Below are positions 1-64,000 of a DNA stretch of 64,000 nt, one piece after another; the stretch's first letter is position 1; each line of letters begins with the position of its first letter. Made by a program: the position numbers and the translations under genes. The notes below the pieces were generated by a model. It was not told the DNA's origin. It worked only from the letters and a program-made list of their open reading frames with translations, and did not search any database. The DNA is from Alopecurus myosuroides (taxonomy: Eukaryota > Streptophyta > Magnoliopsida > Poales > Poaceae). The DNA is taken from NCBI GenBank assembly GCA_028641055.1, contig CM054063.1:177760756-177824755 (forward strand). The letters are read 5' to 3'.

Positions 1-469
1 AGGTAAGAAGGAAATTAAGACATGAAAGTTGCGGGCCGGCTAAGTATAGGCCGGACAACATTGAGTTATGAAAAGTTACGGGAGATCCGGGTGTAAGCAT
101 GCAGAGCAAAGTTTGAAAGTTTCCGGGTATCAGGCATTGTGGTGAAATTTATGGGGTCTAAATGATGAAGGAGCCTCCTGGATACAATGGACGGCGGCTT
201 AAGTTCCAGACGTGAATAAAAGTAACTGAAAAGGAATGGTCTAGCCGGGTGATTGATGCGAAGGCGGAAAATTTGGGTGGTTCGAGCCTAGATTGGAAGT
301 TTTATTTTTGGATTTGTGGCAAGAATAATGATTGTGGGTAGTAGGGGAGCGGATTGGAGCATGCGCTTTGTCCTTTGTGCGAGCTAGAAGAGTTTATGGG
401 TATTCTAATTCGGCCTAGTCAAGAAATCCGAGGCGGGCCGATCTGGATCTAATCTGAGGAAAAAATCAA

Positions 470-800
470 AGGTTGCGAGGGCAAATTGATAGGCGCAAAA
501 GATTTACCGGAGGAGATCTGAGGGAAGCCTTGCGGAGGCAGATGGCGCAGGCTTGGTGTCCCTTCGCGGTTCTTGGTGGGCCGGATGAGGATTCGCCGGC
601 GGATCTTGGCGGCGGCGCGGGGCGAATGGTGGCGGAACGTAATCTCCGGGCGATGGGTTCCGGTGACGAGCGCGGGATTTCCGTGGTGGCGCTCAGGGAG
701 AAGGAGAGCTCAGAGGGAGAAAGGAATGGAATGGAGGAAATGAGCCGTTAGGGTTCGGGTCACTCCTAAGGGGCTTTTTTTTAGTGCAAATGGATAAGCT
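470..800 (-). promoter_or_regulatory. Antisense-gene leader exon/promoter region of element F (by homology to A)
   Basis: On the minus strand this block corresponds to 57460-57730 of element A, where a TATA-like box, a leader exon and a GT donor can be seen. The donor context (minus CTCCTCCGGTAAAT) is conserved close to position 516. An ATG-started frame here (minus) is not expected to be coding in the spliced product, by analogy with A. The exact start site cannot be given. Confidence 0.4.
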
Positions 801-1167
801 CGGTTTGGTGAGTGGAAGCCGAGAGTTGTGGGGGTAAACGGATATTTATTTAAAGTTTCTGCGAGATGTGCGCCAAGTATTGAGCAAAGCATCCGGATAA
901 AAGGAAGAAGGGGATTCGTCCCGTGATGACGGGGTTGGTTATCGAGCATAGGATCTTGGTATTATTATTATGGTTTGGACCCAGAAGTTTGAACCAAGGT
1001 GTTTGGAGGGAAAGCTGGGGTTGTTACATGGCCGCCAAGGAGCAAGGCCTAGCTGAATATCAAAACATCTTAACCCGATCTTCATATACCCGTATGATCG
1101 ATATCTTTGCAGGGAATAGCAAGCGCTTCAAGGAGATCCGTGAAGCCCAGGCTATTCTGGGGACTAC

Positions 1168-1645
1168 TGACAGGGGGATGCTAACCCGGTAGGCCAAGCT
1201 CCAAGGAGTAACCCGGCTCAAGGGATGATGTGTAGGATCCGGCTAAGGATAGGGAAACTTGTGAAGGCCCAAGCTTGTAGGCCCAATGACCCGGATTGTG
1301 GGTTACTGTAAAGGCAAGTTAGGGTTAGTGCGCCGTGTCCGGGTAGGATTCAGGATACGCCTTGTAGAACAAGCCAGGGGGTACGGGTGCTTTATAAACC
1401 GACCCCCGGATGTAGTTTAGACAGAGATCTAAGAACCCTAGCAATATCGCGTGATATCGAGTATCCAGTGTAAACCCTAATCGAATTATCGTATCGAGAA
1501 TAGAGATCCGGCGACTTCGATTGCCGGCTATCAGATCAAGTTGTACCATGTCTTCCCTTGAGCTAAACCCTCTCCCAAACGCCTGTGTCGACTTGCCCCA
1601 AGATCAGTTACCCCTGGTAACATCTGCCGTGATTATCCCACGACA
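1168..1645 (+). repeat. 3' LTR of element F
   Basis: It begins TGACAGGGGG after a polypurine-like 'ctggggactac' and ends CCCACGACA, so it has TG...CA ends. It is 478 bp, against 454 bp for the LTRs of A, to which it aligns throughout with many substitutions. A TATA-like 'ctttataaac' lies near 1390. The last ~98 bp (from the ATG at 1548) are much better conserved with A than the rest and stay open as a reading frame to the end of the LTR. Confidence 0.85.
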
Positions 1646-4294
1646 GCGCTCGCGCTCGATCCTTCGCCAGCGCCAGCAGAACTGCCAGGAGCGCCAAGTG
1701 TAAGCTGCGCGCTCTTAACAGCAGGCTTCATGGTTGATTTGGGCGGTGGCATCAGTGCAGTGTCCTGCGCAGCATGGCGCGGCGGGTTCCGGCGAGTTGG
1801 GGCGTCAGGCTGAACGACCTTCTTGCCGGTAGCATCCGTCTGAGAAGCATGCTTCTTGGTACCTTGCTTGGAAGGAGGGCTCGGCGCGGTCTTCTGCGTG
1901 CTTTGCTTTGCGGGAGGGCTCGGTGCAGTCTTGGTTTTCTTCTGTGGTCGTGGAGGGCTCGGTGCAGTAGGTGGAGTAACCTGCTGAGTAGGCGGCACAG
2001 GGGGCCGGCTACCCAGCGCAGCGTCCAGACGCGCTTGGCCCTGCAGGTTTTGCTCCACCACAGTATCCTCAGCCCGCTGCTCGGCAACGGGATTCGGGCG
2101 TACATCTTCTGCTTCTTCTACCCGCGGTTGGGCCGCAGGGGTCGTCTTGAACCGCAGCTTCGTCTTGCGGCTGCTCCAGGTTCTCGTCCTGCCGCTCAAG
2201 GGCGGCATGATCTTGGTGCTCAGTTTCTTGATTGGTATTCTCCCCAGCGGAGGCAGCTGGGGGAGAAGAGGGCGTCTCATCGTGAGCACCATCCTGCGCG
2301 CTCTGATCCGCGCGGGCCTGCTTCTCCTAGTCCATGTTTTGGGCACCAGCGCCCATGTCCTCAGCGCTGGCGTCTTCTTCTTCTGCCTTCACGGGAGAGG
2401 GCGCACGCGTCCTATTCCGTGCTGCTGGCTCGTCCTCTTCCTCGGAGAGGTCAATGAGATTCTCGAGGTCGATGGCAGGTTTTCTCTTGGAGGTGGTGGG
2501 AGCCGCAGCAGCATCGGCATCCAGAGGATCACTAAAACAGAAGGGGAGTTCGGAAACAAAGAGGAAGGGAAGAGAACACCGAGAAGCGGGAGTAGAATGC
2601 AACTCAGATGAAAGTTACTTACCCCTTGCGGGTGGCGAGTTGCCTTTTGGCGATGGCAACCTTCTTCTTCTTCTCGGCCTTCTTGGTTTTCTTGGCGGCA
2701 GGCTCCTGGACACCGCTACCCGTCCTCTTCCGAGTAGTAGGAGCAGCTACAGAGATAGGATCGACGTCGAGGGCATCCTCGTCTTCCTCGTCCACCTCAG
2801 GATCATCTGCAGAATAGAAGGGAAAAAAGAGTTGAGAAACGGAAAGGGAGGTTGGGTTGCGCTACTCGCAAGAAGAGACGTGAATTTAGTCACCTTCTTC
2901 GTCCTCGGACCAATCCCGAATGGACGCGTCAACGTGATGCTTACCCGGCTGTTCGATGTGAGGGATACAGAGGGTGTCCTGGGTATCGTAGGCAGTCTCA
3001 TCGTCCTCTTCTCGGTCACTGCTCCAGTTGGCCTCAAAGAGCTCCTCATCTTCAACAGCTTGGCGATCGATATGCTGGAAAGACAAGCAAGTGGTGCAAA
3101 TCAATTGAGTACAAGGCTGAGGGGTTCTACCCGGTACAGGATACAAACACAAAGCATATAAATCTAGAAAATCCTATTCAGAGTAGCATGCGAACACAAA
3201 GCATATCAGGCTAAGGTTCTCTACTCGACTGGGCGTGCAAACACAAAGCACATAAAGCCAACTAAGATGCTCGGGGTGTGCTACTCAACATGGCGTGCAA
3301 ACACAAAGCACTTAAGGCCTACATGATATTTGAGATGTTCTACTCGGTATCAAGGTACAGAGACAGAAAAGAGAGAGCTAACCTGTTCGATGCGCTTAGT
3401 ACGGTTGTATGGCACAAAGCCGTATTGCCAGGTGTCGGTGAGGCTGGTCTTCATGATGGATCTCGCCCAGACGGCGACATCGGCGGTGCTAAGCTCGAAG
3501 GTGGTGGTCCTCGTGCAATCTCGGCTGCCTCCCATGTGGCACATCTTGTGGGAGCGGCGTTGAAGCGGGAGCACTCGGCGTGAGATCCAACACGCGATGG
3601 GATCATCGCGTTTGAATCCCAACTCCGTCAGCTCGGCGAGGCGCTTCTCGATCTGAAGGATTTCGTCATGATTGTTCGGCTTGTATCCCCAATTCTGCTG
3701 GGTTGGCGGCGTATTCGTCCACTTGGGGAGATTTATCCGGTCCGTGATTGGCGCTCCTTCTTCAGCAGGAACGTTCTTAACGTAAAGGAAGGAGCGCTGC
3801 CACTTACGTACCGTGTCGAGCCCCTTGACGCGCGGGTGGCTGCCGGCGGTGCGCTGCAGCATCATCGCGCTTCCCGTCTTCGTCATGGCGCGGGAGCTCT
3901 CCGTGCTTCCGGGCTTGGGGACGCTTTGCTTCCGGAAGAAGAAGTACCGCGCCCAGGTATGAACAGTCGGGCGCACGCCCAGGAACGCCTCGCAGACCAC
4001 GGCGTGGAAGGCGAGCATCACCATGGCATTGGGAGGCAGGTGATGCGGCTGTAGACCGAAGTGATTGACAAACACCCTGAAGAAGTCCGACGCCGGAAGG
4101 CCAAATCCCCACTTGAAGTGCGCGAGGAAGACGACGAACTCGCCCTCCTGCGGCGCGGGGATGGTTTCGCCGTCTGGCTGCCGGCACTGCACGCCGGGAG
4201 GGACGCGGCGGGTATTAACCAACCACCGGCAATCTTCCGCCGTGACGTCAGATCCCTCCCATCCGGCGCGAGCGTTGTCATCTCCGCGGGCCAT
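1646..4294 (-). pseudogene. Antisense gene of element E: Transposase_28-like protein, 4 exons seen, truncated by F
   Basis: Four exons join in phase with GT-AG introns: 4294-3383, 3074-2894, 2806-2623 and 2531 leftward. Exon 1 (304 codons) carries the domain typical of plant 'putative gypsy type transposon' proteins, with the hallmark sequence around a 'GFGLPASDFFR' stretch, 'HLPPNAM' and 'CEAFLGVRP'. Exon 2 is acidic. Exon 3 is acidic, then Lys-rich and NLS-like (KKTKKAEKKKK). Exon 4 is acidic and runs to a TAG at 2327-2329. Beyond it a Pro/Lys-rich frame (PPTAPSPPRPQKKTK and similar) continues in the same and then another frame, with a frameshift near 2140-2200. That suggests the TAG is a nonsense mutation, but it could be the true end. 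The function is unknown; the family name is historical and no transposase activity should be assumed. Confidence 0.65.
3142..3316. repeat. Four-copy short repeat in intron 1 of the E antisense gene
   Basis: The motif AAACACAAAGCA(T/C)(A/T)TA recurs at about 3142, 3190, 3236 and 3297, with spacings of 48, 46 and 61 bp. Each copy follows a 'ctactc' or 'tagcatgcg' context. All copies lie between the splice sites at 3382 and 3075. Confidence 0.75.
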
Positions 4295-4485
4295 GGAGAT
4301 GAGATGGATTGGTGGAAGATTTGTGGAAGAGATGGGTGGAGAAAGTGATCTCTGTCTTTCCGGCGTCGCACGGGGCAGCGGCACGGCAAGGATGCGCGAC
4401 GGCGGAGTGCTCTGCGGCGGAGGAGAGATGAAGGGGCAGGAGGCGAGAAGTGAGCAGGAAAGAGAAAAGGAGGGCATCGAGGGGG

Positions 4486-4492
4486 TATTTAT
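4486..4492 (-). promoter_or_regulatory. TATA-like box of the E antisense gene
   Basis: On the minus strand the sequence GGGATAAATACCCCC lies about 195 bp upstream of the ATG at 4294 and within a GC-rich context. The antisense genes of A and D have equivalents at 57718-57725 and 32448-32453. It is a predicted element only; no transcript data are available here. Confidence 0.5.
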
Positions 4493-5010
4493 CCCTCCCC
4501 TCGAGTTGCCGTTACAGGCGGAGTTAGTGGGATCAGTTGTGCACCGAGATCGTGCGGCGTGGGCTGCGCGCCGGTTAGAAACGCACACAGCGCATATTGC
4601 GCGCGTAACGGGCGCAGTTAATCCCACGTCGTGATCGTGGGCTAATGAGTGCGGTTGAAGAGACTTAACGGGCCGGTGGGCCCTGGCCGCAGTTATGGGC
4701 GCGTGGCCTGCCATATCCCAGGCACCGAGGCGTCGGAGTGACAGGGGTGCGACACGTGCCCCGTTGCGACACGCAGAGGTGGATTCGCACCGTTTGAGGC
4801 GGGATTGCGTTTTCAAAGATTTCACTAAGTCTTCTTACTCGGCATCAGAGAAGAGAAATGGTGCTACTCGGAGAAGAAGAGATTCAAGCCAAGGATAAGG
4901 GCTACTCAGAGGTGCTACTCGGCATCTTACGGTTCGAAGACAAGATTTGTTTTTAAGCTGGAAGGGCCCAGTGAACAAGTTCGCAGGACTCTACCAGCTT
5001 CGGGGACTAA

Positions 5011-5883
5011 TGTCGGGGGGTTACCCCCGAGTAGGGGTAAGGCAGGTGCTAAAGGCAAGACCAGAAGAGCAGTTGTGACCAAGTTGGCTGGCTACCCGGT
5101 ACTCGCTACCCGGTGGACAGCTATTCGGCCGTACCAACCAGTGACCAGGAGGAAGAATCAAGGAAGTTGTATTCTTCCGAGTAGAGGAAGTTGTTCGGGT
5201 AGAGGAAATGGATTCTTACTCGGACCAGAAGTCAATGGAGCCGTTCTGACACAGGATCCCGCGTATCCTGTGTCAGTACAGCGTGCGGTTCAACTTACGG
5301 AGTACGTGACTATCCACACCACGGCGTGGCTACAGTGATGTAGGCGCCTGTCTAATCCTGTCACTGACAGAGGGGACAGGACAAGGCTAGGGGCCTACCC
5401 TATCTCACTGACAAGGGTGGATAGGTCCCATCTCCGAACGGCGCAACGACTTACGGGGCGAGTGTCAGCGACAACCCGGAGGCGTGCGCGGTTCTGCAGG
5501 GCTCCTGTCACATCTCGCTGTACCTTATACTTGTTTTCTTTTCGGCTGGGCACCAGTATATAAGGTGCCCTGCCTCCTCCTGTGAGAGGGTCGGGTCACT
5601 TATTCAGAACACTAGAGGCAACATATAGAGAGAAGATTGGCTACTCGGCTGGAGGCCTGATTGTACTGTGGCTACTCGGTAACACACATATAAAGAGAGA
5701 GGCAGGAGTAGGGGTGTTACCTCCACACGAGGGCCCTGAACCTGGGTAAGATCTTGGTGTTTGCGTTGTTTGTGATCTATCCCACGCGGCTACTCGCCGT
5801 GTGATCCCTCCCCGAGCACCTCCAGCGTCCATCGGCCCCAACTTTAGCCATCCCATGGCATCTGCCGTGATACCACCACGACA
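5011..5883 (+). repeat. 3' LTR of element E (873 bp)
   Basis: It starts TGTCGGGGGGTTACCCCC and ends CCACCACGACA. A TATA box (agtatataaggtgcc) lies near 5554. It contains a perfect 12-bp inverted repeat at 5246-5257/5265-5276. The final ~25 bp (catctgccgtgat...cacgaca) closely match the ends of the LTRs of A and F, although the rest of the LTR is different. Confidence 0.85.
5246..5276. repeat. Perfect 12-bp hairpin in the E LTR
   Basis: CTGACACAGGAT, a 7-base loop (cccgcgt), then ATCCTGTGTCAG. The arms are perfect complements. It lies about 280 bp upstream of the TATA box of the LTR, in what would be U3. Confidence 0.8.
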
Positions 5884-6207
5884 AAACTCATATGCAAACT
5901 GAGGTAGAACACAGGAAGTGAGTACAGCTGTAACGCGAGCATCGTCATTGCACCACTTAGTATAAACAGCCAGAGCATCCCGATAAGTGAAAACAACATC
6001 AGTGTAAGCCAATACCTGCTGATCATAAGCAACCAAAGCAGCATCATCAGCAGTCTTGGCTGCATCTTTATCAACCTGAGAAGCATCAACAGTCAGAACC
6101 GGTAGCATCGGTGGAACGGGAGCCACAGGTTCAACGGGGCATAGCGGACAGTGGACCTCACCAGAGAGGACACTCCAGAGGATAAGCCCACGCGCATGAA
6201 CACACAT
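5884..6207 (-). pseudogene. Copia-type gag N-terminal fragment
   Basis: From the ATG at 6207 the minus frame has a Pro/Val-rich start, then a stretch (DKDAAKTADDAALVAYDQ, followed by AYTDVVFTYRDALAVYTKW and NDDARVTAVL) that looks like the N-terminal part of copia gag polyproteins. The frame runs into the LTR of E at 5883. The family call is from general resemblance and is tentative. Confidence 0.4.
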
Positions 6208-6594
6208 AAAGCCATCAAACTAAAAAAAATTAATTGGTGCCATCAAAAATCACCGCGCATTCTGCCTTTTTTATGATTTTTTTTTACTAAAATAGGGTCA
6301 ACACGCACGGACTCGATATGGATCGAGCCGCACGCAGGAGGTCGCGATGGCCTGCCCCAGGCAGACATGCCGGTCCCAGGAGACGGCTGGGGCAGTGGGC
6401 AGCCGGGCACTGGCGGCTGGAGCGACGAGGGCGGCCCGAGAGGTGGTCCGCCAGAGTTGCGGCCGGAGCGGCGGGCCGCCGGAGTAGGCAACGGGCGGCC
6501 GGAGCTGCTGCAGACATAGCAAACGGCAGTGCGGCCACGGACGAGGCCGGGACGGCGGAGGCGGCCCGGAGGCCGGCTGGCCGGAGGTTCGGAG

Positions 6595-6595
6595 A

Positions 6596-6629
<34 letters not shown>

Positions 6630-6630
6630 C
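6595..6630. repeat. (GA)n microsatellite
   Basis: A run of 'ga' repeats with one 'gtga' interruption, about 36 bp, in a GC-rich leader-like region. Open frames on both strands here are low-complexity and are not called as genes. Confidence 0.9.
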
Positions 6631-6770
6631 GCAGCAACGAAGACGACATCGACCAGAGCTTGAGGAGAAGAGAAATGAGAAGAGCTAGCTGGCCAGGAGA
6701 TCTAGCGACGGCGGCGGGGATGGAGAAGCCACAACACGGAGTTGTTGTGTGCGTGCGAGAGGAGCTACCA

Positions 6771-6903
6771 TGTTGTGGAATTGGGAAAATGGCAACCGAC
6801 ATTCACAGGGGGCCAAAGGCCAATACATGTACAAGTGTGGTAAAGTGCAGGAAACCCCTTATACAATGGGGATAAATAGAAAAGGGACTATACATCTCTA
6901 ACA
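6771..6903 (-). repeat. Candidate short copia LTR
   Basis: 133 bp with TG...CA ends on either strand. Minus-strand reading starts TGTTAGAGATGTATAG and ends CCAATTCCACAACA. No second copy is in the window and no target duplication can be verified, so this could be wrong at either end. Confidence 0.4.
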
Positions 6904-7079
6904 GAATCATAGAACATGTAGCAATCAAAGACAACCAAAAGTATGATCTCCTCCATCCGAATCAATTGCCCATGATGAATCAAACAACACCGCCATTACA
7001 TCTCCTCCATCGCGTCCACCACTAGCCTAAGCCATCCTCTAACACAAGATCTCTCCCTACAAATCTCCCAATAGGCCCA

Positions 7080-7740
7080 CCTTTCTGTTCATTCCATTTG
7101 GGTCCATCATCATGATATTGTTTTCCTCGACAATCATCTCTTATCTCAACTTGTTCTCCTCGAGAAGGTGTCAATGCTCCTCGAAGTCCTCCTTACGCTT
7201 CTCCTCGGCTTCTCTAATTTGTTGTCACCTTGTCATCTTATCTTGTTGCTTCTTCTCGGTCAACTCTTTCTTCAATTGCAAAGTTTGAGCCACGATTTCC
7301 TTCTTTGACTTCAGACATGCATCCATCTTATCCCTCATGTTCTCGTCTTCGGATTTTCTTTGAATTTTGCCGCCGAATTGGTATCGGAGGGGGCAGCTCG
7401 TACCCTTTCCCCGGTGGAGGAGGAGGAAGCCCGGAGGACGCGGTTGTGCGTTGCCAACCCCGTGAAAATGCACTTTCCATGCCGCTTGCGCTTGGTCGCG
7501 GCGGCGGGAGACGCGGACGAGATGAGAGGCGTGGGAGGGATCCATTGCGTCCGCGGGACCGCATAACCAAAAAGCACGTAATGATAGTCCGTGTAGGTGC
7601 TTAGGTGGAAGGGGGAGGGGTTGGACATAGCGGCAGCGGCGTGATTGGCGCGACGACGCGGAAGCGGGAAACCAAGAGCCATAAATGTTCCTCCTGCCAA
7701 GCTCTTTTTCTGGTTTCCTAAAAAAAAACTGTGACACTGG
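7080..7740 (-). pseudogene. NAM-associated-domain protein relic
   Basis: The minus strand encodes a Lys/Glu-rich helical segment (MRDKMDACLKSKKEIVAQTL, then KKELTEKKQQDKM) followed, after a TGA at 7225-7227, by REAEEKRKEDFEEH and later ENNIMMMDPNGMN. That order is typical of the C-terminal NAM-associated domain of plant nuclear proteins, many of them of transposon-associated origin. There are at least three in-frame stops, including the TGA at 7225. The N-terminal half is spread over two frames. No neighbouring exon could be identified, so this is a decayed fragment. Confidence 0.55.
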
Positions 7741-7744
7741 GCCT

Positions 7745-8306
7745 TTTGTGGTATCTTTGTGTTCAGTTCACATGGTTTTCGTAAGTTCTCATATTCGTGC
7801 ATAATTCATTGGACCTTGATTGTCCTCTTCCACAAAAGGAAGAATACTATCTTGATTCTCGCCATCTCCTAAAGACGAGCCCCACGATCTTACAACTATT
7901 CAAACATTATTGACAAGGTAATGGCAAAAACATTTGTAAAATTTATGGTTAGATTATGTTTGATAATTTATTAGAAAAATTTATCTCATTTTGTGTAGTG
8001 AATTTATGGAGTATGTTGGATGTACTTGAAGATACATATACGAGGCTACTTTGGAACACATACGATACTCAATCCCAAATTTAAGTTTTTTATATTATAT
8101 AGTTCATAACTAAATGTTATGTATGATATGGTTGATATAAAACATATTATACATGGTGAATTTATTTCAAATATATTATTTGTGCTCGCCTACATATAGA
8201 CAAAATTATATGTGCTATAGTTGATAATTTTTTAATGTGCTAAAATTGATAAGAAAATAGATTTATGTATTCTGGTAGAAAAAAAAGATTTTATGATGCT
8301 TAGATT
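7745..8306. other. AT-rich spacer, nothing recognised
   Basis: No long frame, no terminal repeat and no motif I can assign. The composition is AT-rich, with several poly-A/T tracts. Confidence 0.6.
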
Positions 8307-8311
8307 AATGG

Positions 8312-8395
8312 TGTCAAGCTTCATGCATTAACCAACGCAGCCAAAACTCCAAACTGATGGAAAGGGCTAGTACAATCCACATATAAAATTCAACA
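8312..8395 (-). repeat. TRIM 3' LTR (84 bp)
   Basis: It shares the block 'ctagtacaatccacatata' and the 'gcagccaaaa' region with the other LTR but differs at many sites. The two LTRs are diverged enough to make the insertion old. Confidence 0.85.
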
Positions 8396-8579
8396 CCCCC
8401 TCTCATGTGTGTTGTGAGGAGAGAAAGTCAACACGTAAAAACCGGAAGAGAGTGACGTGCGCGCGAGTCCGAGAGGTATGCCTCAAGAGGCACATATGTG
8501 GACAAAGAGGGGGCACCAGCAATTTTTCAATAAATTATGAAATACATGACTCAAATTCGAGACCTTGGCTCTGATACCA

Positions 8580-8665
8580 TGTCAAAACCTTTATGCAGTA
8601 GCCAATGCAGCCAAAAGTCAGAACTAATGAAAAGAGCTAGTACAATCCACATATACACATCAACA
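8580..8665 (-). repeat. TRIM 5' LTR (86 bp)
   Basis: It directly abuts the Met-tRNA primer-binding site at 8567-8579 and is flanked on the other side by AATGG. It aligns with the LTR at 8312-8395 along its whole length. Confidence 0.85.
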
Positions 8666-8670
8666 AATGG

Positions 8671-9075
8671 ATTCATCTTCTTACGATTATTATTTTATAA
8701 TAAATTATGAAAAAACCAATTATGTGTAGCCTTATTCAGTTGCCTCAATAGCCAGATGGTTTATCTTGTGGCTGGTAGTTTGCGGCCCACAAGGCTGGAT
8801 TTATGCCAATCTATAGGAAGAAGGATTCTATGTGCATATTGATTATCTGTCTATGCTAATTAAATATTTATTTTATCTTTAACTTAAAATACCATAAATC
8901 TGATCTACCCTAACATCGATGTTTCGTCGAGCTATGGCGTAAGCGACGAAGATTAGGAACCAGTTTGCCTTTTCCTTCCTCTAGCATGTCTTTCTTGAAG
9001 GATCCCTTCTAGAAGATTTCTTTCATGTTCGCTGGCCTTATATCTCTTAAGAGATCTAACCGTAGGGCTATTCAA
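8671..9075. other. Spacer, nothing recognised
   Basis: No coding frame or repeat could be assigned in this ~400-bp stretch, which separates the TRIM from the TIR element. Confidence 0.6.
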
Positions 9076-9168
9076 GCAATTTTTTTTTAAATAATACGTT
9101 TTTTATAATTAATTCGGAGAATAATACGCGGAAAAAATAAATTCCAAATCTAGAATCCAATCGGGTAC
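9076..9168 (+). repeat. Left terminal inverted repeat of G
   Basis: GCAA followed by nine T, then AAATAATACG, a Lys-rich-looking A/T segment, and finally CCAATCGGGTA. It is the inverted match of 10666-10758. Confidence 0.85.
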
Positions 9169-9321
9169 TAGACAGCCGATTGGAGCTAGTCGAACACCTG
9201 CCGCCCGATAGCCCCTAATCGGCCACGTGCCGCCCGATTACTGGGCGGAACACGTCACGGTGCCGCTGTCGGGCGGGCCGGCGGGCCCACGCCTGCAATC
9301 GGCTGCGCCCCAACCGATTAG
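9157..9321. repeat. Left subterminal CCGATT/AATCGG cluster of G
   Basis: Copies in both orientations at about 9157, 9175, 9204 (CCCGATA), 9216, 9233, 9295 and 9313. The cluster starts inside the TIR and continues into unique sequence, so it is not simply part of the inverted repeat. Confidence 0.75.
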
Positions 9322-9881
9322 TACCAGCATATGTGCCCGCGGCGCGGCCTCCTTCTTCCTCCTCCCTTCCTCTTGCTCTGTTCTTCCTTGCCCTCCCTCT
9401 TGAAGCTCTAACTCAAATTAATCCAGCCATTTGAACCGATTTGCTGCCCATTTTTCTCCATAAATCGGTTAGAGGGAAGGTAGGGAGAGTAATGCTGGCT
9501 TGATCTCCTGATTTGATAGCTTGTGGGGGTGGTTTTGATGGTGGATTGTGTGATGGTGGTGGCATGAGTTCATGGAATGGTGGTGGTGGTGGTGACGGTG
9601 GTGGAGTGCTAGCTGTTGCTGTGTCGGTGACTTCACGCGGTCTGTAGAAGCACGCTTCAAGGGTAAGAATCCGCCGACATTTCTTAGTTTTTGTTTGTTC
9701 GTATATAATTTTTTAGACGCGGGCAAATATTGTAATTGTTTGCGGTAGTGATGTGCGAATAATAGTTCGCTGACGAGCAATATGCACTTCACGTTCAGGT
9801 ATTAGATTTACGAGTTTACATCATGTTCAAATCGATTTTCCTCGTTCTAATAAATGTTACCCTATTTTTCTCAATGTGCAG

Positions 9882-10298
9882 CACTGGCCTGCCGACGCAG
9901 AATTTCTGAACAAAAAGATCGAGCACTACGGCTGGATGAGCATACTCTTTGGGCCATGTCCCCGAGGGTTTCCAGAAGACAACCGCCACGCTAATTGGAT
10001 CCTTAACACAATATCAAAGGGCAAGACTGGTGCCGCATCAAAGGGGAAGGGTGACAACGCATCAAAGAGGAACAATGGTGGCGCATCCAAAGGGAAGACT
10101 GCTGACACATCGAAGGGGAAGAGTGGTGGCGCATCCAAGACTGTTGATGATGACAACAGTGACGACGACTTTACGCCCAGAAGTGTGGCTAGGTTTAAGG
10201 CTATGTGTAAGCGTGCTGGTTCATCAAAAGCCGTAGCAGATGAAAACAGTGATGACGACTTCATGCCTCCAACACGAACACGTGGGAGAGCAAAGTGA
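9882..10298 (+). pseudogene. Captured gene fragment in G: Lys/Ser-rich tail, unknown family
   Basis: The segment starts after a good acceptor (ttttctcaatgtgcag). It encodes a short conserved-looking head (HWPADAEFLNKKIEHYGW) followed by imperfect SKGK repeats (about seven) and two acidic NSDDDF motifs, ending in a basic TRTRGRAK tail and a TGA. Possible upstream donor sites lie near 9662, so a multi-exon gene is likely. I do not recognise the family. It may be a captured host-gene 3' exon, as in Pack-MULEs. Confidence 0.4.
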
Positions 10299-10498
10299 AG
10301 TCGTCGAGTTGAATTAGTTTTCTTTATGCACTACTTAATGCAGTATTGGTTGTAATGTAAAATTATTTTCCTCCTTGCAATGAACCCGGATTTCTTCCTC
10401 CAAAACAATTTTTATTCGTACATGCCCGGTAGCGGACAGCGAGTAGTTCGACTAATTACCGGAAAATTGGGAGGGACAAAGTGCCGTGAGGTAGGGCA

Positions 10499-10522
10499 AA
10501 AAAAAAAAAAAAAAAAAAAAAA
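10499..10522 (+). repeat. Poly-A tract in G
   Basis: 24 consecutive A about 200 bp after the stop of the gene segment. It could be a retained poly-A from a captured cDNA or an ordinary homopolymer; there is no canonical AATAAA just upstream. Confidence 0.8.
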
Positions 10523-10540
10523 CTAATTGGGCGCGGCGTG

Positions 10541-10677
10541 GCCGATAGCAATCTGCACCAGCCGATTGCTCGCTGCTGACGTCACGCAGCAACCAATCGG
10601 TTGCCGCGCTGCCGATTGGAACTAATCGGCCATGACGTGACCGATTAGAACCTATCGGGTGGCTCCTACCCGATTGG
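10541..10677. repeat. Right subterminal CCGATT/AATCGG cluster of G
   Basis: Copies at about 10541 (GCCGATAG), 10561, 10593, 10611, 10623, 10640, 10652 (CTATCGGG) and 10669, in both orientations. The spacing and the flanking bases differ from the left cluster. Confidence 0.75.
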
Positions 10678-10758
10678 ATTCTAGATTTGGAATTTATTTT
10701 TTCCGCGTATTATTCTCCGAATTAATTATAAAAAACGTATTATTTAAAAAAAATTTGC
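10666..10758 (-). repeat. Right terminal inverted repeat of G
   Basis: The reverse complement matches the left end through the CCGCGTATTATTCTCCG segment and the poly-A tip. The tip differs only as GCAAA plus eight T against GCAA plus nine T. Confidence 0.85.
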
Positions 10759-11058
10759 GCCCTGAGGTTGATCCTGGCTGCTATCGGTTTGTGTCCCCAC
10801 ATGACAGAGAGAGGGTTGTTGGGTCGCCTGTGCCTCTTGCTATGGTATCGGCTTTGTTTTCTCTTTTGCAAGGGATCGGCTTTGTTCAGCTTCCCGAGCT
10901 TCTCCTCTTGAATTCGAACCGTTATGTCTCAGTGCCACTGATTTTCAGTGTATTTACGGGTAGATTGTCCTTCCACCGAAACGTTTGGCCAAGACGTCCA
11001 AAGAAGAGAACCGTTTGGTCAATCCTTCTCGCTGCAGCAGCTTGCATGTGTAGCTTGT
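10759..11058. other. Left part of the pre-LINE locus, nothing recognised
   Basis: About 300 bp of low-repeat sequence with no coding feature I can support. It is continuous with 38368 onward once the LINE is removed. Confidence 0.6.
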
Positions 11059-11073
11059 GTGTGCCCTCTCTCT
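11059..11073. repeat. LINE target-site duplication, left copy
   Basis: GTGTGCCCTCTCTCT; the identical 15-mer is at 38353-38367. It directly precedes the T run that is the poly-A tail of the minus-strand LINE. Confidence 0.88.
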
Positions 11074-11102
11074 TTTTTTTGACATGAAATAAGCTTTATT
11101 GA

Positions 11103-12503
11103 TCAAGGCACACTGGTACAAAGGGTTCGACTGAAAACTTCAGAGGAAGAATGAAAAACGATACTAGATGTAAACGAAACACACGATTTAGCAAGCAAGT
11201 GTGCTGCCTTATTAAGAGATCTACCAATGTGGACGTAGAAGGCCGACGAGAAGCCAGCCCCCATCTCCAGAATGCTGTCAACCAGGGTGCCGATGGGCGA
11301 GCGATCCAAAGTTGGGCTGCTGATTCGTTTGATCAGCAACAGGCAGTCCGAGGAAAACGTGACACTGCTCAGCCCCTCCTCCCGCGCAAGGATCACCGCC
11401 CTTCGCAGAGCCCAGGCCTCCGCTAGCTCCGGCTCCATCATGCCAGGAAACTGATGGCAGCACGCCGCGATGAAGCCCCCTGACGAGTCACAAATGAGGA
11501 CACCTGCCCCCACCAAGTTCCGTTCCTTGAAAATAGCAGCATCAGAGTACACAACACAGGTAGTCAGTGGCGATGGAGACCCTCCAGATGATAGCGCGAT
11601 GGGCTCACACCTAGTAACCGACTGTTGCTTGTATAGATCCTGCAGAATCAGATCAACGTACGTAACAATCCTCCCTCCAGTTTGCTGCGGATTAGGCTTG
11701 GCCTTGGTGTTTCTGACATCATTGCGTGCTTCCCATATACGCCAAAACCCTACCTCAAAAGTGGTTGCTTGAACCTCTGTAGCTCGTTCGAGGAAATAGA
11801 ACAGCCATTGACGAGTGGAGCAGAAGTTCTTCCTATCAAGTTTCATGTGCACTTTCTGTTTTACTTCTCTCCAAACATGACGAGCAAACTGACAAGAAAG
11901 CATGGTGTGATCAATACTTTCAAGTCTGTTGCAGAAAATACATGGCCCCATATTTGGTATCTGTCTCCTGGCCAATTGAACTCCGCTCGGCAAGCAATCA
12001 TGCGCAAAGCGCCACAGGTTGATCTTCATTTTACTAGGGGCCTTGATACTCCAAATCGATTTCCAATGTTTTTCAGTAGCAACCCTGTCAGAGCTCATGC
12101 CATGAGCATGGAGGCACTGCGCTGAGCGTACCATCTTGTACGCTAACCGCACGGTGAACATACCGTGTCGAGTGAATGGCCAACTAGCAAAATCCTCATT
12201 GATCCGTGGTGATAGCAGAATGTGAAGAATGCTCTCCGCAGCGGCAGGACTGAAAAAGGCTCGGACGTTCTCCTCGTTCCACGTTGCTGCCTCATCGTCG
12301 AGCAAGCAATGGACTGTCGCCGAATCCGGGATCGGAGCTAATGTCTGCACACGTTCCGGAGGGATACCCGGAATCCAGTTGTCGCCCTTGATCTTGACAG
12401 TACGGCCGTCGCCGATCCCCCACCTCACTCCCATCCGTAGCAGCTCTCGGCCATGCAGCATGCTGCGCCAGGTGAAGGACGACGTCCTTGGCTTCACGGC
12501 ATG
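11103..12503 (-). pseudogene. LINE ORF2, C-terminal part: Cys-rich zf-RVT region and RNase H
   Basis: The minus frame continues ORF2 from the other side of element D. It contains the zf-RVT-like region of plant LINEs (CIFCNRLESIDHTMLSC) and a C-terminal RNase H of the RVT_3 type, with acidic residues in YSDAA, EPELAEAWAL and SSDCLL, and the later NKAAH. No stop occurs between the D junction and the natural end at 11103. The first residues before the junction lie in D's LTR and are not part of the protein. Confidence 0.85.
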
Positions 12504-12995
12504 TGACGAAAGCATGGATCCTAGACCTCGCGGATAAGGACACCCCATCTCAAGCCCAAAGTTAAGGCCCAAGAAGAGGAGCCCTTGGAATATCCTAGAA
12601 GGCCCACGTGAAGCCCACCCGCACTAACTTGCGGGTTAAGTTTGGAAACTTGTAACCGACCTATGGTTAGAATTCGAGTCCTCTCCGGGTAAGGCTTGAG
12701 ACCTGGCCACCTATATAAGGCCAGGGGAGCCACCGGTAAAGGGCCAAGCAACACCTCACCACCAAAACCTTGAATTCGAGTCTTTACTCTCGATTCGAGT
12801 ACCACCATTGTAACCGATCTTTTCATCAATACAGATCGACAAGAGGCAGGAGTAAGGGTTTTACCTCTACGAGGGCCCCGAACCTGGGTAAATCTCGTCC
12901 CCTGTCTAGCCGACGATTCCACCAGCGCTCATGGGTTCTCCTAATCGAAACCCGATAGGATCATCTAAGGGATTTGTAGAGTCAGAGATTCGACA
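12504..12995 (+). repeat. 5' LTR of element D
   Basis: 492 bp, TGACGAAAGC...ATTCGACA. TATA box 'cctatataagg' near 12711. An ATG at 12931 opens a frame that leaves the LTR and reads through the primer site into gag. Confidence 0.93.
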
Positions 12996-15900
12996 ATTGG
13001 CGCCGACCGTGGGGAAGACGGGCGCTGGATCACCGGCATCTTCGGCTTCATCGACAACCCACTCCCGTTGGAAACTATCGACTACGGCTCCGAACAATCC
13101 TATACGGATCGGATCTGTCGTGGTCACACCTCACTCGTCGGAATCGCGCCCGGTATTCGAGGATCTGGAGAAAAGCGTCACCTTGACGTTTGGGAGCCTA
13201 AAATTCGTGACCAACAGGGACGGAATCCTCCACTTCTCGGATGAATCGGAAACTGAATCTGGAGCTGTCGACTCGCGCCGACATCTGGAGAAAAGAGGCG
13301 AGTCTATCCGCTTCAACGCCAACGACTATCATACCCTCTCGACAGAGGAACCATCAAGAATTCAAAGAAACTTCCGACCTACGCCTAGGACGCACGAGCC
13401 CCGACTGGCTCAAGTCTGCATGGCAGGATCGGAACAAGCCTCGGAAACGGAACACAGCGCGACAGAACGCAACATAATCGGCGTCTCACGGGAATCTTGG
13501 AACCGAGCAATGGAGGCTATGCGAATAAGCAAGCCACCCGCAGCCGGGGCTTCACACGAAGACATGGTTGCCTACCACTATCACCTAGTGAGAGCAGCCA
13601 CGACCATCAAAGACGCTCGGATAGATCTGGCTCGCCGAAGAAGAGCGGTGGATGAGTCGAGCCAAAGGCGAGCCGTGCTGTCCATAACACCCTCGGTCGG
13701 AACCCGACCCGCGAGGAAGGGGCACGCATCTACATCCAGAAACAATGAGTCCTTAGTCGGAACCAGCAGATCGATCACTCCTTCTCTCATGCGAGTCGAT
13801 GACGATGGCAATGTCTACCCGCAAACTCCTGCTGCCGCGGTTCTAGCCGCAGCAACTTACATGCAGATGAACCAATCGACGGAAAATGACCCTCGGGCGG
13901 AACAGTACAAACAAGTACGCAAGGGATTAGGGCTGGCAGCCGCAAGGCTCGCCGCCTATGATCGAAAGAAGGCCGAAGAGCAGCTGGAGAAGGAACAGGA
14001 GAACGAGAAAGAGAAGGATAGGGAAGCGTCCCGCAAACGTAGGAGTTCTTCGCCAAGAAGGGACAGGTCACCACGTCGTGGCCGAGGGAAAGAAGCACGG
14101 CGCCGTGATGACAGTCGAAGCAGCAGCGAAGGCAGCCCGAGAGACAAAAGCTCGCGGCATCATAGCAACCGCTCGCGAAAGCGAAGCAAGGAACCAAGGA
14201 AGGATGCTGACCGCGACCGGCCAGAGTATGACGCGCGATCAGATCTCGCTCAAAAAAGGGTGGATAAGGCAAGGGCTTCGCGATATCGCGAGCGCTCTTC
14301 GTCCGGTTCCTCGGATGACGAAACCTGCGGCGCTCTCTGCTTTGCGCGCAGTATCCGCGAGGCGCCTCTACCCAAAAGATTCAAGCTTAGCACGGAAGTG
14401 ATGAAGTATGACGGTTCACTCGAGCCCTCTCAATGGCTAAGCGATTACCTCACGGCAGTAAAATGCCAACGTGGGAACAAAAACACGGCTATGCAATACC
14501 TCAATTTGCATCTCACCGGCGCGGCCCGCAGTTGGCTGGAGAGACAACCAAAATCTTGCTACGCATCATGGGATGACTTGCACCGTGATTTTTGCAAAAA
14601 TTTCCAGTCGACTTACAAGAGGCCGGCCACCATTGAAGAACTGCGAGCGTGCAAGCAGAAAAGTGGCGAATCCACACGCGAGTACATCCAGCGATGGACT
14701 ACGCTCAGGAATACCGCAGGAACTATCTCGGAAGAAGTAGTGATTGAAGCCTTCGTAAAAGGCGCCCGAAGAACGACTTTCAGAGAAGAACTGGGCAGAG
14801 CCGCACCCAAAACTATTGGGGAGCTGATGAACATAGCCGAAAAATGGGCTAACGGAGAAGATGCGGTTCGCAATGAGAGAGCATCATCACCTGCACATGA
14901 TGAAGACCGTCATGGCCGGAGGAAGAGGAGAAAATATTACGATCACGAGGACAGAGAGGAGTTGGTAGCAGCGGAATTCACGCGAAGCAGCGACTCTGGC
15001 CGTCGTGGGAATCGCGAGTGGAGACCAAAGGCTGAAGAAAAATCACCCGAGGAAGACCTCGATGGATACTGCTCGCTACATCTATTTACAGATAAGCGCA
15101 CGGGCAAAACTAAGGCAACGCACCTTCTTAAGGATTGCCGAAAGTTTATTGATATCTCAGAAGCACTCGCCAGAAAAAGATCTGCAAACACGCCAAATTA
15201 CCCACCGCTTCCAGGAGGAGGCCATCAAGGATTCCAGCCGCCACAACCCCCGCCTCCACCAATAAATCCAAACATGGCATTAGCTGCGCTACCTGCACCG
15301 CCAGCACAAAACTCTGGGGCCAACGCGTACCCGAATCCAGCAGGGCAACTCGCGATGATCCAGAAGGTATGTCCATCCCGCAAAGCTCAAAAGACTAACA
15401 CGAGGCAATTGTGCATGGCTGTGCAGACACCGCCAACAAAAACAGAATACTTGAAGATGGCAGACCAGCCAATAACATTCTCGATGAAGGACCACCCGCC
15501 ACGAGTCTATCGACCAGGACACGCCGCCCTTGTCATCCAAGCATAAATTGGCAACTATGACTTGGCTCGCGTATTCATGGATGGGGGCAGTGGCATCAAC
15601 ATTATCTACGCGGATACACTCTGTCGGATGAACAGGAACTTGGACGGCCTCCAGGAATCAGAAACATCCTTCCACGGGATAGTTTCAGGAAAGGAAATCC
15701 GTCCACTCGGAACAATCAACCTAGAAGTTGTACTGGGCACTAAGAGCAACTACAGAAGAGAATTCCTCGACTTCGAAGTCGTCGATTGGCCTTCGCAGTA
15801 CCACGCCATTCTTGGTCGAACAGTGTTCGCCAGATTCATGGCAGTACCGCATTACGCCTACCTAAAGCTCAAATTACCTGGAGAATATGGCGTAATCACC

Positions 15901-18900
15901 ATCGACGGAGACTTTCAGAAATCCAATAAGTGCGACATTGAATTCAATGAGATCGCAAAATCTTTCGGGATGCAAGAAGAGCTTCAAGAACTGGCAAAAA
16001 CCACGGATCACTCCGTGATGCCTCTCACAAAGAAAAACGCGCCTGAATTGGAATTCAGCGCTAACAGTGACACCCGAAAGCATCAAGTGCACCCGACAGA
16101 TTCCGCGAAGACAGCAATGGTCTCCACCACACTTCCGCAAGCATAGGAAAGCGCGCTCGTCGAACTCCTCCGTGAGTACTGGGAAATTTTCGCCTGGCAG
16201 CCATCAGATATGGCAGGAATACCCAGGGAGTTTGCCGAGCACTCACTCGAAGTCTTTCCAGATGCCAAACCCATCAAACAAACTACTCGATGATTTTCAG
16301 AATCCAAGCAGAAGGCGCTTGGAGAGGAAGTAAACAGATTGCTAGCAGCAAAATTCATCAGGGAGATCAAGATATCCACTTGGTTAGCAAACCCGGTGCT
16401 AGTCCCCAAAAAGAACATGGACATCCTTCGGGTATGCATCGACTACACGTCGTTAAACAAGCACTGTCCAAAGGATAACTTCCCCCTCCCGCGAATCGAC
16501 TAGATCGTGGACTCTACGGCAGGCTGTCAACGCCTCTCTTTCCTGGACGCTTATTCGGGATATAATCAGATCCGGATGAAACGGGAGGACGAAGAAAAGA
16601 CAGCATTCATCACACCACACGGTGTATAATGCTACACGACAATGCCATTCGGGCTAAAGAACGCAGGCGCAACATACCAGCGCTGCATGCAAAAATGCCT
16701 CGCCAAGCTCATTGGCAAGAACGTGCAAGTGTACGTTGACGACATAGTCATCAAGACTCGAGTTGAGAGCACGCTCCTCGAAGATATTAGAGAAACATTC
16801 GACGCCCTCAACGCATACAGGATCAAGCTCAATCCTACAAAATGTGTCTTCGGCGTTCCAGCAGGGAAACTTCTCGGGTACCTGGTATCCGCCAGAGGCA
16901 TCAAAGCTAACCCAGAGAAAATACAAGCAATCTTGACAATGAAGGAGCCAACCAATCTATGCGGAGTCCAACAGCTCGCAGGGCGACTAGCCGCCCTGAG
17001 CAGGTTCATCGCACGATTGGGAGAGCAAGCGTTACCCTTCTACAAGCTGCTGAAGAAGACGGACAAATTCGAGTGGACACGAGAAGCTAAGCAAGCATTC
17101 GCGGAATTAAAGCGATCGTTGCAAAGTAGGCGAGTCCTTGCAACACCGCAAGAAAGGGAGCCACTCTACTTGTACCTAGCCGCCACAAACCAGGTCATCA
17201 GCACAACAATCGTAGTCGAACGACCTGAGGAGGGCAAAGCGTATGGAGTTCAGCGACCAATCTATTACATTAGCGAAGTGCTCTCGGCATGCAAGCAACG
17301 ATATCCTTATTACCAGAAGCTCGCATACGGAGTTGTTCTTACAGCCCGAAAGCTCAAGAACTACTTCCAGGAACACGCCATCACACTGGTTAATGATGCG
17401 TCACTCGGGACAATCATGAACAACCCCATGGCATCCGGAAGAATAGCCAAATGGAGCATCGAGTTGGGCGCCTGGGACATCACTTATGCAGGACGCAACG
17501 CAGTCAAATCCCAGGTACTCGTGGAATTCCTAAGCGAGTGGACAGAGCTACAAACGCCAGGACCGCCTGAGTACACGAGCAACTGGATAATGTACTTTGA
17601 CGGGTCCAAACGAAACGAAGGAGCAGGAGCTGGAATTGTCCTCATATCACCTAGGGGAGACAAGCTGCAATACGTCCTACGGTTGGATTTTCCACCCGAT
17701 GATCCGGCATCAAACAATGACGCAGAATATGAAGCTCTGTTACATGGGATGAAGATGGCAGTCGCCTGTGGAGCCACCCTATTAATGATCTACAGCGAAT
17801 CCAATCTCATCGTACATCAAACAATGAAGGAATGCGACGCAGTTGCCGAAAACATGGTCGCATATCGCGACATGTACAACCTACTCGAAGGAAACTTCAA
17901 GGGATGCGAGCTAAAGCACATTGCGAGATCCAGTAATGAAGAAGCAGATAAATTGGCAAACATGGGTTCTACAAACACACCCATACCGCCAGGAATATAT
18001 TTCGAGAGGATGACCAAGCGCTCCGTCAAAGTCAAAAAAGCTGCAGGAACACCCACAACACAAGAAACAGAGGTCAGCCCGCAGGTCGCCATCATCGAGC
18101 TTATTCATAACATTTCACGACAGGTTTTTCTGGTCGAGCCAATCTGGACGCAGAAATACCTCGACTACCTGACCACCAAACAGCTCCCGGCAGATCCTCG
18201 TGAGGCTCGACAGATAGTCAGACGCAGCAAATCCTTTCGGGTAATCAACGGAGAATTATACAAGCAAAGCATCTCAGGTATACTTCAGCGTTGTATCGCA
18301 CCCGAGGATGGCAGAGAGTTACTCCAGGACATCCACCAAGGAGATTGCGGGCATCACGCTAGCTGGAAAGCAATCGTGGGAAAAGCCTTCCGAGCGGGAT
18401 TCTATTGGCTCACAGCAGCCACCGACGCAAAGGAGCTAGTCGAACGATGCGATGCTTGCCAGCGATTCGCGCCAAGACCGCATGCACCTGCTACGGAACT
18501 GCACATGATACCCATCGCCTGGCCCTTTGCGCAATGGGGGCTAGACATGGTAGGACCATTACGCAAGTCCACACCAGGTGGATATACACACTTGCTGGTC
18601 GCAGTCGACAAATTTACCAAATGGATCGAGGCCATGCCAGTAACTTCGGCTAGTGCCCAATGCGCAGTCAAGTTCCTCGACTCCATCGTATGCAGATTCG
18701 CGGTACCACATGACATCATTACAGACAATGGCACAAACTTCACGCCAAAAGAAACACAACAATTCTGTCAGGAAAAGGGCATCAACTTCAAGTTTGCTTC
18801 AGTTGCCCACCCGCAAACGAACGGGCAAGTCGAAAGATCCAACGGCCTAGTTTCAGCTTGAATCAAGAAACGTTTACTCGATCGTCTACATCCAGCAGCA

Positions 18901-19380
18901 GGACATTGGGCCGAAGAGTTACCCTCCGTGCTATGGAGCCTTCGCACGACTCCAAACCGATCCACAAACTACACGCCATTTTTCATGGTATACGGAGCAG
19001 AGGCAGTCCTTCCCGAGGATGTTCGGTTCAGCGCCCCACGAGTTGTGGCTTACAGCGAAGAAACTTCAAACAGGGCACTCGCGGAAGATATGGATGCACT
19101 CGATGAGATGCGCGATATAGCACTCGCAAGATCCGCAGTATATCAACAATCACTGCGAAACTATCATAGTCGCCGTATACGCCACAGAGCATTCGCGGTT
19201 GGAGATCTAGTACTACGACTCAAGCAGAAGGAAGGACACAAGCTCGAGCCACCATGGGAAGGACCCTTCATCATACACGAAGTCATCCCAGGTGGAGCCT
19301 ACAGGCTGAAGAATCCATCGACTGGAGGAATCTATTCCAACCCTTGGAATATCGCACACCTCCGCAAATTCTATCCCTAG
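12931..19380 (+). pseudogene. D gag-pro-pol polyprotein with six in-frame stops
   Basis: One frame runs from the ATG in the LTR to the TAG at 19378, with stops at 15544 (TAA), 16144 (TAG), 16291 (TGA), 16501 (TAG), 16627 (TAA) and 18859 (TGA) and no frameshift. Order: Arg/Ser-rich region, about 14000-14330; gag, about 14380-14880; CX2H...HX4C knuckle, about 15070-15140; protease MDGGSGINIIY near 15580; RT with YVDDIV near 16732; RNase H, about 17050-17500, whose first catalytic Asp appears to be replaced (LYLAATNQ); archaeal-type RNase H from WIMYFDGS, about 17580-17970; integrase with zinc residues near 18350-18470 and the Asp-Asp-Glu residues in LDMVG, TDNGTNF and QVERSN. Four of the six stops can be explained by C-to-T changes. 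Inactive. Confidence 0.93.
12997..13014 (+). promoter_or_regulatory. Primer-binding site of D
   Basis: TTGGCGCCGACCGTGGGG lies one base after the LTR. Element A has the near-identical TTGGCGCCCACCGTGGGG at 49079. The tRNA is not the initiator-Met type used by B, C and the TRIM; I do not assign it. Confidence 0.7.
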
Positions 19381-19660
19381 ATTTACATGTTCTCACAACA
19401 AATAAGGCTATACTAGCCACTCCTGTAGCCCGAATACATGACTTCTCAGTCATAGCAATAAAATACATGGTTTCTCAACCATATTTACTCGAAGATTATT
19501 TCTTCTTACATGCTAAATAGTTACAGGTACACACCCCATAAACACACGGGGGCTACGCCTACAACTAAGCATCACAAAGAAAATTTATACACACAAGGTT
19601 ACACACCTTATAACAGTTTTTACAAACTATACAGCATCACAGAATGTCCACATTCAACAA
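19381..19660. other. D, untranslated region between integrase and antisense gene
   Basis: No frame on either strand that I can support. It contains a 'gggggctacgcc' run resembling the polypurine motif of the family. Confidence 0.55.
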
Positions 19661-20458
19661 TCAATCATGACGATAAGCATTCTCAGTCGCCAACACTCTA
19701 TCTACCTCCTCAGAGGTCAGTCGAATGATCTTCTCCGCTGCAGGACGAACAGCATCGTAATGCGGAGAAATATCATTGATTGGGCCATCCGGGAGCCTAG
19801 CTACGGAGTTAAAATTTACTTCAGGATGCCATATTCGGACAAAAGAGAGAGCCACCACCGCGCCGCAAGTCATCTGGTTGCACACACACTCGCGAATTTC
19901 TCCCTCTTGCCCAAAGAGCCCAAGGAGATAGCTCCAGTCTTCAGGACCCCTTTCAAGCGGGTAGAATGCAGCGTTCATCGCGATCAAGACCTCGTGAAAA
20001 GAACTCACGAGAACTTTTACCTGGGAGACACGGAACTTCAAAGTAGCTAACACAAAACCTCGGCTGCGATCAGACCAAAAATTATTCGCATGAGGCCTTG
20101 AGCTGCCAGCTTCTTGAAGAATGTGGTTTTCTACCCACTGTTTTTCCTCCCTATCATCCGGTTTAACAACTGAAGAACAAATATGTGTGATCAGATAAGG
20201 AAACAAGACAAAGAAGACCTGGGGGCTGTATTACTTACACAACAGTTCCCTAGCAAGGGAAGCTAGCTCGTCCATCACAAACTGTTCGCGCTCAGTCGCC
20301 AGTTTTTGCTTGGACTTCGCCACATCGGCTACCCCACGCAACACTTTCAGCCTGCGCTCACCATCGGCTACGCGATCACGGAGACCCGCCAAAGTCCCAA
20401 CAGCGGCAACAAGTGGATCAGTTCGGGCAGCAAGTCCACTTGAGGGTTCTGCGACCAC
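19661..20458 (-). pseudogene. D antisense region, distal exons
   Basis: Two blocks on the minus strand, 20458-20231 (helical, Ala/Arg/Glu-rich) and about 20170-19661. The second has a conserved-looking segment (FHEVLIAMNAAFYPLERG, then CVCNQMTCGAVVALSFVRIW) and ends with a stop at 19661. Proteins of the Transposase_28 type in grasses often end in such Ala/Leu-rich segments. Whether these blocks belong to the same transcript as 20685-22684 or are an alternative 3' end cannot be told, because a stop at 20685 separates them. Confidence 0.45.
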
Positions 20459-20684
20459 CTCGGTTACCTGAAGATCAAAAAGAAGATTAAAGGAATAAGG
20501 TGCCCTACTCGAGATATATTCACCGCCTATTCAACAGGTGCTCAGGGGCTACTCCCATCAGGAGAAGACAAACAATTGCAAAGAAGCATTTTCAGAAGAA
20601 CACTTCGATTAAAGACAACGAAAATACGGGAATACATCCCAAGATTCATTACAATCGAACTGGTAAAGCAAAAGAAATACAAGC

Positions 20685-22684
20685 CTAAGAAGCTACAGTG
20701 GTGCTCCCACTCGCAGCAGTCGTCCCTCCCTTAAGTCGAGCAAACAGCTCAGACAGCTTCCGAGCAAGGATGGCGGCTGGCTCGCCAAAACGAGAGAGCC
20801 GTACCTTTTTGCCCGTGGAGGGGTCGACTGGGAGATCCGAATAAGCCTCCTCCAAGCCGCTAACTCCATGCGCCAACGCGAACTGGATGGCCGTCTTCGC
20901 CCCAGACTCTGACTGAGCAACCGCGTAGGCATCCAAGAGATTGCTCCCCGAGAAGATCTTCAGCAAGTCACCTAGCACGGATGGAGAGGAAGCATTGACG
21001 AGAAGGCGACCATGCAGCTGCGTCAACACTTGAGTGGCGTTGCCAACCAAGGAGCAAATCCCTTCGGCATGCCTCCTGAGCTGGGCGAGGGAATCCGTCA
21101 GCGCGTCCACCCGCTGGATCCCTGGAAGCTCCAGAGGAACACCAAGAAGACCTACAAAGAAGAAGAGCGTCAAAAATCAAGATAGCAGAAAATAAATTAT
21201 AAACCCAAAATAACTCACCCAAAAAGCGCCCGGCAAGGGGACGGATAAAATCGACAAGATCAGCATCCGCCTTGGTGCTGGCCGTCTCCAACTTCTTCAA
21301 GGCCTCTTGGGCAGAAGCAAGTTTCCCTTCGAGGTCAGCCGAAGACATGCGGGAGGATTCCAGATCTTGGCGAACAGCCGCCAGCTCAGGCTCCAGAGCT
21401 ATTGCCCGAGTAGAAGCATCGTCCTTCTCGGTCTTCGAAAACTCAAGTTGAGCTGCACGACAATACCTATTAGAATCGAAGAACTAATGGGAGAAGTGCA
21501 AACAGAAAAAGAAAGGGGGCTAAGCTTACTTCGAAGAAGCTCGTTTTCAGAATTGAGTCGACTGCGCTCCGCTCAAAGGAACGAACAGTCAGATTCGGCG
21601 AGGACAACACGGCGCCCAGTCGCCGCAAGGGAGTCAATGAGCGACTGCAAGAAATTCAGAGAGAAAAGTTAGAAGAGAAGAATTGGATCCTGTACCCGAT
21701 TACAATCAATCGACTACAGCCTCGGGGGCTACTCCCATCAGGAGCACTGCCGTGCACCCGATAAAATAAAGAAAAAGAAAGAAAAACAGTTGTTGAGCCT
21801 GTAGCCGATTACATGTGATCGACTACAGCCTCGGGGGCTACTCCCATCGGGAGCACTGTCGTGCACCCGATAAACAAATTAAAGACAAATAACAGATTTT
21901 ACCTGGCCCTTGGCACGGGAGAGGGGATCTGCGGAGCTGCCCGACACCTCCTTTGAAGCTGAAGCCCCGGCAGCTAAACTAGGAGTTTCATGTTCCGTAG
22001 TCGCCGCCTTGGGGGCTACGCTGGGTGAATTCTGGACAGTGCCTACAGTGGGAGCCTCATCCGCAGCTCCTGCCTTACTCCTCCTTTCGGGAGGAAGAGA
22101 AGAGGCGTACCTGCGAGGACTAATGGCTTGCACGCTGCGACAAAAATCAAAGCGTCAACATAGATGCGAAGGAAAAACGTTCGACTAAGAGCGAAGAGAA
22201 AAGCTTACTCATCATCTTCATCCTCATCCAGCATATCTGCATTCCAAGCGGTCTGGATAACTGGGAATGAGGAAGAAGGGGCGCGCGTTTGCAGAGGAGT
22301 AGCATGGATGGGCTCCTTCCCGGGCGACTCTTCCAAGGAGTTGCCCTTAGAAGTGGCCTCATGGCCTTCTACCCGACGACGTTTATAACGATCGCCACCC
22401 GAGTCTCCTGTGTCATCCGAAGAATCCTGGTCGGAGCTCGAAGAAGCGTCGGCAACACTGGTGTCGGCTGGGCCTTCTAGGTTACTCGTCAACAACTCTG
22501 AGGCCTCCGCCCCAGATACAGGAGGATAGCAGGTGGCCATGGACAAACTCCATGGAAAACAGAAGAAAGCAAGGAAAAATTCATTCGATTGAAACTCAAA
22601 ACAAACAAGAAGACAAAAGAAGAGGCGAAGGATAAACTCACCTCGACTGGAGGAGGCTTCGACGCGTCGAAGGCTGCAACTGTG
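20685..22684 (-). pseudogene. D antisense gene, part downstream of the C insertion
   Basis: Continues the exon that C interrupts (donor GT at 22641-22640). Then come an acidic Ser/Asp-rich exon about 22546-22205 (DASSSSDQDSSDDTGDSGG, then KRRRVEG), a small exon about 22133-21905, a helical exon about 21348-21220 (ADLEGKLASAQEALKKLETA), and the exon 21150-20685 with a Leu-rich core. The order acidic, basic patch, coiled coil, C-terminal domain is the same as in A. Boundaries are approximate except the first donor. Inactivated by C and by the upstream stop. Confidence 0.55.
21688..21873. repeat. Two-copy ~108-bp direct repeat in an intron of the D antisense gene
   Basis: The block 'cctcgggggctactcccat' with its flanks 'gattac..atcgactacag' and 'gtgcacccgataaa' occurs at about 21688-21772 and 21797-21873. 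A third partial copy (ggggctactcccatcagg) is near 20535. Confidence 0.75.
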
Positions 22685-25600
22685 TGTGACGCCCCGAGAT
22701 CGGGCACTATGCAGATTTCAGCATTCCCGCCAAAATCCACATAATAACCGATTCCAGGTTGCCACTTGTGATAACATTACAACAGTTCACGAATAATCCA
22801 CAACAACAACAGAAAAGATATATACAAGAGGACTCAAACGAGCCAAGGATACAACTATATACAATACAAAGATCCAAATAACAGCGGAAGAAACAACATA
22901 GCGTCCGACTACGGACAAGATACAACTTGGACTAAGAGTCCTGAAGATAACCGAGAGCGTCCAATCCCTGCCCAGGCCAAGCCGGAGGGATTCCCAAGCT
23001 AACGTCGTTAGACTTCAAACCTGTTGACTGCAATGTTGAATATGCAGCCACGAAAAAGGATTCGTGGGTCAGTACGGTTAAGTACTGGCAAGTGGATAAA
23101 CCATACTCACAAGATACCGGCGTAGCCAGTCATCACAAGATACAAATACTTTGGGTTCAACGGAAAAGAAGGGATTATTGCAAATAAGCGGCAGCGGGCT
23201 GCACTAACCAACTACAGAGACTCGATACAACATCCGGCTAAAAGAGGGGGTTAAGATAGCGTATCGTAACCAACTAGTACTAACCACCCAAACAAACCCA
23301 TCCAATGTTACCCCTACTAAGGAAGCAACCCAAGGATAACTCACACTGTTGGATTAATGATGGATCAAGTTATTGAGTCAATAAGACTATTACTAGTCAA
23401 GTATCATTAGTTAGGTGTAAGTTGTTCTGAGTACTTGTTAGCCAGTACTTTCACCAAGTCATCCATAACCGCGGAAAACACGGCTTCTCGAGAAGATTTA
23501 CCCTGCAGGGGTGCATCAATTTGGCCGTACACGTAAGAATAACCCGCCAGACGGGGGATCAACCCACCAAGCGGGGTACTCAACACAACCCAACTCTTCT
23601 TCGCATCAAGCCCAAAGAACCCCGTGCAATTGAGCGCACGGCTAATCAAGCCCCACGAAGAAAAGGGGACCCTCATAGCACTCTAAGAACGTGTCTCCCT
23701 AAATGCCGACTACAAAAGTTCCACCCTGGCCTGGGTTCGCAAGATCATGCATGCGGCAAATGGAAAACCCGAACTAAATGAGGCGATTTGGACGAGATGC
23801 AAATCGAATCAAATTGAGGGGGGCGCCCATACTCGCTTCCCAGATGCGGTTAGTGCGCTCATCATGGATCAGTAGACAAGACCCTTTTCCTAATTAGGGT
23901 CGACACTAGCAGGCTTCAAAACCACGCCGGGCCTCCTGCCGGTGCCTTATCATCAAATTATTATTACCCAAAACATTAACATGTTGTTGATTGAATTGAA
24001 ACCCAACTATCAAACTAAACAGGTGATAAGACGGACAACAAGACTTGAGCACAAACAAATCTAAGCATGCAACTACGACACGAGGGCCAACAGGGTAAAC
24101 AAACAACAGTTAATAGGAAGTGGAAGGAAGGCTATATCATGGCTGCAAGGTAACATATGATAGGATCGAGACACAAGCATCGAATCAACAGGCTAGAATA
24201 AGAACAACGGACAGAATCGGTAACAAGTGATGAAAGGCAGCCATTTGGCAGCAAGTGAGTATACTTGCCTGGAATCCAGCAAGTAGAGGTACATCCGAAG
24301 AACTTGTCGTTGCTCACATCATCTCAACGTCCTATCCGGGAAGAAGCAACGAACCTCGAACAAACACCGGATGCAACAATTACTACTACGGCAAAAGATC
24401 CAGCATGATCAGGATATGGATGCATGACAGGTTTAAGGATGCATCAGAATAAACTAGTTGACAAGATAAACATGTTTAAATGGACCCATATGCAATTTGG
24501 ATTGCATATGGCAAGCCCATGAATTAAGGTTGAATTAATTGATCTACAATTAACCAACATGTGAAAGTTGATTAGAATGATGCATGGATGATGAAAACAA
24601 TAAATAAACAACAATAGAAACAATTTGAAATAAGGTTTACCAAGTTTGGAATTTTATTTATTAAGTTTTGGAATTTTGGTTCCTTAAAGGTGTTACACAA
24701 GCATTTGTTGTTTTCACCAATTTAAATTGTCCAAAACAGATAACAAAATTTATATTTGGAAAGAACACAAAATTTTAGATGGAATACATGTTTCATTTGT
24801 TGAATAAAGAATTAGAATGAATTAGTTATGAATTAAGCAAGTTTAAACAAGATTTAATTGAATTTAATTCAAGTATGAATATTATTTGAATTTTATTTGT
24901 TCAAAACATTAAACCAAATTCATATTTGAAAAGTTTATACTTTTCTAGTTTGAAAACATGTTTTATATGTTCAAAAATAATTTAATTTGAGAAAGTTATG
25001 AATTTAGCAAATTTAAATGATTTAAACAAGTTTTAAATTATTTAAGCAATTTTAATTATTCAAAACATGAAACAAATTTTATATTTGGAAAGGTGGTTCA
25101 AAATAGCATGGAACACATATTTTATTTGTGTTATTTGAATTAAGTGTGAATTATTTATGCATTTAATCAAATTTGAAATGATTTGTTTGAATTTGAAATT
25201 TGAAACAATTTGAAATGTGCAAAACAGAAAACAAATGATGTAATCAGATAGAGTGTTAAATTTGGGGCAGAATACATATTTTATTTACATTATTTGAATT
25301 TGGAAAATAAAAGTTATGTGCATTTTTAAAACAGGGACTAATCTGTAATAACAGGGACCTAAAAGAAAGAAAAAGGAACGCAGATGGGCCCCTGGGGCGT
25401 TTTTCACCCAGGGCACCCTGGCATGTGCCTCTGCGGTGCGGGCCAGTGCCTCTGTGGCATCCACGCGTGCGTGTGTGTGGAGCTAGGTGGCAATGGGGGT
25501 GGATGTCTGATGGGCCCAGGGGGTCTGCGTGGAATAATTGGCAAAAAGCCAGGGAAAATGCGGCCGCTAGGACTCGATCCACTGCCCTCGCGGCGCGCGC

Positions 25601-26804
25601 AGGGATGCCTAGCCACTGGGCTACGATTTGTTTGGTGATACACCACGAGCCGGACAGAATAAGAGGTGAACATCGAGTTAACTGAACTTGACGCGAAAGT
25701 TCAGACCTGGGCATCGCTCGCGCGACGGTAGGCAGGCAACGGCGACGACCACTCCCTGGCCTCGCCGCCGTGCTGAGAAGACGACGGCATCGTCGAAGGA
25801 CCACCAGCCCTGGCCTGGAACTCCTAGATGAACCCCTTGCGTGATGACTGCCCCTGCGGTTGCTTGATGGGAGCGAGGGAGGCCGAGCTCATCGAGCCAT
25901 GGCGGACAGCGACATTGGTCAGAAATCGAGAAGATGCCACGATGCGCTAACCAGCTGAAAATCGATGGGAAATCAGAAGGGGGGCTCACCGGGAAGTTGC
26001 TGATGGTTTTGCTCGATCCTCAGGTCGTCCACAGCCGCGGGAATCGGGGAAAATTCGCAGACGGCCGAACTGAATCCACGGGGTTTGCGGGCACCGTGGC
26101 GCTCCTCCGGCTTGAGTGGGGATTAGGTGGGCTGGGGGAAGAAAATGGGCTGTGGGCTGGCCTGTCTCCCACAGCTCACCTTTCTTTTTATTTTTCCTTT
26201 TTTTTGCTTGTAAGAAAAGAAAAAGGAGAGAGAGAAAAGAATAGGTTGGGGTTTGGGGTTTTAATTTTTATGAAATATTTTATTAATTTGCAAAGAGCAA
26301 GTCAAAGCAATGTTAACCTTAATTTCAACAATTTGAAATATTAATTTGAGTTTTAAGTTGCTATTTGAATTTCCATTAGCATTTCATAAAGATTTGATTT
26401 TTAAACAATTTTATTCAGTAAACTCAAACATTTATGAAAATATTATTGAATTTAATTGTTTGCAAGAATTTAATTTTTTTAAACCCACATTTGAAACATG
26501 CCAAGCATGGATGAGTTGATTTGAATTTGAATTTGTTATTTGAATTTTACCATTTGGGGTTAATAAAAAGGAATTTTCATTTAACAAGCAATTTAAATAA
26601 ATGCAACTCCAAACTATTTGAAAACAAGTTGAGTTGTTTAGGTTGCAACTTTTAATTGGCAATTTCGGACATGTTTTGAAAGTTTAAATTGGTTTGGATT
26701 TTTGAGTGGTTTTAAGAACAGGATGCAATGCATATGATGCATGTGATGCAAAGCAAAAAGAAAACAAACAACTTTCTACTTAGGCTAACACCCCAGGTGT
26801 TAGA
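22685..26804 (-). repeat. 3' LTR of element C
   Basis: Plus-strand start TGTGACGCCCCGAG. The other end reads GTGTTAGA where the right copy has GTGTTACA, so the TG of the minus-strand start is mutated. It includes AT-rich low-complexity blocks (about 24470-25300 and 26240-26720) and a GC-rich block (25380-26130) whose open frames I do not call as genes. Confidence 0.88.
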
Positions 26805-27304
26805 GACGACACCACTAACAAGGGATTGCGCCCTCGCAATCCACCTACTAACCCGGGAGGGAAAAGAAGTTCGACTATCGATTCTTCATGCTTCCAGCTG
26901 ATCTCCTCGACACCACTAACATGGGTTTCTCGACACCACTAACAAGAGATTCTTGCTCGGAGTGACGACGATGTTCTTCCACCAGGAATCTTCCGATGAT
27001 CGAACCTATTAGGTTAAAGGCTCAGAAAACGTCCACCCACGTAGGATCCTAACACTTTGAAAGATATACAAGAGGGGAGACTCCAAAACAAATAAGATGG
27101 GAGGGGAAATAGAATAGAGATAAGGAGAAAACAAGAACCCTATTGAGATGTTTTTCCAAAATAGTTTAGCATAAATAGTTTTTGACACTCTAGAAACAAC
27201 GACCGTTAGCGAGGTTATCCTACAGGCTTTGCGGACCCGTTGCTTCGATAACCATTCGTATCGAAACAATCTCGGGAATCGGAACCAAGGCTCTGATACC
27301 ATTT
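26805..27304 (-). other. Interior of element C (500 bp, non-coding)
   Basis: Holds three copies of GACACCACTAAC (about 26809, 26910 and 26930), an 8-bp hairpin GGATTGCG/CGCAATCC (26823-26842) and the Met-tRNA primer site at its right end. No frame longer than about 100 codons and none resembling a retroelement protein. No clear polypurine run borders the left LTR. Confidence 0.75.
27289..27301 (-). promoter_or_regulatory. Primer-binding site of C (initiator-Met tRNA type)
   Basis: Minus TGGTATCAGAGCC, three bases inside the 5' LTR. The same sequence serves B (61622-61634) and the TRIM (8567-8579). Confidence 0.88.
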
Positions 27305-30300
27305 TGTGACGCCCCGAGATCGGGCACTATGCAGATTTCAGCATTCCCGCCAAAATCCACATAATAACCGATTCCAGGTTGCCACTTGTGATAACATTGC
27401 AACAGTTCACGAATAATCCACAACAACAACAGAAAAGATATATACAAGAGGACTCAAACGAGCCAAGGATACAACTGATACAATACAAAGATCCAAATAA
27501 CAACGGAAGAAACAACATAGCGTCCGACTACGGACAAGATACAACTTGGACTAAGAGTCCTGAAGATAACCGAGAGCGTCCAATCCCTGCCCAGGCCAAG
27601 CCGGAGGGATTCCCAAGCTAACGTCGTCAGACTACAAACCTGTTGACTGCAATGTTGAATATGCAGCCACGAAAAAGGATTCATGGGTCAGTACGGTTAA
27701 GTACTGGCAAGTGGATAAACCATACTCACAAGATACCGGCGTAGCCAGTCATCACAAGATACAAATACTTTGGGTTCAACGGAAAAGAAGGGATTATTGC
27801 AAATAAGCGGCAGCGGGCTGCACTAACCAACTACAGAGACTCGATACAACATCCGGCTAAAAGAGGGGGTTAAGATAGCGTATCGTAACCAACTAGTACT
27901 AACCACCCAAACAAACCCATCCAATGTTACCCCCTACTAAGGAAGCAACCCAAGGATAACTCACACTGTTGGATTAATGATGGATCAAGTTATTGAGTCA
28001 ATAAGACTATTACTAGTCAAGTATCATTAGTTAGGTGTAAGTTGTTCTGAGTACTTGTTAGCCAGTACTTTCACCAAGTCATCCATAACCGCGGAAAACA
28101 CGGCTTCTCGAGAAGATTTACCCTGCAGGGGTGCATCAATTTGGCCGTACACGTAAGAATAACCCGCCAGACGGGGGATCAACCCACCAAGCGGGGTACT
28201 CAACACAACCCAACTCTTCTTCGCATCAAGCCCAAAGAACCCCGTGCAATTGAGCGCACGGCTAATCAAGCCCCACGAAGAAAAGGGGACCCTCATAGAA
28301 CTCTAAGAACGTGTCTCCCTAAATGCCGACTACAAAAGTTCCACCCTGGCCTGGGTTCGCAAGATCATGCATGCGGCAAATGGAAAACCCGAACTAAATG
28401 AGGCGATTTGGACGAGATGCGAATCGAATCAAATTGAGGGGGGCGCCCATACTCGCTTCCCACATGCGGTTAGTGCGCTCATCATGGATCAGTAGACAAG
28501 ACCCTTTTCCTAATTAGGGTCGACACTAGCAGGCTTCAAAACCACGTCGGGCCTCCTGCCGGTGCCTTATCATCAAATTATTATTACCCAAAACATTAAC
28601 ATGTTGTTGATTGAATTGAAACCCAACTATCAAACTAAACAGGTGATAAGACGGACAACAAGACTTGAGCACAAACAAATCTAAGCATGCAACTACGACA
28701 CGAGGGCCAACAGGGTAAACAAACAACAGTTAATAGGAAGTGGAAGGAAGGCTATATCATGGTTGCAAGGTAACATATGATAGGATCGAGACACAAGCAT
28801 CGAATCAACAGGCTAGAATAAGAACAACGAAAGAATCGGTAACAATTGATGAAAGACAGCCATTTGGCAGCAAGTGAGTATACTTGCCTGGAATCCAGCA
28901 AGTAGAGGTACATCCGAAGAACTTGTCGTTGCTCACATCATCTCAACGTCCTATCCGGGAAGAAGCAACGAACCTCGAACAAACACCGGATGCAACAATT
29001 ACTACTACGGCAAAAGATCCAGCATGATCAGGATATGGATGCATGACAGGTTTAAGGATGCATCAGAATAAACTAGTTGATAAGATAAACATGTTTAAAT
29101 GGACCCATATGCAATTTGGATTGCGTATGGCAAGCCCATGAATTAAGGTTGAATTAATTGATCTACAATTAACCAACATGTGAAAGTTGATTAGAATGAT
29201 GCATGGATGATGAAAACAATAAAGAAACAACAATAGAAACAATTTGAAATATGGTTTACCAAGTTTGGAATTTTATTTATTAAGTTTTGGAATTTTGGTT
29301 CCTTAAAGGTGTTACACAAGCATTTGTTGTTTTCACCAATTTAAATTGTCCAAAACAGATAACAAAATTTATATTTGGAAAGAACACAAAATGTTAGATG
29401 GAATACATGTTTCATTTGTGAATAAAGAATTAGAATGAATTAGTTATGAATTAAGCAAGTTTAAACAAGATTTAATTGAATTTAATTCAAGTATGAATAT
29501 TATTTGAATTTTATTTGTTCAAAACATTAAACCAAATTCATATTTGAAAATTTTATACTTTTCTAGTTTGAAAACATATTTTATATGTTCAAAAATAATT
29601 TAATTTGAGCAAGTTATGAATTTAGCAAATTTAAATGATTTAAACAAGGTTTAAATTATTTAAGCAATTTTAATTATTCAAAACATGAAACAAATTTTAT
29701 ATTTGGAAAGGTGGTTCAAAATCGAATGGAACACATATTTTATTTGTGTTATTTGAATTAAGTGTGAATTATTTATGCATTTAATCAAATTTGAAATGAT
29801 TTGTTTGAATTTGAAATTTGAAACAATTTGAAATGTGCAAAACAGAAAGCAAATGATGTAATCAGATAGAGTGTTAAATTTGGGGCAGAATACATATTTT
29901 ATTTACATTATTTGAATTTGGAAAATAAAAGTTATGTGCATTTTTAAAACAGGGACTAATCTGTAATAACAGGGACCTAAAAGAAAGAAAAAGGAACGCA
30001 GATGGGCCCCTGGGGCGTTTTTCACCCAGGGCACCCTGGGATGTGCCTCTGCGGTGCGGGCCAGTGCCTCCGTCGCATCCACGCGTGCGTGTGTGTGGAG
30101 CTAGGTGGCAATGGGGGTGGATGACTGATGGGCCCAGGGGGTCTGCGTGGAATAATTGGCAAAAAGCCAAGGAAAATGCGGCCGCTAGGACTCGATCCAC
30201 TGCCCTCGCGGCGCGCGCAGGGATGCCTAGCCACTGGGCTACGATTTGTTTGGTGATACACCACGAGCCGGATAGAATAAGAGGTGAACATCGAGTTAAC

Positions 30301-31416
30301 TGAACTTGACGCGAAAGTTCAGACGTGGGCATCGCTCGCGCGACAGTAGGCAGGCAACGGCGACGACCACTCCCTGGCCTCGCCGCCGTGCTGAGAAGAC
30401 GACGGCATCGTCGAAGGACCGCCAGCCCTGGCCTGGAACTCCTAGATGAACCCCTTGCGTGATGACTGCCCATGCGGTTGCTTGATGGGAGCGAGGGAGG
30501 CCGAGCTCATTGAGCCATGGCGGACAGCGACGTTGGTCAGAAATCGAGAAGACGCCACGATGCGCTAACCAGCTGAAAATCGATGGGAAATCAGAAGGGG
30601 GCTCACCGGGAAGTTGCTGATGGTTTTGCTCGATCCTCAGGTCGTCCACAGCCGCGGGAATCGGGGAAAATTCGCAGACGGCCGAACTGAATCCACGGGG
30701 TTTGCGGGCACCGTGGCTCCGGCTTGAGTGGGGATTAGGTGGGCTGGGGGAAGAAAATGGGATGTGGGCTGGCCTGTCTCCCACAGCTCACCTTTCTTTT
30801 TATTTTTCCTTTTTTTTTGCTTGTAAGAAAAGAAAAGGAGAGAGAGAAAAGAATAGGTTGGGGTTTGGGGTTTTAATTTTTATGAAATATTTTATTAATT
30901 TGCAAACAGCAAGTCAAAGCAATGTTAACCTTAATTTCAACAATTTGAAATATTAATTTGAGTTTTAAGTTGCTATTTGAATTTCCATTAGCATTTCATA
31001 AAGATTTGATTTTTAAACAATTTTATTCAGTAAACTCAAACATTTATGAAAACATTATTGAATTTAATTGTTTGCAAGAATTTAATTTTTTTAAACCCAC
31101 ATTTGAAACATGCCAAGCATGGATGAGTTGATTTGAATTTGAATTTGTTATTTGAATTTTACCATTTGGGGTTAATAAAAAGGAATTGTCATTTAACAAG
31201 CAATTTAAATAAATGCAACTCCAAACTATTTGAAAACAAGTTGAGTTGTTTAGGTTGCAACTTTTAATTGGCAATTTCAGACATGTTTTGAAAGTTTAAA
31301 TTGGTTTGGATTTTTGAGTGGTTTTAAGAACAGGATGCAATGCATATGATGCATGTGATGCAAAGCAAAAAGAAAACAAACAACTTTCTACTTAGGGTAA
31401 CACCCCAGGTGTTACA
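27305..31416 (-). repeat. 5' LTR of element C
   Basis: 4112 bp, plus-strand start TGTGACGCCCCGAG and end CAGGTGTTACA. Its right edge is followed by the CTGTG target duplication. A short minus frame (28296-28027) ending NKYSEQLTPN is identical in the other LTR; the same ending is found in the LTRs of B. Confidence 0.88.
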
Positions 31417-32344
31417 CTGTGCAGTCGGGAAATTTCTCTCCCACCTTCAGGCTAGTGATAGCCGCGATTTTCTTCTCGAATTCGACGTTCGAGAGATCCT
31501 CGCGACTCACTCGGCTAGGGTCCTCAGAGCCTTGGTACTCCCACATTGTGGAAGGCCTAAGTTGCAGAGGCTGGATTCTGCGCCTGAGAAAGATGGCCGC
31601 CAGATGCAGTCCGTTTAATACAACCCCAGCACTCTGGTCGCGAAGGGTGGCCACCCTGGCGAGTAGCGGCACGACGACCTCAGATTCTTCAGTCGACAGC
31701 TTGTGCGCCCAGGACCTCCTCTTCTTCAGAACAGCGAACGGGTGGAATTCATGAGTTCCACCCGAGCTGTTGTCGATGACGTAGAACCATTTTTTCCTCC
31801 ATCCCTGGGCGGAGTCGATGAAGTGCATGTTGAAGTAGCTGGATTCCAGTCGAGCTTGGATCCCGAAGCCACCCGTGCGTAGCGGCTTGCCAGGTTCGGA
31901 GTCCACCTGCGATTTCTCGCGGAAGATCCGAACCTTGAAGAGAGCTCTCCAGAGCCCCCAATGTGGGCGAATGCCTAGGAAGCATTCGCAGAACACGATG
32001 AAGCACGATATGTGTTGCACCGCGTTCGGGGGAAGATCGTGAAGCTGTATGCCATAGACATACAGCAACCCGAGAAGAAATGGATGAAGGGGGAAAGAGA
32101 GGCCACGCGACACGTGGTCCGCAAAGACCACGCGTTCGTTCGCTTGCGGATTGGGTACCTCCTCCTTCTTGCCGAGGCGCACCCGCTTCTCGGACTCCGC
32201 TGGCAGCAACCCTTCCCGCTGCATCTCCTTGACGCTTTTAGCAGTGGTGTTGGGCGACCTCTAGTCGCCCGAGCACGGCACAGGGTGCACTGAGGCTTCC
32301 CCGGATGCGGAAACAGTAGCGCCGCGTTTCTTTCCACCGGCCAT
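31417..32344 (-). pseudogene. D antisense gene, exon 1 with Transposase_28-like domain, cut by C
   Basis: The ATG at 32344 is followed by a basic start (MAGGKKRG), an in-frame TAG at codon 28 (32261-32263), and then in the same frame a long Transposase_28-like domain: ERVVFADHVSRGLSFPLHPF, HDLPPNAVQHISCFIVFCE, FLGIRPHWGLWRALF. The frame is otherwise open up to element C at 31416. The same exon in A (56948-56019) and E (4294-3383) has similar length and order. Confidence 0.75.
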
Positions 32345-32447
32345 GGCTGACAGCACGAGCTTGAGGAGAGGAAGAAGATGAGCGCGAAGAAGAAGATGGA
32401 TTGGAGACGAAGGCTGGGAAAGTTTTACCGCAACACAAACACCCATA

Positions 32448-32453
32448 CTTATA
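32448..32453 (-). promoter_or_regulatory. TATA-like box of the D antisense gene
   Basis: Minus CGTGTATAAGTATGGG, about 105 bp upstream of the ATG at 32344. It fits a standard plant core promoter distance with a short leader. Prediction only. Confidence 0.5.
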
Positions 32454-32759
32454 CACGGAGCGGATCAATCCTGGCCACTCGATGCACCACGTGTCGCTCA
32501 TCGCTACCACCACGTGTGAAGATGAAACGAAGGGGCGGTGAATGCTGTTTCCTGCCATGATCTCAGCAGAAGATCGTGCGCATTTACTGCGCGGTTTGCG
32601 TGAAAACCGGGAACGACGTCTCGTTTCCCGGTCAAAAAGATGACAAGGTGGGCCAGCCTTATCTGCTCGCACTCCGTCACGTCCCATCGGGAAGAGAAAA
32701 ATGCGCCATGACGTCATAGCGCGCATCATCAAGACAAAGAAGTTTCGAATGGAAAGTTC

Positions 32760-32960
32760 AAACACGAAAATAACTTCGTATGAACAAAATTCCTTTGAAT
32801 AGAAACAATTCTTTCATAAGCAAAGAAACAAAATCTCTTTAAACAAGAGAAAGATACCCTACACACAAAAACTCTTTCGTATGGGTGCAACATCCCAAAC
32901 ATGAAAACTCTTTCATATGGGCACAAAAATTCCTAACACGAAAACTTTTTCGTATGGATC
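32760..32960. repeat. Short imperfect repeats in D between antisense promoter and 3' LTR
   Basis: The motif AAACTCTTTC(G/A)TATGGG or close variants occurs near 32870, 32903 and 32941, and looser copies (acttcgtatgaac) near 32772. No coding potential seen. Confidence 0.6.
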
Positions 32961-33553
32961 TACTAACTCAAACAATTATTCGAGTAGGCAGAACCTACCT
33001 CTTTTCACTCACATGATATTTTCACATCATAAAAACCTGGATTGTTCAGCCGACTAGGCACATCCAGATGCCATATTCTTCGAATATGAAGGTAAGACCC
33101 GAAAGATCTCTCTTGAGGGTCTGGAATCGCACTCAAAAGTTGCGTTCTCTGGTAAGGTTCCGTGTCAACAACACGAAGAAAAATCCTAGCGGACGCGCCG
33201 GGTACCCCCATAGGTTAAGTTCGACTCGATAAGACCATAACGGCCCAGTCGCGACAATCACCTTACCGGGTTCGAGTCGGAGGTCTCGAATCTGTGTAGG
33301 CCAGGAATGTTTTTGCCCTAGTCGCAATTAATTGGCCCTGATCTCTCAGGAGAGCCAAGCTACTGCGCCGCATCCTTCTGCGATAAAAAGCCATAAAAAC
33401 AGGCACTTGCTTTGCTCGATACTCGAGTATGAAAACTTACTGTACAGGGTTCACGCCCTCTAAACAGGAAAACAACTAAGCTGGTTATCCGCAGGAAAGA
33501 AAGGCCAAGATTTGACTGTCTACTCGACTGGAAAAAACCCACTCGAGCAAACG

Positions 33554-33565
33554 CTCGGGGGCTAC
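33554..33565 (+). promoter_or_regulatory. Polypurine tract of D
   Basis: CTCGGGGGCTAC directly before the 3' LTR. A near-identical string occurs inside introns of the antisense gene of the same element. Confidence 0.6.
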
Positions 33566-34056
33566 TGACGAAGGCATGGATCCTAGACCTCGCGGATAAG
33601 GACACCCCATCTCAAGCCCAAAGTTAAGGCCCAAGAAGAGGAACCCTTGGAATATCCTAGAAGGCCCACGTGAAGCCCACCCGCACTAACTTGCGGGTTA
33701 AGTTTGGAACTTGTAACCGAGCTAGGCTTAGAATTCGAGTCCTCTCCGGGTAAGGCTTGAGACCTGGCGACCTATATAAGGCGAGGAGAGCCACCGGTAA
33801 AGGGCCAAGCAACACCTCACCACCAAAACCTTGAATTCGAGTCTTTACTCTCGATTCGAGTACCACCATTGTAACCGATCTTTTCATCAATACAGATCGA
33901 CAAGAGGCAGGAGTAAGGGTTTTACCTCTACGAGGGCCCCGAACCTGGGTAAATCTCGCCCCCTGTGTAGCCGATGATTCCACCAGCGCTCATGGATTCT
34001 CCTAATCGAAACCCGATAGGATCACCTAAGGGATTTGTAGAGTCAGAGATTCGACA
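33566..34056 (+). repeat. 3' LTR of element D
   Basis: 491 bp; same ends as 12504-12995 and followed by GCATG. The ATG-started frame at the U5 end is open here too. Confidence 0.93.
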
Positions 34057-36777
34057 GCATGCCAAAAGTCAGAGGTGGGAAAATAACGGCCCTTTAGGAC
34101 TCGTGCACACAGTGAATCCGGCGCGATAAGAAGACGCCAAGCCTGCTTGGCTAACATCGCGTGGTTGAAGAGGGGGAGGTCGCGAAACCCCATACCCCCT
34201 AGATCCTTAGGCGTTGACAGCCAACTCCATGATCTCCAATGCAGTTTTTCTTTCCATCTTCTAAACCCCACCGATTATTTGAGATCACAGATTTGATTTT
34301 CTCGCAAGTAGCAATAGGTAACTGAAAAAAACTCATAACGAAAGTTGGAATTGCTTGGATCACCGATTTAATAAGTGTCTCATTTCCCGCCCTAGACAAC
34401 GGTCTCTCCGGTAAGCCATTGACATACTTCCAAATTCTGTCACAAATAAAGCTGAAGGTAGCTGTGGAGGAACGACCAACCGAGGTCGGCATTCCAAGAT
34501 AGAACTCATTCAGAGCTTCACACTGTACCCCCAATTTGCTCTTTACCCTGTCCTTCACCGTGTCTTCACAGTGATGACCAAAAAAGACCGAAGACTTCTC
34601 GAGATTAATCTTCTGGCCTGAGCCCTCGCAATAAGTTTTGAGAGTCCCCTGGAGAGATTCCACGCTCCTATTATCACTCCTTGCAAAGAAAATGCTGTCG
34701 TCGGCAAACAGTAAGTGGGGTATAGGGGGGCCGAGTCTACCATTCCGGATACCATAGAGCTCACCTCGAACCTCCCTTTGTTGCAACAAGCACGACAACC
34801 CTTCTGTGCATAAGAGAAACAAATATGGGCTAATTGGATCTCCCTGTCTGATTCCTCTGGATGGAATAACCGGCTCTGTTAGTTCACCATTGACCCTGAC
34901 GGCGTATCGTACACAAGTAACACACCGCATCACGGACTGAATCCAGTTGTGGTCAAAACCGAGTCTGCATAGGCAACCATAGAGATAATTCCACTCCACT
35001 CTGTCATACGCTTTCATCATATCAATCTTCAAAGCAAAGAATGGTTTCTTGGAATGTTGGTTACGAATAGTATGCAAACACTCAAAGGCAATTAAAGCAT
35101 TATCAGTGATTAGTCTTCCGGGCACAAAAGCACTCTGTTGCTCAGAAATAACAGCAGGGAGTATCACCTTAAGCCTATTTGCCAATACCTTGGAAGCGAT
35201 CTTGTAGAGGACGTTGCACAAGCTGATTGGGCGAAAATTCTTCAGTTGTTTTGGCTTTGCAACTTTTGGGATGAGAACTATAATTGAGTCACACAAACCC
35301 TCCGGGATATCTCCTCCACATAAGAAACTCCGAACAGCGGCACAAATATCCACACTAAAGAAATCCCAATGCGTCTGGTAGAACAACGCAGGGAAACCAT
35401 CCGGGCCAGGTGCCTTCGTGGGGCCCATCTGAAAAAGAGCATCCTCGATCTCCTTATCAGTATACGGTTTACATAATCCGTCATTCATCTCAGCCGTTAC
35501 TTTTGTAGGAATTGCCCCAAGGACTGCATCCACCGAATCACACGGGTCAGAGGAAAAAAGATGCCCATAGAAATCATGAACCATACCTTTTATCCCTTCC
35601 TGTGTCTCACACTTAGAGCCATCATCACGAACCAACATAGAGATTTTGTTGTTCTTTTCCGAGCTGATGCCCGTGCATGGAAAAACGAGGTATTGCGGTC
35701 ACCCTCGCGTAGCCATTCCACTCTAGATCGCTGACGTGCCATAATTTCCTCGCACTCGAACAGCTCGCACAACTCACGTTCCAGGGAACGTTCTTCTTCT
35801 AAGCCCGATGCCGAGACACCCTGGGACCGAAGGAGAGACAGCTGGTGCTCCAGCTTGCGGATTTTCTTCTGGATGGAACCGAACATGGTACGACTCCAGT
35901 CCTTCAACATCGGAGCCATATTGTTCAGGGTTGTCCATGTCGAAGCAAGAGAGGGCGCCCCCGCTCTTCTTGCCGACCATGCAGCTTCCAGGACCCCTTT
36001 ATAGTCTGGTGCCCTGCGCCACATTGCCTCATAGCGAAAGGAATGTGCAATGGGCTGCGTCTTCCCTCGCCGATAGTTCTTGTGCAGAGTAACCAGCACC
36101 GCATAATGATCCGAAGAGGTAGTCACCACATTATCAACACTGCAGTCTTCGAACAGGTGTAAAAAACTATCATTTGACACAGCACGATCCAGCCGCACCC
36201 TGACATGTGTGTCATTGCCCTGCCTATTCGACCAGGTGAACTTCGGGCCCTCAAACCCCAAATCTTTTAAGCCACAATCTTGGAGACAATCACGAAAAGC
36301 ACCTATTTGCGCCTCCGTCCTATCATGAGGTCCAATGTGCTCATCTTGACATAGTACTTCGTTGAAATCACCGCAACATAACCACGGACCAGTCCATCTT
36401 GTCCGTATCGAACGGAGGAGATCCCAAAACTCGTGACGTAAGTCACGCTTCGGCTCCCCATACACACAGGTAACACGCCAAACCTGACTATCCTCCATAG
36501 AAATTTTCGCATCAATGCATCTGTTGTTAAAACCCTCAATGGAAACAGTCATGGATGACAACCAAAAGAGGCCCAATCCTCCACTTAGGCTATTGCTGCT
36601 TACCGCGAAGCAACCCGAATATCCAAGCGACCACATGAAACCCCTCACTCTAGCCTCACACATCTTTGTTTCAGAGAGGAAGAGGAGGGATGGACGATGG
36701 GCTTTCACTAGATAGCGAAGCTCGCCAACTGTCGCATCCGTCCCTAGACCGCGACAGTTCCAGCATAGAAGACTCAT
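34057..36777 (-). pseudogene. LINE ORF2, N-terminal part: AP endonuclease and reverse transcriptase
   Basis: It starts at the ATG 36777 (MSLLCWNCRGLGT). The endonuclease keeps its usual residues: N in the first motif, E in SETKM, CGDFNEVL, LDRAVSN and SSDHYAV. RT follows with FRPISLCNVLYK, GIRQGDPISPYLF and the catalytic LLFADDSIFF. Two single-base losses, both in A runs on the coding strand, shift the frame: one near 35650, between endonuclease and RT, and one near 34245, after RT. The piece ends at the D insertion and is continued at 12503-11103. Confidence 0.88.
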
Positions 36778-36831
36778 TGTGTACGGCGGGTGTGCTCTGC
36801 AGCACCCGCCTGATCTGCCGATCGCTCAGTA

Positions 36832-38105
36832 TCACCTTTCTTCAGTTTTTTGTTTGAGTCCGTGCTTTCTCCCCTCCTTGTCAGAGAGGACTGCAGCCCC
36901 TTCATCCCTCGCGGCACTCTGATGGACCACAATGGCCAAAGCATTATGTGTAACCGTGGCTGCATACGGAGGGGATTTGGGACGGTAAACCAAGGAGGTT
37001 TTCCTTTTATTTCCCTCAAGCACATTACCATCTCCCCGGTTCACCTCCTTCTCCTTTCCTTTACCCGTCTTGGGGTTTGTTCGGCGAGGCTGTCGTTTCT
37101 TAACGGGAGAAGAAACCTCAGCTTCACTGCCCGTCTGCTTTTTCGATCCTCCCCCTGTAGCCGCAGAAAGATCAGTCCTAACCGTGGCCTGGGGTATAGA
37201 ACGTCCATGATCCGTGGACACTGAATCGCTCGATGAGCGTGCCGCAAATGCCTTCTTTCTCCTCTCATCCGGCGCACACATGCGATCAGCCGAATACGGC
37301 AACTTTCCTTCATCATCTCGCTCCCCCGGGGTCTTGCACTCAATAGAGGAATGACCCACAAGCCCACACGAGAAGCAGTAGTGTGGTAGGTGTTCGTACT
37401 GAACATCAAACCAGTCAGAGGTGTTACGGCGTTGAGAGGCTACCATGACTCCCCGCTTTAGCGGTTTATCGACGTCAACCTCGACTCTAACCCGCATATA
37501 GCTACCCCAGAATTTGCTAGCAGCATCGCAGTCCACCACTGGGACAGAACCCTCAATGCCTAGAGAACCAGCAATCGCCGCACCATGCCTCTTGTGCATG
37601 TATCCGAAAGGTAGATCAAGGATACGAGCCCAAATCTTCATCCCATTGAACTTCATGTCCTTTGGCCTCAAATCCACGTCGAACTCTCGGAGAAGAACCG
37701 CATGTTTGCCCACCACCCATGGGGGGCCATCCAGCACACGATCCTTGTCTCCCTTTGTACCGAACTCAGCGACAAACAAGTTATCACCCGCCGGGTTCAC
37801 CAACAAACCCCGTGGTTACCCCACGCCGGCCGGAGGGCTGCCGCGACCGTGCTGATGTGAAGTTTATTGGGCGCCAAGACCTTTCCGATGAGAGCCCACC
37901 TGGAGAAGGGAGCTCCCTCTAGGCCATCGTCCAACACAACCGCTGTCGCATCCGCCGCCGTCAACCGGAGCCGCCCCATCATCTCCGACACGTGATCGGA
38001 TCCGGCCATGGCCTCGATTGGAGAAACCAACCTCGTGGTTCCTGGAGCAGATCCATCTTCAACCACCGGTATTCCACTCCCATCCCCACCGGACGAGCCC
38101 ACCAT
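36832..38105 (-). pseudogene. LINE ORF1: DUF4283-like domain and CCHC knuckle
   Basis: The ATG is at 38105. The N-terminal ~190 residues match the DUF4283 type of plant LINE ORF1 (segments around GPPWVVGKHAVLLREF and WARILDLPFGYMHKRH). A zinc knuckle CFSCGLVGHSSIEC follows, then a basic Lys/Arg-rich tail (KKRQPRRTNPKTGKGKEKE). A single-base loss near 37815 splits the frame. The stop is about 54 bp upstream of ORF2, the usual tight spacing. The expected role is RNA binding in the LINE particle. Confidence 0.82.
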
Positions 38106-38352
38106 TGTCAACGACCTCAGATCTCGCGGCTAACCAAGGGTGGGCGGCAATCTAGGAGAACCCCTTTATCACCCCGAGTCAGCTTTGAGGCTAGAGATCG
38201 CGGAAGGCACGTTCGTCGGCCGGGAGAGCACAGAGAGGAGGTCGCGCCCACGGGCACAATCTCAGACGAAGCACCCAAAACCCTAGTTCGAGGCTTTCGC
38301 CATTGCGATCGCCCGTCCTAGGTTTCCGGAGCAAAAACTGGCTTGGCCCCGC

Positions 38353-38367
38353 GTGTGCCCTCTCTCT
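38353..38367. repeat. LINE target-site duplication, right copy
   Basis: Same 15-mer as 11059-11073, adjoining the 5' end of the LINE. The target is a CT-rich microsatellite, so the edge could shift by a few bases. Confidence 0.88.
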
Positions 38368-41300
38368 CTCTGTCTAGCAGCTAGCTCATTTCAAAACAAA
38401 AACTTCTAGCTCCCCCATGGTGCGCTGTTAGTGCTACTCTAGCTGCTGCTGCTACTTGGTGCTAGCTGATGATTTGCATGAGTTATAAAAACTGATCTTT
38501 TATGTTATAATTGAAACATTTGTGTTTTCTTTCATTGGCTATGTGCTGACACTGCTTTTACTGTAATTTATAAAAATATTGTCCTCCAGTCCTAGAATTG
38601 TTGAAATTTAGGGGCATCAGATACTTTGCACAACTCAATATAGTAAATAAGGATCACTGTGTTTGTCGTGTTCCTGGTTAGGCTTTAGCTCTGCGTCTTT
38701 CCGTACCCACACATGGTGCTCTGTTGATCGTGTTAGTGCGTCGCCTAGGCGGAGAAATATTTCTTCCTTATGTTTCTCGGCTTGTTGCATGAGAAAATCA
38801 TTTGAGGAAGCGGCAGCCTTGGAGACAGACCCATGGCACCCAAGGGGTGCTACTCCACAACCTTCCATAGGCTGCAGTTCCGGAGGGCAAGTAACCAACT
38901 CTTGTGTCAGATTCTCCCCAAGTTGCCAATGACCAGATGGTTCACGTCCACAATGATAGAGGGAGAGAGAGAGGGCACGCGGATTAGTGTTCTTGATTAC
39001 ATTTGTGAAAGCTCATTCATGGTTCATCAAATTGTTCGGATTACGAAAAATGTGTATTTGTGAAAGCTCATTCATGGTTCATCAAATTGTTCATAGGCTG
39101 CTCACATCCTGGAAGTTATTTCAATATTTGTACGGTTTCAAATCTTAAATATGTAATGATTTTCTTCCCTTCTTATGCAACCTATTATTTCTTAGTATAT
39201 GTTAGCATTGAGATCTTTTTACTAATGCAGTATGAACTTGAAGGCAAATATTTATGATTATTTCCATCCGTATATTCAACCAATTATTTCTTAATATTTG
39301 TGCAAGTCTGAACCGGAGTTTTTGCCATGCTCTTGGATATGCAACCGGACATAAATTTTACCTGTATGAGAAGGTAATTCTCCACTATACATTTTTTCCC
39401 GGAGATTCAATGATTTTTAAACATAGAATAATTGAGTAAAAAATTATGGGAAAATGTATCTAGGTATAATGAAGACTAGGAGCTCAGAAAGTTTACCACT
39501 TTGAGATCTGCATCACTATATAGCAATATGGTTTGAAGAGGGTATGAGTATAGTAGAAAACAGTTTACAAACCTATATGCATGCGCGAATTTCAGCAGTT
39601 CTTATTGTTTTTCGTGTTAGCAATCTATAGCCAATTGTTCTTTCTATGGTTTGCTCGGGGCCATATTACTGAATTGCTAGATGGTTACGTGCCTTAAGGT
39701 ATATTTCTTAATTTGAGTGACCCAACAAAGATGCGGTGAGGCGAGAACAACACAATGTGTTGGAGGCATTAACTTTTTTCTTTTCCTCGGGTTAGAATTT
39801 TGATTTGAAACTACTCCGTAAATATGTATATAGGCACCCTTTGAATATTTTCTAAACCTTTTTACTACCGTATGGAGTTTAAGAGCCTCAATATTTTGTT
39901 TGGGAGGTGTATCTTAATCAGAGTTTTGCTCATTAGTTATCCTTTGAGCACTATTGATACTAGATGATACCCCGCGCGTTGCTGCGTGAAAATATGCTCA
40001 AATTATTACCTATAAATAGGCCATTTAAGAGAAATAAACATGTATTTCTCATGGTTGTCAATGGAAGAAGGATAAATGGATCGACAAAATGTGTAGAAAC
40101 GGCTCAAAGTGCAAAATAACTGAAGTATAATGTGTTCCAATTGTTGTTTGATTCTCGTGTGGTTGTACAACTGTAAGGGCAATTATAGTCTTACAAAAAG
40201 CTAGTTATCTTCCTCTAAAAAAGCTAGTTATCTGTGTATTCCATATTAATAGCCATCACAATACACATCTCAACCGAACAAATATGTGTTGGTGTCAGTC
40301 CAGTCCTTTGAGACCTGTCTGATACTAAAAAGGGGAGAAATGGTGCAATATAGATAGAAGCCATCAATGTCAAGCGAGAGAGTAAGATATAGACTTTATA
40401 TAACTCTATTTTCCTTCACATGCTAGAGATTCTGCTTATTCAAAGAACTATATCAGCTCCAAATTTATTTCGCAAGTGGATGTAGTTGTTATCTTCAGAA
40501 TGAAGAAGTATGAAGAAGCTAGCTTCTTATTGAAATTTGACTCACATTACTATGTTAGTACGTGTGTAGTGCATATGAAGAACCTAAGGTTCAACTACAA
40601 AAGAAAATTCATTGCTCACATTTTATTTAGCTGGTAAGGTAACTAAAAATCTTTATGCTAGTGATTGTTCAATTCTTAAGCATGAATGATAACTCAAAGT
40701 AACATCTGTTTGTAATAGGATGATATACTCTAGTTGAAGCAAAAAATTGACGTTTATATATGTTCAGAATACACGAACGCCTAAGTTGCAACAAAAGCTG
40801 GTAATATATTGTTTAACGGGCTTTAATCATCAAAGGAAATAATATCGTAAATTGGAACAGCCGGATATCCGAAATATAATACAGGCATTGAAAACTAACA
40901 GTACGGCCAGAAGCCCAGAATACATGAACACCTAAACTGGAGTGTGATCAGCAAGATAGAAAGCAGATTACCTGGACGGTCATACGTATACGTATCTAGT
41001 GGGTAGTTATTCAGCCGCATCAAAACACCAAAGAAAGAGTCTGTACGGGGAGATCTAACATGGCAGCTGATCCACGGGTGATATCGTGAGAACATAAAAA
41101 ATACTTGGGTGAAAAATCTTCTTAAGTGATGGAGAAGGAGAGAAATTTGACAGGTAAATGATTCAGTGGGAAAATGAAATTAAACAGATTCCATAGTTCC
41201 ATACTTCCACGCGATGGAATCATGGAAAGGATAAATTACAAAAGCCATCAGGCTAAGAGATGTGATGGGAGCCGATAATTCACCAAATTGGAGCGATGCG

Positions 41301-41435
41301 TACGATGATATGAGCGGGGCACATAGGTGTGGTAGAGGAGAATGAAAATCAGTAGATGTATTTAAAGGCGAAGACCACCGATCGTTGGCATCCTTTGGTT
41401 TTACGACCATGAAAGAGGATGATTGATGTGATCTC
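38368..41435. other. Right part of the pre-LINE locus, no gene recognised
   Basis: About 3.1 kb, AT-rich. One minus frame (38898-38635, 87 codons) with a 'DALTRSTEHHVWVRKDAEL' tail looks like coding DNA, but I do not recognise the family and see no flanking exons. A GC-rich string 'gataccccgcgcgttgctgcg' near 39966 resembles ends of repeated grass elements; no partner end was found. Confidence 0.5.
39001..39092. repeat. 37-bp direct repeat
   Basis: ATTTGTGAAAGCTCATTC continuing through 'atggttcatcaaattgttc' occurs at 39001-39037 and 39056-39092, offset 55 bp, identical in both copies. Confidence 0.88.
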
Positions 41436-44400
41436 TGTCGCACCCGGACTTCTAGAGGATACTCACAGCCCGCTAAACAGTAGATAAATGGCTTACGGGG
41501 CATACCGGCACCCGCATCTCAATGTGAGCAGGCCAACACGTAAACGTGTGACAACCATTCTCTACTATCCATCGTCTGCGTAAACCATCCCATAGAAATC
41601 CGACTACTTCCATTGACGTACTTCATAACATACACACATGGTACGTCAACGGCATTTGAACAAGTGATATCACAACATATCTCTAAGACACAAAAGATGG
41701 AAATAAGTTGCAAATAGCTCTCACTAGAGCAGAGATAGCAAATACAATCATCCAGAGGACACATGTCCCAACAATTCATCATTACATCACAGCGGAAGCA
41801 TCCAAAATGTCTGAGTACAGACAAAATCCAAATAGGCCTAAGAGGCCGGAAACGAAAAGACGGAGCCCATCCACGATGTCTCGGATCCTGCCCGGGTCCG
41901 CTATCTACTCGTCAGCAACCTCGTCATACTCCACGTAGTAGCCACCATGGGGATCCTCGGAAACGTAGTCTGCGGAAACCACAGCCCCAAAGGGGTCAGT
42001 ACAGACAAGTACTGGCAAGCAAGACTCACAAGATACCAAAGTGTACCCGGCAACACCAAGTACAGATGCTTTGGGTTCAACGGAAGAATAGGTGACACAA
42101 AAGTACGGCAGCAGGCTGCTCTAACCAACTACAGAAACACGCTACAACTTCCGGCTAAAAGAAGGGGATGAGATAGCGTATCGTAACCAACTATAACTAA
42201 CCTCAAACAAACCCATCCTGGATCTCGCCCCCTTATCCAAAGAAGCAATCCGAGGATAACTCACACAGTTGGATTAATGATGGTTCAAGTAATTGTGTCA
42301 ATAAGACTATTACTAGTCAAGTTATCATTAGTTAGGTGTAAGTTGTTCTGAGTACTTGTTAGCCAGTACTTTCACCAAGTCATCCATAACCGCGGACAAC
42401 ACGGCTTCTCGAGAAGATTTAACCCTGCAGGGATGCACCAATTTGGCCGTACACGTAAGAATAACCCGCCAGATGGAATGCCTTCCACCAAGCGGGCACT
42501 CAACACAACTCAACTCTTCTTCGCATCAATCCCAAAGAACCCCGTGCAATTGAGCGCACGGCTAATCAAGCCCCACGAAGAAAAGGGGACCCACATAGCA
42601 CTCTAAGAACGTGTCTCCCTAAATGCCGACTACTAAAGTTTCCACCCTGGCCTCGGGTTCGTACCTGCATATGCGTGCGGCAAATGGAAAACCCGAACTA
42701 AATGAGGCGATTTGGACGAGATGCGGATCGAATCAAATTGAGGGGGGGGCGCCCATACACGCTTCCCATATGCGGATAGTGCGCTCATCATGGATCAGTA
42801 GACAAGACCCTTTTCCTAATTAGGGTCGACACTAGCAGGCCTCAAAACCACGCCGGGCCTCCTCCGGTGCCTTATCATCAAATTAGCATTACCTCTAACA
42901 TTAACAGGTTGATTGTTTAAACATCGAGCCCCAGAACATAATAAATATGGTAGCAGAAATAACGGACAGCAGACTCGAGCATAAACAACCCTAAACATGC
43001 TAGTAAGACAGAGACAACAAGCAATGGGGTTATAGGTGTGGAGGATAGGCTATTTCAGGGTTACAGGATAACATGTGATAGGATCGGAACACAAGCAACG
43101 AATCTTAAGGCTAGCAGAAATAGACAACGGAAAGTATCGATATCCAGTGTGGAAATGACACAATGGTTCATGTGAGTGAATACTTGCCTGCAAACTCAGC
43201 AGCCTGGTACTGAGCTAACTCCTCAGAAGTAGTGTCGTAAACCTCGTCTGTCTCAGCGTCGTCGTCTATCCAAGAAGAAGCAAACAAGCAACGCAGAGAG
43301 ACAAACAATCAATAACATGGCATAATGCAAAATCATGGGATGATGCATGTCAATTTAATTGATGCATCAAAATAAGCTAGTTGACATGATAACATGTTTA
43401 AATGGACCCATATGCAATTTGGATTGCATATGGAAAGCCCATGAATTAAGGTTGGATTAAATGATCTACAACTAATCATCATGTGTAAGTGAATTAGCAT
43501 GATGCATGGATGAGGAAAACAAAAAGAAAACAACAATAGCTTCAATTTGAAATGAAGTTTGCCAAGTTTGGAATTTTAATTATTAAGTTATGAAAATTTG
43601 CTTCTTAAAGGTGTTACACAAGCATTTATTGTTTTCACCAATTTTAATTGTTCAAAATAAACAACAAAGTTCATATTTGGAAAGAACACAATATTTTAGG
43701 TGGAATACATGTTTCAATTATTGAAAAAGGAATTAAGATGAATTAATTATGAATTAAACAAGTTTAAACAAGATTTAAATGAATTTAATTCAAGTTTGAA
43801 TTTATTTGAATTTTTTTATTTGTTCAAAACATTTAATAAAATTCATATTTGAAAAGTTTATACTTTTTTGGTTTGAAAACATATTTTATATGTTCAAAAA
43901 GAATTTAATTTGACCAAGTTATGAATTTAGCAATTTTAAATGATTTAAACAAGGTTTAAATTATTTAACCAAATTTAATTATTCAAAACAGGAAACAAAG
44001 TTTATATTTGGAAAGGTGGTTCAAATTAGCATGGAAAACATATTTTATATGTGACATTTGAATTAAATTTGAAATAGTTATGAATTTAATCAAATTTGTA
44101 ATGAGTTGTTTGAATTTGAATTTTACAACTATTTGAAATGTTCAAAACATAAAAAAAGGTTTTAAACATGTAGAGAATTGAATTTGGTTCAGGATACATA
44201 TTTTATTTATTTTATTTGAAGTTGAAATTCAAAAGATATTTGCAATTTGAAAACAGGGACTATTCTGTAAATAAAATGGACTTATATTGAAAAAGAAAAA
44301 AGGGGCAGAATGAATTACACCCCGCAGTGACCCAACCTGGGCCACTGCCAGCGGGCCCTGGCCACCGTGGCGCTGCGTGGCAGCTGACTGGGCTCCTGGG

Positions 44401-45690
44401 GTCACCTACAGGTGGGCCTGGGCGAGGGGATTTTAATCCCTAAAAAGGTTGCGCGCGGGGGGGCTCGAACCCGCGCCGCGGCGTGTGCGTGCAGTGCTGC
44501 TGTGCCACTGCGGTGTTGTTTGTTTCATGTCAGGTAGGAGGCGCACGCCGTTTTGAGGTTCAGTTAGCGGGTGTTAACTGAACTGAAATTCAGTTAACTG
44601 AATCCGACGAGGAGACGGTCGCCGGCGGCGAGCTGCAGCTGCTCGTGCTCGTGTGCGTTCAGGGACAGGTGCAGGGCAGAGAGGGGAGGAAGGGGTGGTG
44701 AGAGGTGGAGCTCACCGGGAGGTTTCGTGCTCGGGAGGAGGAGGTGCTCGACGGCGACTGTCGACGGCGGCGATAGCGAGGATGGCGGCGGCGTTGCAGG
44801 CCCTCCCCGTGCTCGCTGCGGTGTCGAGGAGGTAGATGGAACAGTGGGGACTCAGTTCCCGTGGCTAGCCAGGACGGTGGGGCATCGTAACGGCGGCGAT
44901 CACCAGAGATTCAGACGGTGGCGCTCGGTGGTGGTGCAGAGGGACAGAGAGGGGGAGCAGAGGGGAAAAAATGGCGACGGCGGCGCGAGGGAGAAGGAGG
45001 AGGGAGGACTAGGGCTAGGGGAGGAGCTCAGGCTAGGGTTATATGGAGGAGGGGAGGAGCTCGTGGCCGTTCCTCCCTCTATACGCCGACGTGGGCAGCT
45101 CCGATGAGCTGCCGTATAGAGGAGAGGGGCGAACAGGTAAGTGGCTATGGGCTGGGCCTGGGGGAGGTGGCCTGGGCCTGCTGCCTCTCCCCTCTACGTT
45201 TTTTTTTTGTTTCTTCTTTTTTTTTGCTGAAAAGAATAGATAGGAAAAGGAAAGAAAAGAAAGGTTTTAGGGGGTTTTAAAATTTGGGAAAATTTTTATG
45301 GTTTGTTAGTTACAAAAACCCCACTGTGCCAATGTTTGTTTTTGAAATTTTTGAAATTAGTTGTTGTTTGGAAATTCAAATGAGTTTGAGTGATTTTGGT
45401 GTTAAATGATTTATTGAAAATAAATAATTTGAATGGTTTGAACTTGCAAGCTATTGGAAACAATTTGATGTTTTGATTTTAATATTTCATTTGAAAATTG
45501 TGACAGCACAAGTATGAAACAAAGGTTTTGAAAATTTGGTTTGAAATTCATATTGAAAAGCAATGGAAAACAAATGAAAACAAAGGAAAACAAAAGGAAA
45601 AAAATGCAATGATCAAGATGCCATGATGCAAAACATAAAATAACAAAAAGCAAACATTCTAATGGATGTTTTCATACTTGGGATGTTACA
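41436..45690 (-). repeat. 3' LTR of element B (4255 bp)
   Basis: Minus reading starts TGTAACATCCCAAG and ends CCGGGTGCGACA. The polypurine run aaggggggcg lies just outside (45691-45704, minus). Differences from the right copy include a ~20-bp indel near 41920-41945 and a G-run length change near 42745. Confidence 0.9.
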
Positions 45691-45726
45691 AAACGCCCCC
45701 CTTGAAGGAATCGCGCCCCGAGATTC

Positions 45727-48623
45727 CTACTGAGAAGAGAAAAGGTCCGGATACTTGTTGCGAAGATCCTCTTCGGTCTCCCACGTTGCCTCTTTATCGG
45801 AATGATGAGACCACTGCACTTTCAAGAACTTGGTGCTCTTGTTGCGAGTCTTACGCTCGGTCTCATCGAGAATACGAATAGGGTGCTCCTCATAAGATAG
45901 ATCTTCTTGCAGTTCAATGGAATCATGATCAACTACACGATCTGGATCTTTGAAGCACCTCTTGAGCTGTGACACATGAAACACATCGTGCACCTTGGAT
46001 AGCTTTTCTGGAAGTTCAAGACGATAGGCATTTTCTGCACGCCTTGAGAGAATGTTGAAAGGACCAATGTATCTTGGTGCAAGCTTTCCTTTAACACCGA
46101 AACGATGAGTGCCTCTGAGGGGAGTTACACGGAGATATGCTTTGTCACTAGGTGCATATACCATGTCCCTGTGCTTGCTGTCATAGTAGCTTTTCTGACG
46201 AGACTGAGCAATCTTGAGATTGTCATGAATGATGCGAACTTTCTCTTCGGCTTCCTTAACAATGTCAGGGCCTAAGAGTGAACGTTCACCAGCTCCAGAC
46301 CAATTGATTGGACTCCTGCATCTGCGGCCATAGAGAGCCTCAAATGGTGCCATGCCTAGGCTTGCCTGGAAGCTGTTGTTATAGGAAAATTCAGCATATG
46401 GAAGACATTCCTCCCATTTCATGCCAAAAGAGAGACCACATGCTCTGAGCATATCCTCGAGAATCTGATTGACTCTTTCGACTTGCCCTTGAGACTGAGG
46501 GTGATAAGCTGTGCTGAACAGAAGTTTGGTGCCCAATGCTTCTTGAAAGCTTTTCCAGAAATGAGAAGTGAATATGCTTCCACGGTCTGAGCTTATTTCC
46601 AATGGAACACCATGAAGAGGAACAATCTTTGCTGTGTAGAGCTCTGCTAACTGGCTAGCTGAGATTGTTTCTTTGACAGGAAAGAAGTGAGCTACTTTAG
46701 TGAGTCGATCAATGACAACGAAGATTGCATCGTTGCCCCTCTTGGACTTTGGAAAACCAGTGACGAAGTCCATTTCAATCATGTCCCACTTCCACTCAGG
46801 GATTTTCAGAGGTTGGAGAAGACCGGCTGTTTTCTGATGGACTGCCTTAACACGTTGACAAACGTCGCATTCAGAAACGTATTGAGCAATTTCACGTTTC
46901 ATGCCAGGCCACCAATACAGTGTCTTGAGATCCTGGTACATCTTTGTACTTCCAGGGTGTATGGAGAGAGGAGTTTCATGAGCCTCCTTGAGAATGAAAT
47001 CTTTGAGACTTTGAACTTGAGGAACTGCAATGCGTCCTTCGAAGAACACAGTTCCCTTGTCATCAATTGAGAAGGACTTAAATTTCTCCTTGCCTTCTTT
47101 GATGTGTTCTACCATCTTATTTATTTCAGCATCACGAAGTTGTTCAGAACGAATCTTGTCCTCGAGAGTTGGACTTGCTGTCAAGTTTGCAAGATAGCCT
47201 TGAGGAACAAGACCAAGGTTCAGCTTCTGGAATTCTTCATGAAGAGGAGGTTGGCTTTCCATGATCATGAGATTATTGCAATACGACTTGCGACTGAGAG
47301 CATCGGCCATAACATTAGCCTTGCCTGGAGTGTAAGAAATGGTAAGATCAAAGTCCTTAATCTTTTCAATCCATCTCCTTTGCCTGAGGTTTAGATCTGG
47401 TTGAGTGAAGATGTATTTCAGACTCTTATGATCGGAAAATATTTTAGTGCGATTACCCAACAAGTATTGTCTCCATTTCTTGAGGGAAAACACAACTGCT
47501 GCAAGTTCAAGGTCATGAGTGGGATAATTGAGCTCATGTGCGTTCAACTGACGTGAAGCATAAGCCACAACTTGACGTTCTTGCATAAGAACTGCACCTA
47601 GACCTTGGAGAGAAGCATCACAGAATATCTGAAAAGGTTTGGTAGGATCTGGGCCAACCAGAACTGGTGTAGAAGTGAGTTTAGTCTTCAGGAGATTGAA
47701 ACTTTCATCACATTGTGGAGACCAAACGAACTTCTTGTCCTTCTTTGTGAGATCAGTGAGAGGTTTGGCAATCTTGGAAAAGTTTTGGACGAAACGACGG
47801 CAATAGCTAGCCAAGCCAAGAAAACTTCTTACTTGCTTCACCGTCTTTGGAGGTTTCCAATCAACAATTTCTTTAACCTTTTATGGATCAATGGCTATGC
47901 CCTTGGCTGAGATGACATGACCAAGGTAAGCAACTTCTGAAATCCAGAACTCACATTTGGCGAACTTGGCATAAAGACGATGCTCGCGAAGCTTCATGAG
48001 AGTGAGACGAAGATGTTCTTCATGCTCTTCCTTGGATTTTGAGTAGACAAGGATGTCATCAAGATATACCACAACGAACTTGTCGAGGCATTCATGGAAG
48101 ACAGAATTCATGAGTCGAGAGAATGTCGTCGGTGCATTGGTGAGACCAAAGGACATGACGGTGAATTCATATAGACCGTAGCGAGTGGTGAAAGCTGTCT
48201 TTGGAATATCCTCTTTTCTGATCTTTATCTGATGGTAACCCATCCTCAAGTCCAACTTGGAGAATATTGAGGCTCCAGCAAGTTGATCAAAAAGATCATC
48301 GATACGAGGAATTGGATACTTGTTTTTGATGGTTTTCTCGTTAAGAGGACGATAGTCAACAACGAGTCTCTTTGTGTGATCCTTCTTTGCAACGAACAGA
48401 GTTGGGCAACCCCAAGCCGAGGAACTAGGTTGAATGTAACCTTTTTCCATGTACATATCAATTTGTTCCTTCAACAACTTCAGCTCGGGAGTTCCTATCT
48501 TGTAAGGATGCTTAGAGATTGGAGCAGTACCTGGTTCAAGTTCGATCACGAACTCAACAACTCTGTCCGGAGGCATCCCTGGCAACTCTTCTGGAAAGAC
48601 GTCAGGGAATTCGCAAACCACCG
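45727..48623 (-). pseudogene. B pol: RT, RNase H, integrase, chromodomain
   Basis: The minus frame continues the gag-pro part from the other side of A. RT has the catalytic YLDDILVYS (about 48050); RNase H has FCDASLQGLGAVL (about 47620); the integrase zinc region is HPGSTKMY to CDVCQ (about 46970-46850), with catalytic residues around MDFVTGF, SSDRGSIF and QGQVERVNQ. A chromodomain lies at 45900-45727 (YEEHPIRILDE, VQWSHHSDKEATWE). It ends at the natural stop. One in-frame TAA at 47881-47883 breaks it between RT and RNase H. The chromodomain is expected to guide integration to heterochromatin. Confidence 0.93.
48619..48623. repeat. Target-site duplication of A, left copy (CACCG)
   Basis: The identical CACCG is at 58571-58575. 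The duplication lies in the coding sequence of B between protease and RT, and the reading frame of B is the same on both sides once A and one copy are discounted. Confidence 0.93.
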
Positions 48624-49077
48624 TGATGGGGGGATAGTAACCCGGTAGGTCACCTCCCAGGTGTAACCCGGCCCAAAGGATGTAGCACAGGATCCGGCTA
48701 AGAATAAAGAGATTTCTGGAAGGCCCAAAATTTGTAGGCCTCGTAACCCGGATTGTGGGTTGCGGTAAGGAAAGCTAGGGTTTGTAAGCAAAGTTCGAAT
48801 AGGACTCAAGATGTGCCTTGAAGGGCAAGTTAGGGGTGTACGGGTGCTTTATAAACCGGTCCCTAGGTTTGGATTGCCAGAGATTCAAGTCATAGTTGTA
48901 ACACCTGTTATCGAGTATCCAGTATAATTCATATCGAGATCCGGCGAGTTACTTTCCGGTTCCTAGATTGCTTTCCGCCATGTCTTCCTTCGAGCTAAAC
49001 CCTCTCCCGAATACCTGTGTCGACTTGCCCCAAGATCAGTTACCCCCGGTAACATCTGCCGTGATTATCCCACGACA
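48624..49077 (+). repeat. 5' LTR of element A
   Basis: TGATGGGGGG...CCCACGACA. TATA-like 'ctttataaacc' near 48848. ATG at 48980 opens the gag frame inside the LTR. It differs from the 3' LTR only by G instead of T in 'gtacg(g/t)gtgc'. Confidence 0.95.
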
Positions 49078-52000
49078 GTTGGCGCCCACCGTGGGGCCTG
49101 CGTCCAAAGGTGTTTGCATCACGGGAGAAGCTCGGAAAAGCATGGAGAACCTCGTCGTCGGTGAGATCTACGATGACCACGAAGGAAAGAAGATGGTGGA
49201 CGATTCCGGCTGGGGGCCTGAGTCGGATCGCCTCGAATCTGGATCGGTCGTGACGATCGGCCGAATCAACGTCTTCATCGGCATGGTATGTACCTCTGGT
49301 TCGATTCCTGACAATTTTTCTGATCCTGTATCAGAGGAGGCTGCGTACGCCCAACCCGATAGAGAAGAGTCAGTCGGAACAACATACCGGGCAGAGGAGC
49401 CTATTACACGTTGGGAACAGCCGGAGGAGCCGGCATGGACTCCGCGCGACTCAAGCGATGGAAAGGATGACACTGCATCCATTAAGGACTTGCTGGAAGA
49501 TCGGTATGAGAAGGAAGACAGCGGGGAAGAACAATACGAATCTACACCGGGCATCATGCGCCGGGTCGCAGTTTATGCGGCTCCCGCGATCAATCTCAAT
49601 CAAGAAAACGTAGCCGCGGCGCCAGTCGGGGCGGCTCAGGCAGTGGCCCAGCAGCAAGGTACAGTTGACCCGGTCTTGGTCCAGGTCGATGGAGAGTCGG
49701 CATCAGTCACCAGTCGCCCAGCAGACGAGGAGCGACACGCAAATATGTTTGGGTTCCAAGCAAACCGGACACCGGGGGCGGGCCCCTCGAATCCGCGCCA
49801 CCCGGCTCTGTTTGATAATAATTTGATCTTGGACCCCACGGTCTTGGCCACAGTTATTACCCCAGAAAACGCGGCAGAGCGCGTAAGAGACCTGGACGTG
49901 GCTCGTCGCGCATTGGAGCAGCAAAGAAGGCAAGTAGAAGCAGAAAGGCAGGGGATGGCCGCGCGGCAGCGCGAATTGGATGACCGAGAGACCCGGCTCC
50001 GGGAGGAAACGACAAGGATGCACCAAAGGCACCGAACTATGCTGCCGGCAACAGGAGGGGTTATTAACCCGACTGCCCTGGTGTTCACGCCTCAAGATCA
50101 GCCGATTCCACCAGCGAACCAAGGGACCATACCGCGACCGTCAACAGGAGCACAGCCGGTAAACGCGCCAGCCGGGTTACCTTTGCCGCAGACGGGGGTG
50201 ACAGCCGGTAATACCATGCCACCACCACCATCACGATTCCACACACCAGCAGGCCATTACAACAATCCCATGGACAACGTGTACGCAGCAACGCTCGCAT
50301 TGAACCAGATTCCTGTAGGAGATTCGCCTCATGCAGAGGGAACCCGACGAGCGATCGATCTGCTACACACCGCGGTAGCACAGCAAGCCAATTATCCAGA
50401 TCATAGAAGCGGAATGCATGGGACGCCGTACGTCAGTCAGCAGCAGGGCAATGTCCAAGCGAGTGCGGCGCGACGAAGGGAAGAGCAACAGCAAATGCCG
50501 CCTCCACCGCGTATCCAGACAGTACCAGTAGCATCAGCAGCGCAGGCGGTGGTGGACAGTTCCAGGGCCAGAAGAGCCGGGGCCGGGTCTGCAGGGCACG
50601 AATTGCCGGTGGCGCCGCACCTCGTGGCACCCCCAGCCGGGTCACGTGTCTCCCGAGTAAGACCAGCCCCAACCACCCTGGCGGGGCCCAAGTGCCTCTC
50701 GGACGATATCAGAGCAGAACCTTACCCGGAGAAGTTCAAAGAACCGGGGAAAGTAGTAAATTATGAGCCAACAATGGATCCAGAAACGTGGCTGAGCAGC
50801 TACGAGATGGCGATGTCAATTCGCAACGCGTCTGAGAATCTCCAAGCCAAATTCATGTACTTAATGATGTCAGAGGGAGCAGCAAAGTTATGGTTCACCA
50901 ATTTACCGGAAAAGTCGATCAAATCGTGGGAGGAACTAAAGACCGCATTTATCAAGCACTTTCATGGGACGTGCAGAAAGTTATTTACTATTGATGATTT
51001 AGAAAGATGCGTTCAGAAGAAAGGAGAGTCAGCACGCAGCTGGGTACGCCGGGTCATGGAGATACTCCACTCGTCTACAGATATCCAGCCTAAGGACGCG
51101 CTACAAGCTATGGCAAAAACATGTAAGTATGTTCCTTTAGTGCAAAAGCTAACTCGCATGAAATCTAGTAGGAATGCAGCGGAGGTTACGATGGGAGAGT
51201 TAATGGATGCATGCAACAAACACGCTGCAACGGATACCACGGAGGAGGAAGTTGATGACAAGAAAGCAAAAGCAAACACAGGTAACAGTGGGAAAACCGG
51301 CAATGGATCGGCGCCAAACAATAATGCAAATAGCCAGAACAAACGCCCGTTTGAAGGGAGTTCCGAGTTTGTAGCCAACACGGAGGCCGGGTCTTCAAGA
51401 CCTAGATCCGAAGGAAATTTTAATACTGGAAATCACAATGGGGGACACTACCAAGGACCTCCAAGACCAAGCAACAGTTGGGACATATTTAGGATGGCAT
51501 GCCCGAAGCATAGCAGGAACGGCAAGCCGGCCAATCATTCGTTGGAGCAGTGTGCCGACTTACAAAGGTGGAAGAACGAGGAAGTGAACAGAGCCATGCG
51601 AGGTGCAGGCCGAGGGGGAGGCCCGGGCCTAGGTGGAAATTTGGGCAACGGACCGCCCCCAGCCGGCAACCCGCCAGCTGGAAATCAAGGTAACAATCAA
51701 GGGGGAGCGGGAGGTTTTCAAGCTAACCCCAAACAGCTGGGTCAATATCACGTGCACACTACGGGAGGCTCTAACAAGGATAAGAAGATACTGAAACAAG
51801 CAGTTAATTCGGTCTCTTCCGCTGTTCCAAGATATTTGAGGTGGTCAGAACAAGAGGTAACATGGAGCAGGAAGGATCACCCGGACAGAGTTGATCACCC
51901 GGGAGTCTTAGCTTTGGTAGTGGCACCACAGGTCAACGGCTACGAGCTGAAAAAAGTCTTGATGGATGGAGGAAGTAGTATCAATATCCTGTACTGGGAA

Positions 52001-52675
52001 ACTTTTCTACGTATGGGCTTAAAGGAATCGCAGCTGCAAAAGAGTACAACAGTTTTTCACGGGATAGTGCCGGGTCATTCGGCATGCCCCGAAGGAAAGG
52101 TGGCACTGGAGGTAGCTTTTGGAGAGTCAAAGGACAATTACCGAGTCGAGTGGCTTACCTTTGAGGTAGTAAAATTGCGCAGTCCTTATCATGCATTGTT
52201 TGGAAGGCCGGCTTATGCCAAATTCATGGCAAGACCGTGCTATGTGTACCTACAGCTAAAAATCCCGGGTCCTAAGAAGACTATTACAATACACGGAAAT
52301 CGGGACATAGCAGCTGAATGTGATGAGGGAGATGCGGCAATGGCCGAGCAAGCCTGCAGGAAGGAAGAGCTCAAACATTACCGTTCTCAGGTGGACCTAG
52401 AAGAGAGGACAACGTCAAAAAAGCCAACTCCTGAGGGGAACAAAGCAGAAATTAGGGTAGAACAAAACCCTAAGATGGTAGGCTTCATCAGGAGCGATCA
52501 TTTCAAAACTCCTAGCAGGGAAGAAGAAGACGTACCGCCATCCGCAGCTGATCACGCTTCAAGGACGATATACCCGGATTGGCTAGCAAATCCGGTAATC
52601 ATTATGAAAGGGCCTAGCAAATGGAGAATGTGCATCGGCCGTACCAACACGAGGCCGACTCTCGAGAATAACTAA
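48980..52675 (+). CDS. A gag-protease polyprotein, intact but ending before RT
   Basis: The start is set by the ATG in the LTR U5 region; a later ATG at 49142 is the alternative. Order by residue: variable acidic N-terminus 1-190; heptad-like Arg/Glu-rich coiled coil about 310-360 (ARRALEQQRRQVEAERQG); Pro/Gln-rich linker; gag core about 590-720 (WLSSYEMAMSIRNA, EELKTAFIKHF); zinc-like CPKHSRNGKPANHSLEQC about 840-860; Gly-rich part; protease with MDGGSSINILY about 995. The last residues (YPDWLANPVI, KWRMCI) are the approach to RT, after which the frame reads unrelated residues and stops. Expected to give the particle protein and its processing; RT must come from elsewhere. Confidence 0.88.
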   Translation: MSSFELNPLPNTCVDLPQDQLPPVTSAVIIPRQLAPTVGPASKGVCITGEARKSMENLVVGEIYDDHEGKKMVDDSGWGPESDRLESGSVVTIGRINVFIGMVCTSGSIPDNFSDPVSEEAAYAQPDREESVGTTYRAEEPITRWEQPEEPAWTPRDSSDGKDDTASIKDLLEDRYEKEDSGEEQYESTPGIMRRVAVYAAPAINLNQENVAAAPVGAAQAVAQQQGTVDPVLVQVDGESASVTSRPADEERHANMFGFQANRTPGAGPSNPRHPALFDNNLILDPTVLATVITPENAAERVRDLDVARRALEQQRRQVEAERQGMAARQRELDDRETRLREETTRMHQRHRTMLPATGGVINPTALVFTPQDQPIPPANQGTIPRPSTGAQPVNAPAGLPLPQTGVTAGNTMPPPPSRFHTPAGHYNNPMDNVYAATLALNQIPVGDSPHAEGTRRAIDLLHTAVAQQANYPDHRSGMHGTPYVSQQQGNVQASAARRREEQQQMPPPPRIQTVPVASAAQAVVDSSRARRAGAGSAGHELPVAPHLVAPPAGSRVSRVRPAPTTLAGPKCLSDDIRAEPYPEKFKEPGKVVNYEPTMDPETWLSSYEMAMSIRNASENLQAKFMYLMMSEGAAKLWFTNLPEKSIKSWEELKTAFIKHFHGTCRKLFTIDDLERCVQKKGESARSWVRRVMEILHSSTDIQPKDALQAMAKTCKYVPLVQKLTRMKSSRNAAEVTMGELMDACNKHAATDTTEEEVDDKKAKANTGNSGKTGNGSAPNNNANSQNKRPFEGSSEFVANTEAGSSRPRSEGNFNTGNHNGGHYQGPPRPSNSWDIFRMACPKHSRNGKPANHSLEQCADLQRWKNEEVNRAMRGAGRGGGPGLGGNLGNGPPPAGNPPAGNQGNNQGGAGGFQANPKQLGQYHVHTTGGSNKDKKILKQAVNSVSSAVPRYLRWSEQEVTWSRKDHPDRVDHPGVLALVVAPQVNGYELKKVLMDGGSSINILYWETFLRMGLKESQLQKSTTVFHGIVPGHSACPEGKVALEVAFGESKDNYRVEWLTFEVVKLRSPYHALFGRPAYAKFMARPCYVYLQLKIPGPKKTITIHGNRDIAAECDEGDAAMAEQACRKEELKHYRSQVDLEERTTSKKPTPEGNKAEIRVEQNPKMVGFIRSDHFKTPSREEEDVPPSAADHASRTIYPDWLANPVIIMKGPSKWRMCIGRTNTRPTLENN
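49079..49096 (+). promoter_or_regulatory. Primer-binding site of A
   Basis: TTGGCGCCCACCGTGGGG one base after the LTR, the same position and almost the same sequence as in D. In the gag frame it is read as QLAPTVG. Confidence 0.7.
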
Positions 52676-53723
52676 AGCAGTGTAATGGACGGCAGGTTTC
52701 ATACGCACTCTTTTCCTATCCAGGGTACCTAAGGGGACTGGAAGGTTTTTAATGAGGCGGCCTGCTGATTCAAAAAAAAGAAATTTTTATCGATAAAAGA
52801 CGATGGTCTCGAGTCTTATCATGGTCTTTGCTTCAGTTACAAGTAAGTAATGATTGTTATTATCAATACGTCAATATCATTGAAATACGTCACGTGCATA
52901 TAGGTCTTCGGGGATTGGTGTGCTTAAATAAGTAATCACAAACCCGGAGACTCGGCCTTGATGCCTATGAGTTATGAGGGCTGATTACTCGAAAAAACGG
53001 GTACGGCTGCAATCTTATAACCGGACAAAGGAGCCAAATTTCTTGATTATTCTTACTTAAGCTTGATGTGACTCACGCTAAAGTGGCATGATCTGTTCGC
53101 TTACGATTACAATCAAACTATGCAGCCCAATGGGATTTGCTTGACCCTGTTTTTCGTATAGATGTAACAGCATGGTATCCACGCGAAAGCCGGCTTACAG
53201 TACAAGATAATCAAAAGGGTCATCTAAACCACAAGTCCATGCAGAGTATAAGGCTCAAATAGCCGGAAACTCAACAAGTATTAAGCATGACTTCAGTATT
53301 TGTGTGAATAGCTATTGGTCTTCAGCTTGGTAAAGAGCAGTTTGTCATCTGAGAAAGGCCATGCCCCCTTAGCTCGTACTTTGAGTCATGGGGACTTGTG
53401 ACTTCGAGACAGAAGCAAACTGCTTAACTACTAAAGCTCGTAAACCTTAGTTTCCGAGTCTTGGGGACTCAAAGAAAAGTCCGTCTATCAAAACCTACGA
53501 TACTCGGTTAGCCGAGTCTCAAAAGGGAATCAAAAGCAAGAGTTCAAAGTATCGAGAATAAGCTTACATGCAACACAAGGATCGAGATTATCAAAAGCCG
53601 GGAGAGGCAAAGAGTTATCATAAATTAACAAGCACAAAAGTCTTAACATCAGTATCAATGTTGCACAGGCGCACCGCTAAAGATCATATCAGTCTCGAGA
53701 AATGCAAAGCACTAGGTATCATC
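52676..53723. other. A, non-coding stretch between gag-pro and antisense gene
   Basis: About 1 kb with no frame on either strand that I can support. 'tggggact' strings recur (about 53393 and 53463). This is where RT, RNase H and integrase would stand in D; they are absent. Confidence 0.75.
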
Positions 53724-56700
53724 CTATTCGGCATCCTGGGAGTGGTCCTCCGGGTCTTTGTCTTGGACTTGCTCCTTGGCTTTGCCAGCAGTTTTACCCG
53801 GACTCTTCACGTCAGGACGGACAGGAGGAGGAACGGCTGGTGTTGAGGTAGACGGCTTTACGCCTAGTTCGGTTTCCCTCTTCGCAGCCTCTTCTTTCCT
53901 CCTGGCCAGGTCAGTCGACCACTTTTCCAGCATATCAAAAGGAGGGGGTGCCTCCACCAGAATAACCTTGCCCTCAGAGTCATATAAGCTCATAATTGTG
54001 TTTAGATCCATTTTATCTGCCAAAGTTGTGGCCGAGTGACGTACCGAAGATTGTATAGCTTTGAAATCCTGGGGTTTAAACTTAGACCCGTCAGCCTTGA
54101 ATTCTGGGAACCCGGATACTACCTTGGCCGGGTCAAGCTTAGGAAAATAAGCCTTCGCCAGCGTCAAAGCCCGGGTCATCCCAATCCGGCAAGACGAACG
54201 CTTCAATATTTCAATCCATCCAGGCGTTGTGGAAAGGGCCTGCACGAGATTTTCTTCGCCCGGGTATACCTCCGAAGGCCACTTTATAGCATCCAGCAAA
54301 AGTTTCGTGCCGGCAAAAAATGTCCGGAGCACAGTCTTTAGAGATTTGGCCTGAGTAACGGCGTTCTCCTCCGGAGCAGCAAGGTTAGCACCTGCAATCG
54401 AAACACACAAAAGCATATCAGTAATATTGGTTATTACAACGGCAAGATAGAGATACGCAAGTTAATTGCAAATAGCAAACTTACTTAGCAAGATACGGTA
54501 AGTGTCCGTAATTTGAGTCGACAGGTTATTCAGCGAGGATTGGGCAGCATTGTATTTGTTCTTGTATTTGGAGACATCTTTTTTCAAAGTCTTTATCTCC
54601 GCTTCAAGAGTTTCCCTACGCTTTGTTTCCGCAAGCAAGAGCTGCTCAGTTTTAAGTAATGTTTCATCCGACTGAGTTATCTCCGCCTGCAAAGAATGGG
54701 TGCAGCTGTAAGCCGGATATCGCGAGAATATTTCCTTCTGAGAAAATAATTACAGAAAATTATGCGAAGTACCGAGAATAATTACAGAAAATTATGCTCG
54801 GAACTTGGGGACTGGATGTATAGTAAGAAGTGTCAAGTAAGATTACCTGATGTGCTGCAGCCATACGCTCTAGGATATTTCCTTCCGAAGCTTTCGTGGC
54901 GAGAAGAGCGCTCATCAGCTGGTTAAAATCAGCGTTATCCGAGTTAGATGACTCGGGTACCTGGAAAGTGGGAAAAGGAGCTTTTCTTGTAACAGGAGGT
55001 GGCACCCGGGTCATCCGAATGTCGGAGTCTGGCCCCCCTCCCGCGCTCGAAGCTGCTCCCTTCTCCTTCTCGCCTGCGTGCGAAGCGATTGGATACCCGG
55101 TGTCATGCCTAGCTGGCTCCGGTGGCGACGCTTGCTCGTCGCCAGTTGTGGTGAAGGCATCATCAGCCGGCTCGTTCTCGACCCGGACCTTAGCCTCAGC
55201 GTCCTCCTGGTCGCTAGTAACAACCGTGGCTCTGAAGAAGGTGCGAAGGCGCAATTAATCTTTGGTTATGAAAAAGGCGATAAAAGCTCGGTATAATGTC
55301 AGGAAAAGGCGTTTACCCGGTGTTCACCGGGAAGTCCGAAGGAAAGCCGCTGCTAGACCCGGAAGATACTGAAAAATGCCAAGCAAGGTTTGAGATTAGG
55401 TTGCAAAAGAATGTCCGGAAAGAGTTTTTATTTACGATATAAATACCAGAGTGTCGAGCTGGGGGCGATGAAGTGCCCGGGTTAAGGGCCTCGTTGCCTG
55501 GATGGTTCCGGGTTACTCGGCGCCTAGTCGCGGGTGGCTCCTTCATTTATGATCAAAAGGGGTGAAGGTGGGGTTAGCCCCGAAATGACGTTATGGGAAC
55601 AAAAATTAAAGTGCAAGGGAACGAAATAAAAACCTGGAGGGCGATCCTCTGGGATTTCCTTTTGGATCCAGCTTTGGTGGCCGGCTCCGGCTCGTCCTCC
55701 TCACTGGCGGACTCTTCCCGGCCATCTGTCTCTTCTTCCTCGTCTTGGTCATCTCGTTCTGAAAGGTGTTGAAGTTATAGCATAAGGAAAAAGAGGAGGC
55801 AAGATATAATGCGTGCGGGGGGATTGAGTACGCACCTTCATCCGAGTTAGCGGCATCGTCTTCCTCCTCCGCGTCTTCGGAACTAGGAGGAGTGTTGACC
55901 GTCCAAAAATCATTATCGGCCTGAGGTGAAAATGCCAGGGCAATGGTTAATATTGAGTCAAGAAAAGCGGATAAAGGAAAGCTTGTTAAAATCCAAAATC
56001 AAGAGGTAGAAAGCTTACCGCGGGGGCGGGGTTCTCGAGTGTAAAAGGTTCTAACCCGGCTATGTTCCGGATTACCTCGAGCTTCTCTGTTAAAAAACCC
56101 TTGATCGTTTTGTTCATGTCATTAGGGGCGAAGGTGCTGGTAGAGTATCGGATCGGGTCCGTGGTTTGACCCGAATATTCGCACATCAGCTTCTCACGAA
56201 TGGAGTTTGGCTGGATGCGGAAGTTGACCCAGGTCTTCACCAGGTTTAGCCCGACGAGGCCTCGAGCCGATAAGATAGAGATCTTAGCCAGCAAAGGCAA
56301 GATAGCCTCCCTGTCCGAGTCAGAGGCGAAGGCATTGAAAGACTCGGAAATGTCAAGCTGACCCTCCGAGTAACCCGGCAACTTCTTTTCGCCGGGAGGG
56401 GAGGTATCCTGGCAGTAGAAGTACGAGAGCTGCCAGTGCTTTACATGAGAATTAAGAGTGATAGGAGGCATCAAGGAGTTCTTGCGACGCTGGATAGAAA
56501 CCCCGCCGCAAGTAAGAAGTGCGCCGTCGCCACTTTCGCGGCACGGCTTGCACTGAAAGAGTTCAACGAAGAGAGCTAAACTTGGCGGAGTGCACAAGTA
56601 AGACTCGGAAAGAACGATAAAGTGGGAGATGTTCAGAACGGAGTTTGGGCCTATATCGAAAATACGGAGGTTGTAGTGATCTAGGACGTCACGAAAGAAA

Positions 56701-56948
56701 GGGTGACCCGGAGGCCTGAAGCCCCGGGTCACGTGTTCGACGAAACATATTACCTCATCCGTTGCTGGAGAAGGCCGGGTTTCGTTGCTTGGTACTCTCC
56801 AGTGGATAGATTCCTGGGGAGGAAGGATTCCCAGCTCGACCAACTCCTCCAGTTTGGCCTTGGTAACGGAGGATCTCCCCCAATTGGCTGAAATGGAGTT
56901 AGTGGATTTAGCTTTGGCCGACTGTTTTCCCTGCCTCTTGGGTGCCAT
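53724..56948 (-). CDS. A antisense gene: Transposase_28-like protein, eight coding exons, intact
   Basis: Coding exons (minus): 56948-56019, 55920-55836, 55758-55634, 55540-55447, 55368-55317, 55231-54847, 54686-54485 and 54391-53724. All introns are GT-AG and all phases agree, giving 2541 coding bases (847 codons with the stop) without a break. Exon 1 holds the Transposase_28-like domain (CFVEHVTRGFRPPGHPFF, IGPNSVLNISHFIVLSE). Exons 2-3 are acidic, then basic (GSKRKSQR, a possible nuclear signal). Exon 6 is variable and Pro-rich. Exon 7 is a coiled coil (ETLEAEIKTLKKDVSKYKNK). Exon 8 is helical, with a Pro/Lys-rich tail. The function is unknown. The gene is antisense to the genomic RNA, so its introns are not removed during retrotransposition. 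Confidence 0.8.
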
Positions 56949-56956
56949 GGGGTTGA

Positions 56957-57690
56957 CCTGGTAAAACATCAAAGGAAAGGAGGTGAGAAGAGAAAACTCG
57001 GAAATTAATGAATAATCAGTTACCGGTAATTTAAACATGATCCGGGTATTGCCTTACTGGATCAAGTACGATCTGTCCGGGTATCGCATGTCGTTACGGA
57101 AGCTGTGAAGTTTTTCCATAAAGCAAGTGTCTGGGGAAGATAGAGGGATACCCTTATGTCTATTATCAGCAAGTGAGCCGGAGAAGTGAGATTTTCCGGA
57201 TGATAAGAACAAGGGCGGAAATTTTTAGTGGTCCGAGCCCAGATGGGAAATCCAATTTCTGTATTTAAGGCCAAGCTAATAGTACTTAGTAGTAGGGGAG
57301 TAAGATAAGCTGCGCATCCTATCTATGGGAGTGGTTATGGTAAACACTAGCAAGTCAATTCGGCAGGGCCCGAGAAATTGTGGGCGACTCGATTCAGATC
57401 TGATCCAAGGAAAAGCTAAGAGATCGCAAGGTTAGGCTGGAGGATATCAAGAACTTACCGGAGGAGGTTGAAGCAGGGATTTGCGGAGACAGATGGCGCA
57501 AGATTGATGCCCTTTCGCGATTTCTGGCCGGCGAATCGGGGGCTTAGTGGTGGATTTGGGAGCTGGAGTGGGTTGCACGGTGGCGGAGCGCAAGCGACGG
57601 CGGATGGGCTCCGGCGACGTGCGTGGAGCTTCCGTGGTGGCACTCCGCGAACTCGAGCTTGAGGAGAAGAGGAGTGGGGGAAATGAGCCG
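56957..57690 (-). other. Leader exon and leader intron of the A antisense gene
   Basis: A donor (CCTCCG|GTAAGT) at 57458-57457 and an acceptor (TTTTACCAG) at 56959-56958 define an intron of about 500 bp that puts the ATG at 56948 nine bases into the next exon. An upstream ATG at 57643 is open to the donor but is out of frame with 56948 after splicing, so it would be an upstream ORF rather than an N-terminal extension. Confidence 0.55.
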
Positions 57691-57717
57691 TTAGGGTTGA
57701 GTTTGCTCCTGGGGGTC

Positions 57718-57725
57718 TATTTATA
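57718..57725 (-). promoter_or_regulatory. TATA-like box of the A antisense gene
   Basis: Minus GGACTATTATAAATAGACC, upstream of the leader exon and about 390 bp inside the 3' LTR border. It fits a plant TATA box well. No expression evidence is available here. Confidence 0.55.
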
Positions 57726-58116
57726 ATAGTCCGGGTGGAAAAGCCTAACCTAACGGGCGAAACCCGGGAGGTGCGGAGTAATAGTTGGCTATTTTGAAAT
57801 TTGAAAGATGCGCCTTGTGCGTAGGTCGATATACTCCAGAGAAAAAGGAAGGGGAAATCTCTTTCCTGTATCAGCGGTAGTTATCGAGGAAGATGTGAAA
57901 TCATCGAGTTTCCTATTAAGACTCAAGTCTGGGAGATTGAGGGAGAGCCTTTGAGGGAGAGCCGGGTTGCTACCTGATCCCCTTGGTGCTAATCCCAGCC
58001 ATTCGCCAATATATTGTATCTTGATCTTCATGTGTTTTTGTATCCAATATTTCTGCAGGGAATAGCCAGCACTTCGAAGAGTAAATCTTGGAAGCCCAGG
58101 CTATTCTGGGGACTAC

Positions 58117-58570
58117 TGATGGGGGGATAGTAACCCGGTAGGTCACCTCCCAGGTGTAACCCGGCCCAAAGGATGTAGCACAGGATCCGGCTAAGAATAA
58201 AGAGATTTCTGGAAGGCCCAAAATTTGTAGGCCTCGTAACCCGGATTGTGGGTTGCGGTAAGGAAAGCTAGGGTTTGTAAGCAAAGTTCGAATAGGACTC
58301 AAGATGTGCCTTGAAGGGCAAGTTAGGGGTGTACGTGTGCTTTATAAACCGGTCCCTAGGTTTGGATTGCCAGAGATTCAAGTCATAGTTGTAACACCTG
58401 TTATCGAGTATCCAGTATAATTCATATCGAGATCCGGCGAGTTACTTTCCGGTTCCTAGATTGCTTTCCGCCATGTCTTCCTTCGAGCTAAACCCTCTCC
58501 CGAATACCTGTGTCGACTTGCCCCAAGATCAGTTACCCCCGGTAACATCTGCCGTGATTATCCCACGACA
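58117..58570 (+). repeat. 3' LTR of element A
   Basis: 454 bp, one mismatch to 48624-49077, followed by CACCG. Confidence 0.95.
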
Positions 58571-60070
58571 CACCGGAACATTTTCAAGCGAAGGTAGAGG
58601 TTTTGCATCGAGGGTGCACAGCTGAATGGAACTTGATTCATTTGGAGAATAGATTATCTGGCCAGAAGGGTGGAACAGAGTTATTGACTTTTGAGCACAG
58701 TCAATCCTTGCTTTATTGGTCTTCAACCAATCCATACCAAGAATGACATCAATGTCAGAACTTCCCAGCAACATGAGAGAAGCAAGGAATATGTGGCCTG
58801 CGATTAGGATTTGATTGTCCTTACTTAACTTGGAAGTCAGCATTTGAGATCCCGGGGAGTGAACAGTGATTTGATTGCTTAGTGGAATCACAATTAGCTT
58901 GTTTGTCGTGGCAAAAATCTTTGACACAAAAGAATGCGATGCTCCGGTATCAAACAATACTTTAGCTGGAAAAGAGTTTACGGGTAATATACCGAGAACG
59001 ACGTCACGAGCTTCCTCAGCTTTGTCGATCTTGACATGATTCACCCTTGCGGTCCTCCCGACAGGCCTGTTGTTGGAGTTGAAGGCCTTAGGCGGGGGAG
59101 CGCGCATCATTGCCTGGTTTGTGTTGGGACGAGGTGGTGGTGGAGGTAGCTGCCTCTGCGTGCATTTGTCAGCGTAGTGCCCCGTCTGCTTGCACTTGTA
59201 GCAAGTGACGACACGAGGAGGTCCTGGCCTTGGCTGCCCCATCGAAGCCCTCTGATCATGCATCTGAGCAGGGTTGGGTGGGCGGGGAGCGAAGCCTGGA
59301 GAAGCTTGGGCGTATGGAGCCCGAGTGACAGCACCATTTGGCACCCAGATGCGGCGCTTCTGCGGAGGGGTGGTCATGTTGGAGGAGGAACCACCCTCAC
59401 GCGAGTGCTTGCGAGACTCCTCGAACGCCTTGCGCCCATTTTCTTCATTGAGCACGGTGTTAACGAGATCCTCGAAGTTGTTGGCCTTGACGTTTGTGAG
59501 GGCATACTTGAGTTCCGGGTTAAAACCTCTGCGGAACCTTGCCATCTTCTTAGCCTCAGTGGACACCTCATCACCAGCGTAACGAGCGAGGCGATTGAAC
59601 TCACTCTGATAGCCAATGACGTCCAACTTGCCCTGCTTGAGTGAGCAAAACTCTTCACGCATCCTTTCCATGAGACCATCTGGAATGTGGTGCTTCAGGA
59701 AAGCTTCCTTGAAGCAAACCCACGTGATTGGAAATCCAGCTCTCATGGCCTGGTAGTTTTCCCACCAAGTAGCTGCCTGACCCTTCAGCAGATAGGAGGC
59801 ATACTTGACCTTGTCTTCCTCAGCAATGTGAGCAATCTCCAGAGCCTTAGCTATCTCACGGATCCAGTCATCAGCGTCCAGAGGCTCGCGTGTGGCCACG
59901 AAAGCTCTCGGACCCAGACTGAGGAACTCCTTGATGCTGACTCATGGAGCCGTCTGGTTGTTGTGCTGATTAGTCTGAAACTGGGCCATCTGCGCCATGA
60001 CTTGGGTCATCTGAGTCAACAGCTCCGTGATTGGCGGTGGCTCAGGCGGGTTGTTCCTTGTTGGCGGCAT
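58571..60070 (-). pseudogene. B gag-protease part of the polyprotein
   Basis: The ATG is at 60070 (MPPTRNNPPEPPP). An in-frame TGA at 59942-59944, probably a CGA-to-TGA change, stops it after 42 codons. The frame is then open to the insertion of A. Gag core from DADDWIREI (about 59875) to about 59480; zinc knuckle CYKCKQTGHYADKC near 59180; protease VLFDTGASHSFVS near 58950. The frame is the same as in the pol part on the other side of A. Confidence 0.9.
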
Positions 60071-60279
60071 CCTGAATGGAAATGCATTTTAGCACAACAA
60101 TAGAAAAGGATAGACTTGGAAACCGAAAGAGAGATTATTCCGACTCATGAATAGATAACCAACAGGTACATCATCACATGTTCAAATACATCACAATATC
60201 CAACACACCACAAATGGTTCGAATGCCAAAGGATAACTAAACATAGCTAAGAATGGATACATCGGTACTCCCATGCTCA

Positions 60280-61095
60280 TCACGCAGGACGGCGGCTAGG
60301 AGTACGGCGAGAGGTACGGTGAGGAGCACGCCCACGAAAGTAGGTAGAACGACGATCGACATAGATCTGACGTGGTCTGGGAGCGGCTCTAGGTGTGGTG
60401 AAGTACATAGCGTCGACTCCCTGTGCTCCAAAGCGTGGAATCCCAGTGTAACCAGCACCAAGGTTGAGGAGTGGACCTCTGATCGGCTCGTAACCTCCAG
60501 CATCTGGCAGACGACGACCAACTGGCTGATCGAAACGTGCAAAGCGCTCGTCTCCAACAAAGTCTATGGTGTAAGTCGCCAGACGAGTCAAAGCAAGGTA
60601 GAGCTGCTCTCTGACTGAAGCCAACTCCTGAGATAGTGTGCTGGCAACTGCGTCACTGTGCCTCACAAACTGAGCGGTGGTGTGCAGCCTAGAGTTATCA
60701 TGCTCGTAGACATCCAAGTTGTCGTAGAGAGTGAAGTGAGCTCCCTCCGAAGTGATGTAACCACGGGGGATGTGGCGATAGATAGAATCGTCAAATCCCC
60801 AGTAGTCAGCACGAAGGACGGTGAGACTCACATAAGCTGCCTGCTGCACAGCCATATCCACTGTGGAACCTACTGCCTCGTAGCGGTGGACAACGCTCAT
60901 GCCATCATCTGACAGAATGTAGACGATAGCCTGGTAGTAGGTCTGGTCAAACTCTCGCTGCTGCTCGTAGACCTGGTACTCTGGTGCCCAACGGAACCCC
61001 AGAAAAGTGACCATGTCTCTCAGCATCTCCGGATAACCGGCAGTGCTCTCGCAACGAGTCATACGAACCACCTGCGGGTAGAACCTGAGATCCAT
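60280..61095 (-). CDS. B upstream ORF (orf0-like), 271 residues, sense orientation
   Basis: The ATG at 61095 (MDLRFYPQVVRM) follows a CTGCAG that would serve as a splice acceptor; an open frame continues upstream to 61236. It contains no domain I recognise. Visible features are a Tyr-rich middle (EYQVYEQQREFDQTYYQAIV), a segment ATLSQELASVREQLYLALTR that could be helical, and a very basic C-terminus (RGRAPHRTSRRTPSRRPA). It lies between the primer site and gag on the genomic-RNA strand. Extra ORFs upstream of gag are known in rice RIRE3/RIRE8-like elements; whether this is homologous needs a search. No stop interrupts it. Confidence 0.6.
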   Translation of the reverse strand: MDLRFYPQVVRMTRCESTAGYPEMLRDMVTFLGFRWAPEYQVYEQQREFDQTYYQAIVYILSDDGMSVVHRYEAVGSTVDMAVQQAAYVSLTVLRADYWGFDDSIYRHIPRGYITSEGAHFTLYDNLDVYEHDNSRLHTTAQFVRHSDAVASTLSQELASVREQLYLALTRLATYTIDFVGDERFARFDQPVGRRLPDAGGYEPIRGPLLNLGAGYTGIPRFGAQGVDAMYFTTPRAAPRPRQIYVDRRSTYFRGRAPHRTSRRTPSRRPA

Positions 61096-61621
61096 CTGCA
61101 GATGATCGGGGAAGTTTTGATTAGACGCCGGTAGAAGAACTGAAGTGGCAAGCAACAACAAGGTTTCAACGGACGAAAAGGATGTTGAGAAGAACAGGAT
61201 ATCGAAGCAACATTGGGGAAACACGAGACCAAACACTCCTGAGGTACTACGGAAAACCCATCCGGGCTTCTAAAGGATCAATATCTACTGCTTAAGGAAT
61301 AGAGGATCTGCTTCCGGGGCTTACACGCCTCCGTTCTCAATCATGAGTAGGCAACATGATAAATCATGTCACAACCACCTCCATTCCTATGGTCTAGTAG
61401 ATATAACTATCCTAGAGAAACCAGGATACGAGAAATCCTAACTTGAAAGTTTAGACGAGAAGAGAAAACAACGTTGCACTTCCTTACCAGAAAAGGGAGG
61501 GTGGGTGGGGAAAGAAATAAAAGAACAAAATTCCTACTCTCACGTTTCATTTTTCCTATATAGCTACAAAATAGTTTCTAGACTCAACTGCGACCAGTAA
61601 AAGGAATCCTACAGGCAGACA
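61096..61621 (-). other. B 5' leader between primer site and orf0
   Basis: About 520 bp without a convincing frame. It may hold an intron whose acceptor is CTGCAG just before 61095. Confidence 0.5.
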
Positions 61622-61634
61622 GGCTCTGATACCA
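61622..61634 (-). promoter_or_regulatory. Primer-binding site of B (initiator-Met tRNA type)
   Basis: Minus TGGTATCAGAGCC, two bases after the LTR end. Confidence 0.9.
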
Positions 61635-61636
61635 TT

Positions 61637-64000
61637 TGTCGCACCCGGACTTCTAGAGGATACTCACAGCCCGCTAAACAGTAGATAAATGGCTTACGGG
61701 GCAATACCGGCACCCGCATGTCAATGTGAGCAGGCCAACACGTAAACGTGTGACAACCATTCTCTACTATCCATCGTCTGCGTAAACCATCCCATAGAAA
61801 TCCGACTACTTCCATTGACGTACTTCATAACATACACACATGGTACGTCAACGGCATTTGAACAAGTGATATCACAACATATCTCTAAGACACAAAAGAT
61901 GGAAATAAGTTGCAAATAGCTCTCACTAGAGCAGAGATAGCAAATACAATCATCCAGAGGACACATGTCCCAACAATTCATCATTACATCACAGCGGAAG
62001 CATCCAAAGTGTCTGAGTACAGACAAAATCCAAATAGGCCTAAGAGGCCGGAAACGAAAAGACGGAGCCCATCCACGATGTCTCGGATCCTGCCCGGGTC
62101 CGCTATCTACTCGTCAGCAGCCTCGTCTACGGGGGATCCTCGGAAACGTAGTCTGCGGAAACCACAGCCCCAAAGGGGTCAGTACAGACAAGTACTTGCA
62201 AGCAAGACTCACAAGATACCAAAGTGTACCCGGCTACACCAAGTACAGATGCTTTGGGTTCAACGGAAGAATAGGTGACACAAAAGTGCGGCAGCAGGCT
62301 GCTCTAACCAACTACAGAAACACGCTACAACTTCCGGCTAAAAGAAGGGGATGAGATAGCGTATCGTAACCAACTATAACTAACCTCAAACAAACCCATC
62401 CTGGATCACGCCCCTTATCCAAAGAAGCAATCCGAGGATAACTCAGACAGTTGGATTAATGATGGTTCAAGTAATTGTGTCAATAAGACTATTACTAGTC
62501 AAGTTATCATTAGTTAGGTGTAAGTTGTTCTGAGTACTTGTTAGCCAGTACTTTCACCAAGTCATCCATAACCGCGGACAACACGGCTTCTCGAGAAGAT
62601 TTAACCCTGCAGGGATGCACCAATTTGGCCGTACACGTAAGAATAACCCGCCAGATGGAATGCCTTCCACCAAGCGGGGCACTCAACACAACTCAACTCT
62701 TCTTCGCATCAAGCCCAAAGAACCCCGTGCAATTGAGCGCACGGCTAATCAAGCCCCACGAAGAAAAGGGGACCCTCATAGCACTCTAAGAACGTGTCTC
62801 CCTAAATGCCGACTACAAAAGTTTCCACCCTGGCCTCGGGTTCGTACCTGCATATGCGTGCGGCAAATGGAAAACCCGAACTAAATGAGGCGATTTGGAC
62901 GAGATGCGGATCGAATCAAATTGAGGGGGGCGCCCATACACGCTTCCCACATGCGGATAGTGCGCTCATCATGGATCAGTAGACAAGACCCTTTTCCTAA
63001 TTAGGGTCGACACTAGCAGGCCTCAAAACCACGCCGGGCCTCCTGCCGGTGCCTTATCATCAAATTAGCATTACCTCAAATATTAACAGGTTGATTGTTT
63101 AAACATCGAGCCCCAGAACATAATAAATATGGTAGCAGAAATAACGGACAGCAGACTCGAGCATAAACAACCCTAAACATGCTAGTAAGACACAGGCAAC
63201 AAGCAATGGGGTTATAGGTGTGGCGGATAGGCTATTTCAGGGTTACAGGATAACATGTGATAGGATCGGAACACAAGCAACGAATCTTAAGGCTAGCAGA
63301 AATAGACAACGGAAAGTATCGATATCCAGTGTGGAAAGGACACAATGGTTCATGTGAGTGAATACTTGCCTGCAAACTCAGCAACCTGGTACTGACCTAA
63401 CTCCTCAGAAGTAGTGTCGTAAACCTCGTCTGTCTCAGCGTCGTCGTCTATTCGAGAAGAAGCAAACAAACAACGCAGAGAGACAAACAATCAATAACAT
63501 GGCATAATGCACAATCATGGGATGATGCATGGCAATTTAATTGATGCATCCAAATAAGCTAGTTGACATGATAACATGTTTAAATGGACCCATATGCAAT
63601 TTGGATTGCATATGGAAAGCCCATGAATTAAGGTTGGATTAAATGATCTACAACTAATCATCATGTGTAAGTGAATTAGCATGATGCATGGATGAGGAAA
63701 ACAAAAAGAAAACAACAATAGCTTCAATTTGAAATGAAGTTTGCCAAGTTTGGAATTATTTATTAAGTTATGAAAATTTGCTTCTTAAAGGTGTTACACA
63801 AGCATTTGTTGTTTTCACCAATTTTAATTGTTCAAAATAAACAACAAAGTTCATATTTGGAAACAACACAATATTTTAGGTGGAATACATGTTTCAATTA
63901 TTGAAAAAGGAATTAAGATGAATTAATTATGAATTAAACAAGATTTAAATGAATTTAATTCAAGTTTGAATTTATTTGAATTTTTTATTTGTTCAAAACA
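61637..64000 (-). repeat. 5' LTR of element B, truncated by window end
   Basis: Plus-strand start TGTCGCACCCGGAC; aligns with 41436-43815 of the other LTR with scattered differences. The remaining ~1.9 kb lie outside the window. Confidence 0.92.

What the first reader, a model, noticed from the sequence alone, without database searches (positions are those of the whole stretch)
53724..57725. Intact antisense, intron-containing gene inside a young retrotransposon
Seen directly: a minus-strand gene in A with TATA-like box, leader intron and eight coding exons whose GT-AG junctions all agree in phase over 847 codons. Known: introns in the sense orientation are lost on retrotransposition. Inference: antisense placement protects the introns, and the intact frame in an element with nearly identical LTRs suggests the protein is used by the element or its family rather than decaying. 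Domain order (Transposase_28-like, acidic/basic, coiled coil, C-terminal domain) suggests a nuclear oligomeric protein. What it does is undescribed to my knowledge.
Basis: partly seen in the sequence, partly recalled or inferred. Interest (0 to 1): 0.87.

Follow-up and report, generated by a model that had tools for sequence, protein, structure and literature searches.

The report
Spliced antisense gene in pol-less retrotransposon
A grass retrotransposon that lacks its own copying enzymes still carries, on its backwards strand, an intact gene with introns whose protein sequence is kept by natural selection, which suggests that the element needs this protein to survive.

Summary
The minus strand of 53724-57725 carries a TATA box, a 501-nt leader intron and eight coding exons (846 codons plus stop). 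A plain gene-model score is 152, against at most 50 in 60 shuffles. In 20 chosen relatives from the window's own 3.57-Gb genome the exons found are in the same order (20 of 20; one holds only exons 1-2), and GT/AG stand at 93 of 96 and 83 of 91 testable ends. Exons change less than introns; dN/dS is 0.11-0.14 over the CDS in six relatives. Exon 1 holds Pfam Transposase_28.

The class is known: antisense Transposase_28 ORFs mark the Retand lineage (PMC11963269). In the papers I could search I found no description of the introns or of such a selection test. Also new here: the element has no RT, RNase H or integrase. A query across that gap and the gene matched 30 of 31 other scored copies over its full length, and five of five sister copies (dS about 0.4-1.2) are the same.

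Best reading: a spliced accessory gene of a long-lived non-autonomous lineage. Splicing in RNA, nuclear action and mechanism are inferred.

The parts
48624..58570 (+). Element A: whole LTR retrotransposon, 9947 bp, flanked by CACCG duplication
   Evidence: LTR pair 454 bp 99.8%; ends and duplication read
48624..49077 (+). 5' LTR
58117..58570 (+). 3' LTR
48902..52675 (+). gag open frame (open from inside the 5' LTR through the primer binding site). A protease-like stretch near its end is my reading by eye; Pfam gives gag only. No RT, RNase H or integrase
   Evidence: Retrotrans_gag E 6e-10, the only Pfam match; no tblastn match of element C pol inside A
52676..53723 (.). Stretch between the end of gag and the antisense gene, where pol would be expected; shared by family copies
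   Evidence: query 52300-53700 matched 40 of 40 scored places (A itself among them) over full length
57718..57725 (-). TATA box TATAAATA of the antisense gene
56958..57458 (-). Leader intron, 501 nt, holds all five upstream ATGs
56019..56948 (-). Coding exon 1: Transposase_28 module (Pfam match residues 67-134)
   Evidence: PF04195 E 1e-20; AlphaFold model pLDDT 82, pTM 0.85
55921..56018 (-). Intron 1, phase 0
   Evidence: GT 15/15, AG 12/12 at testable ends in relatives
55836..55920 (-). Coding exon 2 (acidic)
55634..55758 (-). Coding exon 3 (acidic, then basic KRK stretch)
55447..55540 (-). Coding exon 4
55369..55446 (-). Intron 4, 78 nt, open in frame: least certain intron
   Evidence: donor 10/13, acceptor 12/16
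55317..55368 (-). Coding exon 5
54847..55231 (-). Coding exon 6
54485..54686 (-). Coding exon 7 (heptad-like, probable coiled coil by eye)
53724..54391 (-). Coding exon 8: conserved C-terminal region, no Pfam match
   Evidence: 42% identical to P0003 over 269 residues of exons 7-8

Best explanation
This is a real, multi-intron protein gene that belongs to the retrotransposon, lies antisense to gag, and has its own promoter signals. The element is a pol-less (non-autonomous) member of the Retand lineage; RT and integrase must come from other elements. Because the element's genomic RNA runs the other way, the spliceosome does not see these introns in it, so they pass through reverse transcription unharmed. 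The separate antisense mRNA is spliced and translated. Shown here: gene structure, its conservation in the family, purifying selection on the protein, and absence of pol in the copies examined. Inferred: expression, splicing in RNA, nuclear location. Most likely mechanism (my estimate about 0.45): a nuclear accessory protein that binds DNA or chromatin of its own family through the Transposase_28 module and, through its acidic and coiled-coil parts, keeps the elements transcribable, as VANC does for VANDAL transposons. Nuclear import or integration help about 0.2, transcription regulator of HBZ type about 0.2, other about 0.15. The confidence below is for the gene, its selection and its belonging to the element, not for the mechanism.
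For: Exons found in the same order in 20 of 20 chosen relatives (exons 1-8 found in 20, 19, 16, 19, 16, 19, 19, 19 of 20 at E<0.05; L035 has only exons 1-2) with GT at 93/96 and AG at 83/91 testable ends. Exon divergence 10-25% against intron 21-42%, whole-CDS dN/dS 0.11-0.14 in six relatives. Four close copies keep all 846 codons, no exon indel, no stop, dN/dS 0.17, 0.35, 0.12, 0.15 (the 0.35 rests on 30 changes). gag of five of the same sister elements has dN/dS 0.07-0.14, so both genes are about equally constrained. No pol: full-length match across the gap in 30 of 31 other scored copies and in 5 of 5 sister copies, where gag also runs opposite to the antisense gene. Phase-0 GTNAG donor reading at the end of exon 1 in more distant families: the 4 of P0004-P0009 that reach it, 4 of 4 C-like loci, window copies B and C. 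Nuclear location and own promoter are reported for Grande gene23 (PMC7264820).
Against: No RNA evidence here. No AATAAA in the 823 nt after the stop. No structural relative for the exon-1 model in PDB or viral models, so DNA binding is not supported by fold. Some relatives are broken: exon 1 was full length and stop-free in 14 of 20; L034 and L046 show small exon gaps, L031 and L032 exon indels of 15 and 13 nt in all. The Alopecurus aequalis gene model P0003 leaves out most of exon 1 and jumps from exon 3 to exon 7. Copies were chosen among best-scoring hits, which favours intact ones. dS above 1 is near saturation.
Confidence: 0.78

Rival explanations
1. The antisense RNA, not the protein, matters: it pairs with genomic RNA or makes siRNA, and the frame is incidental.
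For: Antisense transcription is reported to regulate retroelements (PMC7264820, PMC12786077 passages); mRNA and genomic RNA overlap for about 4 kb.
Against: Changes concentrate at third codon positions (16:12:79 in exon 1 against L031), dN/dS 0.11-0.14, exons change less than introns. RNA pairing alone predicts none of these.
Confidence: 0.06
2. Selection acts on the sense strand or on cis signals in the DNA (packaging, promoter), and the antisense frame is a by-product.
For: One sense frame also shows low dN/dS (0.12-0.17) in exon 1.
Against: That frame shares its third positions with the antisense codons, so the low value is expected; the other four control frames give 1.5-4.5 in the five relatives where the control ran (not run for L034). 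No plus-strand open frame of 200 codons or more in 53724-57725. Splice sites kept at minus-strand ends.
Confidence: 0.04
3. The gene is a recent host gene captured by this one element.
For: Intron-bearing plant-gene-like anatomy with TATA and leader intron; Transposase_28 genes with no gag or pol match nearby exist on contig C1.
Against: 20 of 20 chosen relatives hold it in the same exon order; window element C, with gag and pol on the plus strand, holds a distant relative on the minus strand; reported in 97% of young Retand clusters (PMC11963269). So any capture was ancient.
Confidence: 0.02
4. The protein works in nuclear entry or integration of the cDNA rather than in expression or silencing. 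(A variant of the best explanation: same gene, other mechanism.)
For: Basic stretches at residues 371-388; accessory proteins of retroviruses do this (argued in PMC7264820).
Against: Made from a separate promoter on the opposite strand; no link to Gag or integrase was seen or looked for.
Confidence: 0.2
5. The exon chain is a chance or gene-finder artefact.
For: A chain of GT-AG exons in phase can be found in many sequences if sites are unconstrained; intron 4 is optional.
Against: Shuffle test; exon-by-exon and splice-site conservation.
Confidence: 0.01

Closest known systems
Retand-lineage antisense Transposase_28 ORF (Vicient 2025, PMC11963269; parts 1-3 of 5 and passages read)
   Same: Antisense to gag-pol, between pol and 3' LTR, Pfam PF04195, LTR and region sizes in range
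   Different: Described there as ORFs found by ORF Finder; the word intron does not occur in the text. Here eight coding exons plus a leader intron, a selection test, and a pol-less lineage that a survey starting from RT would not pick up
Maize Grande gene23 (known here only through PMC7264820; original paper not held)
   Same: Antisense accessory gene, own promoter, nuclear protein reported
   Different: Its exon structure could not be checked; sequence not compared here
VANC anti-silencing proteins of VANDAL transposons (search listing and abstract openings only)
   Same: Possible way of working: element-coded factor that opens its own family
   Different: Recalled as a DNA transposon family; sequence relation to VANC not tested
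Antisense homing endonuclease genes with spliceosomal introns in group I introns (PMC9548176, passages)
   Same: A mobile element carrying a spliced gene on its antisense strand
   Different: Group I intron in rDNA, one short spliceosomal intron, another protein
Ogre gag-pol intron (PMC6317226, passages)
   Same: Spliceosomal intron in a plant Ty3/gypsy element
   Different: Lies in the gag-pol transcript, spliced from only some transcripts, separates GAG-PROT from RT-RH-INT
Clusters lacking RH and INT: Alopecurus myosuroides 2 and 3b (Table 1 of PMC11963269)
   Same: Keep antisense Transposase_28 while lacking parts of pol
   Different: Those were found by their RT; in this lineage I found no RT

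Membership tests
Retand lineage, Ty3/gypsy | RT places in the Retand clade | not testable with these tools
   No RT found in the element
Retand lineage, Ty3/gypsy | Antisense ORF with Transposase_28 between pol and 3' LTR | tested here: met
   PF04195 74 bits, cut-off 26.2, minus strand, between gag and 3' LTR
Retand lineage, Ty3/gypsy | LTR 315-1194 bp; pol-3'LTR region 2.9-6.6 kb (ranges from PMC11963269) | tested here: met
   454 bp; 52676-58116 is 5441 bp, counted from the end of gag
Pfam PF04195 Transposase_28 | Score over the gathering cut-off | tested here: met
   the match covers 68 of the roughly 290 residues of exon 1 that align between families
Spliced protein-coding gene | Conserved frame, splice sites and exon order in relatives | tested here: met
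Spliced protein-coding gene | Spliced RNA seen | not testable with these tools
   no RNA data held
Anti-silencing factor (VANC-like way of working) | Binds family DNA and lowers its methylation | not tested
   needs experiment
Non-autonomous LTR retrotransposon | Lacks pol domains, yet amplified | tested here: met
   30 of 31 other scored copies span the pol-less stretch and gene over full length at 94-99%

The most novel reading that the evidence does not exclude
A retrotransposon lineage has gone without RT, RNase H and integrase for a long time (sister subfamilies at dS near 1) but cannot discard an antisense, nine-exon, host-style gene. Its protein would be the lineage's own counter-silencing factor, and the rich introns and leader intron would be part of the trick, making the message look like a host mRNA to the silencing machinery. 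Antisense placement is what lets a retroelement own such a gene.
Probability: 0.25. Interest if true: 0.85.

Novelty: new variant of a known kind. Interest (0 to 1): 0.63.

Why it matters
Antisense Transposase_28 genes are a hallmark of a widespread plant retrotransposon lineage, and their origin and function are named as the open questions in PMC11963269. If they are spliced genes, surveys of single ORFs see mainly exon 1 and miss most of the protein. The pol-less lineage separates what an element keeps for itself from what it can borrow: gag and this protein on one side, pol on the other. That makes the function testable with a small set of constructs.

Tried and rejected

Dropped before counts: exon ends that the tblastn alignment did not reach. 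In one search, of 30 loci, 15 A-like and 4 C-like reached the end of exon 1; nine had a match that stopped short and two had none. Stop and gapped codons were left out of all dN/dS counts. The 20 relatives were picked by me from the 150 scored matches, not at random; six of the 20 were used and 15 lost nothing but time. In one search four close copies were used, two from the list and two from that. In one search two of five sister copies (L060, L061) had one stop each and small indels in gag.

Papers: search listings. Read: PMC11963269 parts 1-3 of 5 plus passages; PMC7264820 parts 1-2 of 3 plus passages; passages only of PMC6317226, PMC3091746, PMC12786077, PMC7765848, PMC9548176. Not held: the Grande gene23 paper. 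My statement that introns in this gene were not found in print covers only these searches in an open-licence library; that paper may describe introns.

Full report
What is there. Element A runs from 48624 to 58570 with 454-bp LTRs 99.8% identical, a CACCG target duplication, and sits inside a minus-strand chromovirus. On the plus strand it holds a gag frame (48902-52675; Retrotrans_gag is its only Pfam match). Its end looks by eye like a protease followed by the first residues of an RT, a reading from memory. No RT, RNase H or integrase was found: pol of element C in the same window finds no match in A.

The antisense gene. A TATAAATA box lies at 57725-57718, and the best-scoring donor of the region opens a 501-nt leader intron that contains all five upstream ATGs. 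A simple gene-model score, with splice-site weights recalled by me, gave 152 here, 29 on the other strand and no more than 50 in 60 shuffles. The same scoring prefers to keep intron 4 as exon; it is open in frame and its sites are among the least conserved, so I mark it as optional.

Relatives. The protein database gave nine relatives. Gene models from wheat (P0002) and Alopecurus aequalis (P0003) go on from exon 1 to the same FW motif that starts exon 2 of A; P0003 leaves out most of exon 1 and exons 4-6, so it supports only some junctions. Of the six unnamed proteins, the four that run past this point (P0004, P0005, P0006, P0009) read NPAP-x-V-(S or R) and then unrelated residues to their end, which is what reading into an intron with a GTNAG donor gives. 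Window copies B and C, 23-32% identical to A in exon 1, also show this phase-0 donor, as do 15 of 15 A-like and 4 of 4 C-like loci that reach it.

The window's own genome. It became searchable: 3.57 Gb; 150 scored Transposase_28 places out of 57,073 first-look candidates. The seven contigs C1-C7 are 352-782 Mb long. Size and number recall black-grass (Alopecurus myosuroides), from memory and not from a call. I fetched 20 relatives. The exons found are collinear in 20 of 20; exons 1-8 are found in 20, 19, 16, 19, 16, 19, 19 and 19 of 20, and L035 has only exons 1-2. At the exact predicted ends, GT stands in 93 of 96 and AG in 83 of 91 testable cases. Misses: intron 2 acceptor 3 of 6, intron 4 donor 3 of 13 and acceptor 4 of 16, intron 5 acceptor 1 of 18.

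Selection. Exon 1 is full length and stop-free in 14 of 20; against these, A has dN 0.031-0.164, dS 0.36-3.1 and dN/dS 0.04-0.10. Across the whole CDS (839-846 codons) six relatives give 0.11-0.14, with exon divergence 10-25% and intron divergence 21-42%. None of the six has an in-frame stop among aligned codons, but L034 (whose exon 1 is broken) and L046 have small gaps in exons, and L031 and L032 exon indels of 15 and 13 nt in all. Control frames of exon 1, run for five of the six, give 1.5-4.5, except the sense frame that shares third positions (0.12-0.17). Four close copies keep the complete frame with no exon indel (dN/dS 0.17, 0.35, 0.12, 0.15). gag of five sister elements gives 0.07-0.14, two of them with one stop each; the last 224 codons of gag in two close copies give about 0.17 and 0.28. 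The antisense protein is therefore under about the same constraint as Gag.

Absence of pol is old. A query across the end of gag and the stretch after it matched 40 of 40 scored places, A among them, over its full length. A query from there through the whole antisense CDS matched 30 of 31 other scored places over full length at 94-99%; the last covers 1056-4701 of 4701. Five sister elements with dS about 0.4-1.2 in the antisense CDS have the same pol-less order, with gag opposite to the antisense gene. In Table 1 of PMC11963269, by my count 15 of 63 rows lack at least one gag-pol domain (the text says ten), all keep Transposase_28, and the only two rows without it have all gag-pol domains. My inference: pol can be borrowed, this gene is kept.

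What it may do. Only part of exon 1 has a family name: the Pfam match covers 68 of roughly 290 residues that align between families. The predicted structure of exon 1 is confident (pLDDT 82, pTM 0.85, 12 sequences) and has no match in PDB or viral models, so fold gives no hint of function. Acidic exons 2-3, basic stretches at 371-388 and a probable coiled coil (by eye) suggest a nuclear, multivalent protein. PMC7264820 states that Grande gene23 is nuclear and has its own promoter; PMC11963269 predicts DNA binding for the domain. I commit to a nuclear factor that acts on its own family's DNA or chromatin, with counter-silencing as the leading version. This last step is inference.

What is new. 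Antisense Transposase_28 genes in Retand elements are known. In the searches listed I did not find their exon-intron structure, a dN/dS test of the whole protein, or a pol-less lineage keeping them. The Grande gene23 paper was not held, so this is a limited claim.

Noticed in passing
G000:C1:541.7-543.7 Mb (L002, L003, L005, L006, L007, L011, L014; L055, L056): Seven of the 14 best-scoring Transposase_28 matches of the genome lie within 2 Mb. Eight pairs compared, some with L001 and L009 from elsewhere, are 54-83% identical with weaker constraint (dN/dS 0.45-0.66). Two stretches of 9-9.5 kb show no tblastn match to gag of A or gag and pol of C, and no direct repeat over 152 bp, but have coiled-coil-like frames downstream (by eye). 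They may be host genes: captured source or domesticated copies.
   Followed up: partly
window 12504-34056: Element C, with gag and pol on the plus strand (LTR-like pair 97.2%), carries a Transposase_28 gene on the minus strand, interrupted by a later insertion (22685-31414) with two 4.1-kb repeats 98.6% identical around about 0.5 kb, like a large LTR element without genes.
   Followed up: partly
window 1646-4500: Fragment B with a third Transposase_28 gene on the minus strand, multi-exon by my scoring, with TATA-like ATAAATAC at 4492 and a stop at the end of the fourth predicted exon. No gag or pol was identified with it.
   Followed up: partly
window 1-1645: 3' end of a 75%-identical relative of A; leader donor kept (CCG|GTAAAT at 507) but none of the TATA motifs searched.
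   Followed up: partly
window 48902-49077: The gag frame of A is open from inside the 5' LTR through the primer binding site, so the LTR may encode the start of Gag; element C looks the same.
   Followed up: no
window 41436-64000: A sits inside a minus-strand chromovirus (gag-protease 58532-59941, RNase H-integrase-chromodomain 45730-47880); the repeats 41436-43831 and 61637-64000 (97%) are probably its LTRs.
   Followed up: no
window 20467-19661: In element C the minus-strand exon chain can end at 20685 or go on into a further block of exons to 19661, suggesting alternative 3' ends or two antisense genes.
   Followed up: no
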